Below the pieces are notes generated by a model that saw nothing but the letters and a program-made list of their open reading frames with translations, made no database searches and was not told the origin of the DNA. Below are positions 1 through 35,055 of a stretch of DNA of 35,055 nucleotides, piece by piece (the first letter of the stretch is position 1; every line of letters starts with the position of its first letter). Made by a program: the position numbers and the translations under genes. This DNA comes from Coriobacteriia bacterium (lineage in GTDB: Bacteria > Actinomycetota > Coriobacteriia > Anaerosomatales > SLCP01), in NCBI GenBank assembly GCA_030603745.1, contig JAUVXE010000018.1, forward strand, positions 1 to 35,055, in the 5' to 3' direction.

Positions 1-375
1 GGCGAGGGCGCGCCCTACACCGACGTCTCCGCCTCGTTCCTGCTCGCGCCCTGGACCACCGCGACCGTCGAGGGCGGCGTGCGCCACCTGTTCTCGAGCG
101 CCGCGCCGCTCGCGGTGCTCGTCGCCTGGACGGTCGCCGGCGCGGTGACCTCCCTCGGCTGCCGGTTCGCCAACCGCGCGGCGGCGCTCCTCGGCGTGGC
201 GTGCGGGGCGGCGGCGCTCCTCGGCGGGTATCTCGTGGCGGACTCGATCGCGCGCGTGGGTGACACGTCGGTGACGTGGTCGGGCGCGCACTTGCTTTCC
301 GGGCTCGGAGCCTCCTTTATACTGATGGTTCTGGTCGTCGCCGCCGGACCCCCCACCAGGGCCGAGGAGGAGTGA
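1..375 (+). CDS. C-terminal end of an unidentified membrane protein (5' end outside window)
   Basis: The frame is open from base 1 to a TGA at 373-375, so the gene starts upstream of the window. The visible 124 residues hold about three hydrophobic stretches: an Ala/Val/Leu-rich one around residues 32-50, a second around 58-77 and a third around 97-112. The protein ends in a short charged tail (TRAEEE). This looks like the end of a polytopic membrane protein. I do not recognise the family, and no catalytic motif is visible. It reads in the same direction as the division-signalling cluster but is separated from fhaA by 29 nt, and a possible promoter lies inside its 3' end, so it need not share the operon. 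Confidence 0.6.
   Translation, partial: GEGAPYTDVSASFLLAPWTTATVEGGVRHLFSSAAPLAVLVAWTVAGAVTSLGCRFANRAAALLGVACGAAALLGGYLVADSIARVGDTSVTWSGAHLLSGLGASFILMVLVVAAGPPTRAEEE
292..323 (+). promoter_or_regulatory. Possible promoter of the fhaA–pknB cluster
   Basis: An AT-rich patch unusual for this DNA contains TATACT at 318-323, a 5/6 match to a -10 box. TTGCTT at 292-297 could serve as a -35, but the spacing of 20 nt is long; using TTTATA at 316-321 makes it 18. The implied leader to the fhaA ATG at 405 is about 75 nt. It lies within the 3' end of the upstream coding frame. Prediction by eye only. Confidence 0.35.
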
Positions 376-404
376 CCCGCCTCCGAGACGGGAACATCAC
401 ACAG

Positions 405-1181
405 ATGAGCATCCTCTCCGACTTCGAAGACCGCGTCGCATCGGCCGTCGAGGGCCTGTTCGCCGGCGCCTTCCGCTCCCCCGTGCAACCGGCCGAGATC
501 GCGAAGGCGCTCGCGCGCGCGATGGACGACCGCACCGCCGTGGGCGTGGGCAAGGTCTACGCGCCGCACGCCTACACCGTCGCGCTCTCCGCCGATGACG
601 ACGACAAGCTCGGCTCCTTCCGGCCCACGCTCGCCGGGGAGCTCGCGACCTTCCTCACCGGGCACGCCACCGAGCGCGGCTACACGCTGGCCGCCCGGCC
701 CGCGATCGCCTTCACCGTCCACCGCGACCTGCGGCTCGGGCGCTTCCGGGTGGCGGCATCCGAGGAAGAGCTGCCCGACGAGGTCCACGCCGGCGAGCGG
801 GCCGAGGCGCCCGCGACCCCGCGGACCGTGCCGGTCGCCGGCCCCGCCGGGGCGGACGCTCCGCAGGGGCCGCCCGGGCCGGTCTCCCCCCTCGGCCTGG
901 CCACGGTCACCGTGAGCGCGGTCGAGCACGACGTCGCGCTGCGCGGCGAGCGCGTGTGCGTGGGCAGGCTCTCGACGTGCGACATCAAGCTCGCCGACGC
1001 CAATGTCTCCCGCGAGCACGCGGCGTTCGTCCGCGAGGGGGCGGGCTGGGCCATCGAGGACCTCGACTCCACCAACGGCACCTACCTCAACGGCGAGCGG
1101 GTCACGCACGCGCGGCTGCGCGACGGCGATGTCATCTCCGTGGGCGCGAGCGAGCTCACCTATCACGAGCCGAGGGGGTAG
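405..1181 (+). CDS. fhaA: FhaA: DUF3662 and FHA domain protein
   Basis: This 258-residue cytoplasmic protein has an N-terminal DUF3662 (FhaA_N-like) region over about residues 1-115 and a C-terminal FHA domain over about 165-250, joined by a Pro/Ala/Gly-rich linker. The FHA fold shows the GR(x)STCDI start near residue 187, SREH and the DSTNGTYLNG turn, the usual phosphothreonine-binding signature. In actinobacteria FhaA binds phosphorylated partners of PknB, such as MviN, and links kinase signalling to lipid II export and wall synthesis. The ATG at 405 is chosen because MSILSDFEDRV is a typical family start; upstream in-frame codons run into the preceding gene's end. It is followed 2 nt later by fhaB, consistent with an operon. 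Confidence 0.9.
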   Translation: MSILSDFEDRVASAVEGLFAGAFRSPVQPAEIAKALARAMDDRTAVGVGKVYAPHAYTVALSADDDDKLGSFRPTLAGELATFLTGHATERGYTLAARPAIAFTVHRDLRLGRFRVAASEEELPDEVHAGERAEAPATPRTVPVAGPAGADAPQGPPGPVSPLGLATVTVSAVEHDVALRGERVCVGRLSTCDIKLADANVSREHAAFVREGAGWAIEDLDSTNGTYLNGERVTHARLRDGDVISVGASELTYHEPRG

Positions 1182-1183
1182 CG

Positions 1184-1606
1184 GTGGTCGATATCGTGCT
1201 GCTCGTGGGCAAGCTGGTGCTCCTCGCGCTCCTCTACCTCTTCCTCTTCGCCGCGGTCCGCGCCGGGCTCGGCTACGTGCGGGCGGCAGGCCCCGCGGCC
1301 AAGGGCGCACGCCTCGCGCTCGCGGTCGTCGAGGGGCCACGCGAGCTCAAGGGCGTGAGCGTCCCGATCTCCGGGCCGGTCGTCATCGGCCGCTCGCCGG
1401 GAGCCGACATCGTGATCGCGGACGACTTCGTCTCCTCGACGCACGCGCGCGTGACCCCCTCGCCCGACGGCACCGCGGTCATCGAGGACCTCGGCTCGAC
1501 CAACGGCACCGTGGTCAACGGCAGCGGGATCGTCCAGCCCGTGGCGCTCGCCGCCGGTGACGTGATCGACCTGGGCACCGTGCGCCTCAAGGTGGTGCGC
1601 GCGTGA
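1184..1606 (+). CDS. fhaB: FhaB (FipA-like): membrane-anchored FHA protein
   Basis: This 140-residue protein has one N-terminal transmembrane helix (about residues 4-26, VLLVGKLVLLALLYLFLFAAV) and a cytoplasmic C-terminal FHA domain over about 60-138. GRSPGADI, SSTHAR and DLGSTNGTVVNG mark the phosphothreonine-binding loops. In mycobacteria the homologue FhaB/FipA is a PknB substrate that bridges FtsZ and FtsQ at the divisome. The GTG at 1184 is the only sensible start before the helix. The stop overlaps the GTG of the phosphatase gene (1603), so translation is probably coupled. Confidence 0.9.
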   Translation: MVDIVLLVGKLVLLALLYLFLFAAVRAGLGYVRAAGPAAKGARLALAVVEGPRELKGVSVPISGPVVIGRSPGADIVIADDFVSSTHARVTPSPDGTAVIEDLGSTNGTVVNGSGIVQPVALAAGDVIDLGTVRLKVVRA

Positions 1607-2721
1607 GCACGCGCCCGGGCAAGCCGACATGGGCGGGCCTGAGCGACGTGGGCCGGGTCCGCGCCCACAACGAGGACACCGTGCTCGTCGACCCGCCGCT
1701 CTTCGCCGTCGCCGACGGCCTCGGCGGTCACGAGGCGGGCGAGGTCGCGAGCGGCATCGCCATCGACACCCTCGCGTCGGCCGCGCCCGCGACCGCCGAC
1801 GCCAAGGGGCTCGGGCGGGCGGTGCGCGCGGCGAACCGGGCGGTCATCCGCGCCGCGCGCGAGGGCCTCGGGCGGGCCGGCATGGGCACCACGATGACCG
1901 CGGCCGTCGTCGAGGGCACGCGCATCGCGGTCGCGCACGTGGGCGACAGCCGTGCCTATCTGCTGCACACCGGCGGGCTCGAGCGGATCACCGGCGACCA
2001 CTCCATGGTGGCCGACATGATCCGGCAGGGCACCCTCACCGAAGAGCAGTCGCGCTCGCACCCCAACCGCAGCGTGATCACCCGGGCGCTGGGCACCGAC
2101 CCCAACATGGTCGCCGACACCTTCGAGGTCGACGCCGAGCCCGGAGACCGCCTCCTGCTCTGCTCCGACGGCCTGACGGCGATGCTCACCGACGATCGCA
2201 TCGCCGAGGTCCTGCACTCCTACGGCGACCCCGAGATGGCCGTCCGCATCCTCGTCGACGAGGCGAACGCCGCGGGCGGCCACGACAACATCTCGGTGGT
2301 CGTGGTCGACATCACCGGCGAGCGGCGCGGCGGCGCGGGCGCGGGCCGTCTCGCGCGCTCCCGCGCGTGGCTCGCGGTGCTCGTATGGGCGTTCGCCCTC
2401 GTCGCGGTGGTGACGCTCGCGGGCTGGGGCACCTACCGTTACGCCTCCGAGCGCGCGTTCCTCATCGCCGAGAACGACGTGGTGGTGCTCTACCGGGGCC
2501 TGCCCGGGGAGTTCGCCGGCGTGAGCCTGCGCTGGCTCGAGGAGGAGACCACCATCACCGTGGGCGCCCTCGACCCGCTCACCGCCAGCCGCCTCACGCA
2601 GGGCGTGATCGTGGAAGACGTCGCCGCGGGCCGCGCGCTCCTGCGCCAGTACCGCGGGATCGCCGAGGAGCGCGAGCCCGGCGAGGCGCTCGACCCCGCC
2701 CCCGCCCCGGAGGCCCCGTAG
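1603..2721 (+). CDS. pstP: PstP: PP2C-type Ser/Thr phosphatase
   Basis: This 372-residue phosphatase has an N-terminal PP2C domain (about residues 5-240) with metal-binding motifs: RxHNED near the start, VADGLGGHEAG, HVGDSRAYL, LLCSDGLT and GGHDNISVVVV. A linker leads to one transmembrane helix around residues 256-277 and a roughly 90-residue extracytoplasmic tail. It should dephosphorylate PknB and its substrates, the role of PstP/Stp in this cluster. The GTG start at 1603 overlaps the fhaB stop, and the stop lies 3 nt before the next ATG. All expected metal ligands appear present. Confidence 0.93.
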   Translation: MSTRPGKPTWAGLSDVGRVRAHNEDTVLVDPPLFAVADGLGGHEAGEVASGIAIDTLASAAPATADAKGLGRAVRAANRAVIRAAREGLGRAGMGTTMTAAVVEGTRIAVAHVGDSRAYLLHTGGLERITGDHSMVADMIRQGTLTEEQSRSHPNRSVITRALGTDPNMVADTFEVDAEPGDRLLLCSDGLTAMLTDDRIAEVLHSYGDPEMAVRILVDEANAAGGHDNISVVVVDITGERRGGAGAGRLARSRAWLAVLVWAFALVAVVTLAGWGTYRYASERAFLIAENDVVVLYRGLPGEFAGVSLRWLEEETTITVGALDPLTASRLTQGVIVEDVAAGRALLRQYRGIAEEREPGEALDPAPAPEAP

Positions 2722-2724
2722 CCC

Positions 2725-5460
2725 ATGCGCTCCCGGCGTAACACCGAGCTCCTCCTCCTGCTCGCGGCCGCGCCCGCGGTGCTGCTGATCTTCGGCCTCG
2801 TGACCGCGCAGGCGACCGCCGACCTCTCCTGGCGCGACCTCGCCGTTCCCGCGGGCCTCATCGCCGCGTTCCTCGGCGCGCATGTCGCGGTGCGGTTCCT
2901 CGCGCCGGCGGCCGACCCCGTGCTGCTGCCGCTCGCGGCGCTGCTCTCCGGCGTGGGGATCGCCTACGTGACCCGGCTCGACCCGGTGGCCGGCTCCCAG
3001 CAGGTGGTCTGGCTGCTCGTGGGCGTGGCCGCGATGGTGGGCACGCTCGTGGCGGTGCCCTCGCTCGAGCGCGTGGCGCGCTACAAGTACACCGTGATGC
3101 TCGCGGGACTCGTCCTGCTCGTCCTGCCCACGCTCATCGGCGTGGAGGTCAACGGAGCGCGGCTGTGGCTGCGCGTGGCGGGGATGTCGTTCCAGCCCGG
3201 CGAGGTCGCCAAGGTCCTCATCGTGCTCTTCCTCGCGGCCTACCTCGCCGAGCACCGCGAGGTGCTCTCGGTCTCGACCCGCAAGTTCCTCGGCGTGGGG
3301 ATGCCGTCGGTCCGACACCTCGGCCCGCTCGTGTTCATGTGGGCGATCTCGCTGTTCGTGCTCGTCACCCAGAAGGACCTCGGCTCGAGCCTGCTGTTCT
3401 TCGGCATCTTCCTGGTGATGATCTACGTGGCGACCGGGCGTGTCGGGTACGTCGCGGTCGGCGTGGCGCTCTTCGCCGCCGGCGCGTCGGTCGCCTACCA
3501 GCTGTTCGGGCACGTGCGGATCCGGGTGGCCATCTGGCTCGACCCCTTCGCCGACGCGGCCGACCGTGGCTACCAGCTCGTGCAGTCGCTCTTCGCGCTC
3601 GCCGCGGGCCAGGTGACCGGGGTGGGCGTGGGCCGAGGACTGCCCTCGCGGATCCCCTTCGTCGAGACCGACTTCATCTTCGCCGCCATCGGGGAGGAGC
3701 TCGGGCTCCTCGGCGGGGCGGCGCTCATCATCGCCTACCTGCTGCTGTGCATGCGCGGGCTGGCCACCGCGGCGCGCGCCCGCTCCGACATGGCGGCCTT
3801 CACCGCCGCGGGGCTCGTGGCCGCCCTCGGCCTGCAGACCTTCGTGATCATCGGCGGGGTGACCCGGCTCATCCCGCTCACCGGCATCACGCTCCCGTTC
3901 GTCTCCTACGGCGGCTCGTCGATCCTGGCCAACTTCATGATCCTCGGCCTGCTCCTGCGCGCGGGCGACGCGGCCACGGGACGCTCCACGGAGATGGTCT
4001 CGCTCTCGAGCGAGCCCGGCGTGCTCGGGCGGGTCGCGCTCGCCACCCGGCTGTCGCGCTGGGCCACCGTGCTCTCGGTGCTGCTCGCTGCGCTGATCGT
4101 CAACCTCACCTGGATCCAGGTGGTCCAGGCACGGGCCCTCAACAACCACGTGGCCAACACCCGGGGTCTCGCGCAGGAGATACGCTCCCCGCGGGGATCG
4201 ATCGTGAGCGCTGATGCGGTGGTGTTCGCCGAGTCCTTCGCCGAGGGCGAGATCTACCGCCGCCGCTACCCCCAGGGCACGCTCGCCGCGCACGCGGTGG
4301 GCTACCACTCGACGACCTACGGCCGCGCCGGCATCGAGTCGGCGATGAACGACGCGCTCACCGGGCAGCGGGTCTTTCGCAGCTTCCGCGACGCCGTCGA
4401 GGCGGCCGCCGGGCTGCCGGTGGCGGGCAACGACGTCTGGCTCACGGTGGACTCGCGCGTGCAGCGCGCCGCCGAGCAGGCGCTCGCGGGCAGGCGCGGG
4501 GCGATCGTGGCCATCGAGCCGTCGACCGGCAAGGTGCTCGCGCTCGCCTCCTCTCCCGCCTACGACCCGGGCACGGTCGACAGCGCGTGGGACCAGCTCG
4601 CCGCCGCCGAGGCCGCGCCGCTCTACAACCGCGCGACGCAGAGCCTCTACCCGCCCGGCTCGACCTACAAGATCGTCACGCTCACCGGCGCGATCGGGGC
4701 CGGCATCGCCACCCCGCAGACCACCTACCCCGGTCCGGGCCGTCTCGAGATCGGCGGCGCGCCGGTCACCAACTACGAGGGCGGCAGCTACGGCGAGGTC
4801 GACCTCGCCCAGGCCACGATGCGCTCGGTCAACACCGTCTTCGCCCAGCTCGCGGTCGATCTCGGCGCCTCGGAGCTCGTGGCGCAGAGCGACCGGTTCG
4901 GGTTCGGCAGCGAACCGCCGGTGGAGATCCCCGCGCGGGCCTCGCTCATGCCCGACCCGCGCGAGATGACCGAGTGGGAGACGGCGTGGGCCGGCGTGGG
5001 CCAGCCGGTGGGCGAGCACGAGAGCCCGCCCGGACCGCAGGTGACCGCCTTGCAGATGGCGCTCGTGGCCGCCGGCATCGCCAACGACGGGATCGTCATG
5101 CGTCCGCACCTCGTGGACCGCATCACCGACAACGCCGGACGGGTCATCACCTCGACCGAGCCCCGCCGCTGGACCAACGCCACCGACCCCGGGACCGCGG
5201 CCACCGTCTCGCGGATCATGGCCGACACCGTGCGCGCCGGCACCGGGACGCGGGCGCAGATCCCGGGCGTTGCGGTCGCGGGCAAGACGGGTACTGCTGA
5301 GACAGGCAGGGGCCTCCCCTCGCACGCGTGGTTCATCTCGTTCGCGCCGGTGGAGAACCCGCAGGTCGCTGTCGCGGTCATCCTCGAGGGGGCGGGCACC
5401 GGGGGACGCGAGGCGGCGCCTGCCGCGCGCCCCGTCATGGAGGCGGCCCTCGGCAGGTGA
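2725..5460 (+). CDS. SEDS glycosyltransferase (FtsW/RodA) fused to class B PBP transpeptidase
   Basis: One 911-residue frame carries both septal or elongation wall-synthesis activities. Residues about 1-415 are a polytopic SEDS domain with VNGARLWLRV, PGEVAKV, TQKDLGSSL, a WLDP loop and the terminal ITLPFVSYGGSS motif of FtsW/RodA lipid-II polymerases. After a further transmembrane helix (about 445-465) comes a PbpA-like domain with the three transpeptidase motifs: STYK (Ser646, Lys649), SVN (701-703) and KTG (854-856). Most actinobacteria encode rodA and pbpA as adjacent genes in this exact position. Here no stop or frameshift separates them, and codon use is continuous. The fusion fixes a 1:1 ratio of polymerase and crosslinker. 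It lies between pstP and pknB. Confidence 0.93.
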   Translation: MRSRRNTELLLLLAAAPAVLLIFGLVTAQATADLSWRDLAVPAGLIAAFLGAHVAVRFLAPAADPVLLPLAALLSGVGIAYVTRLDPVAGSQQVVWLLVGVAAMVGTLVAVPSLERVARYKYTVMLAGLVLLVLPTLIGVEVNGARLWLRVAGMSFQPGEVAKVLIVLFLAAYLAEHREVLSVSTRKFLGVGMPSVRHLGPLVFMWAISLFVLVTQKDLGSSLLFFGIFLVMIYVATGRVGYVAVGVALFAAGASVAYQLFGHVRIRVAIWLDPFADAADRGYQLVQSLFALAAGQVTGVGVGRGLPSRIPFVETDFIFAAIGEELGLLGGAALIIAYLLLCMRGLATAARARSDMAAFTAAGLVAALGLQTFVIIGGVTRLIPLTGITLPFVSYGGSSILANFMILGLLLRAGDAATGRSTEMVSLSSEPGVLGRVALATRLSRWATVLSVLLAALIVNLTWIQVVQARALNNHVANTRGLAQEIRSPRGSIVSADAVVFAESFAEGEIYRRRYPQGTLAAHAVGYHSTTYGRAGIESAMNDALTGQRVFRSFRDAVEAAAGLPVAGNDVWLTVDSRVQRAAEQALAGRRGAIVAIEPSTGKVLALASSPAYDPGTVDSAWDQLAAAEAAPLYNRATQSLYPPGSTYKIVTLTGAIGAGIATPQTTYPGPGRLEIGGAPVTNYEGGSYGEVDLAQATMRSVNTVFAQLAVDLGASELVAQSDRFGFGSEPPVEIPARASLMPDPREMTEWETAWAGVGQPVGEHESPPGPQVTALQMALVAAGIANDGIVMRPHLVDRITDNAGRVITSTEPRRWTNATDPGTAATVSRIMADTVRAGTGTRAQIPGVAVAGKTGTAETGRGLPSHAWFISFAPVENPQVAVAVILEGAGTGGREAAPAARPVMEAALGR

Positions 5461-5465
5461 TACGG

Positions 5466-5502
5466 TAGAATAGTCCGGATGGACAGCCCCTCTCCCGAGG
5501 GG
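5466..5502 (+). promoter_or_regulatory. Possible pknB promoter with a leader hairpin
   Basis: TAGAAT at 5466-5471 resembles a -10 box, without a clear -35. Just downstream, CCCCTC (5487-5492), a TCCC loop and GAGGGG (5497-5502) form a perfect 6-bp hairpin in the would-be leader, 11 nt ahead of the GGGAG ribosome-binding site (5514-5518). The hairpin could modulate pknB expression relative to the upstream genes or act as a weak processing or termination signal. There is no U-tract. Tentative. Confidence 0.35.
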
Positions 5503-5524
5503 TCGAGGAGTACGGGAGCCACAC

Positions 5525-7363
5525 GTGGATGAGATGGTGTTCGGACGCAGGTACCGGGTGACCGAGAAGATCGGTTCCGGTGGCATGGCCGAGGTCTACC
5601 AGGCGGTCGACGAGGTCCTCGGCAGGACCGTCGCCGTCAAGGTGCTGCACCCGCGCTACGCATCCGACCCCGGGTTCGTCGCGCGCTTCCGCCAGGAGGC
5701 CCAGGCCGCGGCGAACCTCTCGCACCCCACGATAGTCAACATCTACGACTGGGGCCGTGACGACGACACCTACTTCATCGTCATGGAGTACGTGCGCGGC
5801 ACCGACCTCAAGCAGATCATCGAGCAGCGCGGGGCCATCGCGCCGATGAAGGCCGCCGAGTACGCCTCGCAGGTCTGCGCGGCGCTCTCGGTGGCGCACG
5901 GCTACGACATCATCCACCGCGACATCAAGCCCCACAACATCGTACTCACGCCCGACGGCACCGTGAAGGTCATGGACTTCGGCATCGCGCGCGCCGGGAA
6001 CTCGACCATGACGCAGACCGGCTCGGTCCTCGGCACGGCGCACTACGTGAGCCCCGAGCAGGCGCAGGGCCGGGCCCTCGGGCCCGCGAGCGACCTGTAC
6101 TCCCTCGGCGTGACGCTCTACGAGATGGTGACGGGCCGCGTCCCGTTCGACGCGGACACGCCCGTGGCGGTCGCCCTCAAGCAGGTCAACGAGGAGCCGG
6201 TCCCGCCGCGCGAGATCGATCCCGAGATCCCCGTCGCGCTCGAGCGCGTGATCATGCGGGCGCTGCAGAAGGACCCCTCGGCGAGGTACGCCTCCGCCGA
6301 GGAGATGCGGGCGGACCTGCGCCGCGTGCTCGGCGGCGGCGCGGTCGACGCGCCCCCGGCCGCGATGGCGGCGGGCGCCGCGGACGCGACCTCGGTCATG
6401 CCCGCGGTGGGCGCGGCCACCGGATCGCGCGTGCGCCCGATCCCCGAGAAGCGCAACCCCTGGCCGTGGATCCTCGGCGCGCTCGCCGTGCTGCTGGTCG
6501 GACTCGGCATCGCCTGGGCGATGGGCGCGTTCGACACCACCGAGCGGGTCGTGGTGCCGGATCTCATCGGCATGACGCTCGAGGAGGCCTCAGAAGAGCT
6601 CGCGTCGGTCGAGCTGACGGTAGGGCCGATACAGGAGCGCTACAGCGACGAGTACGAGGCGGGCCAGATCATCGACCACTCGCCCGAGGCGGGCATGGAG
6701 GTGCCGATCGGCTCCGAGGTCGTGCTCACGATCTCCCTCGGCGTGGAGGAGCTCGAGGTGCCCGACCTCATCGGCATGACCGAGAGCGACGCGATCCGCC
6801 TGGTGCGCGACTCCGGGTTCGAGATCGACATCCAGCGCGAGTTCAACTCAGACGTGCCCGACGGGCAGGTGTTCAGCCAGTCGCCCGAGGCCGGCACCAT
6901 GGCGCTGCCCGAGGACCTCATCACGATCGTGGTGAGCCGAGGGACCCAGCTGGTGCGCGTGCCCGACGTCGTGAACCAGACGCGCGACCAGGCGACCTCG
7001 ACCCTGCAGAGCGCCGGGTTCCGGGTCAACGCGACCGAGGAGTTCCACGACTCGGTGCCCGCGGGCCGGGTGATCAGCCAGAGCCCCGAGGGCGGCGTGT
7101 CGATCGACGCGGGCTCGACCGTGACGATCCGCGTGTCTCGAGGCCAGGACACGGTGCGCGTGCCCGACGTCATCGAGCTGAGCGAGGCGCAGGCGCGGCG
7201 CGACATCGAGGCCGCGGGGCTGCGGGTCAGCGTCAACTACCAGGTGAGCCCCGAGGACGACGTGGTGCTCACCCAGAACCCGGTCCCGGGCGCGACCGCG
7301 CGGCGCGGCGACACGGTGACGATCTGGGTCGGCAGGGCCCCCGCCGAGAACAACGGCGGCTAG
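5525..7363 (+). CDS. pknB: PknB: PASTA-domain Ser/Thr kinase
   Basis: This 612-residue transmembrane kinase begins with a complete kinase domain (about residues 8-270): glycine loop GSGGMAEVY, Lys39, HRD Asp133, Asn138, DFG Asp151 and an activation loop with Thr163/Thr165, matching the autophosphorylation pair of mycobacterial PknB. A juxtamembrane linker and one helix (about 315-337) precede four extracellular PASTA repeats, each starting with a VPD(L/V)I-type motif (about 342, 410, 478 and 546). PASTA repeats bind muropeptides or lipid II, so the protein links wall status to phosphorylation of the FHA proteins encoded upstream. The GTG at 5525 has GGGAG 6 nt upstream; the ATG at 5534 is a weaker alternative. 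Its TAG overlaps the stop of the opposing gene. Confidence 0.95.
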   Translation: MDEMVFGRRYRVTEKIGSGGMAEVYQAVDEVLGRTVAVKVLHPRYASDPGFVARFRQEAQAAANLSHPTIVNIYDWGRDDDTYFIVMEYVRGTDLKQIIEQRGAIAPMKAAEYASQVCAALSVAHGYDIIHRDIKPHNIVLTPDGTVKVMDFGIARAGNSTMTQTGSVLGTAHYVSPEQAQGRALGPASDLYSLGVTLYEMVTGRVPFDADTPVAVALKQVNEEPVPPREIDPEIPVALERVIMRALQKDPSARYASAEEMRADLRRVLGGGAVDAPPAAMAAGAADATSVMPAVGAATGSRVRPIPEKRNPWPWILGALAVLLVGLGIAWAMGAFDTTERVVVPDLIGMTLEEASEELASVELTVGPIQERYSDEYEAGQIIDHSPEAGMEVPIGSEVVLTISLGVEELEVPDLIGMTESDAIRLVRDSGFEIDIQREFNSDVPDGQVFSQSPEAGTMALPEDLITIVVSRGTQLVRVPDVVNQTRDQATSTLQSAGFRVNATEEFHDSVPAGRVISQSPEGGVSIDAGSTVTIRVSRGQDTVRVPDVIELSEAQARRDIEAAGLRVSVNYQVSPEDDVVLTQNPVPGATARRGDTVTIWVGRAPAENNGG

Positions 7364-7824
7364 GAGCGGGTCTCGGCCAGCGTGCGCTCGAGGACCTCGG
7401 CGAACCGCTCGCGGTCCTCGTCCTCGAACGCGCTCGGCCCCTTCGTGCGCCCCCCGCTGCGGCGATGGACCTGCTCGGCGTGGCGCACCGCGAGCTCCAT
7501 GTCGATGGTCGCCTTGGAGTAGGTGCGGCCGCGCGGGCTGATCGCCACCGCGTCGCGGCCGAGCACCATCGCCGCGAGCCCGATGTCCTGCGTCACGAGC
7601 ACGTCGCCGGGAGCGATGCGCTCGACGATCGCGAAGTCGGCCGCGTCGCGTCCTCCGGAGACCTGGACGCACTCCACGCCCTGCCGCCCGGCGTACCTGC
7701 CGAGGTTCTGGGTCGCGTTCGCCACGAGCACGACCGGCACGCGGTGTCGGCGCGCGACAGCGAGCGCGTCACGCGTCACCGGGCAGGCGTCGGCGTCGAT
7801 GTAGAGGGTCGGGGTGGCGTGCAT
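7360..7824 (-). CDS. UPF0178 (YaiI/YqxD, DUF188) family protein
   Basis: This 154-residue protein matches the UPF0178 family, which has a PIN-like fold: YIDADACPVTRD at the N-terminus, VLVANAT, VTQDIGLAA, ISPRGRTY and a basic RRSGGRTKGP stretch. The aspartates in DADACP and TQD are in the places expected for a PIN-like metal site. The family's biochemical role is not established. The ATG at 7824 is preferred because MHATPTLYIDADACP starts the conserved block. Its stop codon shares bases with the pknB stop (CTAG at 7360-7363), so the two genes meet exactly tail to tail. Confidence 0.88.
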   Translation of the reverse strand: MHATPTLYIDADACPVTRDALAVARRHRVPVVLVANATQNLGRYAGRQGVECVQVSGGRDAADFAIVERIAPGDVLVTQDIGLAAMVLGRDAVAISPRGRTYSKATIDMELAVRHAEQVHRRSGGRTKGPSAFEDEDRERFAEVLERTLAETRS

Positions 7825-7889
7825 GCTCCTCAGTCTACGCCCGCGTCCGGTTCCACGCACGCGTTTTGCGATAGCGATGTTAAGAATCG

Positions 7890-7918
7890 TTGCGTTTGCT
7901 TAGTCCAGTCTGTACTAT
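7890..7918 (+). promoter_or_regulatory. Promoter with 17-bp palindromic operator, copy A
   Basis: TTGCGT (7890-7895), a 17-nt spacer and TACTAT (7913-7918) form a plausible plus-strand promoter in an AT-richer patch. A 17-bp palindrome, TAGTCCAGTCTGTACTA (7901-7917), covers the spacer and most of the -10 box, so a bound regulator would block polymerase. The same palindrome occurs at 12780-12796 and, with one mismatch, at 18572-18588, both at heads of cytochrome operons. No protein gene follows on the plus strand; the transcript would end at the hairpin at 7965-8004. Confidence 0.6.
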
Positions 7919-7924
7919 GGTGTT

Positions 7925-8004
7925 CAGAACCACCCCGGTGGTTCCCGCTCTTCTTCATGTTTAAGGAGACAGCGCTGGGTGAGGGCCCGGCGCTGTCTCC
8001 TTTT
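7925..8004 (+). ncRNA. Candidate short transcript (small RNA) of about 80 nt
   Basis: Between the promoter at 7890-7918 and a strong intrinsic terminator ending in TTTT at 8001-8004 there is room for an RNA of about 80 nt. It would open with a hairpin, GAACCACC/GGTGGTTC (7927-7944), followed by an unpaired pyrimidine-rich stretch (7945-7957) and then the terminator stem. The stretch CTTCTTC (7950-7956) could pair with GAAGAAG just before an ATG of the 7-haem cytochrome, though 7-8 bp is short. The only ATG inside, at 7957, gives a 17-residue peptide running through the terminator with no Shine-Dalgarno. No known RNA family is recognised. Expression is unproven. Confidence 0.4.
7965..8004 (+). 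terminator. Intrinsic terminator
   Basis: A perfect 11-bp stem, GGAGACAGCGC (7965-7975) with GCGCTGTCTCC (7990-8000), closes a 14-nt loop and is followed by TTTT (8001-8004). The U-tract makes it directional on the plus strand; the minus-strand exit reads TTAAAC, which is weaker. It fits the end of the short transcript starting near 7925. Confidence 0.75.
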
Positions 8005-8039
8005 CTGTGAGGGTGGGCCAGAACTTCTCGTGAACGCAC

Positions 8040-8069
8040 GGCGGACCCCCTCGCGTGAGGGGGTCCGCC
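8040..8069 (-). terminator. Hairpin terminator of the 7-haem cytochrome operon
   Basis: GGCGGACCCCCTC (8040-8052) and GAGGGGGTCCGCC (8057-8069) form a perfect 13-bp stem with a 4-nt loop, about 43 nt after the cytochrome stop at 8113. There is no U-tract on either side, which is common for hairpin terminators in GC-rich actinobacteria. It separates the cytochrome transcript from the short plus-strand transcript and the UPF0178 gene. Confidence 0.65.
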
Positions 8070-8112
8070 TCTGAGCCTCGACACCGAGACGCCGGCGCCG
8101 ATCACCCGATCG

Positions 8113-9837
8113 CTACTTGTCGTAGCCGATCGAGCGCTTCTTCATCGGGCCGTGACAGGTCTTACAGACCTTGTCGGTGCCGTCTCCGGTGCTCGGCAGG
8201 AACGCCTCGCCCCAGATGTCGTAGCCGCGATCGCCGTCAGCGGTACCACCGAAGGTGGCCTTGTCGGCGTCGAGTGCGGCCTGACCCGGGTGGGTCGAGA
8301 TCCAGTTGTCGGCACGCTCGTTGAGGTTGCCGGCAGTGGTGTTGCCGCGGCGGTCACGGGCGTTCAGGAGCTTCTTGCCCTGGTCCGGACCGGAGTGCGG
8401 GAAGTCGGAGCGAGCAGCGACCGGTGCGCCCTTCATGTAGGCGTCGTCACGCTGGGCCCACGTCTGGGTCTTCACCGGCATGTCGTTCTTGTAGTAGTGG
8501 TACATCTGCGGCGTCACGTGGCACGAACCGCAGTCGGCACCGGTGAACAGGTTGGTGCCGTCAAGCGGCATGTCGTTGTTGTGGCACATGTAGCACTGGC
8601 TTCCTGCCTCGGCCACGGTGCCGACGCGCAGCATGCTCGGGACGGCGTGCGAGCGGTCGCCGAGCATGTTCTCGCCGGTACGGCCGCTACCCCACTCGGA
8701 ACCGACGTTCTGCTTGCCGGCGATGTTGAGGTTGTGGCAGTCGGCACACCAGAACGACAGCGAGGTCTCGTAGACAGGCATGTCCACGACCCGCTGTGCC
8801 TCGGTGTTGGAGGTCTCGAAGTACTTCCAGGTGGTGTAGCCGGTGGTGTTGGGGCTACCCGCACCGACCGTCTCGACGCTCAAGACGGTGTCCTCGATCG
8901 CCTTCAGGCGGATGTCGAGGGTGTTGCCGGTGTTGGGGTCGTCGGCCGGATCGTAGTAGCCAGGATTCACGCGGCTTTGCGCGCGCGGGAAACCGGAGAG
9001 GTCCGAGACGAGCTTGCCGTCGGAACCGATGGCGCCGGCCTCGACCTGGATGCCGCCGGAGGGGGCGTTGCGCAGGAGCTTGTAGCCCTGCGTGAGCTTG
9101 GTGCCCTCGGCGGGCAGGCCTGCCAGGCCAGACGACGCCGGCTGCCAGATCTGGCGCTGGGCGTTGTGGACCTGGTGGCAGCTCATGCAGCGCAGCGACT
9201 GCGGGCCGACACGGATCGTGCGGCCGCCGTGGACCACGTAGCGCATGAGCTGGTTGCGGTCCTCGAGGTAGCGACGCACGCTGATCTCGATGCTGCCACC
9301 GTCCTGGTTGAAGACCTCCTGGGTCTCGACCCACTGCCAGACGGAGCTGTCGGGGATGTCGGGACCGGAGCCGATGGTGTGACCGTTGGTCGAGTAGATG
9401 CCACCCGTGCCGTTGAAGTAGGCCTCGAGCTCGGAGTGGCGGCCCGCGCCGATGTGGCAGAAGTCACAGGCGTTGTCGGGGTTGTCGACACGCAGGAGTG
9501 CGAACGAACCGGTCGCGCGGTGGACGGCGTGACATACCTGACAGTTGTTCGATGTCGTCGCGTATCCACCGTGCGGGTTGGTCGTGTACACGCCCACGGC
9601 CGGGTCCCACGTCGCCGATGCCTCGAACGAGCGGTACGAGCCCTCGGTCTTGGGAGCCAGATCGTACGCGTCCTGATAGGTCCACTTGGACGCGCCGGTG
9701 GCGTCATAGGTGATCTCGCTGCCGGCGAACGCCGCACCCGCGGTTGCGAGGGCGAAGAGCGCCGTCAGAACGAAGACCAGAACAAGCTTCTTGCTCATCC
9801 TTCTTCCTTCCTGATGATGGTTGTGGGTATTGTGCAT
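8113..9837 (-). CDS. Secreted 7-haem c-type cytochrome
   Basis: This 574-residue exported cytochrome has seven CxxCH sites, in order CQVCH, CDFCH, CMSCH, CADCH, CYMCH, CGSCH and CKTCH. Two extend to CxxCHxxH (CHAVH, CHQVH). The mature part holds ten further histidines, enough for bis-His ligation of every haem. The signal peptide hydrophobic core (about residues 18-37) ends in AFA before GSE; no membrane anchor or lipobox follows, so it is probably released or wall-associated. An AAGGAGGT site 8 nt ahead of the ATG at 9837 favours that start, which adds a His-rich 13-residue n-region. The in-frame ATG at 9798 (MSKKLVLVF) is a good alternative. It is last in an operon with NHL, TPR and GerMN genes, and low haem density resembles filament-type cytochromes, though that is inference. 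Confidence 0.88.
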   Translation of the reverse strand: MHNTHNHHQEGRRMSKKLVLVFVLTALFALATAGAAFAGSEITYDATGASKWTYQDAYDLAPKTEGSYRSFEASATWDPAVGVYTTNPHGGYATTSNNCQVCHAVHRATGSFALLRVDNPDNACDFCHIGAGRHSELEAYFNGTGGIYSTNGHTIGSGPDIPDSSVWQWVETQEVFNQDGGSIEISVRRYLEDRNQLMRYVVHGGRTIRVGPQSLRCMSCHQVHNAQRQIWQPASSGLAGLPAEGTKLTQGYKLLRNAPSGGIQVEAGAIGSDGKLVSDLSGFPRAQSRVNPGYYDPADDPNTGNTLDIRLKAIEDTVLSVETVGAGSPNTTGYTTWKYFETSNTEAQRVVDMPVYETSLSFWCADCHNLNIAGKQNVGSEWGSGRTGENMLGDRSHAVPSMLRVGTVAEAGSQCYMCHNNDMPLDGTNLFTGADCGSCHVTPQMYHYYKNDMPVKTQTWAQRDDAYMKGAPVAARSDFPHSGPDQGKKLLNARDRRGNTTAGNLNERADNWISTHPGQAALDADKATFGGTADGDRGYDIWGEAFLPSTGDGTDKVCKTCHGPMKKRSIGYDK

Positions 9838-9867
9838 TTCCTCACACCTCCTTCCCTGCACGGATTT

Positions 9868-9896
9868 CCGTCAAGGCCGCCAGGCGGCCGTCACGG
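9868..9896 (-). other. Imperfect hairpin in the leader between NHL and cytochrome genes
   Basis: CCGT (9868-9871) and GGCCGC (9875-9880) pair with GCGGCC (9884-9889) and ACGG (9893-9896), with a 3-nt internal mismatch on each side and a 3-nt loop. It lies in the 85-nt gap upstream of the cytochrome start, just before its strong Shine-Dalgarno. It could be an mRNA processing or stability element that sets cytochrome output apart from the NHL protein. I compared it with the GEMM c-di-GMP/cGAMP riboswitch pattern and found no GCAAACC or GACGCAAAGCC core. Confidence 0.35.
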
Positions 9897-9922
9897 TTTC
9901 GCAAAGAGCCCGATGATCCCCC

Positions 9923-11368
9923 CTACGCGAGACCCGGCTCGGTGATCGCCTCTCCGTCCGGTCCATCCACTTCCAGCACCCCGAACCTCATCTCCCGCAC
10001 CTGTTCCAGGCGCGGGACGCCGGGGAACGCGACGGCCACCCTCCTCAGGCCGACCTTGCCGCGCAACCGCTCCGCGAGTCCCAGGAGCGGGTCCTCGTCC
10101 TCGGCGAGATCGTCGAACTCGACTTCGCGGACCGCATCCGCCAGGCCCTCGTGCGCCTCGAACAGGTCGACGACCGCCTCGGCCGTGCCCGCGGGCACCC
10201 AGATCCGGCGAGCCTGCTCAAGCAGGTCGGGCATCACGCCGAGCGAGTCCGCCCGGCGAAGGCCCGCAGTGTCGGCCACGACCCGGACCGGACGGCGCAG
10301 CAGCGCGAGCATGAGGAGCAGCAGCGCGGCCGGGACGACCCACGGCAGCGCACGCCGGGCGTAGATGCCGGGCGTGGGGGCGGGCGACGGGATGCGGAGG
10401 ATCTGCAGGCGGTCGTTGAAGGTGTCCGCCACCACGAACAGCTCGGGGGAGATCTCCGCGATGCTCGAGGGGTAGTAGAACTGGGCGTCCTGGCGGCCCC
10501 AGGTCCCGTAGGTCGCGACCTGCTCGCCCGCCTGGTTCAGGACCACGATCTCGCCGTTGAAGGCGTCGATCGCGTAGAGCAGTCCGTCGCTGCCGAGGGT
10601 GACGTCCGAGGGCAGGCCGTACGACCGGCTCTGGTCGCGTACCGCGGCGGACTCGTTCTCGATCGGGTCGCCGAGGGTCCAGATCGGCTCGCCCGAAGAC
10701 GTCAGCGCCTGGAAGCGGTAGTTGAGACTGTCCGCGAGGAAGATCGTGCCGTCGTCGGCCACGGCCATCCCCGTGGGGCGGTCGATGCGCCCGGGATCCG
10801 AGCCGAAGCCGGAGAGTTGCCCGGTCTGGTTGCCGTCGAGGTCGCCCACGAGGATGCCGTCCCGCGTGGTGATGAAGAGGCTGTCCCGGGAGAGCGCGAG
10901 TGTCTGGGGGTCGTCGACCTCGAACGAGCGAAGCACGCTCCCGTCCACGTTGTAGATCACCACGCGCGACGGGTCCTTCGAGGTCGTGTAGACGCGCCCG
11001 CGTGGATCGACGACGACGGCGCCGGGATAGCGCAGTGCGCCCTCCACGTTCGCCGGTCCGCCGACCGTGCCCTGGAAGACGCCGCTCGAATCGAAGATCA
11101 CGATGCGGTGCTTGAACGAGTCGGCCACGTAGATCCGGCCCGACCCGTCGACGAACACCTCGGTGGGCCGGTGCAGACGGTCGGGGCCGCTGCCGTAGAC
11201 CGATCTGATGTGCCGATACCCCTCGGTATCCGTACCGGAGGCCGACATGAGAGGCGCGTTGAGGCGCGCCGCGAGGAAGAACAGGGCGGCGGCGGCCACG
11301 AGGAGCAGGGCGAGCGGGATGAGCAGCAGCCGCGCCCGCTTCAGGTCGTTCTGTCCGTTCACGCTCAC
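9923..11368 (-). CDS. Membrane-anchored NHL-repeat beta-propeller protein
   Basis: This 481-residue protein has a transmembrane helix at about 13-33, an extracytoplasmic NHL propeller (about 45-330), a second helix (about 340-360) and a roughly 115-residue C-terminal region likely back in the cytoplasm. The repeats show the usual cadence, for example RPTEVFVDGSGRIYVADSF..RIVIFD, YPGAVVVDPRGRVY, RPTGMAVADDGTIFLADSLNYRFQ and LPSDVTLGSDGLLYAIDAFNGEIVVL. NHL proteins are recurrent neighbours of multihaem cytochrome genes and are thought to help cytochrome assembly or export; here it sits directly upstream of the 7-haem cytochrome. The C-terminal part (VVADTAGLRRADSLG) faintly recalls a PIN-like fold but lacks convincing acidic triads. 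The GTG at 11368 has AAGGG 8 nt upstream; a GTG at 11377 overlaps that site and is less likely. Confidence 0.85.
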   Translation of the reverse strand: MSVNGQNDLKRARLLLIPLALLLVAAAALFFLAARLNAPLMSASGTDTEGYRHIRSVYGSGPDRLHRPTEVFVDGSGRIYVADSFKHRIVIFDSSGVFQGTVGGPANVEGALRYPGAVVVDPRGRVYTTSKDPSRVVIYNVDGSVLRSFEVDDPQTLALSRDSLFITTRDGILVGDLDGNQTGQLSGFGSDPGRIDRPTGMAVADDGTIFLADSLNYRFQALTSSGEPIWTLGDPIENESAAVRDQSRSYGLPSDVTLGSDGLLYAIDAFNGEIVVLNQAGEQVATYGTWGRQDAQFYYPSSIAEISPELFVVADTFNDRLQILRIPSPAPTPGIYARRALPWVVPAALLLLMLALLRRPVRVVADTAGLRRADSLGVMPDLLEQARRIWVPAGTAEAVVDLFEAHEGLADAVREVEFDDLAEDEDPLLGLAERLRGKVGLRRVAVAFPGVPRLEQVREMRFGVLEVDGPDGEAITEPGLA

Positions 11369-11393
11369 GTGCAACACCCTTCGCTCAGTGGGT

Positions 11394-12116
11394 TCACCGG
11401 TCTCCGTGTCCGTCCACGTCCTTCGCGGCCTCGATCTCGCTCTCGCTCACGCCAAGCTCGCGGAGCGCGGCGAGGGCCGTCTCGTTCTCGATGTCGTATC
11501 CGAGGACCGCGAGGTACTCCTCGATCGCCCGGTCGGTGTTGCCGACCTTGCGGTGCGCGTCGGCCAGCGCGATGACCACATAGGTCGCCTCCGGCCCGCT
11601 CGCCAGGGCGCGCTCGAAGGCGTCGACCGCCTCCTCGTAGCGCCCGAGCTCCATCCGGACCTCGCCGAGGTCGTAGTAGACCTCGCGGTAGACGTCGCCG
11701 AGGGAACCGGGGATGCTCCCGGCCTTGCCGAAGGCCTTCTCGGCCCGGTCGAGGTCGCCGAGTCCTCGGTATGCCACGCCGAGCGCGTAGAACGCCTCGA
11801 CCGAGCGGCCGTCCAGCTCGACCGCCTGCTCGGCCTCGGAGTGGGCCTGGCGATAGTCACCGATCGTCGAGAGCGCCAGGCTGAGCTGCCAGCGCGCCTG
11901 CACGTTGGTCGGGTCCTGCTTGATGACCCGCAGGGCGTCGTCGATGATGCGCTCCTCGGCGCTCGCGGGCCCGGTCGGCTCGCTCGTGAGCGCGCCGACC
12001 ACGCGTACGCCGCCGAAGACCGTCACGGCGAACGCCGCCACGAGCGCGACGCGCACCGCCGTCAGCGCGAGCCCGGGGCCATATCCCGGCCGGGTGGTGA
12101 ACGTGAGCTTGCCCAT
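11394..12116 (-). CDS. TPR protein with N-terminal membrane anchor
   Basis: This 240-residue protein has a transmembrane helix at about 14-36, followed by an extracytoplasmic array of about four tetratricopeptide repeats (about 52-215): QARWQLSLALSTIGDYRQAHSEAEQAVEL, EAFYALGVAYRGLGDLDRAEKAF, VYYDLGEVRMELGRYEEAVDAFERAL and VVIALADAHRKVGNTDRAIEEYLAVL. TPRs mediate protein-protein contacts; a scaffold or assembly role for the cytochrome encoded two genes downstream is an inference from position. The ATG at 12116 shares one base with the TGA of the GerMN gene (TGATG), indicating coupled translation. The stop is 25 nt before the NHL gene start. Confidence 0.87.
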   Translation of the reverse strand: MGKLTFTTRPGYGPGLALTAVRVALVAAFAVTVFGGVRVVGALTSEPTGPASAEERIIDDALRVIKQDPTNVQARWQLSLALSTIGDYRQAHSEAEQAVELDGRSVEAFYALGVAYRGLGDLDRAEKAFGKAGSIPGSLGDVYREVYYDLGEVRMELGRYEEAVDAFERALASGPEATYVVIALADAHRKVGNTDRAIEEYLAVLGYDIENETALAALRELGVSESEIEAAKDVDGHGDR

Positions 12117-12715
12117 CAGTCGGTTCCCTCCCCGGCCTTGCGGGTCTCTCCGAGCGACCACGGCCCGTCGTCGAGGCGTACGTCGCCCCAGAGTGTCGCG
12201 ATGTCCTTGCCTTCGGCGGTGCCCTGCGTGCGGCCCTCCACCGTGAACCCGACCCGCTCGATGCCCGGGAACTGGGCCACGGACCGGATGATCGAGACGA
12301 GCGCGATCTGCTGGACCTGCTCGCTCTCGCCCTCGCCGAGGATCCCTGCCGAGAAGTCGACCGTCGCCAGACCGTCTTCGACCGTGACCCCGAGCACCTC
12401 CGCCCTCGGAAGCGTCACCTTCGCGCCGGACGGCAGCTCCTCGGTCGCGAACATGCGGTCGAGCACCTGCCTGAGCGCATCCGTGTCGTCGTCGAGCACC
12501 ACCCGCTCCTCGACGATCGTGTCGCCGGCGGGATAGAAGACCGACACCTCGGATGTGGTGGTGTTGATGAGCTCCTCCGCCGAGGGACCCTCGGTCTCGA
12601 GGATCGAGACCGACTCGGTGTCACGGGCGGCGCATCCGGTCGAGACGATGCCCAGAGCCAGGACGAGCCCCAGGGCGAGCGCCAGGGCCCGTGCAGTGTG
12701 TGAACGGATTCTCAA
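12116..12715 (-). CDS. GerMN-domain lipoprotein
   Basis: This 199-residue lipoprotein has a short basic start, a hydrophobic core (ALALALGLVLALGI) and the lipobox VSTGC. The mature part reads as a GerMN domain: EVSVFYPAGDTIVEERVVL, a helix with ALRQVLDRMF, LPSGAKVTLPRAEVLGVTVEDGLATVDFSAGI and QIALVSIIRSVAQFPGIERVGFTVEG. GerMN domains occur in GerM sporulation proteins and LpqB-type lipoproteins and probably bind wall or protein partners. The TTG at 12715 is preferred (AAGGA 11 nt upstream, normal signal-peptide n-region). An ATG at 12760 would lie only about 10 nt from the predicted transcription start with no usable Shine-Dalgarno. It is the first gene of the 7-haem cytochrome operon. Confidence 0.8.
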   Translation of the reverse strand: MRIRSHTARALALALGLVLALGIVSTGCAARDTESVSILETEGPSAEELINTTTSEVSVFYPAGDTIVEERVVLDDDTDALRQVLDRMFATEELPSGAKVTLPRAEVLGVTVEDGLATVDFSAGILGEGESEQVQQIALVSIIRSVAQFPGIERVGFTVEGRTQGTAEGKDIATLWGDVRLDDGPWSLGETRKAGEGTD

Positions 12716-12767
12716 GGCGGTTCGTGTCCTTCGCTTCGCTGGTTGACGAAACCTTAGCATCCTTAAC

Positions 12768-12804
12768 TTGTCTGTATACTAGTGCAGACTGTACTATTGC
12801 GCAA
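12768..12804. promoter_or_regulatory. Divergent promoters sharing the 17-bp palindromic operator, copy B
   Basis: The palindrome TAGTGCAGACTGTACTA (12780-12796) lies between divergent transcripts. For the minus-strand cytochrome operon, TTGCGC (12804-12799) and TAGTAT (12781-12776) are 17 nt apart. For the plus-strand lipoprotein gene, TTGTCT (12768-12773) and TACTAT (12792-12797) are 18 nt apart. Both promoters use the same DNA face around the operator, so one regulator could control both directions. The palindrome matches copy A at all 14 fixed dyad positions. Boxes were found by eye and are weaker evidence than the operator itself. Confidence 0.65.
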
Positions 12805-12874
12805 CAAGGTATGCTTTCCTTAAGGCCCTCCCCCGGGCCGCACGGACACTCGGATGCGCGACGAGGAGACCTCA

Positions 12875-13354
12875 ATGCGAACCGCTCACCGCAGGATGCT
12901 CGTACTCTGCCTGCTGGCACTCGTGCTGCTCGGCACCACGGTCGGCTGCACCCAGACCCGGGTGCGCTCCATGAGCGAATCGGTGAACGAGGGGGCCTCT
13001 CAGCGCTTCGCCGAGCTCGACCCCGACGAGCGCCAGCGGCTGGAGGAGTTCCTCGAAGGAGAGATCCAGACCGTCTACACCTCGGACACCGGGCTCGCGC
13101 GCGTCTACGGCCAGGTCGCGAACCTCGGCGAGGAGTCCTTCGATGCGGTACAGTTCGAGCTCGTGGCGGAGCTGAAGGCCTCGGCCCGCTCAGATGAGCA
13201 GACGCTGGTGGAGAGCTCGACGTTCAGCGAGTCGGTGGGCGACTTCGTGGTCGAGCGCCTCGGCCCCGGCGACATCGAGACCTTCGACGTGCAGACGTCG
13301 GTGCGCCCGGGAGACACCAAGGTGCTGCGTGTGCGTGTCAAGGGCGTGCGGTAG
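12875..13354 (+). CDS. Lipoprotein with FxLYD-like domain, divergent from the cytochrome operon
   Basis: This 159-residue lipoprotein starts MRTAHRR, then a hydrophobic core (LVLCLLALVLLGTT) and lipobox TVGC. The mature half opens with a charged helical stretch (RFAELDPDERQRLEEFLEGE). It then has a beta-rich segment, LARVYGQVANLGEESFDAVQFELVAEL through PGDIETFDV, which has the layout of FxLYD domains (a G-x-V-x-N strand, then a strand pair and a PGD-x-x-x-F turn). FxLYD domains are extracellular beta-sandwiches of uncertain function. GAGGAG at 12863-12868, 6 nt upstream, supports the ATG at 12875. Its promoter overlaps the copy B palindrome, so it belongs to the same predicted regulon as the cytochromes. 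Confidence 0.75.
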   Translation: MRTAHRRMLVLCLLALVLLGTTVGCTQTRVRSMSESVNEGASQRFAELDPDERQRLEEFLEGEIQTVYTSDTGLARVYGQVANLGEESFDAVQFELVAELKASARSDEQTLVESSTFSESVGDFVVERLGPGDIETFDVQTSVRPGDTKVLRVRVKGVR

Positions 13355-13435
13355 GGCCGACGTCGAGGCCGGGTGGGCCGATGCCGGTGCGGTCTGCCAG
13401 CCGGGCCGGCACAGGCCAGAGCCTGACGACCAGGC

Positions 13436-14170
13436 CTACCGCTCCTCCGCCGTCGCCGTGGGCCGCGAGACGGCCAGGCCGCGCAGCATCATCATGCAGC
13501 CAGCGGTGATGGTGATCGCGCCCATCATGCGGTGCATCTGCACCGGCAGCCCGAGCACCCTGACGACGTCCGGGTAGCCCGTGGCCACCCCTCCCGCGAG
13601 CACCGCGTAGGCCGCCATGCCGACGGCCGCCACGCTCGCCCCGGCGAAGCACCGCTCCAGGCCGAGGAGTCGAGAGCGCGCAGCGACCTTCCCGAACGCG
13701 ACCGCTGACAGCAGCCCGCCCGGCAGGCCGAGCAGGAGCCGCGCCGCGCGCTCGGCTCCCTGGACCGAGCCGAGGGAGGCCTCCTCGGCGAAGAGGGCCG
13801 CCAGGCCCGCGGCGAGCGCGACCGAGGCGATCAGGCCGAGGTAGACGAACGAGCGGAACGACGCGCGGTCCTCGATCAGCACCGACAGCCCGAACCAGAG
13901 GAGCGCGAGGAACGACAGCGCGAGCAGCGTGAGCCTCACCGCCGCGAGCGGGCCGGTGGGGTCCGCTGGGATCCCGGGCACCCGGAGGACGGCGTCGACG
14001 AGGTCCGAGAGCCCGTGGGTGACGCCGAACACGATGAGGATGCCGAGGTGGCTCGCGATGCCGAGCTTGGCCGTGCGCTCGATGCCCGCCCACAGCGCGC
14101 CCGCCATGACGAGGAACGCGCCCCCGTAGATCAGGAAGATCGCGATCATCATGGCGTCGCCGACGTTCAT
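13436..14170 (-). CDS. Polytopic membrane protein, about seven helices, unknown function
   Basis: This 244-residue, strongly hydrophobic protein has about seven predicted helices and short charged loops, with a polar tail (RPTATAEER). Histidines fall in or near helices: SHLGILIVFGVTHGLSDL (His43, His53) and VQMHRMMG near residue 215. The GVTHGLSDL stretch resembles the membrane sensor region found ahead of some bacterial histidine kinases. The histidines would also suit quinone or haem b binding; neither is shown. The ATG overlaps the last codons of the PadR-DUF4388 gene by 4 nt, so the two are translated together at the end of the 12/13-haem cytochrome operon. It faces the FxLYD lipoprotein gene; I see no clear terminator in the 81 nt between them. 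Confidence 0.65.
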   Translation of the reverse strand: MNVGDAMMIAIFLIYGGAFLVMAGALWAGIERTAKLGIASHLGILIVFGVTHGLSDLVDAVLRVPGIPADPTGPLAAVRLTLLALSFLALLWFGLSVLIEDRASFRSFVYLGLIASVALAAGLAALFAEEASLGSVQGAERAARLLLGLPGGLLSAVAFGKVAARSRLLGLERCFAGASVAAVGMAAYAVLAGGVATGYPDVVRVLGLPVQMHRMMGAITITAGCMMMLRGLAVSRPTATAEER

Positions 14171-15744
14171 CGGGCAGTCCCCCTCCTGCCCTCGCCCGCA
14201 AGCCGGGTCTCGAGCGCGCGCAGCGCGGGCTCCGGCAGTGCCGATGCCTTCACCAGCACCTCCGCCTGTGCCAGCGGGAGCTGAGAGGCGAACCCTCCGA
14301 GGACGTCGGTCACGAACACCTCGCCGAGGAGCGCCTCGACCGCGTCGAGGCGTCGCTCGATGAACTCGCACCCGGCCATGGCCACGGCACCCCTCGCGTA
14401 GGGGAAGTCACAAGCGGCCAGGTCGCTCCCGTCGAGCGGGAATCGGAGAGGCTGCTCGCCTCCCTGCGGCTCCGCGGTCGCCTCGGCCAGACGCGCAGCG
14501 GCACCCGTTCCCGCGAACAGCGTCACCGCGTCGGCCCAGCGCTGCGCGTAAGCGGCGATCGCGAGCACGAGGTCCCGCTTGTCGCGCCCGACGCGGACGA
14601 CCCAGCCGATCGCCCAGAGCGGGAAGGCGGTCCGAACGATGTGCGCCTCGTCCGCCCCGAGTCTCCGCGCGAGCTCAGGTACGGTCTTGACCCCGTCGAG
14701 GACGGCGAGGAGCGCGGTCTCGTCGTCGGTCAGGTCGAGCCGGAGGCTGTGGCTCCTCAACCCTTCATGCATGCCGAGGAGGGTCTGGGGGTCGGGGAGC
14801 AGGTGCTCGAACGCCGTCGAGGCGGCCACCCCCCGGCAGCCTTTGAGGATCACGAGGTCGAGCTCGTCATCGACCCGTGTGAAGCCGTCAGGGACCTCGT
14901 CGGCGGGCACGAACTCGTACTCGCCTGTCCGCGAGGTGAAACAGTGACGGAGGACGGCCTGCTCTTCGAGGCCGGGAGCGAGCGCCATGCCCTCGATGCG
15001 GCCACGTCGCATGGCCAGCTCAAGACCCACCCCGTTCGCCGAGACCCGGAGTACGCCGCTCCGTCCCGAGGAGGCGAGCGTCTTGAGCACCTCGTGGAGC
15101 ATGGTGTCGGCGAGCGATCCGGCAAGGAGTCCGATCTCATGGCCGAACTGCTCGGTCGAGAGCAGGTCGACGTAGTCCTTGAGGAACGTGAGATTCGCCT
15201 GCAGGATCGCGCGGCGCCTGCCGAGCACGAGGCGAAGCGCGGGGTCGGCCGCCTTCTCGGCCCCGGAGATCGAGGCATCGACCTCGGCCAGCGTGCGCTG
15301 CAGCTGCGCGACCCGCTCCTCCAACGCGTCCTGAGCGACCCCGCGATGGAGCCGGTTCGAATAGAAGAGGGCGACGTCGAACTCGGTCATGGCGTCCTCG
15401 GGCGAGCGGAGCGTCTGCTCGAGCGTCCCGAAGAACGCCTCCCGCCCGAGATCGGTCATCGAGTAGACGGAACGCTCGGGCTTGTCCGCGTGCCGCTCGA
15501 CATGCTTGGTGATCAGACCGTCGCGCTCGAGCCGCCCGAGCGCGTAGTAGACGGAGGTCCGGCCAAGCTTGGCCCACTCGCCGAGGCCCGGCCGCGAGAG
15601 CGTCTCCGAGAGCTCGTAGCCGTGCATCGGCCTGCCGATGAGCAGACCCATGAGCAGGAGGTCGTTGCGGGAGAGCGGCTTGACGGCCGCCCTGGCCTCC
15701 CGACCTGCCTGACCCGCTGCCCGGCTCTTCATCTCGCTCGACAT
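14167..15744 (-). CDS. PadR-family regulator fused to DUF4388
   Basis: This 525-residue protein begins with a PadR winged helix (about residues 22-100): LSRNDLLLMGLLIGRPMHGYEL, GRTSVYYALGRLERDGLI and YSMTDLGREAF. A helical PadR C-terminal dimerisation segment follows (about 105-195). Residues about 205-310 match DUF4388 (LADTMLHEVLKTLASSGRSGVLRVSANGVGLELAMRRGRIEGMAL), common in signalling proteins of deltaproteobacteria and relatives. A further winged-helix-like stretch (about 330-385, TDDETALLAVLDGVKTVPELARRLG) precedes an unassigned C-terminus. PadR proteins repress from short palindromes, so this is the best local candidate to bind TAGTNCAGNCTGNACTA. It is translated from within the cytochrome operon, 15 nt after the 13-haem gene, allowing autoregulation. 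A later ATG at 15732 is possible. Confidence 0.82.
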   Translation of the reverse strand: MSSEMKSRAAGQAGREARAAVKPLSRNDLLLMGLLIGRPMHGYELSETLSRPGLGEWAKLGRTSVYYALGRLERDGLITKHVERHADKPERSVYSMTDLGREAFFGTLEQTLRSPEDAMTEFDVALFYSNRLHRGVAQDALEERVAQLQRTLAEVDASISGAEKAADPALRLVLGRRRAILQANLTFLKDYVDLLSTEQFGHEIGLLAGSLADTMLHEVLKTLASSGRSGVLRVSANGVGLELAMRRGRIEGMALAPGLEEQAVLRHCFTSRTGEYEFVPADEVPDGFTRVDDELDLVILKGCRGVAASTAFEHLLPDPQTLLGMHEGLRSHSLRLDLTDDETALLAVLDGVKTVPELARRLGADEAHIVRTAFPLWAIGWVVRVGRDKRDLVLAIAAYAQRWADAVTLFAGTGAAARLAEATAEPQGGEQPLRFPLDGSDLAACDFPYARGAVAMAGCEFIERRLDAVEALLGEVFVTDVLGGFASQLPLAQAEVLVKASALPEPALRALETRLAGEGRRGTAR

Positions 15745-15759
15745 CCTCTCACCGCCGCC

Positions 15760-16824
15760 CTACCGCCGCGCACGGCGCGCGTCGCGCTGTGCGTGACAAG
15801 TATCGCACGCGGAGCGCGTGTGATGGCACCCGTAGCAGTTCTGTACGAACTCCTGCTCGGCGCCGTGGCAGGCGCGACACACAGGATGCGGCACGAACGT
15901 CCCGCGATACGCCGCGCCATGTTGCCTGACCCACTGCGAGGCGGGCGGATGCGGCGTGGGATACGAGTGGCACCGGTTGCAGAAGGAGCCCGCGTAGCCT
16001 CCGGTCGCGGCCCCGTGCGGGGCGGGAGGCGAGCCGTCCGGCGGGGCGTGACACTCGAAGCAGGCGTCCTGGTCGACGAACCCGTCGTAGAGGTGTCCCC
16101 GGACCCAGTCCGCCGGGTGCGGCATCTCGTACCCGCCGTGGCACGCCACGCACTCGCGCGCGAGCGCCGGCTCGTGACAACCGCCGCACGTGCCGTCGCC
16201 CGCCGCCACGACCGCCGCGTGGGGCCGCCTGTCCGAGACCACGTCGGACGGGTTGCCCGTATGGCAGAGCGAGCAGCGGGTCTCCTCCTCGCCGTCGCCG
16301 TGGCAGCGCATGCACTCCGACATCGTGTGCCGTGTCGCCGCGCGCGCCGTGTCCTGATGGCCCATGCCCGCGTGACAGCGGGAACACGCCACGCCCTGCT
16401 CCCAGAGGTGCGCATGCTCCACCCGGATCCCGCCGAGGACGGCGAACTCGGGCTCGAGCACGCTCCGGTGGCACCGGATGCAGGCCGACTCGTCGATCGG
16501 CCCGACCGACTCCCGGCTCGCGAGCTCGAACGAGTCGCCGACCGCCGCCATCCGCGCCCACGAGGCGCCGAAGCGGGCCGTACCCGTCACTCCGAGCGGG
16601 ACATGGCACGACACGCACTCGACCCCTTCATGAACGACGCTCACCTGGTCGAAGGTCCGGTGACAGGAAACGCAGTTCTGCGACGAGCCTGCCCACGAGC
16701 CGAAGCTCGCGGCGGCGACCACGAATGCACCGAGGACCAAGAAGGCCTTGAGCGCGGTCATGGCACTCTGCCGGCGCGACCAGGAGATCGTGCGCACACG
16801 TGCGACGCGAGTCCTCTCACTCAT
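15760..16824 (-). CDS. Membrane-anchored 13-haem c-type cytochrome
   Basis: This 354-residue protein has an uncleaved N-terminal helix (about residues 22-42) after a basic start, then thirteen CxxCH sites: CVSCH twice, CIRCH, CSRCH, CMRCH, CSLCH, CGGCH, CVACH, CFECH, CNRCH, CRACH, CYGCH and CDTCH. That is one haem per about 24 extracytoplasmic residues. The layout (anchor helix plus paired haem motifs) recalls NapC/NrfH-type and cytochrome c3-like quinol-linked electron carriers. Repeated CHxxxxxPHP...W units (CHGGYEMPHPADW, CHSYPTPHPPASQW) are shared with the 12-haem neighbour. The ATG lies inside the end of that gene (8-nt overlap). Its role as a relay from the membrane through the wall is inferred. 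Confidence 0.9.
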   Translation of the reverse strand: MSERTRVARVRTISWSRRQSAMTALKAFLVLGAFVVAAASFGSWAGSSQNCVSCHRTFDQVSVVHEGVECVSCHVPLGVTGTARFGASWARMAAVGDSFELASRESVGPIDESACIRCHRSVLEPEFAVLGGIRVEHAHLWEQGVACSRCHAGMGHQDTARAATRHTMSECMRCHGDGEEETRCSLCHTGNPSDVVSDRRPHAAVVAAGDGTCGGCHEPALARECVACHGGYEMPHPADWVRGHLYDGFVDQDACFECHAPPDGSPPAPHGAATGGYAGSFCNRCHSYPTPHPPASQWVRQHGAAYRGTFVPHPVCRACHGAEQEFVQNCYGCHHTRSACDTCHAQRDARRARR

Positions 16825-17776
16825 CGAGACCCGCCTTACGGCGCAGGCGCTCGACGCGCTCGGGGGTCAGCCCCGGATGTGCGTGGCGCGTGTGGCAGGC
16901 GTCGCACCCCGAGGAGGCGTGGCACGTGTCGCAGGTCTCGGCGCCGAGCGCCTCCACCTCGGCCGAGTGGACCGCCAGGAAGCCGTCGGGGTGCGGGATC
17001 TCGAGCCCATGACAGCCGGTGCAGAACTCCTCGGCGTGGCATGAGAGGCACTCGGCGGTGCGGGAGGCGACCCCGTGCTCGTTCATCCACTGGTCGCCGT
17101 GCGGGACGGGGACGCCGTGGCACGACTCGCAGCGGGCCGCAGTGTGGCAGGCGGTGCAGGTGCGCAGGTCGCCCGCGCCGTGGGAGGAGACCCACTCCGA
17201 GCCGTGCGTGATCGCGAAGGTCCCCGTACGCTGGCGTGCGTCGCGGGTCACCGTGCCCACGTGACACGTGCCGCAGTCCTGCGAGAGCGCCGAGACCACG
17301 TGACACCTGAGGCACTCGTCCATCGCGATCCCCGGGCGGTCGGCACTCCCGTGAGGTGAGGCGGCGTGGCAGTCGACGCAGGCGTAGCCGCTCCGGTGAG
17401 GGGCCGCGTGGCTCATCCGGATGCCCTCGGCCACGACGACCTCGTCGAGGACGTAGGCGTGGCACTCCAGACAGCGAGCCGAGGCGACGACGGGCCGGGG
17501 GCTGTACGGGACGCCGATCACGGCCGGCGCCATCGCCGCCATGCGGAACCGGAAGTCGACCACCTCGGCCATCGAGTCGCCGCGATGGCACGCGCGGCAC
17601 TCGATGCCGCCGTGCGCGCCGTCCTCGAGCGCGGTGATCGCAGTGGTGTGGCACGCGGAGCACGAGCGCTCCCATCCCGAGAGGGACGTGAACGCGAGCG
17701 TGGCCGCAACGAGCGCCACGAGGACCGCGGCGAGCACCGGGCCGATGCTCCTGATCAGCGCGTCGCTACTCCGCAC
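16817..17776 (-). CDS. Membrane-anchored 12-haem c-type cytochrome
   Basis: This 319-residue protein has an N-terminal anchor helix (about residues 9-30) and twelve CxxCH sites: CSACH, CRACH, CLECH, CVDCH, CLRCH, CGTCH, CTACH, CESCH, CLSCH, CTGCH, CDTCH and CDACH. Two CHGxxxPHxDxF/W units (CHGVPVPHGDQW, CHGLEIPHPDGF) match those of the 13-haem protein, so the two probably arose by duplication. The GTG start at 17776 overlaps the preceding gene by 11 nt and its own end overlaps the 13-haem gene by 8 nt, so the three are translated as a coupled block. A likely function is electron transfer between the quinone pool and outer carriers; no enzyme-type catalytic motif is seen. Confidence 0.9.
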   Translation of the reverse strand: MRSSDALIRSIGPVLAAVLVALVAATLAFTSLSGWERSCSACHTTAITALEDGAHGGIECRACHRGDSMAEVVDFRFRMAAMAPAVIGVPYSPRPVVASARCLECHAYVLDEVVVAEGIRMSHAAPHRSGYACVDCHAASPHGSADRPGIAMDECLRCHVVSALSQDCGTCHVGTVTRDARQRTGTFAITHGSEWVSSHGAGDLRTCTACHTAARCESCHGVPVPHGDQWMNEHGVASRTAECLSCHAEEFCTGCHGLEIPHPDGFLAVHSAEVEALGAETCDTCHASSGCDACHTRHAHPGLTPERVERLRRKAGLDE

Positions 17777-18506
17777 GGCTCACGGTCCCTCCTCCGCCGA
17801 GGACGAGTCCGGCGACCTCCTCGGCCGATGAACTCAAGAGCTCGAGAGGCCGTTGCGCCGGGACGACGTTGGTGAAGGTCGCCTCGACGGTGTAGACGAG
17901 ATCGCCCTCGGCCCAGCCGAGGTAGTAGATGCGCAGGTCGTCGGTGTGGCCGACCTCCGCCGGCACCCCGTCCACCGCCACAGTGGCACGGCCCGCGGGA
18001 TAGCGCTCGTCCGCCCGGCGGGCGGGCTCCACGGTCGCGTCGAGCGCGCTTGCGACGCGAGTGACCTGGACGTAGACGACGAGCGGGGTGTCGATCTTGC
18101 GCTCGTCGTCGATAGGGTTGAAGAAGGCCTCGACGCGCGAGCCCGCCGTTCCCGGAACGGGTTGCGGACCCTGGACGACCCAGCCGTCGGCCGCTCCCGG
18201 TATCACCGCGATGGAAAGCTCATCCTGCTCGTCCGGGCCGGTGTCGATCTCGAGCAGCGCGTCGGATGCGGCGGAGTCACGCGTGGCGAGGAGCGCTCGC
18301 GCGGCCGCCGCGAGCTCCTCGCGCTCGTCCCCCGACTCGATGAAGAGGGTGGTCACCCAGAGCAGGCCGGCGAGGGCGAGCACGCCCACGGCGAACGCGC
18401 GCCGCGAAGGGGTGCGCAGGCGAAAGCGGCCCCGGTGCATGCGCAACCGCGGACCGGTATCTCCGGAGCCGTTCCTGGTTCCGAACGTCTGGCCGAACGG
18501 CCGCAT
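17766..18506 (-). CDS. Single-pass anchored extracytoplasmic protein, first gene of the 12/13-haem operon
   Basis: This protein has up to 246 residues, a basic N-terminus, one helix (about residues 36-54, AFAVGVLALAGLLWVTTLF) and an extracytoplasmic domain of about 190 residues containing ERKIDTPLVVYVQVTRVASALDA, VAVDGVPAEVGHT and YYLGWAEGDLVYTVEATFTNVVP. No cysteine pair or haem motif is present, and I do not recognise the family. The ATG at 18506 lacks a clear Shine-Dalgarno; an ATG at 18440 (MHRGRFRLR) is also possible. It ends 11 nt inside the 12-haem gene. It begins 66 nt downstream of the copy C palindrome, so it probably heads the operon. Confidence 0.7.
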   Translation of the reverse strand: MRPFGQTFGTRNGSGDTGPRLRMHRGRFRLRTPSRRAFAVGVLALAGLLWVTTLFIESGDEREELAAAARALLATRDSAASDALLEIDTGPDEQDELSIAVIPGAADGWVVQGPQPVPGTAGSRVEAFFNPIDDERKIDTPLVVYVQVTRVASALDATVEPARRADERYPAGRATVAVDGVPAEVGHTDDLRIYYLGWAEGDLVYTVEATFTNVVPAQRPLELLSSSAEEVAGLVLGGGGTVSRAE

Positions 18507-18571
18507 CGAGCAACACCGCCGAGATCCCTGTGGGAGGCCGAGCCGGGATCCCGTGCGGGAACACCCGGTCG

Positions 18572-18588
18572 TAGTCCAGTCCGTACTA
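18572..18588 (-). promoter_or_regulatory. 17-bp palindromic operator, copy C
   Basis: TAGTCCAGTCCGTACTA matches the dyad TAGTNCAGNCTGNACTA at 13 of 14 fixed positions (C for T in the right CTG). It lies in the AT-richer strip just upstream of the minus-strand operon beginning at 18506. Promoter boxes here are less convincing than at copies A and B. On the minus strand only a weak TACGAC -10-like box is visible behind the repeat of TTAAG motifs (18590-18603). Confidence 0.6.
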
Positions 18589-18646
18589 ACTTAAGCACCT
18601 TAATCTTGCGTGCGACAGGGACGCCCGTCAAGCGGCGGACGGCGGA

Positions 18647-19711
18647 CTACTCGATCACGACCCCGTGACCGGGCGGGACCACCTGGATCCACGTGCGGCC
18701 GACCGCGAGCGGGAACGGCTCGCCATCCGCGGTCTCGAAGCGCGGCGGCGCGTCACGGAAAGCGCTCCAGCGCACGTCGTAGCGGCGGCCCTCGCGCAGC
18801 ACCACCGCGTCGCCCTCGGCATCCAGGCGGATGTCGAGCACGGGCGAGCCTGCGGTGTCGCGCATGCCGGTCTCGCGGCTCTCGGCGTAGAGGATGATCA
18901 CGTTGGCGGCGGCGTAGCGCTCCGAGGAGCCCTCGTCGGCGTGCGGGGCGCCACCCACCTCGCGCTGCCAGCGACCGGCCTCGGCGTCCCACGTCCAGCG
19001 CGCGTCGTTGTTCCCGGCGAAGGGCACGAGCACGCTCGCGACGGCGGGTGCCACGGCAGCCTCACCGGCGGCCTCCCCCTCGGCGGCGGCATCCTCGCCC
19101 CCGGCGGGTCCGGCGCCGGGCACCGGGCCGAAGAGCCACGCGCGCGGGCCGCCCTCGGCGGAGAACCCGGCGCCGGCGGACGCGGCGCGCAGCGCGGCCA
19201 CGCTCGAGTAGACGTCGTGAGGCGCCGAGCGGGCGGGGTCGCGCTCGTAGAGGGCGGCGTTGCGCTCCATGCCGAGGTCGTCGATGCCGGCCTCGGCGAT
19301 GCGGTCGCGGACCGTCTGGTTCGCGCCGGAGTAGGCGAAGAGCGCGTCGTACTGGGGCACGAGGTAGACGTCGGAGAGACGGGCGCTGCGGATCGGGCCC
19401 ACGCGGTCGGGCGCCGAGGAGTGGAAGATGGCGTTGAAGCGCGGGATGCCGCCCTCGGCGATGGTCTCGTAGACGACGTCTGCCTCGGCGAGACCGGCCT
19501 GCGGGCGTGCCTGCGGCGAGTTCTCGACCTTGACGGAGACGGCCCGCGCGCGGACCGCCGCCTCGTCGGGCGCGACCTCCCCGGTGAGCGGCCAGGTGAC
19601 CGGCTCGGGCTCGGGCGTGAGCGCGACATCGTCGCCAAAGAGCAGGAAGGCGGCGAGCGCGCCGATCGCGAGCATCGCCACCGCGGCTCCGAACTTCACC
19701 GCGCGGTTCAT
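18647..19711 (-). CDS. DUF3048 (YerB-like) exported protein
   Basis: This 354-residue protein has an N-terminal hydrophobic segment (about residues 6-24, FGAAVAMLAIGALAAFLLF) that acts as signal or anchor; there is no lipobox cysteine. The DUF3048 signature is clear: RAVSVKVENSPQARPQAGLAEADVVYETIAEGGIPRFNAIFHS, VGPIRSARLSDVYLVPQYDALFAYSGA, DVYSSVAALRAA and the C-terminal QVVPPGHGVVIE. An Ala/Gly/Glu-rich insert (about 205-245) interrupts the domain. Family function is unknown; members are secreted and likely act at the wall. AAGGAG 5 nt before the ATG at 19711 fixes the start. A TATCCT -10-like box lies at 19757-19752. It is divergent from the MarR gene. Confidence 0.85.
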   Translation of the reverse strand: MNRAVKFGAAVAMLAIGALAAFLLFGDDVALTPEPEPVTWPLTGEVAPDEAAVRARAVSVKVENSPQARPQAGLAEADVVYETIAEGGIPRFNAIFHSSAPDRVGPIRSARLSDVYLVPQYDALFAYSGANQTVRDRIAEAGIDDLGMERNAALYERDPARSAPHDVYSSVAALRAASAGAGFSAEGGPRAWLFGPVPGAGPAGGEDAAAEGEAAGEAAVAPAVASVLVPFAGNNDARWTWDAEAGRWQREVGGAPHADEGSSERYAAANVIILYAESRETGMRDTAGSPVLDIRLDAEGDAVVLREGRRYDVRWSAFRDAPPRFETADGEPFPLAVGRTWIQVVPPGHGVVIE

Positions 19712-19817
19712 GGGGACTCCTTCTCCTGGTCGACAGGGGCCGTCACCTTCAAGGATACCCGCTCGATGCGCGGCGTGCGCGGCCCGGTCGCCGTGCGTGC
19801 CCCTTGCGCTGGCGCAC

Positions 19818-19859
19818 ACTCCTTCGTATGCTAACCATATCGTTAGCATACGAAGGAGT
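19818..19859. promoter_or_regulatory. Perfect 18-bp inverted repeat, likely MarR operator
   Basis: ACTCCTTCGTATGCTAAC (19818-19835), a 6-nt spacer CATATC and the exact reverse complement (19842-19859) form an 18-bp inverted repeat between the divergent DUF3048 and MarR genes. The inner CGTATGCTAAC/GTTAGCATACG core is AT-rich for this genome and is the natural MarR binding site. The right arm also supplies the AAGGAG ribosome-binding site of the MarR gene, so the same structure in mRNA could hide it. Confidence 0.75.
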
Positions 19860-19871
19860 TGAGCACCCACC

Positions 19872-20360
19872 TTGCAGACCCCCGACCCCCGCCCCAGGCT
19901 CGCACCGCACAACGCCGACATCGGCTACCTGCTCAACCGGGTCACCCGCCGACTGCGCCTCAGGCTCGCCGACGCGCTCGCCGACACCGGCCTCACCCCG
20001 CAGCAGGCCGCCGTGCTCCTCGCCCTTGCGCGGAGCGACGCCGGGCGACTCACCCCGAGCGCCATCGCGATCGCCATCGACGCCGACCAGGCAACCGCGA
20101 GCGGCCTGCTCGAGCGTCTCTCCCGCGACGGCTGGCTCGAGTCGGGTCCCAACCCCTCGGACCGCCGGTCGCGGCTGATCACCCTCACCCCCGCCGCCGA
20201 GGAGGCCGTCCCCCGCGTCCTGGCCGCTGCCGACGCCGTGACCGCCGAGGCCACCGCCTCGCTCACCGCCGAGGAGGTCTCGACGCTCACCGCGCTCCTC
20301 TCGAGACTCGCCGTACCCGGCGAGCCGACGGCCTCGGCCCGAGCGGAGGCAGCGCGATGA
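19872..20360 (+). CDS. MarR-family transcriptional regulator
   Basis: This 162-residue winged-helix regulator has GYLLNRVTRRLRLRLADAL as dimerisation helix, LTPQQAAVLLALA, a recognition region AIAIDADQATASGLLERLSRDGWLE and the wing NPSDRRSRLITLTPAAEE with the DRRS motif typical of MarR. It most likely autoregulates through the perfect inverted repeat just upstream. The TTG at 19872 is the first usable start in frame (a TGA lies at 19860-19862); GGAG is 13 nt upstream, slightly long. Its TGA overlaps the ATG of the NmrA-like gene by 4 nt, so regulator and enzyme are co-expressed. The inducer is unknown, perhaps an electrophile or phenolic compound given the partner enzyme. Confidence 0.88.
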   Translation: MQTPDPRPRLAPHNADIGYLLNRVTRRLRLRLADALADTGLTPQQAAVLLALARSDAGRLTPSAIAIAIDADQATASGLLERLSRDGWLESGPNPSDRRSRLITLTPAAEEAVPRVLAAADAVTAEATASLTAEEVSTLTALLSRLAVPGEPTASARAEAAR

Positions 20361-21208
20361 GCCTGGTACTCGTGACCGGGGCGGCCGGGACCGTGGGCGC
20401 CGAGGTGGCGACCCGGCTCCTCTCGCGCGGCATGCCCGTCCGGGCGGCCGTGCGCCGCGCCGGCAGCGAACGCGCGATCCCCGCGGGCGCCACGCCGGTC
20501 GCGTTCGACTTCGAGGACCCGGCGACGTTCGCTCCCGCGCTCGACGGCGTCGAGCGGGTCTTCCTCATGCGCCCGCCCCACCTGTCCGACGCAGCCGTCT
20601 TCCGACCCTTCATCGACGCCATGGCGAGCGCCGGGGTTCGCCAGGTGGTCTTCCTGTCCGTCCAGGGAGCCGGCCGCAACATCTTCGTGCCGCACCACCG
20701 TATCGAGACGCTCCTCAAGAGGAGCGTGCTCGCCTGGACGTTCCTGCGCCCCTCGTTCTTCATGCAGAACCTCTCGACCACCCACCGGGACGAGATCCGC
20801 GACCGTGACCGGATCTTCGTGCCCGCCGGGAGCGGACGCACGAACTTCATCGACGCCGCCGACGTCGGCGAGGCCGCCGCGGTCTGCCTCACCACGCCCG
20901 GCCACGATCGCGCGGCCTACGAGATCACCGGCAGCGAGGCGCTCACCTACGCCGAGGTCGCCACGGTCCTCTCCGCCGCCTGTGGCCGGCCGATCACCTA
21001 CCCCAGCCCCTCGGCGAGGCGGTTCAGGGCGCATATGCGGCGCAGCGGCTGCGACGACGGCCTCGTCAAGGTGATGGGCTCCATCTACGCGATCGCGAGG
21101 TTCGGGATGGCGGCGGGCACAACGGACGTCTTCGAGCAGCTCGTGGGACGGCCACCCCGAACCCTGGCCCGATGGGCCGAGGAGAACGCCGCGTGTTGGG
21201 CGCGCTGA
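20357..21208 (+). CDS. NmrA-like NAD(P)-binding SDR family protein
   Basis: This 283-residue atypical short-chain dehydrogenase has the Rossmann motif GAAGTVG (about residues 8-14) and an NmrA/QOR2-like course: VRAAVRR after the second strand, VAFDFEDPATFAPALDGVERVFLM, VVFLSVQGA, WTFLRPSFFMQNLS and NFIDAADVGEAAAVCLT. There is no Tyr-x-x-x-Lys catalytic pair in the usual place, so it may be a redox-sensing or quinone/NADPH-binding protein rather than a classic dehydrogenase. It is coupled to the MarR gene by a 4-nt overlap. The ATG at 20357 begins right at the first beta strand. Confidence 0.87.
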   Translation: MSLVLVTGAAGTVGAEVATRLLSRGMPVRAAVRRAGSERAIPAGATPVAFDFEDPATFAPALDGVERVFLMRPPHLSDAAVFRPFIDAMASAGVRQVVFLSVQGAGRNIFVPHHRIETLLKRSVLAWTFLRPSFFMQNLSTTHRDEIRDRDRIFVPAGSGRTNFIDAADVGEAAAVCLTTPGHDRAAYEITGSEALTYAEVATVLSAACGRPITYPSPSARRFRAHMRRSGCDDGLVKVMGSIYAIARFGMAAGTTDVFEQLVGRPPRTLARWAEENAACWAR

Positions 21209-21270
21209 GCGGAGGTCGTGGCCGCTGGAGCGCTCGCCCCGAGTCGGCTACCATGTACGAGCGCGTCTGA

Positions 21271-21346
21271 GCCCCCGTAGCTCAGAGGATAGAGCACAGG
21301 TTTCCTAAACCTGGTGTCGCACGTTCGAATCGTGCCGGGGGCACCA
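21271..21346 (+). tRNA. tRNA-Arg (anticodon CCU)
   Basis: This is a complete 76-nt cloverleaf with encoded CCA. The acceptor stem is GCCCCCG/CGGGGGC (7 bp), the D arm GCTC/GAGC, the anticodon arm CAGGT-TTCCTAA-ACCTG with CCT at positions 34-36, and the T arm GCACG-TTCGAAT-CGTGC. Discriminator base A (21343) is followed by CCA (21344-21346). It decodes AGG, a rare codon in GC-rich genomes. A strong hairpin follows at 21358. Confidence 0.97.
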
Positions 21347-21357
21347 TCTGCTACGAC

Positions 21358-21386
21358 CGAACGGGCGGGGACTCCCCGCCCGTTCG
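21358..21386 (+). terminator. Hairpin terminator behind tRNA-Arg
   Basis: CGAACGGGCGGGG (21358-21370) and CCCCGCCCGTTCG (21374-21386) form a perfect 13-bp stem with a 3-nt loop, 11 nt after the tRNA. No U-tract follows. It can also stop the convergent phosphoribosyltransferase transcript, whose stop lies at 21446. Confidence 0.7.
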
Positions 21387-21445
21387 CGTGCTTCCCGTCC
21401 GGTGCGTGGCTTGCGAGCCCCCGACGAACGGCGCCCCCTGCGCCC

Positions 21446-22078
21446 TCACTCCTCGCCGTAGCCGAACTCGCCGAGGATCTCGAGCACCTCGTCGTCGCTC
21501 GTCTGGCCAAAGGTGCGGTAGAACTGGCCCACGGCGTAGAAGATGTCGGGGGTCTCGACCACCACGACCTCGTCGGCGTACTCCGAGACCGCCCGCACCG
21601 CGCTCGCCGAGATGACCGGCGCCGCGAGCACCACGCGCGCCGCGCCGAGCGCCCGCACGTAGCGGAGCGCCGCCACGGCGGTGAGCCCCGTGGCGATGCC
21701 GTCGTCGACCACGATAGCCGTGGCGCCTTCGAGGTCGAGCGGCTCCAGCCCGCCCCGGTAGAGCTCGATGCGCCGTCCCGTGCGCTCGCGCACCGGCCGG
21801 GCGAGATGCTCGAGCTCAGGCAGCTCGTATCCCGCGTCGGGGTTGGGGGTCACGCGGCCGTCGGGGTCAACGGCACCGATCGCGTACTCCGGGTTGCCCG
21901 GCGCGCCGATCTTGCTCGCGATCACCACGTCGAGCGGCAGGTCGAGCAGGCGCGCGACCTCGCCGCCCACCACCACGCCCCCGCGCGGGATGCCGAGCAC
22001 CACCGCCGCCTCGTCACCCGAGTAGCGCACGAGCTCCTCGGCCAGCCGCCGTCCGGCATCACGCCTGTCGCGGAACAT
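21446..22078 (-). CDS. Phosphoribosyltransferase-family protein
   Basis: This 210-residue protein has the type I PRTase fold. LGIPRGGVVVGGEVA comes first, then ASKIGAPGNPEYAIGAV and the PRPP-binding loop AIVVDDGIATGLTA (the two acidic residues followed by xxTG), near residues 118-131. The opening FRDRRDAGRRLAEEL is typical of the stand-alone family often annotated as phosphoribosyl transferase near dienelactone hydrolases or erythromycin esterases. The substrate is not known. The ATG at 22078 has only a weak GAGG upstream. A 12-codon frame (MSGEEALYHEAV) ends 3 nt before it and might couple its translation. No operon partner is close enough to assign a pathway. Confidence 0.85.
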   Translation of the reverse strand: MFRDRRDAGRRLAEELVRYSGDEAAVVLGIPRGGVVVGGEVARLLDLPLDVVIASKIGAPGNPEYAIGAVDPDGRVTPNPDAGYELPELEHLARPVRERTGRRIELYRGGLEPLDLEGATAIVVDDGIATGLTAVAALRYVRALGAARVVLAAPVISASAVRAVSEYADEVVVVETPDIFYAVGQFYRTFGQTSDDEVLEILGEFGYGEE

Positions 22079-22168
22079 GCATCACACCGCCTCGTGGTAA
22101 AGCGCCTCCTCTCCGCTCATACCCGACCCCGCCGCCGACGCAACACCGCGTCCTTCGCACGACCTCGC

Positions 22169-22924
22169 TCAGCGCCCCACGCGCGTCCAGCGGCAGAGGC
22201 GTCCCTCGGCCAGCTCGAGCAGCTCGTAGAGCGCCACGCCGAGGAGCGCCATCGCGAGGATGCCGGCGAACATCGCGTCGTAGGCGAGGCGGCCCCAGGC
22301 GTCGACGATGTAGTAGCCCAGACCGAGGCGGCCCCCGATGGACTCGGAGAGGAAGAGCACCGCGACCGCCGTCCCGGTGCCGATGCGCAGCGCGGTGAAG
22401 ATGTCCGGCAGTGCCGCGGGGACCACGACGTGGCGAAAGACATCCGCCCTCCCGGCGCCCAGCGAGCGGACCGAGAGCACCGAGCCGGGCGGGATCGCAC
22501 GGGCCGCGTCGCGCGCCGTCACGAGGAGCTGGAAGAACACGATGAGCGTGATGAGCACGATCTTGCTCGCGTCGCCCAGGCCGAGGAGCACGAGCAGGAC
22601 CGGGAGGAACACGACCTTGGGGATGGGGTAGACGAGGAAGATGAGGGGCGCGAAGACCGCGTCGGCCCTCGGCGAGCGGCCGACGAGCAGGCCGAGCGGC
22701 ACCGCGAGCACGGTGCCGAGCGTCATCGCGGCGAGCACGCGCCACGAGCTCGACACGAGGTGCGGCCAGAGCTCGGTCGCGAAGCTCCCGGCGAAGGCGG
22801 CGAGCGCCGGCACCGGACCGGGCAGCGCGCGCGAGTCGACGGCGAGCGAACCGAGCTGCCAGATCACGAGGAGCGCGACGGTCGCCCCCGCGTACCCGAC
22901 CGCCTTGCGGCGCCAGCCCGTCAC
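22169..22924 (-). CDS. ABC importer permease (NitT/TauT/SsuC family)
   Basis: This 251-residue membrane protein has about six helices and the BPD-transporter EAA-type loop in SVRSLGAGRADVFRHVVVPAALPDIFTALRIG. FPLIFLVYPIPKVVFLPVLLVLLGLGDASK-like and LGYYIVDAWGRLAYDAMFAGILAMALLG segments are typical of SsuC/TauC/NitT-type permeases. The GTG at 22924 overlaps the ATPase stop by 4 nt, so the two are translated together. It forms the translocation channel for the solute captured by the lipoprotein encoded two genes upstream. The substrate cannot be assigned: this family carries nitrate, sulfonates and thiamine precursors. Confidence 0.9.
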   Translation of the reverse strand: MTGWRRKAVGYAGATVALLVIWQLGSLAVDSRALPGPVPALAAFAGSFATELWPHLVSSSWRVLAAMTLGTVLAVPLGLLVGRSPRADAVFAPLIFLVYPIPKVVFLPVLLVLLGLGDASKIVLITLIVFFQLLVTARDAARAIPPGSVLSVRSLGAGRADVFRHVVVPAALPDIFTALRIGTGTAVAVLFLSESIGGRLGLGYYIVDAWGRLAYDAMFAGILAMALLGVALYELLELAEGRLCRWTRVGR

Positions 22925-23763
22925 GACGACGCCTCCGGCGCGCACGCCGTGGCCGGGTGCGCGCCCTCCTCGGCGGGACCCGGCCGCGCGGGACCGGCGT
23001 CCGGCCCGAGCGCGCCCTCGGCGGCGAGGAGTCGCCGGAGCTCGGCGCACCGCTCGTAGAACTCGGCCGTCTCGCGGTAGCCGGTCTCCCCCATCCGCGG
23101 GTTGTCGACGACGGCCGTCACCCGTCCCGGCCTCGGCGAGAGCACGATCACCCGCCTGCCGAGGAAGACCGCCTCCTCTATGGAGTGCGTCACGAGCACG
23201 CTCGTGTGGCCGCGCTGGCGCCAGAGCTCGAGCAGGAGGTCCTGCAGGTCCTCGCGGGTGAGCGCGTCGAGCGAGGAGAGCGGCTCGTCCATGAGGAGCA
23301 GGTCGGCGTCGAGGGCGAGCGCGCGGGCGAGCGCGAGCCGCTGGCGCATCCCGCCGGAGAGCTCGCCGGGGTAGGCGTCCGCGAACTCCGCGAGCCCGAC
23401 GCGCGCGAGCGAGGCGGCGACGCGTTCGCGACGCTCGACCCGGCCGACGCCGCGCACCTCCAGGCCGAGGGCCGCGTTGTGCAGGACCGTCTTCCACGGC
23501 AGCAGGCCGAAGTCCTGGAGGATGAGCGCGGTCGAGAGCCGTGGGCCGCGAACGGGCTCGCCGCCCACAGCGATATCGCCTGCGCACGGGGCGAGCAGCC
23601 CGCTTGCGAGCAGGAGCAGCGTCGACTTGCCGCACCCGCTCGGGCCGATGAGCGCGACGGGCTCGCCGTCGGCGACCGCGAGGTCGAGGCCGGAGAGCGC
23701 CTCGGTCGCGCGGCCGACGCCGGCGTAGGTGACCGAGACGTCCCTGGCGACGAGTCCCGCCAT
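22921..23763 (-). CDS. ABC importer ATPase (NitT/TauT/SsuB family)
   Basis: This 280-residue nucleotide-binding subunit has Walker A GPSGCGKST (residues 40-48), a Q-loop in LILQDFGLLPWKTVLHNAALGLE, the signature LSGGMRQRLALARAL, Walker B LLLMDEPLSSLD and the switch His in VLVTHSIEEAVFLGRRVIVLSPRPGRV. LLPWKTV and the EAVFLGRR tail are typical of SsuB/TauB. A Pro/Ala-rich C-terminal tail of about 35 residues is extra. It powers the permease encoded next (4-nt overlap) and follows the binding-protein gene by 10 nt. Confidence 0.93.
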   Translation of the reverse strand: MAGLVARDVSVTYAGVGRATEALSGLDLAVADGEPVALIGPSGCGKSTLLLLASGLLAPCAGDIAVGGEPVRGPRLSTALILQDFGLLPWKTVLHNAALGLEVRGVGRVERRERVAASLARVGLAEFADAYPGELSGGMRQRLALARALALDADLLLMDEPLSSLDALTREDLQDLLLELWRQRGHTSVLVTHSIEEAVFLGRRVIVLSPRPGRVTAVVDNPRMGETGYRETAEFYERCAELRRLLAAEGALGPDAGPARPGPAEEGAHPATACAPEASS

Positions 23764-23773
23764 CCCGGGCTCC

Positions 23774-24766
23774 TTACGGCGTGACGAGCACGAGGTCTTC
23801 GTAGGTGAGCGTGGTGGTGAGCAGCCCCTTGGCGGTCATCCACTCGAGCACCGCGCCGACCTGCTCGGCGGTGGGGACCTGCGCTGCCGGGTAGGTGTTC
23901 ACGCGGTAGGTGTCACGCAGCGGCTCGGGCAGGCGGGCCTGCTCCACGAGCGTGTCGCGCCAGGCATCCGGATCCTCGTTGACGATCGCGGCGCCCTCGT
24001 TCCACGCCTGCAGCAGCGCGGCCATCGTGTCGACCCCGCCGGGGTCGGCGAGGTAGGTGTCGGAGAAGACGAGCACGGTCTGCGAGAGGTTCTCGCCCTC
24101 GGTGTCGTCGGCGAGGAGGACCGCGCCCTCGAGCTCGGCGAGCGAGAGCAGCGGCTCGGGCAGCGCGGCCGCGGCGAGCTGCCCCTGCATCAGCATCTCG
24201 AAGCGCACCGGCACGCGCGGGACCGGCTCGACCACGACGTCGTCGGCGTCCACGCCGGCCTGGCGCATGAGGCCGTCGAGCACGTACTCCTGGATCGTGC
24301 CTTCCGAGGTGCCGACCGGCACGCCGGCGAGCGCGGCGAGGTCGGCGTAGCCGGAGTCCGGCGCCGCGACGATGCCGAAGCGTCCCTCGGCGGGCGTGGC
24401 CCCGAGCATGACGGTCGCGATGGTGGTGGGCGCTCCGCCGGCCTCGAGCGTGGCGGCGGCGATGATGTCGCCCATGAAGGCGTCGATCTCGCCGGCCACG
24501 AACGCGGCGTCGCGCTCCTGGGCCGCCTGGAAGGTCACGATCTCGACCGAGGGGATGCCGGCGGCCTCGAACAGGCCGCGCTCCTCGGCGACCCACAGCG
24601 GCAGCATGTCCTCGGTGGGAAGGGTGCCGATCACCACGGCCTTGGGCTCCGGCTCGCGAGGCTCGGGCGAGGGGACGGGCTCCTCGGCGGAGGGCGAAGC
24701 ACAGCCGGTGACGGCCATCGCGGCGAGCGCCACGGCGCAGAGCAGGGCGATGGTGCGTCGGTTCAT
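23774..24766 (-). CDS. Solute-binding lipoprotein of the NitT/TauT-type ABC importer
   Basis: This 330-residue lipoprotein has signal ALLCAVALAAMAV and lipobox VTGC, then a Pro/Glu-rich linker. The SsuA/THI5-like fold follows: KAVVIGTLPTEDMLPLWVAEERGLFEAAGI, VEIVTFQAAQERDAAFVAGEIDAFMGDIIAAATLEAGG, VPVGTSEGTIQEYVLDGLM and RFEMLMQGQLAAAALPEPLLSLAE. This is the NMT1/SsuA-type layout of binding proteins for sulfonates, thiamine pyrimidines or nitrate; binding residues do not identify the ligand. It is encoded 10 nt ahead of the ATPase and 43 nt after the acetyltransferase gene, giving a four-gene operon. Confidence 0.9.
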   Translation of the reverse strand: MNRRTIALLCAVALAAMAVTGCASPSAEEPVPSPEPREPEPKAVVIGTLPTEDMLPLWVAEERGLFEAAGIPSVEIVTFQAAQERDAAFVAGEIDAFMGDIIAAATLEAGGAPTTIATVMLGATPAEGRFGIVAAPDSGYADLAALAGVPVGTSEGTIQEYVLDGLMRQAGVDADDVVVEPVPRVPVRFEMLMQGQLAAAALPEPLLSLAELEGAVLLADDTEGENLSQTVLVFSDTYLADPGGVDTMAALLQAWNEGAAIVNEDPDAWRDTLVEQARLPEPLRDTYRVNTYPAAQVPTAEQVGAVLEWMTAKGLLTTTLTYEDLVLVTP

Positions 24767-24809
24767 CGGGCGTTCCTTTCGTGCGGGGTCGGGACGGACG
24801 CGCGGGGGC

Positions 24810-25415
24810 CTAGCGGCCGGGCTCGACCGGGCGGCGGAGGCGCACCTCGTCGCGGGACGGGATGCCGGAGAAGCCGGCGACGGCGGCGCCGGCGCGGTCA
24901 GCGAGCGCTCCCACCGCGATCTCGTAGATGGCGAAGCCGTGGCGCTGGTAGAAGTAGAGCAGCGGGATGTCGTCGTTGGAGACGGCGACGCGGATCGAGG
25001 GCAGTCCCCGCTCGCGCGCGAACTCGACCGCCGAGCGCAGGAGCGCGGCGCCGAGGCCCTGGCCCTGGTGCTCGGGGTAGACGGAGAGCAGCACGACCAC
25101 CAGCTCGCCGCGGTCGATGGCGAGCGAGAGCAGTCCGGCGAGGTGGCCGTCCGCGTCCGCGATGAGGTTCTCGCCCGCGAGCACGTCGAAGGTGCGGTCG
25201 AAGATGTCGATCTCGGTCTCGCCGAGGGCTCGGTCGCAGATCTCCTCGATGTCGTGGCGGTCCGCCGGACGGGCCGGGCGCACCACGAAGTCGAGCGCGT
25301 CGGCGGGCTGGTGCTCGGCGCAGGTCACGGTCATGCGCGCCTCGTTGAGCGGCAGGTCCTTGCCGCAGGTGGGGCAGCGGTACTGCGGATAGGGCAGATC
25401 GATCTCGTCGACCAT
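24810..25415 (-). CDS. GNAT acetyltransferase with N-terminal zinc ribbon
   Basis: This 201-residue protein opens with a small putative metal knuckle: CPTCGK (about residues 14-19) and TCAEH (about 31-35). A GNAT domain follows (about 43-170) with VRPARPADRHDIEEICDRALGE, LLSVYPEHQGQGLGAALLRSAVEFARERG (the acetyl-CoA-binding Q/RxxGxG/A motif) and VAVSNDDIPLLYFYQRHGF. The substrate is unknown. It is the first gene of the strand run leading into the ABC importer, and a possible -10 (TATAAC) lies about 40 nt upstream. Zinc-ribbon-GNAT fusions are uncommon, so the N-terminal part may recruit a protein or RNA partner. Confidence 0.85.
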   Translation of the reverse strand: MVDEIDLPYPQYRCPTCGKDLPLNEARMTVTCAEHQPADALDFVVRPARPADRHDIEEICDRALGETEIDIFDRTFDVLAGENLIADADGHLAGLLSLAIDRGELVVVLLSVYPEHQGQGLGAALLRSAVEFARERGLPSIRVAVSNDDIPLLYFYQRHGFAIYEIAVGALADRAGAAVAGFSGIPSRDEVRLRRPVEPGR

Positions 25416-25451
25416 GGCTCACGGCTCCCCGGGTCTCGATGGGACCCTACC

Positions 25452-25457
25452 GTTATA
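25452..25457 (-). promoter_or_regulatory. Possible -10 box for the acetyltransferase–ABC operon
   Basis: TATAAC on the minus strand lies in an AT-rich hexamer within very GC-rich DNA, 37 nt upstream of the acetyltransferase ATG at 25415. No -35 match is seen at the expected distance. The remaining 25416-25565 spacer holds no other recognisable element. Confidence 0.4.
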
Positions 25458-25565
25458 CCGCTTCCGGGGGTCCGGCGCACGTCGCGCGCGGGCCGGGCGG
25501 GCGTCACGCGGGCGGGCGCGGGCCGCACGTCGCACGCCGGCCGCGCACGCCCTGCGCACCGGCGC

Positions 25566-27647
25566 TCAGAGGGCGACCCGGCGCAGCAGCTGCGCGTTGA
25601 GGGCGACGATCACCGTGCTCGCCGACATGAACACGGCACCGAGGGCGGGCGTGAGCACGATGTCGTACGCCGCGAGCGCCCCGGCCGCGAGCGGGATGGC
25701 GACGATGTTGTAGCCCGCCGCCCACCACAGGTTCTGCAGCATCTTGCGGTAGGTCGCCCGCGAGAGGGAGACGATCTTGGGGATGTCGCGCGGGTCGGAG
25801 CGCACGAGCACGATGTGGCCCGCCTCGACCGCGACGTCGGTCCCCGCCCCGATCGCGATACCGATGTCGGCCGTGGCGAGCGCGGGCGCGTCGTTCACGC
25901 CGTCGCCCACCATCGCCACGCGCTTGCTCCCGCCCGCCTGCAGCTTCTCGATGGTGGCCGCCTTGTCCTCGGGGAGCACCTCGGCGAAGACGGTGTCGAT
26001 GCCGAGCTCGGCGGCGACCGCCTCGGCGTCCGCGCGCGCGTCGCCGGTGAGCATCCCCACCTCGATGCCGGCATCGTGCAGGGCGCGCACGGCCTCCCGG
26101 CTCTCCTCGCGCACCGCGTCGGCCACCGCGAAGACCGCGAGCGCCTCGCCGCCGCGCAGCAGGTGGATCGCCGCCTGGCCGCGCCCGGCGGCACGGGCCG
26201 CCGCCTCCTCGAGCGCCCCGGGGAGCTCGACCTCCTCGGCCGAGAGGAGCGCCGGGCCGCCGACGTGGTACTCGACGCCCGCGACCTCGGCCGCGACCCC
26301 CTTGCCGGTGATCGCGCGAAACCCGTCCGCCGAGGAGACCTCGAGACCGCGGTCGCGGGCGGTCGAGACGATGCCGCGCGCGATGGGGTGCTCGGACTCG
26401 GCCTCGACGGCCGCGGCGATGGCGAGCGCCTCTTCCTCGGCGATGCCCTCGGCGGTGCTGAGCTCGACCACCCGGAACTCGCCGAGGGTGAGCGTGCCCG
26501 TCTTGTCGAAGACGACGGTGTCGAGCCCGCGGGCCTCCTCGAGCCCGCGCCGGTCGCGCACGAGCAGCCCGCCGCGGGCGCCGAGCGTGGTGGAGATCGC
26601 GACCACGAGCGGCACCGCGAGCCCGAGGGCGTGCGGACAGGCGATCACGAGCACGGTCACGGTGCGCACGATCGAGAAGTCGAGGGACGCGCCCGCGAGC
26701 GTCCACGCCGCCATGGTCACGACCGCGGCGGCGATCGCCACGTAGGTGAGCAGCTGCGCGGCGCGGTCGGCGAGGTGCTGGGCGCGGGACTTGGAGGCCT
26801 GGGCGTCGGCGACCAGGCGCATGATCCCGGAGAGCTTGGTGTCATCACCCGTGCCGGTCACCTCGATGCGCAACGAGCCCTCGCCGTTGATGGTCCCGGC
26901 GATGACCTCGTCGCCCTCGGCGCGCCGCACGGGGCGTGACTCGCCGGTGATCATCGCCTCGTTCACGTCGCTCGAGCCGCGCACCACGCGCCCGTCGGCG
27001 GCGATGCTCTCGCCCGGCCGGACCAAGATCACGTCGCCGGAGCGCAGCTCGTCGACCGCGACCCGCTCCTCTTCTCCGCCGGCCGAGACGCGCGTCGCCG
27101 TGTCGGGCAGCAGCTTCGCGAGCTCGGCGAGCGCGCCCTGGGCCTGGGTGATCGACCGCATCTCGATCCAGTGGCCGAGGAGCATGATCGTCACCAGCGT
27201 GGCGAGCTCCCACCAGAGCGCCTCGGACTCGATCAGGCCGAGCTCGACCACCCACGAGAACACGAACGCGACCGAGATCGCTAGCGAGATGAGCGTCATC
27301 ATCCCCGGCAGGCGGTCCGCGAGTTCCCGGGCGGCGCCCTGCAGGAACACCGCGCCGCCGTAGAGGAAGATCGCGGTGCCGAGCAGCGGCGGGATCCACC
27401 GCGCGCCGGGCACCATCACCGCTTCATAGCCGAGGAGTTCCTGGATGTGCATCGACCAGTAGACCACCGGCACCGTGAGCACGAACGAGAGCCAGAACCT
27501 GCGCCGGAACATCCCGGGGTCGTGGCCTTCGTGACGGTCGTGCGCGGCGTGGGCGGCGCCGGCGGCCGCGTGGTCGCCGCTGTGGTCGCCGCTGTGGTCG
27601 CCGCCGTGGCCCGCGTGCTCGTCGTGGCCGCTCGTGCCGTGCTCCAT
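25566..27647 (-). CDS. copB: CopB-type copper-translocating P-type ATPase
   Basis: This 693-residue P1B ATPase has a His-rich metal-binding N-terminus (repeated GDHS/HAAH motifs, residues 1-45) in place of a CxxC HMA domain. It has eight helices and the membrane metal site Cys337-Pro338-His339 (CPH), the hallmark of the CopB/P1B-3 group that moves Cu(II) or Ag(I)/Cu(I). Catalytic motifs are intact: MITGES, DKTGTLT with phosphorylated Asp381, SEHPIARG, LTGDARADAEAVA and MVGDGVNDAPAL. A second helix motif, YNIVAIPLAAG, holds the conserved Tyr-Asn. It probably exports copper for resistance. It is transcribed alone, divergent from the membrane HEAT gene, with no CsoR/CopY-like regulator in view. 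Confidence 0.93.
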   Translation of the reverse strand: MEHGTSGHDEHAGHGGDHSGDHSGDHAAAGAAHAAHDRHEGHDPGMFRRRFWLSFVLTVPVVYWSMHIQELLGYEAVMVPGARWIPPLLGTAIFLYGGAVFLQGAARELADRLPGMMTLISLAISVAFVFSWVVELGLIESEALWWELATLVTIMLLGHWIEMRSITQAQGALAELAKLLPDTATRVSAGGEEERVAVDELRSGDVILVRPGESIAADGRVVRGSSDVNEAMITGESRPVRRAEGDEVIAGTINGEGSLRIEVTGTGDDTKLSGIMRLVADAQASKSRAQHLADRAAQLLTYVAIAAAVVTMAAWTLAGASLDFSIVRTVTVLVIACPHALGLAVPLVVAISTTLGARGGLLVRDRRGLEEARGLDTVVFDKTGTLTLGEFRVVELSTAEGIAEEEALAIAAAVEAESEHPIARGIVSTARDRGLEVSSADGFRAITGKGVAAEVAGVEYHVGGPALLSAEEVELPGALEEAAARAAGRGQAAIHLLRGGEALAVFAVADAVREESREAVRALHDAGIEVGMLTGDARADAEAVAAELGIDTVFAEVLPEDKAATIEKLQAGGSKRVAMVGDGVNDAPALATADIGIAIGAGTDVAVEAGHIVLVRSDPRDIPKIVSLSRATYRKMLQNLWWAAGYNIVAIPLAAGALAAYDIVLTPALGAVFMSASTVIVALNAQLLRRVAL

Positions 27648-27728
27648 CTCCGCCTCCGCCGCCAGCCGGTCCCGCCGCCGTCCCCGAGTTCATACCCGAA
27701 GAGCGTACCGCCCTCGGCGCGCTGCGCG

Positions 27729-27734
27729 TAGAAT
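27729..27734 (+). promoter_or_regulatory. Possible -10 box for the membrane HEAT-repeat gene
   Basis: TAGAAT occurs 30 nt ahead of the ATG at 27765, the same hexamer seen upstream of pknB at 5466. No convincing -35 is visible. The 117-nt gap to the divergent copper ATPase gene shows no palindrome. Confidence 0.35.
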
Positions 27735-27764
27735 CGGCACGAGACCCACGTCGAGAGGCGCCGC

Positions 27765-29513
27765 ATGACCGAACGTGACACCACCCCGGCCGCGACCCCG
27801 CTGCGAACCGCCCTCGCCGAGGCCCGCACTGAGCAACGGCTCGAGGACCTGTCGTTTCGGGCGGGCATGCGCCTGTGGTGGGCGAACGGCATCCCCGAAT
27901 CCACGCTCGCCATCGGCGTCCTGCTCGTGGCCGCCACGGCAGGCATCACGGCAGCACTGCCCGCCTCATGGTTCGCGGCTGACAACGGCATGTTCGTGCT
28001 GCGCATCGCCGCTATCGCGGTCGTTGTCAACGCGCCGTGGGTGCTCTACCGGCGGCTGCTCGGCCCTCTCGGCGCGGGCGCGCTGTCACGCGCTCGGACA
28101 CCGCAGTGGGCGCACTCGGCCGGCCTGGCTGCCCTGCTCGTCGCCGGCACGGTGCTCGGCTGGATGCCCGGCCTGATACCCGAGACGTCACCGGCGTCCG
28201 CGCTGCTCGCCGCAGGCTGCCCGCTCGCGCTTCCCGCCGTGGCCCTCTTCGGATATTCGGGGCAGGTCCGGCACCTGGTGCTCGCCGGGGCGCTCGTGGC
28301 CGCGCCTCCTCTCTTCATGGTCGTGCCCGAGGGTGCCGAGTGGCTGGCGATCCTGCTGATCGGCGCCGGGTTCGCGGCGGCGGGCGTCTGGGGGATCCTC
28401 GCCGTACGTCGCGAACTCAGGAACCCTCCGAGCCTCGAGATGCTCGAGAGCGCGTTCCGATCCGCCGACCCCGCGAGACGATACGGGGCCGCCGAGCTGC
28501 TCACGACGTGGAACGAGCCTCGTGCGATCCCATGGCTCGTGAAAGCCTGCACCGACGAGAGCGACCTCGTGCGCTCAGCCGCGGCGGTCGCGCTCTGGCG
28601 AGTATGGGGACCGGACGCCGACGTTCTCTTCCGCTGGCACCTTGAGGACAGCGGAGTCATGAAGCTGCGCGACTCCCAGGTCGACGGCGACCTGATGCGG
28701 GCGCTCGATGAGGACTTCGAGGCGGCCGAGTTCAACGTGCGCCAGCACCGCGCGACCGTGACCCAGGCGCTCCGCAACGCTCTCGACGACCAGCCGGAGT
28801 TCTTCGCGCAGATCCTCTCCCTGGCCGAGGAAGACTCGCCTGAGATGCCGGCGGCGCTCGCCCGTGACGCCGCCCTCATGCTGATCGTCGCTTCAGGTCG
28901 CCGCGACGGCTTCGATCTCGCGCTCGCGCGTCTGCTGGGACTCCCTGAGCCCGAGTGGTTCGGAGCCTCGTTCGCGTTCTGCCGAGGCGACGAGGTGACG
29001 CTCACGCGGCTGGAAGAGGCTCTCGATGCGAACGACTCGAATCCGGGACGCATCCTCTCGGCCATGCTCGACCTCATCGGAGAGGCGGGCTTTGACACCG
29101 CCCCGTTCCTGGAGCGCATCCACCCACGCGCACTCTCGCTCGCCCGCCACGCCGACAGCGAGGCCAGGTCACGCGCGGCGCTCATCCTCGGCGTGACCGG
29201 CGGGGAGGGGGCGCTCGACGCGGTGCTCGCTCTTCATGCCGATGAGGATCCGAAAGTGCAGGCGGGAGCCCTGCTCGCCCACGCGCGGCTCGACCCAGAG
29301 GGCGTGCGCCCGCAGATACGGAGCGCGCTCGAGGAGAGCGACCCTCTCGTGCGGGCAGCGGCGCTCGACGCGATCGAAGCGACGCGCTGGGGTCACGGTG
29401 CCCGCCTGCTCGAAGGCAAGCTCGACGCCTGGGCGGCCCTGGTAGGCGACGAGGAGACCGAGGAGCTTCTCGCGCGGGCAGTCCAACTGGTGCGAGACGC
29501 CTTGAGCTGGTAG
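27765..29513 (+). CDS. Membrane protein with C-terminal HEAT repeats
   Basis: In this 582-residue protein, residues about 40-215 hold five to six hydrophobic helices. Residues about 225-582 form a helical solenoid of HEAT-like repeats: FRSADPARRYGAAELLTTWNEPRAIPWLVKACTDESDLVRSAAAVALWRVWG near the start and SEARSRAALILGVTGGEGALDAVLALHADEDPKVQAGALLAHARLD near the end. No catalytic motif is visible. HEAT solenoids usually bind partner proteins, so this may be a membrane scaffold. Its stop lies 4 nt from the stop of the opposing HEAT-type gene, a tail-to-tail pair of related architecture. Function unknown. Confidence 0.75.
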   Translation: MTERDTTPAATPLRTALAEARTEQRLEDLSFRAGMRLWWANGIPESTLAIGVLLVAATAGITAALPASWFAADNGMFVLRIAAIAVVVNAPWVLYRRLLGPLGAGALSRARTPQWAHSAGLAALLVAGTVLGWMPGLIPETSPASALLAAGCPLALPAVALFGYSGQVRHLVLAGALVAAPPLFMVVPEGAEWLAILLIGAGFAAAGVWGILAVRRELRNPPSLEMLESAFRSADPARRYGAAELLTTWNEPRAIPWLVKACTDESDLVRSAAAVALWRVWGPDADVLFRWHLEDSGVMKLRDSQVDGDLMRALDEDFEAAEFNVRQHRATVTQALRNALDDQPEFFAQILSLAEEDSPEMPAALARDAALMLIVASGRRDGFDLALARLLGLPEPEWFGASFAFCRGDEVTLTRLEEALDANDSNPGRILSAMLDLIGEAGFDTAPFLERIHPRALSLARHADSEARSRAALILGVTGGEGALDAVLALHADEDPKVQAGALLAHARLDPEGVRPQIRSALEESDPLVRAAALDAIEATRWGHGARLLEGKLDAWAALVGDEETEELLARAVQLVRDALSW

Positions 29514-29517
29514 GCCG

Positions 29518-30447
29518 CTACGCCGAGGTCCTGCGCGCCATCACCTGCAGCGCGTGCGTGAGAGCCGCGCCGAGCGCATCCTCCTCGCGACGACGCCAGA
29601 CCTTGAGCTTGGAGACGTACGGTTTGTCCTCGGCGAATCTGCGGAGCCGTGCCACGTGAGCGTCGTCCCCCGGCGCGATCACGCTCACCAGCGCGCCGAG
29701 GAAGACCAGCCGTGCGTCGATGCCCACGTCGTGCTCGATGAGATCCAGCAGCGTGGTCTTGACCTCGTCGTCGACCCACTCCTCGGGGAACGTGCCCTGC
29801 TCGAACTGCATGGCCGCGTTGAGCACCAGCGACGGGTCCGACGCCTGGAGGTCCTCCTTCATGACCTGCAAGACCTCTGGCCGCGGCAGCGAGTTGTAGA
29901 CCTGGAACGCGATGGCGTCGGAATCGTAGTCGCGCGAGGGCGCGCGGTGCTCCGCCGCGATGGCCGGGAACCCCTTCTCCAGCCTCAGCCGGGCGACCTC
30001 GACCTGAGAGCTGAGTCCGGGATCGTCTCCCGCCGTCCGCTCGAGCGCCGGCAGGACCGACGCATCACCGAGGTCGGCCAGGAGCCCCATCCGCACCCGG
30101 ACAGCGAACTCGTCCTCTGTGCACGTCTCGAGACCCCGCGTGGCGAGCGCTGCCGCCTCGGCATGCGCGCCGAGGCACGCGACCGTCCACTCGATGGCCC
30201 GGCGCAACTCGTCGAGGGGCTCGGTATCCCAAGCCGCCACGAGCGCCGGAACAACTGCGTCGTCCCCGGTGCGCTCGAGGGTCCGCAGGAGGAGGGTCCG
30301 TGCCTCGGGCGTTGCCGAGGGATAGCGATCGGCGATCATGGTCGCGACGCCGTCGCCAGCCGCGGCGATCTCTGCAGCCGCCTCCTCGAGGAAGAACTGA
30401 TCGGTCGAGACGCTCATGCGGTCGAGCAGTGAAACGATGTCCGTCAT
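29518..30447 (-). CDS. Soluble HEAT-repeat-like protein
   Basis: This 309-residue protein has no signal or membrane segment and is almost entirely helical and acidic. Repeats of about 35 residues are seen, for example ATPEARTLLLRTLERTGDDAVVPALVAAWDTEPLDELRRAIEWTVACLG and RVRMGLLADLGDASVLPALERTAGDDPGLSSQVEVARLRLE. This fits a HEAT or armadillo-like solenoid. There are no enzyme motifs and the family is not recognised. It is transcribed toward the membrane HEAT protein gene and may be its cytosolic partner, which is speculation from position alone. The ATG at 30447 begins MTDIVSLLDRM. Confidence 0.65.
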   Translation of the reverse strand: MTDIVSLLDRMSVSTDQFFLEEAAAEIAAAGDGVATMIADRYPSATPEARTLLLRTLERTGDDAVVPALVAAWDTEPLDELRRAIEWTVACLGAHAEAAALATRGLETCTEDEFAVRVRMGLLADLGDASVLPALERTAGDDPGLSSQVEVARLRLEKGFPAIAAEHRAPSRDYDSDAIAFQVYNSLPRPEVLQVMKEDLQASDPSLVLNAAMQFEQGTFPEEWVDDEVKTTLLDLIEHDVGIDARLVFLGALVSVIAPGDDAHVARLRRFAEDKPYVSKLKVWRRREEDALGAALTHALQVMARRTSA

Positions 30448-30489
30448 GATGCCCCCTCGGTCGTGGCGTGCGTAGTGCCGGAGATACTC

Positions 30490-31869
30490 TTACACATCGA
30501 ACAGATCGGCGGCCGTGAACGCCCTGACACGCGTCGGCACGTCGGTGAGGCGTTCGCGGGCGCACACGACATGCGTCGGGTCGTCAGCCACCGTCGGCAA
30601 GGCGCGCGCCTTGTCCCGCAGCGTGCGTAGCATGGCCGACGCACTCTCGACGCGACCCCATCTCGCTTCTCCCAGCAACACCGGGGTCGAGGAACGGCCG
30701 GCCAGCCCGACCGCGTCGATCTCTACTGAGCTGTCCTCGTTCCACCACTGACCCAGTGCGACGATGTCGGAGCGAAGCGCGCCATCGGTCACCTCGCGTA
30801 TCAGATGGCGTCGAAACGCTTCCTCCCACGGAATGCCCATGGCATCGTCGATGCCCGACTCGAGGAGGGTCGCGACAGACGGCCCGAGACCGCGCTCGAT
30901 CTGCGAGCGGTATCGCTCGACACGTCCAAGCCAGAACGCGAGGTAGTTGTCCGCGATGCGATAGATCCTCCTGCGGGTGCGATCGGGGCGCTCCGTCACC
31001 GGCACGACTTGCTCGACCAGCCGCAGCTCGACCAGACGGGCAAGGAGCCGGGATGGCTCGACACCCACTGCGTCGCGAATCTGGCTGTGCCGTGTCCGGC
31101 CCGCAGCGATCGCCTTCAGTGCGATGCCGGCCAATCCTCCAGCATCACCTTCCGTGGCAAGCAGCAGCTGTCCTTCGGTCAGGAGGGGAGCACCCGGCAC
31201 GCAGAACAGACGCTCCAGGTTGTCCCGGATGGAGGTTGTCTGGTCCCACCAACTCAGGTAGAGCGGGACGCCGCCGACAAGCCCCCAGACAACCGCCCGC
31301 TCCGCGGGATCCAGGTCGCGCAGCATCAGCGCGGCCTCGTGCGGATCGAACGGATGCACCTGCAACGACAGCCCGAACCGACCGTACAGTGGTGCGCGCT
31401 CCTCCTGCATCGCCTGCATGGTGCGCACCGCAGAACCGCAGACGAGGATCCTCAGTTGCGTGTCGTCTCCGACCCGATCCAGAAACGCGCGCAGTATGCC
31501 CTCGATCTCGGGGGTGGTCGCCTTGAGTTCCTGAAACTCGTCGATCACGACGAGCAGGCGCTCTGTGCGCGCGACGCCCGCCAGGAACTCGAGCGCGTCA
31601 TCCCAGTCGGCGAACGGCCTGCGCTGCAGATCGCGAACCGCATCGATGTTCATGCTGGCCACCGAGTCGGAGAGGATCCTGAGCTCATCGGCAGCGGGAC
31701 GACCTGCCGCGGTGTGGAACACGACGCGCTTGTGTGACGCGAATCGCTGAAGGAGCATGGTCTTTCCGACACGGCGCCGTCCCCAGACCATTCCAAGGCG
31801 GGACGAGGACCTCGAGTGCCACGACTCCAGAGCCTCAAGCTCACGCGTTCTGTTGACGAACTCCTTCAT
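30490..31869 (-). CDS. AAA-type ATPase with C-terminal DUF234-like domain
   Basis: This 459-residue protein belongs to the archaeal-type (COG1672) ATPase family. [11 protein letters not shown] opens the protein, GRRRVGKT is Walker A (about residues 29-36), [11 protein letters not shown] is Walker B, and [16 protein letters not shown] carries sensor 1. A winged-helix linker ([31 protein letters not shown]) follows. The end resembles DUF234, a restriction-endonuclease-like fold: [27 protein letters not shown] and [23 protein letters not shown], whose E-x-D..E-x-R/K pattern fits. Role unknown; such proteins are mobile and scattered. [14 protein letters not shown] fits the family start; ATGs at 31878 and 31881 are alternatives. 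It lies downstream of the toxin cassettes. Confidence 0.82.
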
Positions 31870-31895
31870 GCCAGACATCATACTCACATTCGATG

Positions 31896-32063
31896 TCAGT
31901 AACAACCGATGTTACTAACAGTGAGGTCGGTCGAGCCCACGTCGCCGTGGTCGGTCGGCAACAGACCGAACACCACAGAGGTGACTTCGCCCGAGCGCTC
32001 GGCCTCGTAGGCGGCGGCGAAGCCGAATACAACCTTGCGCCGCAGGTCTGGAGCAGCACTCTC
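31896..32063 (-). pseudogene. C-terminal coding remnant of an unidentified gene
   Basis: A minus-strand frame with strong G/C third-position bias reads about 55 codons to a TGA at 31898-31896: it begins ESAAPDLRRKVVFGF, passes AAYEAERSGEVTSVV and ends TVSNIGCY. No ATG, GTG or TTG precedes it in frame; the frame is blocked by a TGA inside the upstream immunity gene. So it looks like the tail of a lost gene stranded behind the putative immunity gene, as expected in a toxin-cassette array. It could instead be the true end of the immunity protein before a frameshift, since it abuts that gene's stop in another frame. Confidence 0.45.
31898..31916. promoter_or_regulatory. Inverted repeat upstream of the DUF234 ATPase gene
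   Basis: AGTAACA and TGTTACT flank a 5-nt spacer (ACCGA), a perfect 7-bp dyad, in an AT-rich strip 29 nt ahead of the ATG at 31869. The motif GATGT also recurs at 31892 and 31908. It may be an operator or part of the promoter. It overlaps the last codons of the coding remnant at 31896-32063. Confidence 0.4.
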
Positions 32064-32527
32064 TAGCCCATTACCTCCAAGGAGAAGACGAACACCGAGA
32101 AGTCCTCGCCACCTTCACCGTTGCAGTGATAGGTCCGCCTTGCAGGGGTTTCGTCTACGATCTTCATGCCCGAGTAGTCGGTGCCGCTGAAATCTTCGAC
32201 AGTGACTCCGTACTCCTCTTGCAGCCACCCGTTCTTCACGCGCAGAATGCCGGGGACCTGCGGTTCGATCTCCACGGTATGCGCCTCGCTCTGCTTGTTG
32301 AACCAGACATCGATGCCTTGGTTCTGCCATGGGCCGCCATCAAGCCGAAGTCTACCCTTGGCCGACAAATCCAGAGTGATTCCCTGCCTCCAACGGGAGC
32401 GAATCTCGACTGCCCGAAACACCACCTTCGTGGAGCCCGAAGCATCTAAGACGTCCCAGCAGTACACTCCGGAGCCGCTTGGCCAGTCCGGGTTCGGATA
32501 GCGGATGCTGTTGATGTCTGCAGCCAT
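32063..32527 (-). CDS. Putative immunity protein of the orphan HNH toxin
   Basis: This 154-residue cytosolic protein has no signal peptide and is rich in beta strands (GSGVYCWDVLDASGSTKVVFRAVEIRSRW, ITLDLSAKGRLRLDGGPW, HTVEIEPQVPGILRVKNGWL). The family is not recognised. Its place, 10 nt after the Hint–HNH toxin frame on the same strand, is where immunity genes of polymorphic toxins sit. AAGGA 6 nt before the ATG at 32527 gives a good ribosome-binding site. Third-position GC is lower than in the chromosomal genes to the left. The role is inferred from position and size only. Confidence 0.55.
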   Translation of the reverse strand: MAADINSIRYPNPDWPSGSGVYCWDVLDASGSTKVVFRAVEIRSRWRQGITLDLSAKGRLRLDGGPWQNQGIDVWFNKQSEAHTVEIEPQVPGILRVKNGWLQEEYGVTVEDFSGTDYSGMKIVDETPARRTYHCNGEGGEDFSVFVFSLEVMG

Positions 32528-32537
32528 CTGATTCCTT

Positions 32538-33173
32538 CTATCGAGAGCCGTGTCGCCTGTGGTACCCGATGTGGTCACTGCGACTCATCTTCCGCAGATT
32601 GCCATAACGATGCGGGTTCGGCCCCTTGCGCCCCTTGATGTGGTGCAGCTCCATCGAACGCCCGTCACGACCGATTGCGGCCTTGCTTTTTCTCATGCGC
32701 TCCAGATTCGGCTGGCTCCAGTTCCCGCCCTTTGCGGCCTCGTTCTTCCAGTAGCGCTGTCGAACCGTAGACCACGCCGGTGGCTTGCCCTTGGCGGTCG
32801 CCTTCGTGATGTCGTCACCGACACTCCACTTTGCCGCACACGCATTATGCACCCACACGCCCGCGCTCGCCACGAAGTAGGTGTGGGACTGCGCGACCTC
32901 GAAGTTGTAGACGTCTTGCGGGCTTTCGGGGCGCTCGCGCGTGACCGAGACGATCGTGGCCGGGTCACCGTCTGCCCTCGCGACCTTGTCCCCCGCAGCG
33001 AGCCTGCCCGCTTCCACCCAGCCTGCGCCCTCCACCCAGAAGGGGTGCTCGGGAGTCGCCGTGATCGTCTCGGCGCCGATGTCGATGTGGGTAAGCTCGC
33101 GTGTCTGGTTGCGGAAAAGCTCGGTGACGGGACGCCACTCCTGCTCGCCGGTGGCGGAGTCGCGTGAGAGCAC
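32538..33173 (-). CDS. Orphan toxin cassette: truncated Hint domain plus HNH (LHH-type) nuclease
   Basis: Residues 1-111 are a Hint/intein-like pre-toxin domain missing its catalytic N-terminal block: LSRDSATGEQEWRPVTELF, TITATPEHPFWVE, VYNFEVAQSHTYFVASAGVWVHNAC. The rest is a toxin: W(S)TVRQRYWKNEA, NLERMRKSKAA and ELHHIKGRKGPNPHRYGNL..DHIGYHRRHG, an HNH/endonuclease-VII-like fold with LHH at 32648-32640. The frame stays open upstream to the TAG of the LRR gene (33222) and encodes CPAPIEAVSLGELVLSRD, further Hint sequence, but the first start codon is GTG at 33173. So this is a displaced 3' cassette that needs recombination into a full toxin gene to be exported. A GGGGAG sits just ahead of the GTG, so low internal translation is possible. 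Confidence 0.78.
   Translation of the reverse strand: MLSRDSATGEQEWRPVTELFRNQTRELTHIDIGAETITATPEHPFWVEGAGWVEAGRLAAGDKVARADGDPATIVSVTRERPESPQDVYNFEVAQSHTYFVASAGVWVHNACAAKWSVGDDITKATAKGKPPAWSTVRQRYWKNEAAKGGNWSQPNLERMRKSKAAIGRDGRSMELHHIKGRKGPNPHRYGNLRKMSRSDHIGYHRRHGSR
32837..33173 (-). repeat. Hint-encoding repeat, copy 1
   Basis: This 337-bp block aligns without gaps to 34384-34720 with about 24 mismatches (roughly 93% identity, counted by hand). It encodes the Hint segment from VLSRDSATGEQ to VHNAC. Beyond the VHNAC end the two sequences differ completely (HNH versus GIY-YIG toxin), so the repeat is the recombination arm for toxin-tip exchange. Confidence 0.92.
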
Positions 33174-33221
33174 CAGCTCCCCAAGCGAGACCGCCTCAAT
33201 CGGGGCCGGGCAGGCAATAGA

Positions 33222-34100
33222 CTAGTCCGGGAGAGCGATTCCCGCAGGGTCCATGTTGTAGTGCCGCCGATAAGTCGTACGGAGCGTACGTAGGGCGGGC
33301 AGCGCGCTGAGGGGCCGCAAGTCGCCGTCGACTACGGTCGTATCCCCAGCAAGAACCAACTCCTCGAGCGTTCCGAGACCGGCGAGCGGCTTCAGGCTCT
33401 CGATTCGACCGCAGTTGATGATTCGCAGCCTTCGCAACTGCCCTAGTCGGGTCAAAGGCCCTAGGCCGGAGACGGCGCGACACGACTCAAGGACCAACTC
33501 CTCGATCAAATGCAACTGCTCGATCGCGGAGACGTCCTCCAGTTTCGGAGCGATTCCGAGTCCGAGTCTCTTGACTCCGAGTCCCTCAAGTCCCTCGAGG
33601 GAGCGCAATCTCATCGCAGTTCGAACGTCCAGCTGCTCAAGGTTCACCAGTGAACTGAGCGCGCGCATGTCCTCGGCGGAGTAGTTCCACGCACTTAGTT
33701 CTCTGATTGAGGTGGCTCGTCCGATACTGGCGCAAACGTGCGACCAGAAGGAGTCGAGGTACTCTAGTCGAGGAAAGCACGACAAATCGAGACTGGCCTT
33801 CACGTCTGCGTGAACTGTCATCGAGCGTACGGTCTGGCCGAGCCTCTGAAGGGGTGAGATGTCCTTCAGAGTACGGTCAATCACGATGACCCACTCAAGT
33901 GGCCAGTCCTCTATGAAGTCCAGGCTCTGCTCAACAATACCTGATGTGTAGCTTAGTGTTAGCCCTCTTGCGCGACCACTTCTGAGCACTTCGTTGGCTT
34001 CGGAAGTCCAGGGGCCGATGCAGTCCAGGTTGAGTCCTTCCGGCCACAACTCGACATTGAAACCTGCGCCGCGCTCAACTACCGGATGCTCGCGAATCAT
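33222..34100 (-). CDS. Leucine-rich-repeat protein, putative immunity to the GIY-YIG toxin
   Basis: This 292-residue soluble protein contains about seven leucine-rich repeats of 22-24 residues, such as TSIRELSAWNYSAEDMRALSSLVNLEQLDVRTAM, LRSLEGLEGLGVKRLGL, LEDVSAIEQLHLIEELVLESC and IESLKPLAGLGTLEELVLAGDT. No signal peptide is present. Its ATG overlaps the stop of the GIY-YIG toxin gene by 4 nt (ATGA at 34100-34097), the standard toxin-immunity arrangement, so it likely binds and blocks that nuclease. LRR solenoids are known among immunity proteins but are not the usual type. Codon use is less GC-rich than the flanking chromosome. Its TAG is followed in the same frame by the truncated Hint domain. 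Confidence 0.72.
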   Translation of the reverse strand: MIREHPVVERGAGFNVELWPEGLNLDCIGPWTSEANEVLRSGRARGLTLSYTSGIVEQSLDFIEDWPLEWVIVIDRTLKDISPLQRLGQTVRSMTVHADVKASLDLSCFPRLEYLDSFWSHVCASIGRATSIRELSAWNYSAEDMRALSSLVNLEQLDVRTAMRLRSLEGLEGLGVKRLGLGIAPKLEDVSAIEQLHLIEELVLESCRAVSGLGPLTRLGQLRRLRIINCGRIESLKPLAGLGTLEELVLAGDTTVVDGDLRPLSALPALRTLRTTYRRHYNMDPAGIALPD

Positions 34101-35055
34101 GGGCGCCTGTAGCCCTTCCCCATCAGGTGGACACGCTTCTTCCCAATCGGGTTCCGGACATTCAAGACCTTGTTGCCCTCTCGAATCCGCTTGTCGAGAA
34201 GCCCCTGTTCGAAGATCTCGCGCTGCGTCTTGTTACCGGTAACGCTGTATCGCTTAGCCCGGCTCACTGCCTCTTTGCCATACGTCCTGGCATGCGTCGC
34301 CAGCCGTTTGGTAATGTCCTTTGATTGTCCGACGTAGACCTTGTCGTCAACGACGAATTCGTAGACTCCGGAGTTGGGTTTGCCACACGCATTATGCACC
34401 CACACGCCCGCGCTGGCCACGAAGTAGGTGTGGAACTCCGCGACCTCGAAGTTGTAGACGTCTTGCGGGCTTTCGAGACGCTCGCGCGTGACCGAGACGA
34501 TCGTGGCCGGGTCACCCTCTGCTCTCGCGACCTTGTCACCCGCAGCGAGCCTGCCCGCTTCCACCCAGCCTGCGCTCTCCACCCAGAAGGGGTGCTCGAG
34601 CGTGGCGGTGATCGTCTCGGTGCCGATGTCGACGTGCACGAGCTCGCGTGTCTGGTTGCGGAAAAGCTCGGTGACGGGGCGCCAGTCCTGCTCTCCGGTG
34701 GCCGAGTCACGTGAGAGCACGTGGTCGCCCACCGCAATCGCCTCGATGGGCACCGGGCCTATCGCGGTCACGACGAGGGTGCCGGCCACGAAGCAGAAGG
34801 TCTTCGCCGGGACGCGCCCCCGGCTGACACGGTTGGCGGCTTTGGCCCCGCTCGTGAGCACGCGGCAGCGTCCCGCGCGCGCGCCGGTCGCCGCCTTGGC
34901 TACAAGTGCCGCCCCCTTGGTGGAGTTCGCCGCCATGCTAAGCCCGCCTGTGGCGGCGCCGAGTGCGACACTGCCGCCGAACGCCTTCCAGCTCCACGAC
35001 TTCTTGGTGTTTTGCCACGTGGCGCGCATGCCGGCCTTGAAGCCTTGCTTCTTAA
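34097..35055 (-). CDS. Polymorphic toxin, C-terminal part: Hint domain plus GIY-YIG nuclease (5' end outside window)
   Basis: The frame is open at the window edge, so the delivery part of the toxin lies beyond 35055. The visible ~318 residues start with a hydrophobic/Ala-Gly-rich segment (GGSVALGAATGGLSMAANS). A complete Hint domain follows: CFVAGTLVVTAIGPVPIEAIAVGDHVLSRD, TITATLEHPFWVE, YNFEVAEFHTYFVASAGVWVHNAC. Hint domains in Rhs and other polymorphic toxins release the tip by self-cleavage, here probably at HNAC. The tip is a GIY-YIG nuclease: GVYEFVV and VYVGQSKDITKRLATHA (34373-34320), then a basic C-terminus. The LRR gene overlapping its stop is the likely immunity gene. Type of secretion cannot be told from this part. 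Confidence 0.82.
   Translation of the reverse strand, partial: KKQGFKAGMRATWQNTKKSWSWKAFGGSVALGAATGGLSMAANSTKGAALVAKAATGARAGRCRVLTSGAKAANRVSRGRVPAKTFCFVAGTLVVTAIGPVPIEAIAVGDHVLSRDSATGEQDWRPVTELFRNQTRELVHVDIGTETITATLEHPFWVESAGWVEAGRLAAGDKVARAEGDPATIVSVTRERLESPQDVYNFEVAEFHTYFVASAGVWVHNACGKPNSGVYEFVVDDKVYVGQSKDITKRLATHARTYGKEAVSRAKRYSVTGNKTQREIFEQGLLDKRIREGNKVLNVRNPIGKKRVHLMGKGYRRP
34384..34720 (-). repeat. Hint-encoding repeat, copy 2
   Basis: This is the partner of the block at 32837-33173: same length (337 bp), no gaps, about 24 substitutions, with changes clustered where the protein reads TATLEHPF against TATPEHPF and HVDIGTET against HIDIGAET. This copy sits inside an intact Hint domain and is probably the parent of copy 1. 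Homology continues more weakly upstream through PIEAIAVGD. Confidence 0.92.

Follow-up and report, generated by a model that had tools for sequence, protein, structure and literature searches.

To our knowledge, how Gram-positive subsurface bacteria control the timing of their many-haem electron conduits is hardly known. The PATAN/DUF4388 module occurs in signalling proteins that govern type IV pili and phototaxis and are not known to contain a PadR DNA-binding domain, and cdPadR1 of Clostridioides difficile is a PadR-s2 protein that is not known to carry DUF4388. In the accessible part of its published account, cdPadR1 is an autoregulator that binds inverted TACT/AGTA repeats in its own promoter and has 200 predicted motif matches, of broad function (PMC5050560). 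The canonical operator of PadR, LmrR and LadR is given, in the accessible sections of two further articles, as ATGT-N8/10-ACAT (PMC4517056, PMC3506622). Multihaem clusters of the Gram-positive, actinobacterial Anaerosomatales have been assigned to Fe(III) reduction, one of them with a linked gene for a Rex-type regulator (PMC9686372, accessible part).

The window analysed here (the whole stretch of DNA, 35,055 nucleotides) comes from a bacterium of the same order, and in it a 17-bp dyad very probably serves to bind a cluster-encoded repressor that would hold cytochrome genes off until they are needed. The candidate repressor shares its DUF4388 module with the pilus and phototaxis proteins. Judged by the accessible part of the cdPadR1 report, both systems have a PadR protein with inverted repeats at its own promoter, autoregulation here being predicted, whereas the half-sites (TACT-N11/12-AGTA against TAGT-N9-ACTA) and the target set (broad against a compact cytochrome regulon) differ (PMC5050560). 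The dyad resembles the canonical operator in being a short interrupted inverted repeat at target promoters (for LmrR also at its own gene) but not in sequence and spacing; none of the three window sites matches the canonical form within one mismatch and, because its ATGT/ACAT half-sites are absent, we class the dyad as a variant operator, as far as the accessible sections define the canonical one (PMC4517056, PMC3506622). For the reported Anaerosomatales clusters the accessible text describes no operator, and the linked regulator there is Rex, here PadR-DUF4388 (PMC9686372). Among the papers listed from the open-licence literature, no title or beginning of an abstract tied a PadR protein to multihaem cytochromes, although print may differ. 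The claim that the operator is undescribed is to be divided: the regulatory circuit is new, but its kind is familiar. PadR regulons are known in which the target promoters, and that of padR itself, carry an inverted repeat. The proposal names a candidate regulator along with its DNA site and a list of candidate targets that includes a second cytochrome locus in a relative; to test it, a single purified protein and a small set of short DNA fragments would suffice, with no need to grow the organism.

Exactly three matches to TAGTNCAGNCTGNACTA at up to two mismatches are present in the window (Table 1), copies 1 and 2 without mismatch and with 14/14 fixed dyad positions, and copy 3 with one mismatch and 13/14, in agreement with the original observation. 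Dinucleotide shuffles of the window gave a mean of 0.01 matches and reached three in 0/100 cases, and no further match at up to two mismatches was found in the rest of the assembly (2,141,497 bases, 28 contigs). Since the reversed control pattern gives 10 matches in the whole assembly against three for TAGTNCAGNCTGNACTA, the genome-wide count is unremarkable alone; what is remarkable is that all three copies are intergenic and lie within 11 kb, rather than being scattered inside genes.

Table 1. Features of the cytochrome region, in positions of the window
Feature	Position	Strand	Remarks
Putative short-RNA promoter	7890..7918	+	TTGCGT (7890-7895), 17 nt, TACTAT (7913-7918); 7/12 consensus letters, weak
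Predicted operator copy 1	7901..7917	+	TAGTCCAGTCTGTACTA; 10/10 fixed positions of TAGTNC-N5-GNACTA; precedes short RNA-like stretch
Putative short RNA	7919..8006	+	5' hairpin, unpaired CUCUUCUUCAUG stretch, long terminator-like hairpin
7-CXXCH multihaem cytochrome	8113..9861	-	gene calls
NHL-repeat protein	9923..11377	-	
TPR protein	11394..12161	-	
GerMN (Germane) lipoprotein	12116..12760	-	first in divergent operon; true start may be internal
Putative lipoprotein promoter	12768..12797	+	TTGTCT-N18-TACTAT; 8/12 consensus letters
Putative GerMN-operon promoter	12776..12804	-	TTGCGC-N17-TAGTAT; 7/12 consensus letters
Predicted operator copy 2	12780..12796	.	between divergent lipoprotein (+) and GerMN-TPR-NHL-cytochrome operon (-); orthologous G033 copy
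Lipoprotein	12854..13354	+	likely start ATG 12875; divergent from GerMN operon
Last gene of site-3 operon	13338..14201	-	without Pfam match
PadR-DUF4388, candidate regulator, 525 aa	14167..15744	-	site-3 operon
13-CXXCH multihaem cytochrome	15760..16824	-	gene calls and Pfam scan
12-CXXCH multihaem cytochrome	16817..17776	-	gene calls and Pfam scan
First gene of site-3 operon, 246 aa	17766..18506	-	relative of G033 1496-2191 (37%, E 3e-30)
Predicted operator copy 3	18572..18588	-	precedes cytochrome-padR operon

Copy 1 has a DUF188 gene (7360-7860, -) on one side and, on the other, the 7-haem cytochrome gene with its 3' end; copy 3 lies between the start of the 246-aa gene, whose product has no Pfam match, and the 3' end of a DUF3048 gene (18647-19921, -). 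The regulon of 10 genes behind three sites that had been proposed agrees with this layout. The 7-haem cytochrome gene has no operator copy of its own at up to two mismatches in the window; its relative in G029 (32% identity, E 7e-63) has two. Products of the gene after padR in G033, G052 and G029 align to that of the last gene of the site-3 operon at 26, 30 and 27% identity, and the divergent lipoprotein has orthologues (E<=0.001) only in G033 and G052 among the 68 other genomes of the order.

The non-circular test of conservation took the original pattern, exact, to those 68 genomes, and one of them matched: G033, of another family, where the single exact non-self TAGTNCAGNCTGNACTA copy among the order's 69 genomes lies at the orthologous divergent lipoprotein/GerMN promoter. 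There, 23/25 aligned dyad-region columns match the window, against 48/96 ungapped columns outside; the lipoprotein gene of G052 is cut at a contig end, which places its divergent promoter outside the comparison. The dyad is thus kept at orthologous promoters of other families, and the view that it controls three transcripts came through this check as well as that for random copies inside genes, control itself being what we infer from the sites. The fixed central CAG/CTG of the original consensus proved too strict, as it is preferred across genomes and not fixed: over 12 sites conservation is lowest in the centre (0.08-0.30 bit in columns 8-10), and the cross-genome form is TAGTNC-N5-GNACTA, roughly TAGT[C/A]CA-N3-TG[G/T]ACTA. 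In this form, at up to one mismatch, five sites on the cluster contig of G033, two in G029 and one in G052 lie before cluster genes, and one-mismatch copies occupy the promoters of the counterparts of the first site-3 gene in G033 and G052, the mismatch of the G052 site being at an outer position. A sixth, exact copy in G033, with a 12-haem cytochrome on one side and a 3-haem/NrfD/multihaem operon on the other, lies on contig C34, a separate contig which is not necessarily far from the cluster. The G033 gene behind site 10292 leaves its contig after 49 codons, with no haem motif so far; its position and its signal peptide point to a putative 7-haem cytochrome. Loci of GerMN relatives (E<=1e-6) in 17 genomes besides G000 and G033 were dropped as orthologous promoters, since their best strict match has three mismatches and no adjoining lipoprotein orthologue was found, the one among these genomes (G052) being on a contig other than that of its GerMN match. 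One-mismatch strict matches in G024 and G027 were set down to chance, one lying just beyond a long gene, within a small ORF, and the other on the stop codon of a gene.

The product of the candidate regulator gene combines a PadR winged helix-turn-helix (residues 32-103; PF03551, 50.4 bits against a gathering cut-off of 27, E 2.3e-13) with a DUF4388/PATAN domain (208-285) and a helical C-terminus. Solved PadR proteins resemble its N-terminal part in sequence and, tentatively, in fold: the best Foldseek matches of the structure model are of PadR type (3l9f, 5x11, 8jxk, 8ioi; E down to 2.2e-5, many at 18-19 A rmsd), the model itself being of low confidence (mean pLDDT 63, pTM 0.33), with nothing firm for the C-terminal half. 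Full-length orthologues, which also carry the PadR domain, occur in only 3/68 other genomes of the order (G033, G052 and G029; E 1.4e-102, 1.1e-101 and 9.3e-69, with the next-best match at 2.8e-20), and a scan of genome contigs with a profile from the PadR alignment gave 21 loci and no new orthologue, as the only two that cover most of the query, L085 and L086, belong to G033 and G029, already counted. In all three genomes the PadR-DUF4388 gene lies beside multihaem cytochromes, with TAGTNC-N5-GNACTA (up to one mismatch) in the cluster. These genomes make up 4.5% of the order's DNA and hold 6/12 of the exact relaxed matches outside the window's own genome (binomial 6e-6), an enrichment that is partly circular because G033 had been inspected before the relaxed pattern was drawn up. 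Of the nine exact relaxed matches in the four genomes with this PadR, one (G052 C4:781) has no cytochromes around it. An interrupted inverted repeat precedes padR's own transcription unit both in the window (site 3) and in G033, where site 4440 directly precedes padR at the beginning of an 85-bp gap.

The computed sites and their clustering, their conservation at orthologous promoters, their co-occurrence with PadR and the half-site enrichment at PadR genes described below point to the dyad as the likely operator of PadR-DUF4388, a local autoregulated repressor of a multihaem-cytochrome regulon whose role is probably extracellular electron transfer (EET). The protein that had been named before merely as one to assay has thus become the best candidate regulator. 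It is unlikely that the dyad is read instead by the MarR-family protein encoded beside the cluster (19872-20360, +) or by another regulator: MarR proteins likewise bind short palindromes at promoters and this gene is 1.3 kb from site 3, but no orthologue at E<=1e-5 was found in G033, the most site-rich genome (assembly about 89% complete), those of G052 and G029 are on contigs other than the cluster's, the window match nearest to its start (at up to two mismatches) is at 19317, with two mismatches and 555 bp upstream, and the outer half-sites of the dyad are enriched before PadR genes.

Putative promoters bear on the direction of control. At copy 1 the -10 hexamer shares the right half of the operator, and TTGCGT-N17-TACTAT is identical at site 7318 of G033; at copy 2 the GerMN-operon promoter is antiparallel to the lipoprotein promoter across the operator, its G033 equivalent being TTGCGT-N17-TAAGAT, second-ranked there; and the best match at site 3 has only 5/12 consensus letters. 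In 9/12 sites one of the half-sites continues into ACTAT, the likely -10 hexamer. The sites therefore probably overlap -10 elements, tentatively so and above all at site 3, because the hexamers are weak (5-8/12, each the best of several offsets) and a stricter scan from 7800 to 18700 gave no sigma-70-like promoter at its cut-off; such an overlap suggests repression. That PadR would be an activator or dual regulator of the cytochrome units, like AphA, has a small chance of being right: weak promoter matches fit activator-dependent promoters, and the solved structures of sequence relatives include that of AphA ('gene activator'), a PadR-like protein that acts as an activator. However, the site seems to cover the -10 and the spacer instead of being upstream of the -35, the putative spacers are 17-18 and not the 19-20 of promoters remodelled from within, as by MerR, and most described PadR proteins repress.

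With PadR-DUF4388 as a repressor, a dimer would bind TAGTNC-N5-GNACTA and exclude RNA polymerase, because one half-site runs into the likely -10. At site 2 a single bound dimer would cover both overlapping promoters, so that the lipoprotein and the GerMN-TPR-NHL-cytochrome operon would switch together, and padR would repress itself since it lies inside the site-3 operon (in G033 directly behind its own copy). We infer that a releasing signal would be sensed by the C-terminal helices or by the appended DUF4388/PATAN module, and release would raise all units together, the short RNA behind site 1 included. The PATAN/DUF4388 module is known from type IV pilus signalling, and a bolder version, which we regard as rather improbable though worth stating, has a PATAN/DUF4388-PadR one-component switch through which contact or pilus status, or the state of an extracellular acceptor, would derepress a Gram-positive EET regulon, with the short RNA closing a feedback loop.

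It is very unlikely that the reader is an iron-dependent repressor of the DtxR/IdeR type, whose box is the 19-bp TTAGGTTAGSCTAACCTAA with TTAG...CTAA ends and a conserved AG-N-CT centre: copies 1 and 2 resemble this box by eye, and iron control would suit haem proteins, but the centre is the least conserved part over the 12 sites, and the sites accompany PadR-DUF4388, whereas DtxR proteins are expected to be widespread. A non-regulatory palindrome, AT-rich and promoter-like and repeated through chance or -10 duplication, which the excess of reversed-control matches would allow, is barely credible for an element that is intergenic at every copy in one cluster, kept across families at orthologous promoters amid diverged DNA and found again at the second cytochrome locus of G033.

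For the short terminated transcript that had been placed behind site 1, the picture is mixed. The stretch folds strongly (-47.2 kcal/mol, z -5.88) and closes with a long hairpin that has TTTTCTGT behind it, which makes such a transcript likely; the terminator scan misses that hairpin and reports a smaller one at 7937-7949. The sequence is not clearly conserved in the order, with best matches outside its own locus of 15-40 bases at E>=0.004 (a match at E 0.001 is its own hairpin on the opposite strand), and no Rfam family at E<=1 was found in the 3-kb locus around it. The putative RNA and the G033 transcript have TCTTCTTC in common, which is short and may be due to chance. Among the start regions tested, those of genes called in the window, L037 and L113, the unpaired stretch pairs best, by raw score, with the start of padR in the window; the corresponding pairing was not seen between the G033 transcript and its own padR.

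The outer half-sites recur at PadR genes generally. Among 44 PadR genes not chosen for it, 14 have TAGT-N9-ACTA (up to one mismatch) upstream, against 2.26 in shuffles, where 14 was reached in 0/200, and 5/44 in the downstream control; of the spacers from 5 to 14, only spacer 9 was never reached by shuffles. The site precedes 13/32 actinobacterial PadR genes against 3/146 other genes, and 1/13 of the loci beyond the 31 first tested (12 non-actinobacterial, 1 actinobacterial, the latter, L100, having no site). The P-values overstate independence because the PadR genes are related to each other. These counts suggest TAGT-N9-ACTA as the operator architecture in several branches of actinobacterial PadR proteins, which, if true, would aid target prediction from sequence in those branches. 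In the wider phylum, the matches in G200 (inside an ORF) and G227 (between convergent gene ends) were taken as chance, and in G132 tandem boxes precede an ORF, the genes called over 10 kb there including no cytochrome. Exact non-self matches in the 395 other phylum genomes number four, and the one in G447 is 27 bp upstream of where a PadR gene (PF03551, E 6e-12) starts.

All three copies of the palindrome TAGTNCAGNCTGNACTA claimed in the original prediction were recovered by pattern scan and, as had also been proposed, each of the three lies between genes, at the promoter positions of one cluster (see table). Scanning the 2.14-Mb assembly with up to two mismatches returned these copies only, although a reversed control pattern gave 10 matches genome-wide and the rarity of TAGTNCAGNCTGNACTA is therefore no proof by itself. 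The palindrome would act as PadR operators do, being an inverted repeat ahead of a small regulon in which padR itself is included, and our main reading is that it is bound by PadR-DUF4388 (14167-15744, minus strand), a candidate autoregulated repressor of multihaem cytochrome genes.

The expected conservation of the dyad at orthologous promoters was borne out: across all 69 genomes of the order, the sole non-self match to the strict pattern (the 14 fixed positions) without mismatch was in G033, a member of another family, where it sits between a lipoprotein gene and a GerMN-TPR pair related to those of the window (46% and 43% identity). When the two divergent promoters are aligned, TAGTnCAGACTGTACTATTnCGCAA is identical at 23/25 columns; outside it, 48 of the 96 ungapped columns agree and the best other 25-column stretch reaches at most 14. 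One-mismatch matches in G024 and G027 look like chance. Some protein match to PadR-DUF4388 at E<=1e-5 was obtained in 37/69 genomes of the order, and full-length orthologues (E below 1e-60) in only four of the 69, namely the window's own genome (G000), G033, G052 and G029. Multihaem cytochromes are encoded close by in all four, the nearest in G029 being a 7-haem cytochrome with 32% identity to that of the window, and reading of the orthologue loci revealed the relaxed pattern TAGTNC-N5-GNACTA, with 0 or 1 mismatch, ahead of cluster genes.

Copies of the palindrome in the window and sites at the orthologue loci
Genome	Site	Mismatches to TAGTNCAGNCTGNACTA	Associated features
Window (G000)	7901 (site 1)	0	short RNA-like stretch behind the copy
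Window (G000)	12780 (site 2)	0	lipoprotein (+) opposed to GerMN-TPR-NHL-7-haem cytochrome (-)
Window (G000)	18572 (site 3)	1	246-aa protein, 12-haem and 13-haem cytochromes, PadR-DUF4388, one further gene (-)
G033	791		directly past 5S rRNA; then short RNA-like stretch; NifU-domain gene 250 nt on
G033	1447		upstream of relative of 246-aa gene, 11- and 12-haem cytochromes
G033	4440		upstream of padR
G033	7318		divergent promoter
G033	10292		upstream of gene truncated by contig edge, at the 7-haem cytochrome's place
G052	5355		upstream of relative of 246-aa gene, 12- and 13-haem cytochromes; 15/17 letters shared with site 3
G029	8786 and 8825		upstream of 7-haem cytochrome

Exact copies of the relaxed pattern number 15 in the order, nine of them in the four PadR-DUF4388 genomes (G000 three, G033 four, G029 and G052 one each) and six, all single, in the other 65 genomes, where five of the six fall within script-called ORFs. 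Eight of the nine are sites described here, the ninth (G052 C4:781) lying away from cytochromes. Leaving out the window's genome, 6/12 exact copies belong to genomes that make up 4.5% of the DNA (binomial 6e-6, using rounded genome sizes), an enrichment that is partly circular because the relaxed pattern was drawn after G033 had been inspected; the strict-pattern result is not circular.

Behind site 1, the putative short RNA at 7919-8006 (+) folds at -47.2 kcal/mol (z -5.88); its CUCUUCUUCAUG stretch is unpaired, and a long hairpin precedes TTTTCTGT. A terminated transcript, as predicted there, is likely; the T-run is partly paired in the stem, and the hairpin is missing from the terminator scan. 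Clear conservation of this sequence was not found in the order. The G033 counterpart (L037 808-915) differs in sequence and lacks the T-run, and shares with it TCTTCTTC ahead of a strong hairpin; adjoining the 5S rRNA and preceding the NifU-domain gene, it could instead be the leader of that gene. Among the start regions tested, 7919-8006 pairs best with that of padR (-21.9 kcal/mol; next -20.0), which we take as a lead only.

The site alignment comprised 15 oriented site-gene pairs representing 12 distinct sites, in which columns 1, 3, 4, 14, 15 and 17 are invariant and the centre is almost free, partly by construction given selection at <=1 mismatch. One half continues as ACTAT, on either strand, in 9/12 sites. 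Site 1 and G033 7318 have TTGCGT-N17-TACTAT in common, and site 2 and its G033 orthologue carry an overlapping second antiparallel pair (TTGCGC-N17-TAGTAT and TTGCGT-N17-TAAGAT, respectively), so placed that a dimer on site 2 would block both antiparallel promoters. As these putative hexamers are poor (5-8 of 12 consensus letters) and no promoter of the sigma-70 type came up when 7800-18700 was scanned more strictly, we retain, as an improbable alternative to repression, that PadR acts as an activator or dual regulator.

As to which protein reads the site, PadR genes were fetched purely by protein similarity and the 220 nt upstream searched for the outer half-sites, TAGT-N9-ACTA, at <=1 mismatch. 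They were present in 14/44 genes, against a shuffle mean of 2.26 and with 14 reached in 0/200 shuffles; among spacers 5-14, only 9 was never equalled by shuffles, and the downstream control gave 5/44. For actinobacterial PadR genes the count was 13/32 versus 3/146 other genes of the same loci (Fisher 7e-9, too optimistic since the genes are related). Independently, in 395 other genomes of the phylum the palindrome had four exact non-self matches, one of them 27 bp before a PadR gene start (G447). Some PadR-upstream sites are tandem, and inner letters differ between PadR branches, as expected if they set specificity. Binding by the neighbouring MarR protein is unlikely, this being a poorer candidate than PadR and without an orthologue in G033 at E<=1e-5. 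Other PadR genes of the order (L045, L047, L048, L049) have, upstream, tandem boxes of the TGGTACGAATCGTACTA / TAGTACGAACCGTACCA type, spaced 17-33 bp from start to start, which probably serve a different PadR branch as its operators. In G132, of the same phylum, tandem TAGTCCA..TGGACTA-like boxes (L033/L114 9289-9342; two by scan, a middle third by eye) precede an ORF.

PadR-DUF4388 belongs to the PadR family by Pfam and carries DUF4388 and another helical part in addition. The G033 orthologue (L037 4528-6003) has a weak MarR_2 match at residues 337-372, scoring 22.6 bits where the cut-off is 27, and the C-terminal half may accordingly hold a second winged-helix-like part. cdPadR1 binds TACT/AGTA repeats of its own promoter (PMC5050560) and the operator of LmrR, PadR and LadR is ATGT-N8/10-ACAT (PMC3506622, PMC4517056). 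Canonical ATGT/ACAT half-sites were not found at the window sites, and we therefore consider the palindrome a variant PadR operator. Two cultivated strains of the order Anaerosomatales are described as having 18 and 17 multihaem cytochromes, with one strain growing with Fe(III) and a Rex-type regulator in one multihaem cluster (PMC9686372). The window may belong to this order too, a guess made from its named relatives in the class Coriobacteriia. Among the papers listed by the literature searches, none tied PadR to multihaem cytochromes in its title or abstract start.

On a second G033 contig (C34, L113 2494-9498), a further exact relaxed copy lies between a NapC/NirT-like 12-haem cytochrome and an operon that encodes a 3-haem cytochrome and an NrfD-like protein and contains ORFs whose haem motifs number 9, 8 and 9, the second and third of these ORFs overlapping. 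Judging from this one shared operator copy, the locus is likely a further target; if the two contigs lie apart, this would fit a regulon extending outside the cluster. In the window, a terminator-like scan matched a small hairpin and T-rich stretch at 9779-9801 (-), overlapping the signal-peptide start in the 7-haem cytochrome gene, probably by chance.

Follow-up and report, generated by a model that had tools for sequence, protein, structure and literature searches.

Positions 7890-8004 of the sequence studied here, between two minus-strand genes of a Coriobacteriia bacterium, raise the question of whether this interval encodes a small RNA that would be controlled together with a neighbouring cytochrome operon and act upon its message, as a first-pass annotation had suggested. 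The window, i.e. the whole stretch of DNA analysed, covers 35,055 nt of contig JAUVXE010000018.1 (GCA_030603745.1), from a genome of 2.14 Mb referred to below as G000. The comparison set consisted of 298 genomes of the class, including G012, which belongs to another family than G000 and carries the same regulator and cytochrome cluster, and G028, which is only 73% complete.

Promoter and operator of the candidate RNA

A plus-strand promoter overlapped by a palindrome had been claimed for this interval and is present at 7890-7918. Its -35 element (TTGCGT, 7890-7895, plus strand) and its -10 element (TACTAT, 7913-7918, plus strand) are separated by a 17-nt spacer, most of which is occupied by the palindrome TAGTCCAGTCTGTACTA (7901-7917), a candidate site for a PadR-DUF4388 regulator that also overlaps the -10 element. 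The match to the sigma-70 consensus is limited to 7 of 12 positions, and a generic sigma-70 scan did not report this promoter, so that the case for it is one of comparison and not of consensus. The composite promoter-operator pattern (TTGCGN6TAGTNCN5GNACTAT) has exactly three exact matches in the 298 genomes, one in G000 and two in G012, and is thus confined to the two genomes harbouring both the cluster and the PadR gene. The same pattern reversed, used as a control, has no match in G000 or G012 (a few scattered matches at up to one mismatch are found in other genomes). With only three exact matches in 298 genomes, the promoter-operator does not result from chance. Of the two G012 matches, one is the promoter of a lipoprotein gene and the other (C91:780; contig C91 is JACRBU010000140, from a Coriobacteriales groundwater MAG) lies between the 5S rRNA gene and nifU; all three keep one and the same spacing of -35 element, -10 element and palindrome.

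The only other gene adjoining the operator, DUF188, has its own -10 element (TAGACT or TACACT, about 10 nt before its start), which is kept in relatives devoid of the cytochrome island and lies about 65 bp from the operator at 7901. This rules out the operator as a DUF188 control site and indicates that it belongs to the plus-strand promoter.

A candidate PadR-DUF4388 regulon

Allowing up to two mismatches, the palindrome TAGTNCAGNCTGNACTA has three copies in the 2.14-Mb genome, all inside a 10.7-kb cytochrome island and located at the candidate RNA and at or beside island promoters. Besides the copy at 7901, one (12780-12796) lies between the minus-strand GerMN-TPR-NHL-cytochrome operon and a divergent plus-strand lipoprotein gene, and one (18572-18588) is upstream of 17766-18506, the first gene in the minus-strand series of cytochrome and PadR genes. 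DUF3048, DUF188 and pknB are neighbours in relatives of the family, and as DUF188 and DUF3048 adjoin there, the 7.87-18.64 kb segment (7870-18640) is an inserted cytochrome/PadR island, with the three operators located at its transcription units.

This island encodes the candidate regulator (14167-15744, minus strand), a PadR helix-turn-helix (PF03551, 2.3e-13) fused to DUF4388. Only three other genomes of the 298 (G012, G038 and G028) have full-length relatives of it, and a search of 84,980 species genomes found full-length homologues solely in G012 and G028, with no further copy of the RNA. Two tyrosines, Y19 and Y42, are invariant in the four orthologues and correspond, as matched by eye, to the signature tyrosines of PadR that contact DNA (PMC6457526). 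Palindromes of the TAGTNC-N5-GNACTA type also accompany the other PadR loci: there are five in the G012 cluster (two with one mismatch), two before the cytochrome gene of G028 (one with one mismatch) and one, with one mismatch, before the G038 homologue of the 17766 gene, and in G037 the start of a distant PadR gene is immediately preceded by two palindromes with one mismatch each. From this distribution and the conserved tyrosines, we infer that the palindrome is the binding site of the island PadR-DUF4388, in which case the operator would define a candidate regulon of this protein. Since that operator covers the RNA promoter, the RNA and the cytochrome genes would be switched on or off jointly. 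The proposed co-regulation of an operator-controlled RNA with the cytochrome operon holds at the level of sequence: the local regulon of three palindromes, the island PadR and a second unit in another family (see below) make a PadR-controlled small RNA beside the cytochrome island well supported.

Among the papers listed by our literature searches, none links PadR and DUF4388, and there is no relevant one on PadR and small RNAs with cytochromes. Three further observations were made in passing. An exact operator is found on a separate contig of G012 (C34; L090 3673-3689), in a promoter region flanked by two other genes of multi-haem cytochrome type, and the PadR regulon may therefore reach beyond the cluster in this genome. 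The cytochrome leader of G028 (L113 8786-8885) contains, after two operators, a hairpin with a perfect 10-bp stem. At the end of the G000 contig (32538-35029), a pair of similar ORFs on the minus strand, with Hint/intein-like sequence, resembles, by eye, polymorphic toxin cassettes.

The predicted transcript and its counterpart in another family

Downstream of the promoter, we infer a plus-strand RNA of about 80 nt, from 7925 to 8004, which RNAfold predicts to fold with -46.4 kcal/mol (z -7.0 versus dinucleotide shuffles). Its 5' hairpin (7927-7944), recovered both by RNAfold and as inverted-repeat arms, has a 7-bp stem, GAACCACC/GGTGGTTC, and a C-rich CCCG loop. The stretch predicted to be unpaired between this hairpin and the next reads CCCGCUCUUCUUCAUGUUU and includes the linker UCUUCUUC (7949-7956), a candidate seed; the CTTCTTC that had been noticed at 7950-7956 is indeed found there. 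Counting both strands, the window has this 8-mer at no other place. The second hairpin (7963-8004) is a predicted terminator, and although a terminator ending in TTTT (8001-8004) had been correctly recognized, its stem is longer than the 11 bp first ascribed to it, the predicted fold giving 18 bp around a loop of 4 nt (the 17-nt arms, 7963-7979 and 7986-8002, are 94% complementary). At -36.4 kcal/mol it ranks first in stability among the 35,016 segments of 40 nt tested on the two strands of the 35-kb window. No Rfam family, mycobacterial B11/6C included, matches the candidate RNA above its gathering threshold, and relaxed thresholds yielded no credible match either.

The unit contains no credible ORF, in keeping with what was first reported. 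It does include short frames starting at ATG 7957 (17 aa) and ATG 7917 (15 aa), which could suggest a very short peptide or a leader, but neither is preceded by a Shine-Dalgarno sequence, the 17-aa frame traverses the terminator stem, the 15-aa frame begins before the predicted 5' end of the RNA, and no peptide is common to the G000 and G012 units; a coding function is hence highly improbable.

The G012 unit at C91:780, which has no evident ORF downstream of its promoter either, follows the same order: the promoter-operator and a first hairpin, then ACA, UCUUCUUCUU and a second hairpin (-33.4 kcal/mol), which no other segment of its contig exceeds in stability. The linker motif UCUUCUUC is found there in the equivalent position and nowhere else on either strand of the contig, an occurrence expected in 0.045% of dinucleotide shuffles of the segment. 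No T-run follows the G012 hairpin, which is therefore less convincing as a terminator. The two units thus share a layout without any BLAST-level similarity, and searching the RNA against 60 relatives by BLAST returned only short chance matches. Conservation of the hairpins and of CTTCTTC is seen in the layout and in UCUUCUUC of G012 and is absent or unclear in G028 and G038: clear copies number only two (G000 and G012), and neither G028 (73% complete) nor G038, both PadR-bearing, has one. The weak candidate of G038 (C22:107538; L151 538-655) consists of a one-mismatch palindrome in a non-coding gap before tRNA-Val, a CCUCCU and a hairpin that may be the terminator of the tRNA. We did not retain it as a third copy, its fold z being only -1.8 and a -35 element being absent.

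These comparisons also bear on whether the operator could be a bare site (a decoy or an architectural element), or serve DUF188, with the hairpins being merely the terminators of neighbouring genes. The weakness of the promoter relative to the sigma-70 consensus would fit such an explanation, as would the location of the G012 hairpin, without T-run, after an rRNA operon. It is however difficult to reconcile with the identical register of the promoter and palindrome elements in both units and in the G012 lipoprotein promoter, with the separate conserved promoter of DUF188, with the T-run of the 7963-8004 hairpin being on the plus strand, and with the 5S-nifU neighbourhood of G038, which is present without the RNA unit and its hairpin. 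We regard this explanation as quite unlikely.

Slightly less so, but unlikely as well, is an RNA that is under PadR control and acts locally, either with its transcription and hairpin halting or opposing the convergent mRNA of the cytochrome, or by partnering antisense read-through of that operon. In G000 the unit does converge on the 3' end of the cytochrome gene (8113), and read-through would be its exact antisense; a perfect 13-bp inverted repeat (8040-8069) past the cytochrome stop, without T-run on either strand, is probably the 3' end hairpin of that mRNA. Against this, the G012 unit lies between the 5S rRNA gene and nifU, upstream of the cluster and in tandem with it, so that convergence is not conserved.

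Candidate targets and mode of action

The pairing partner first put forward for the RNA was a GAAGAAG said to adjoin the start of the 7-haem cytochrome gene near 9798. The start of the gene (8113-9837, minus strand) is however another: it begins at 9837, preceded by the Shine-Dalgarno sequence GGAAGGAGG, a start common to G012 and G028, and the GAAGAAG (9800-9806, minus sense) falls within the reading frame. No solved structure related by sequence to this cytochrome was found. Using RNAduplex, the G000 linker scores -14.1 with the cytochrome start region, a value that lies no more than about one standard deviation from the mean of random window segments (-11.1, sd 3.3); there are start regions with better values, such as padR (-16.6). 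The specific CTTCTTC-GAAGAAG pairing is therefore not supported, the motif being in frame and the duplex energy ordinary: many random segments pair as well with the G000 linker as do the start regions of the cluster. The G012 linker is weakly favourable to the cytochrome, its start region (-17.4) and that of the TPR gene (-17.2) being the best two of 11, beyond the fifth percentile (-16.2) of random segments (mean -10.2, sd 3.4). About 50 nt ahead of the start of NHL, 11 nt are perfectly complementary to this linker as well, but they belong to a lysine-rich tail, in which such matches easily arise by chance. An RNA acting specifically on the cytochrome start region, a special case of the explanation we prefer, has this G012 ranking and the presence of GAAGAAG in its favour, and the in-frame position of that motif and the G000 energy against it; it is possible but doubtful. 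Near-perfect complements of a 13-mer (ATGAAGAAGAGCG-like sites) were considered as targets too and discarded: there are 17 in the genome, by appearance mostly antisense of coding sequence, and none is at a plausible gene start. As any strong Shine-Dalgarno sequence pairs with such a linker, the mode of action is weakly supported and a particular target hardly so.

The explanation we prefer, and consider fairly probable on the comparative evidence, is that of a genuine, separately transcribed, PadR-controlled non-coding RNA of about 80 nt, most likely acting in trans through pairing with Shine-Dalgarno sequences. PadR would repress the island and the RNA jointly, and the signal sensed by PadR would release both. 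The RNA would then present its exposed UCUUCUUC linker between the 5' hairpin and the very stable terminator hairpin, and this pyrimidine stretch could pair with purine-rich Shine-Dalgarno/start regions, lowering the translation of its targets. These may be other genes, the RNA serving as a switch, or the island, the RNA serving as a brake; messages of the cytochrome operon are possibly among them, in which case the RNA would brake their induction.

The candidate would thereby join a known kind, the regulator-controlled small RNAs, trans action being a candidate property. One of the closest known systems is IsrR of Staphylococcus, a Fur-controlled small RNA which, like the repressor-controlled FsrA, uses C-rich stretches against Shine-Dalgarno sequences (PMC9410917). 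Shared features are a repressor operator at the promoter, hairpins, a single-stranded pyrimidine stretch, an intrinsic terminator and a tie to anaerobic respiration genes, whereas the operator is here PadR-like and not Fur, the predicted length about 80 nt and the linker UCUUCUUC instead of C-runs. The resemblance concerns the mode of action only, for an RNA known here from its sequence, there being no sign of homology to IsrR or FsrA and the regulator being different. The iron-sparing RNAs FsrA, RyhB and PrrF are likewise repressor-controlled and in the same regulon as genes for metal- or haem-proteins, an analogy only, as no regulator or chaperone is known to be in common. On the protein side, the local regulons of BsPadR and LftR also involve a PadR helix-turn-helix with signature tyrosines and a partly palindromic operator at its own promoter; they differ from the present case in its C-terminal DUF4388 fusion, its cytochrome-island regulon and the use of one operator to drive a non-coding RNA.

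The small RNAs of these Coriobacteriia, like the control of their cytochromes after transcription, seem to have received little attention in the literature. A candidate RNA tied to a regulator and retained in two families, where the layout is shared but hardly any of the sequence, offers a specific, testable example. It is rather speculative that it represents an undescribed class of small RNA under a PadR-DUF4388 one-component regulator, limiting the synthesis of multi-haem cytochromes via their Shine-Dalgarno sequences. If so, extracellular or periplasmic electron transfer in Coriobacteriia would be subject to an incoherent feed-forward loop.
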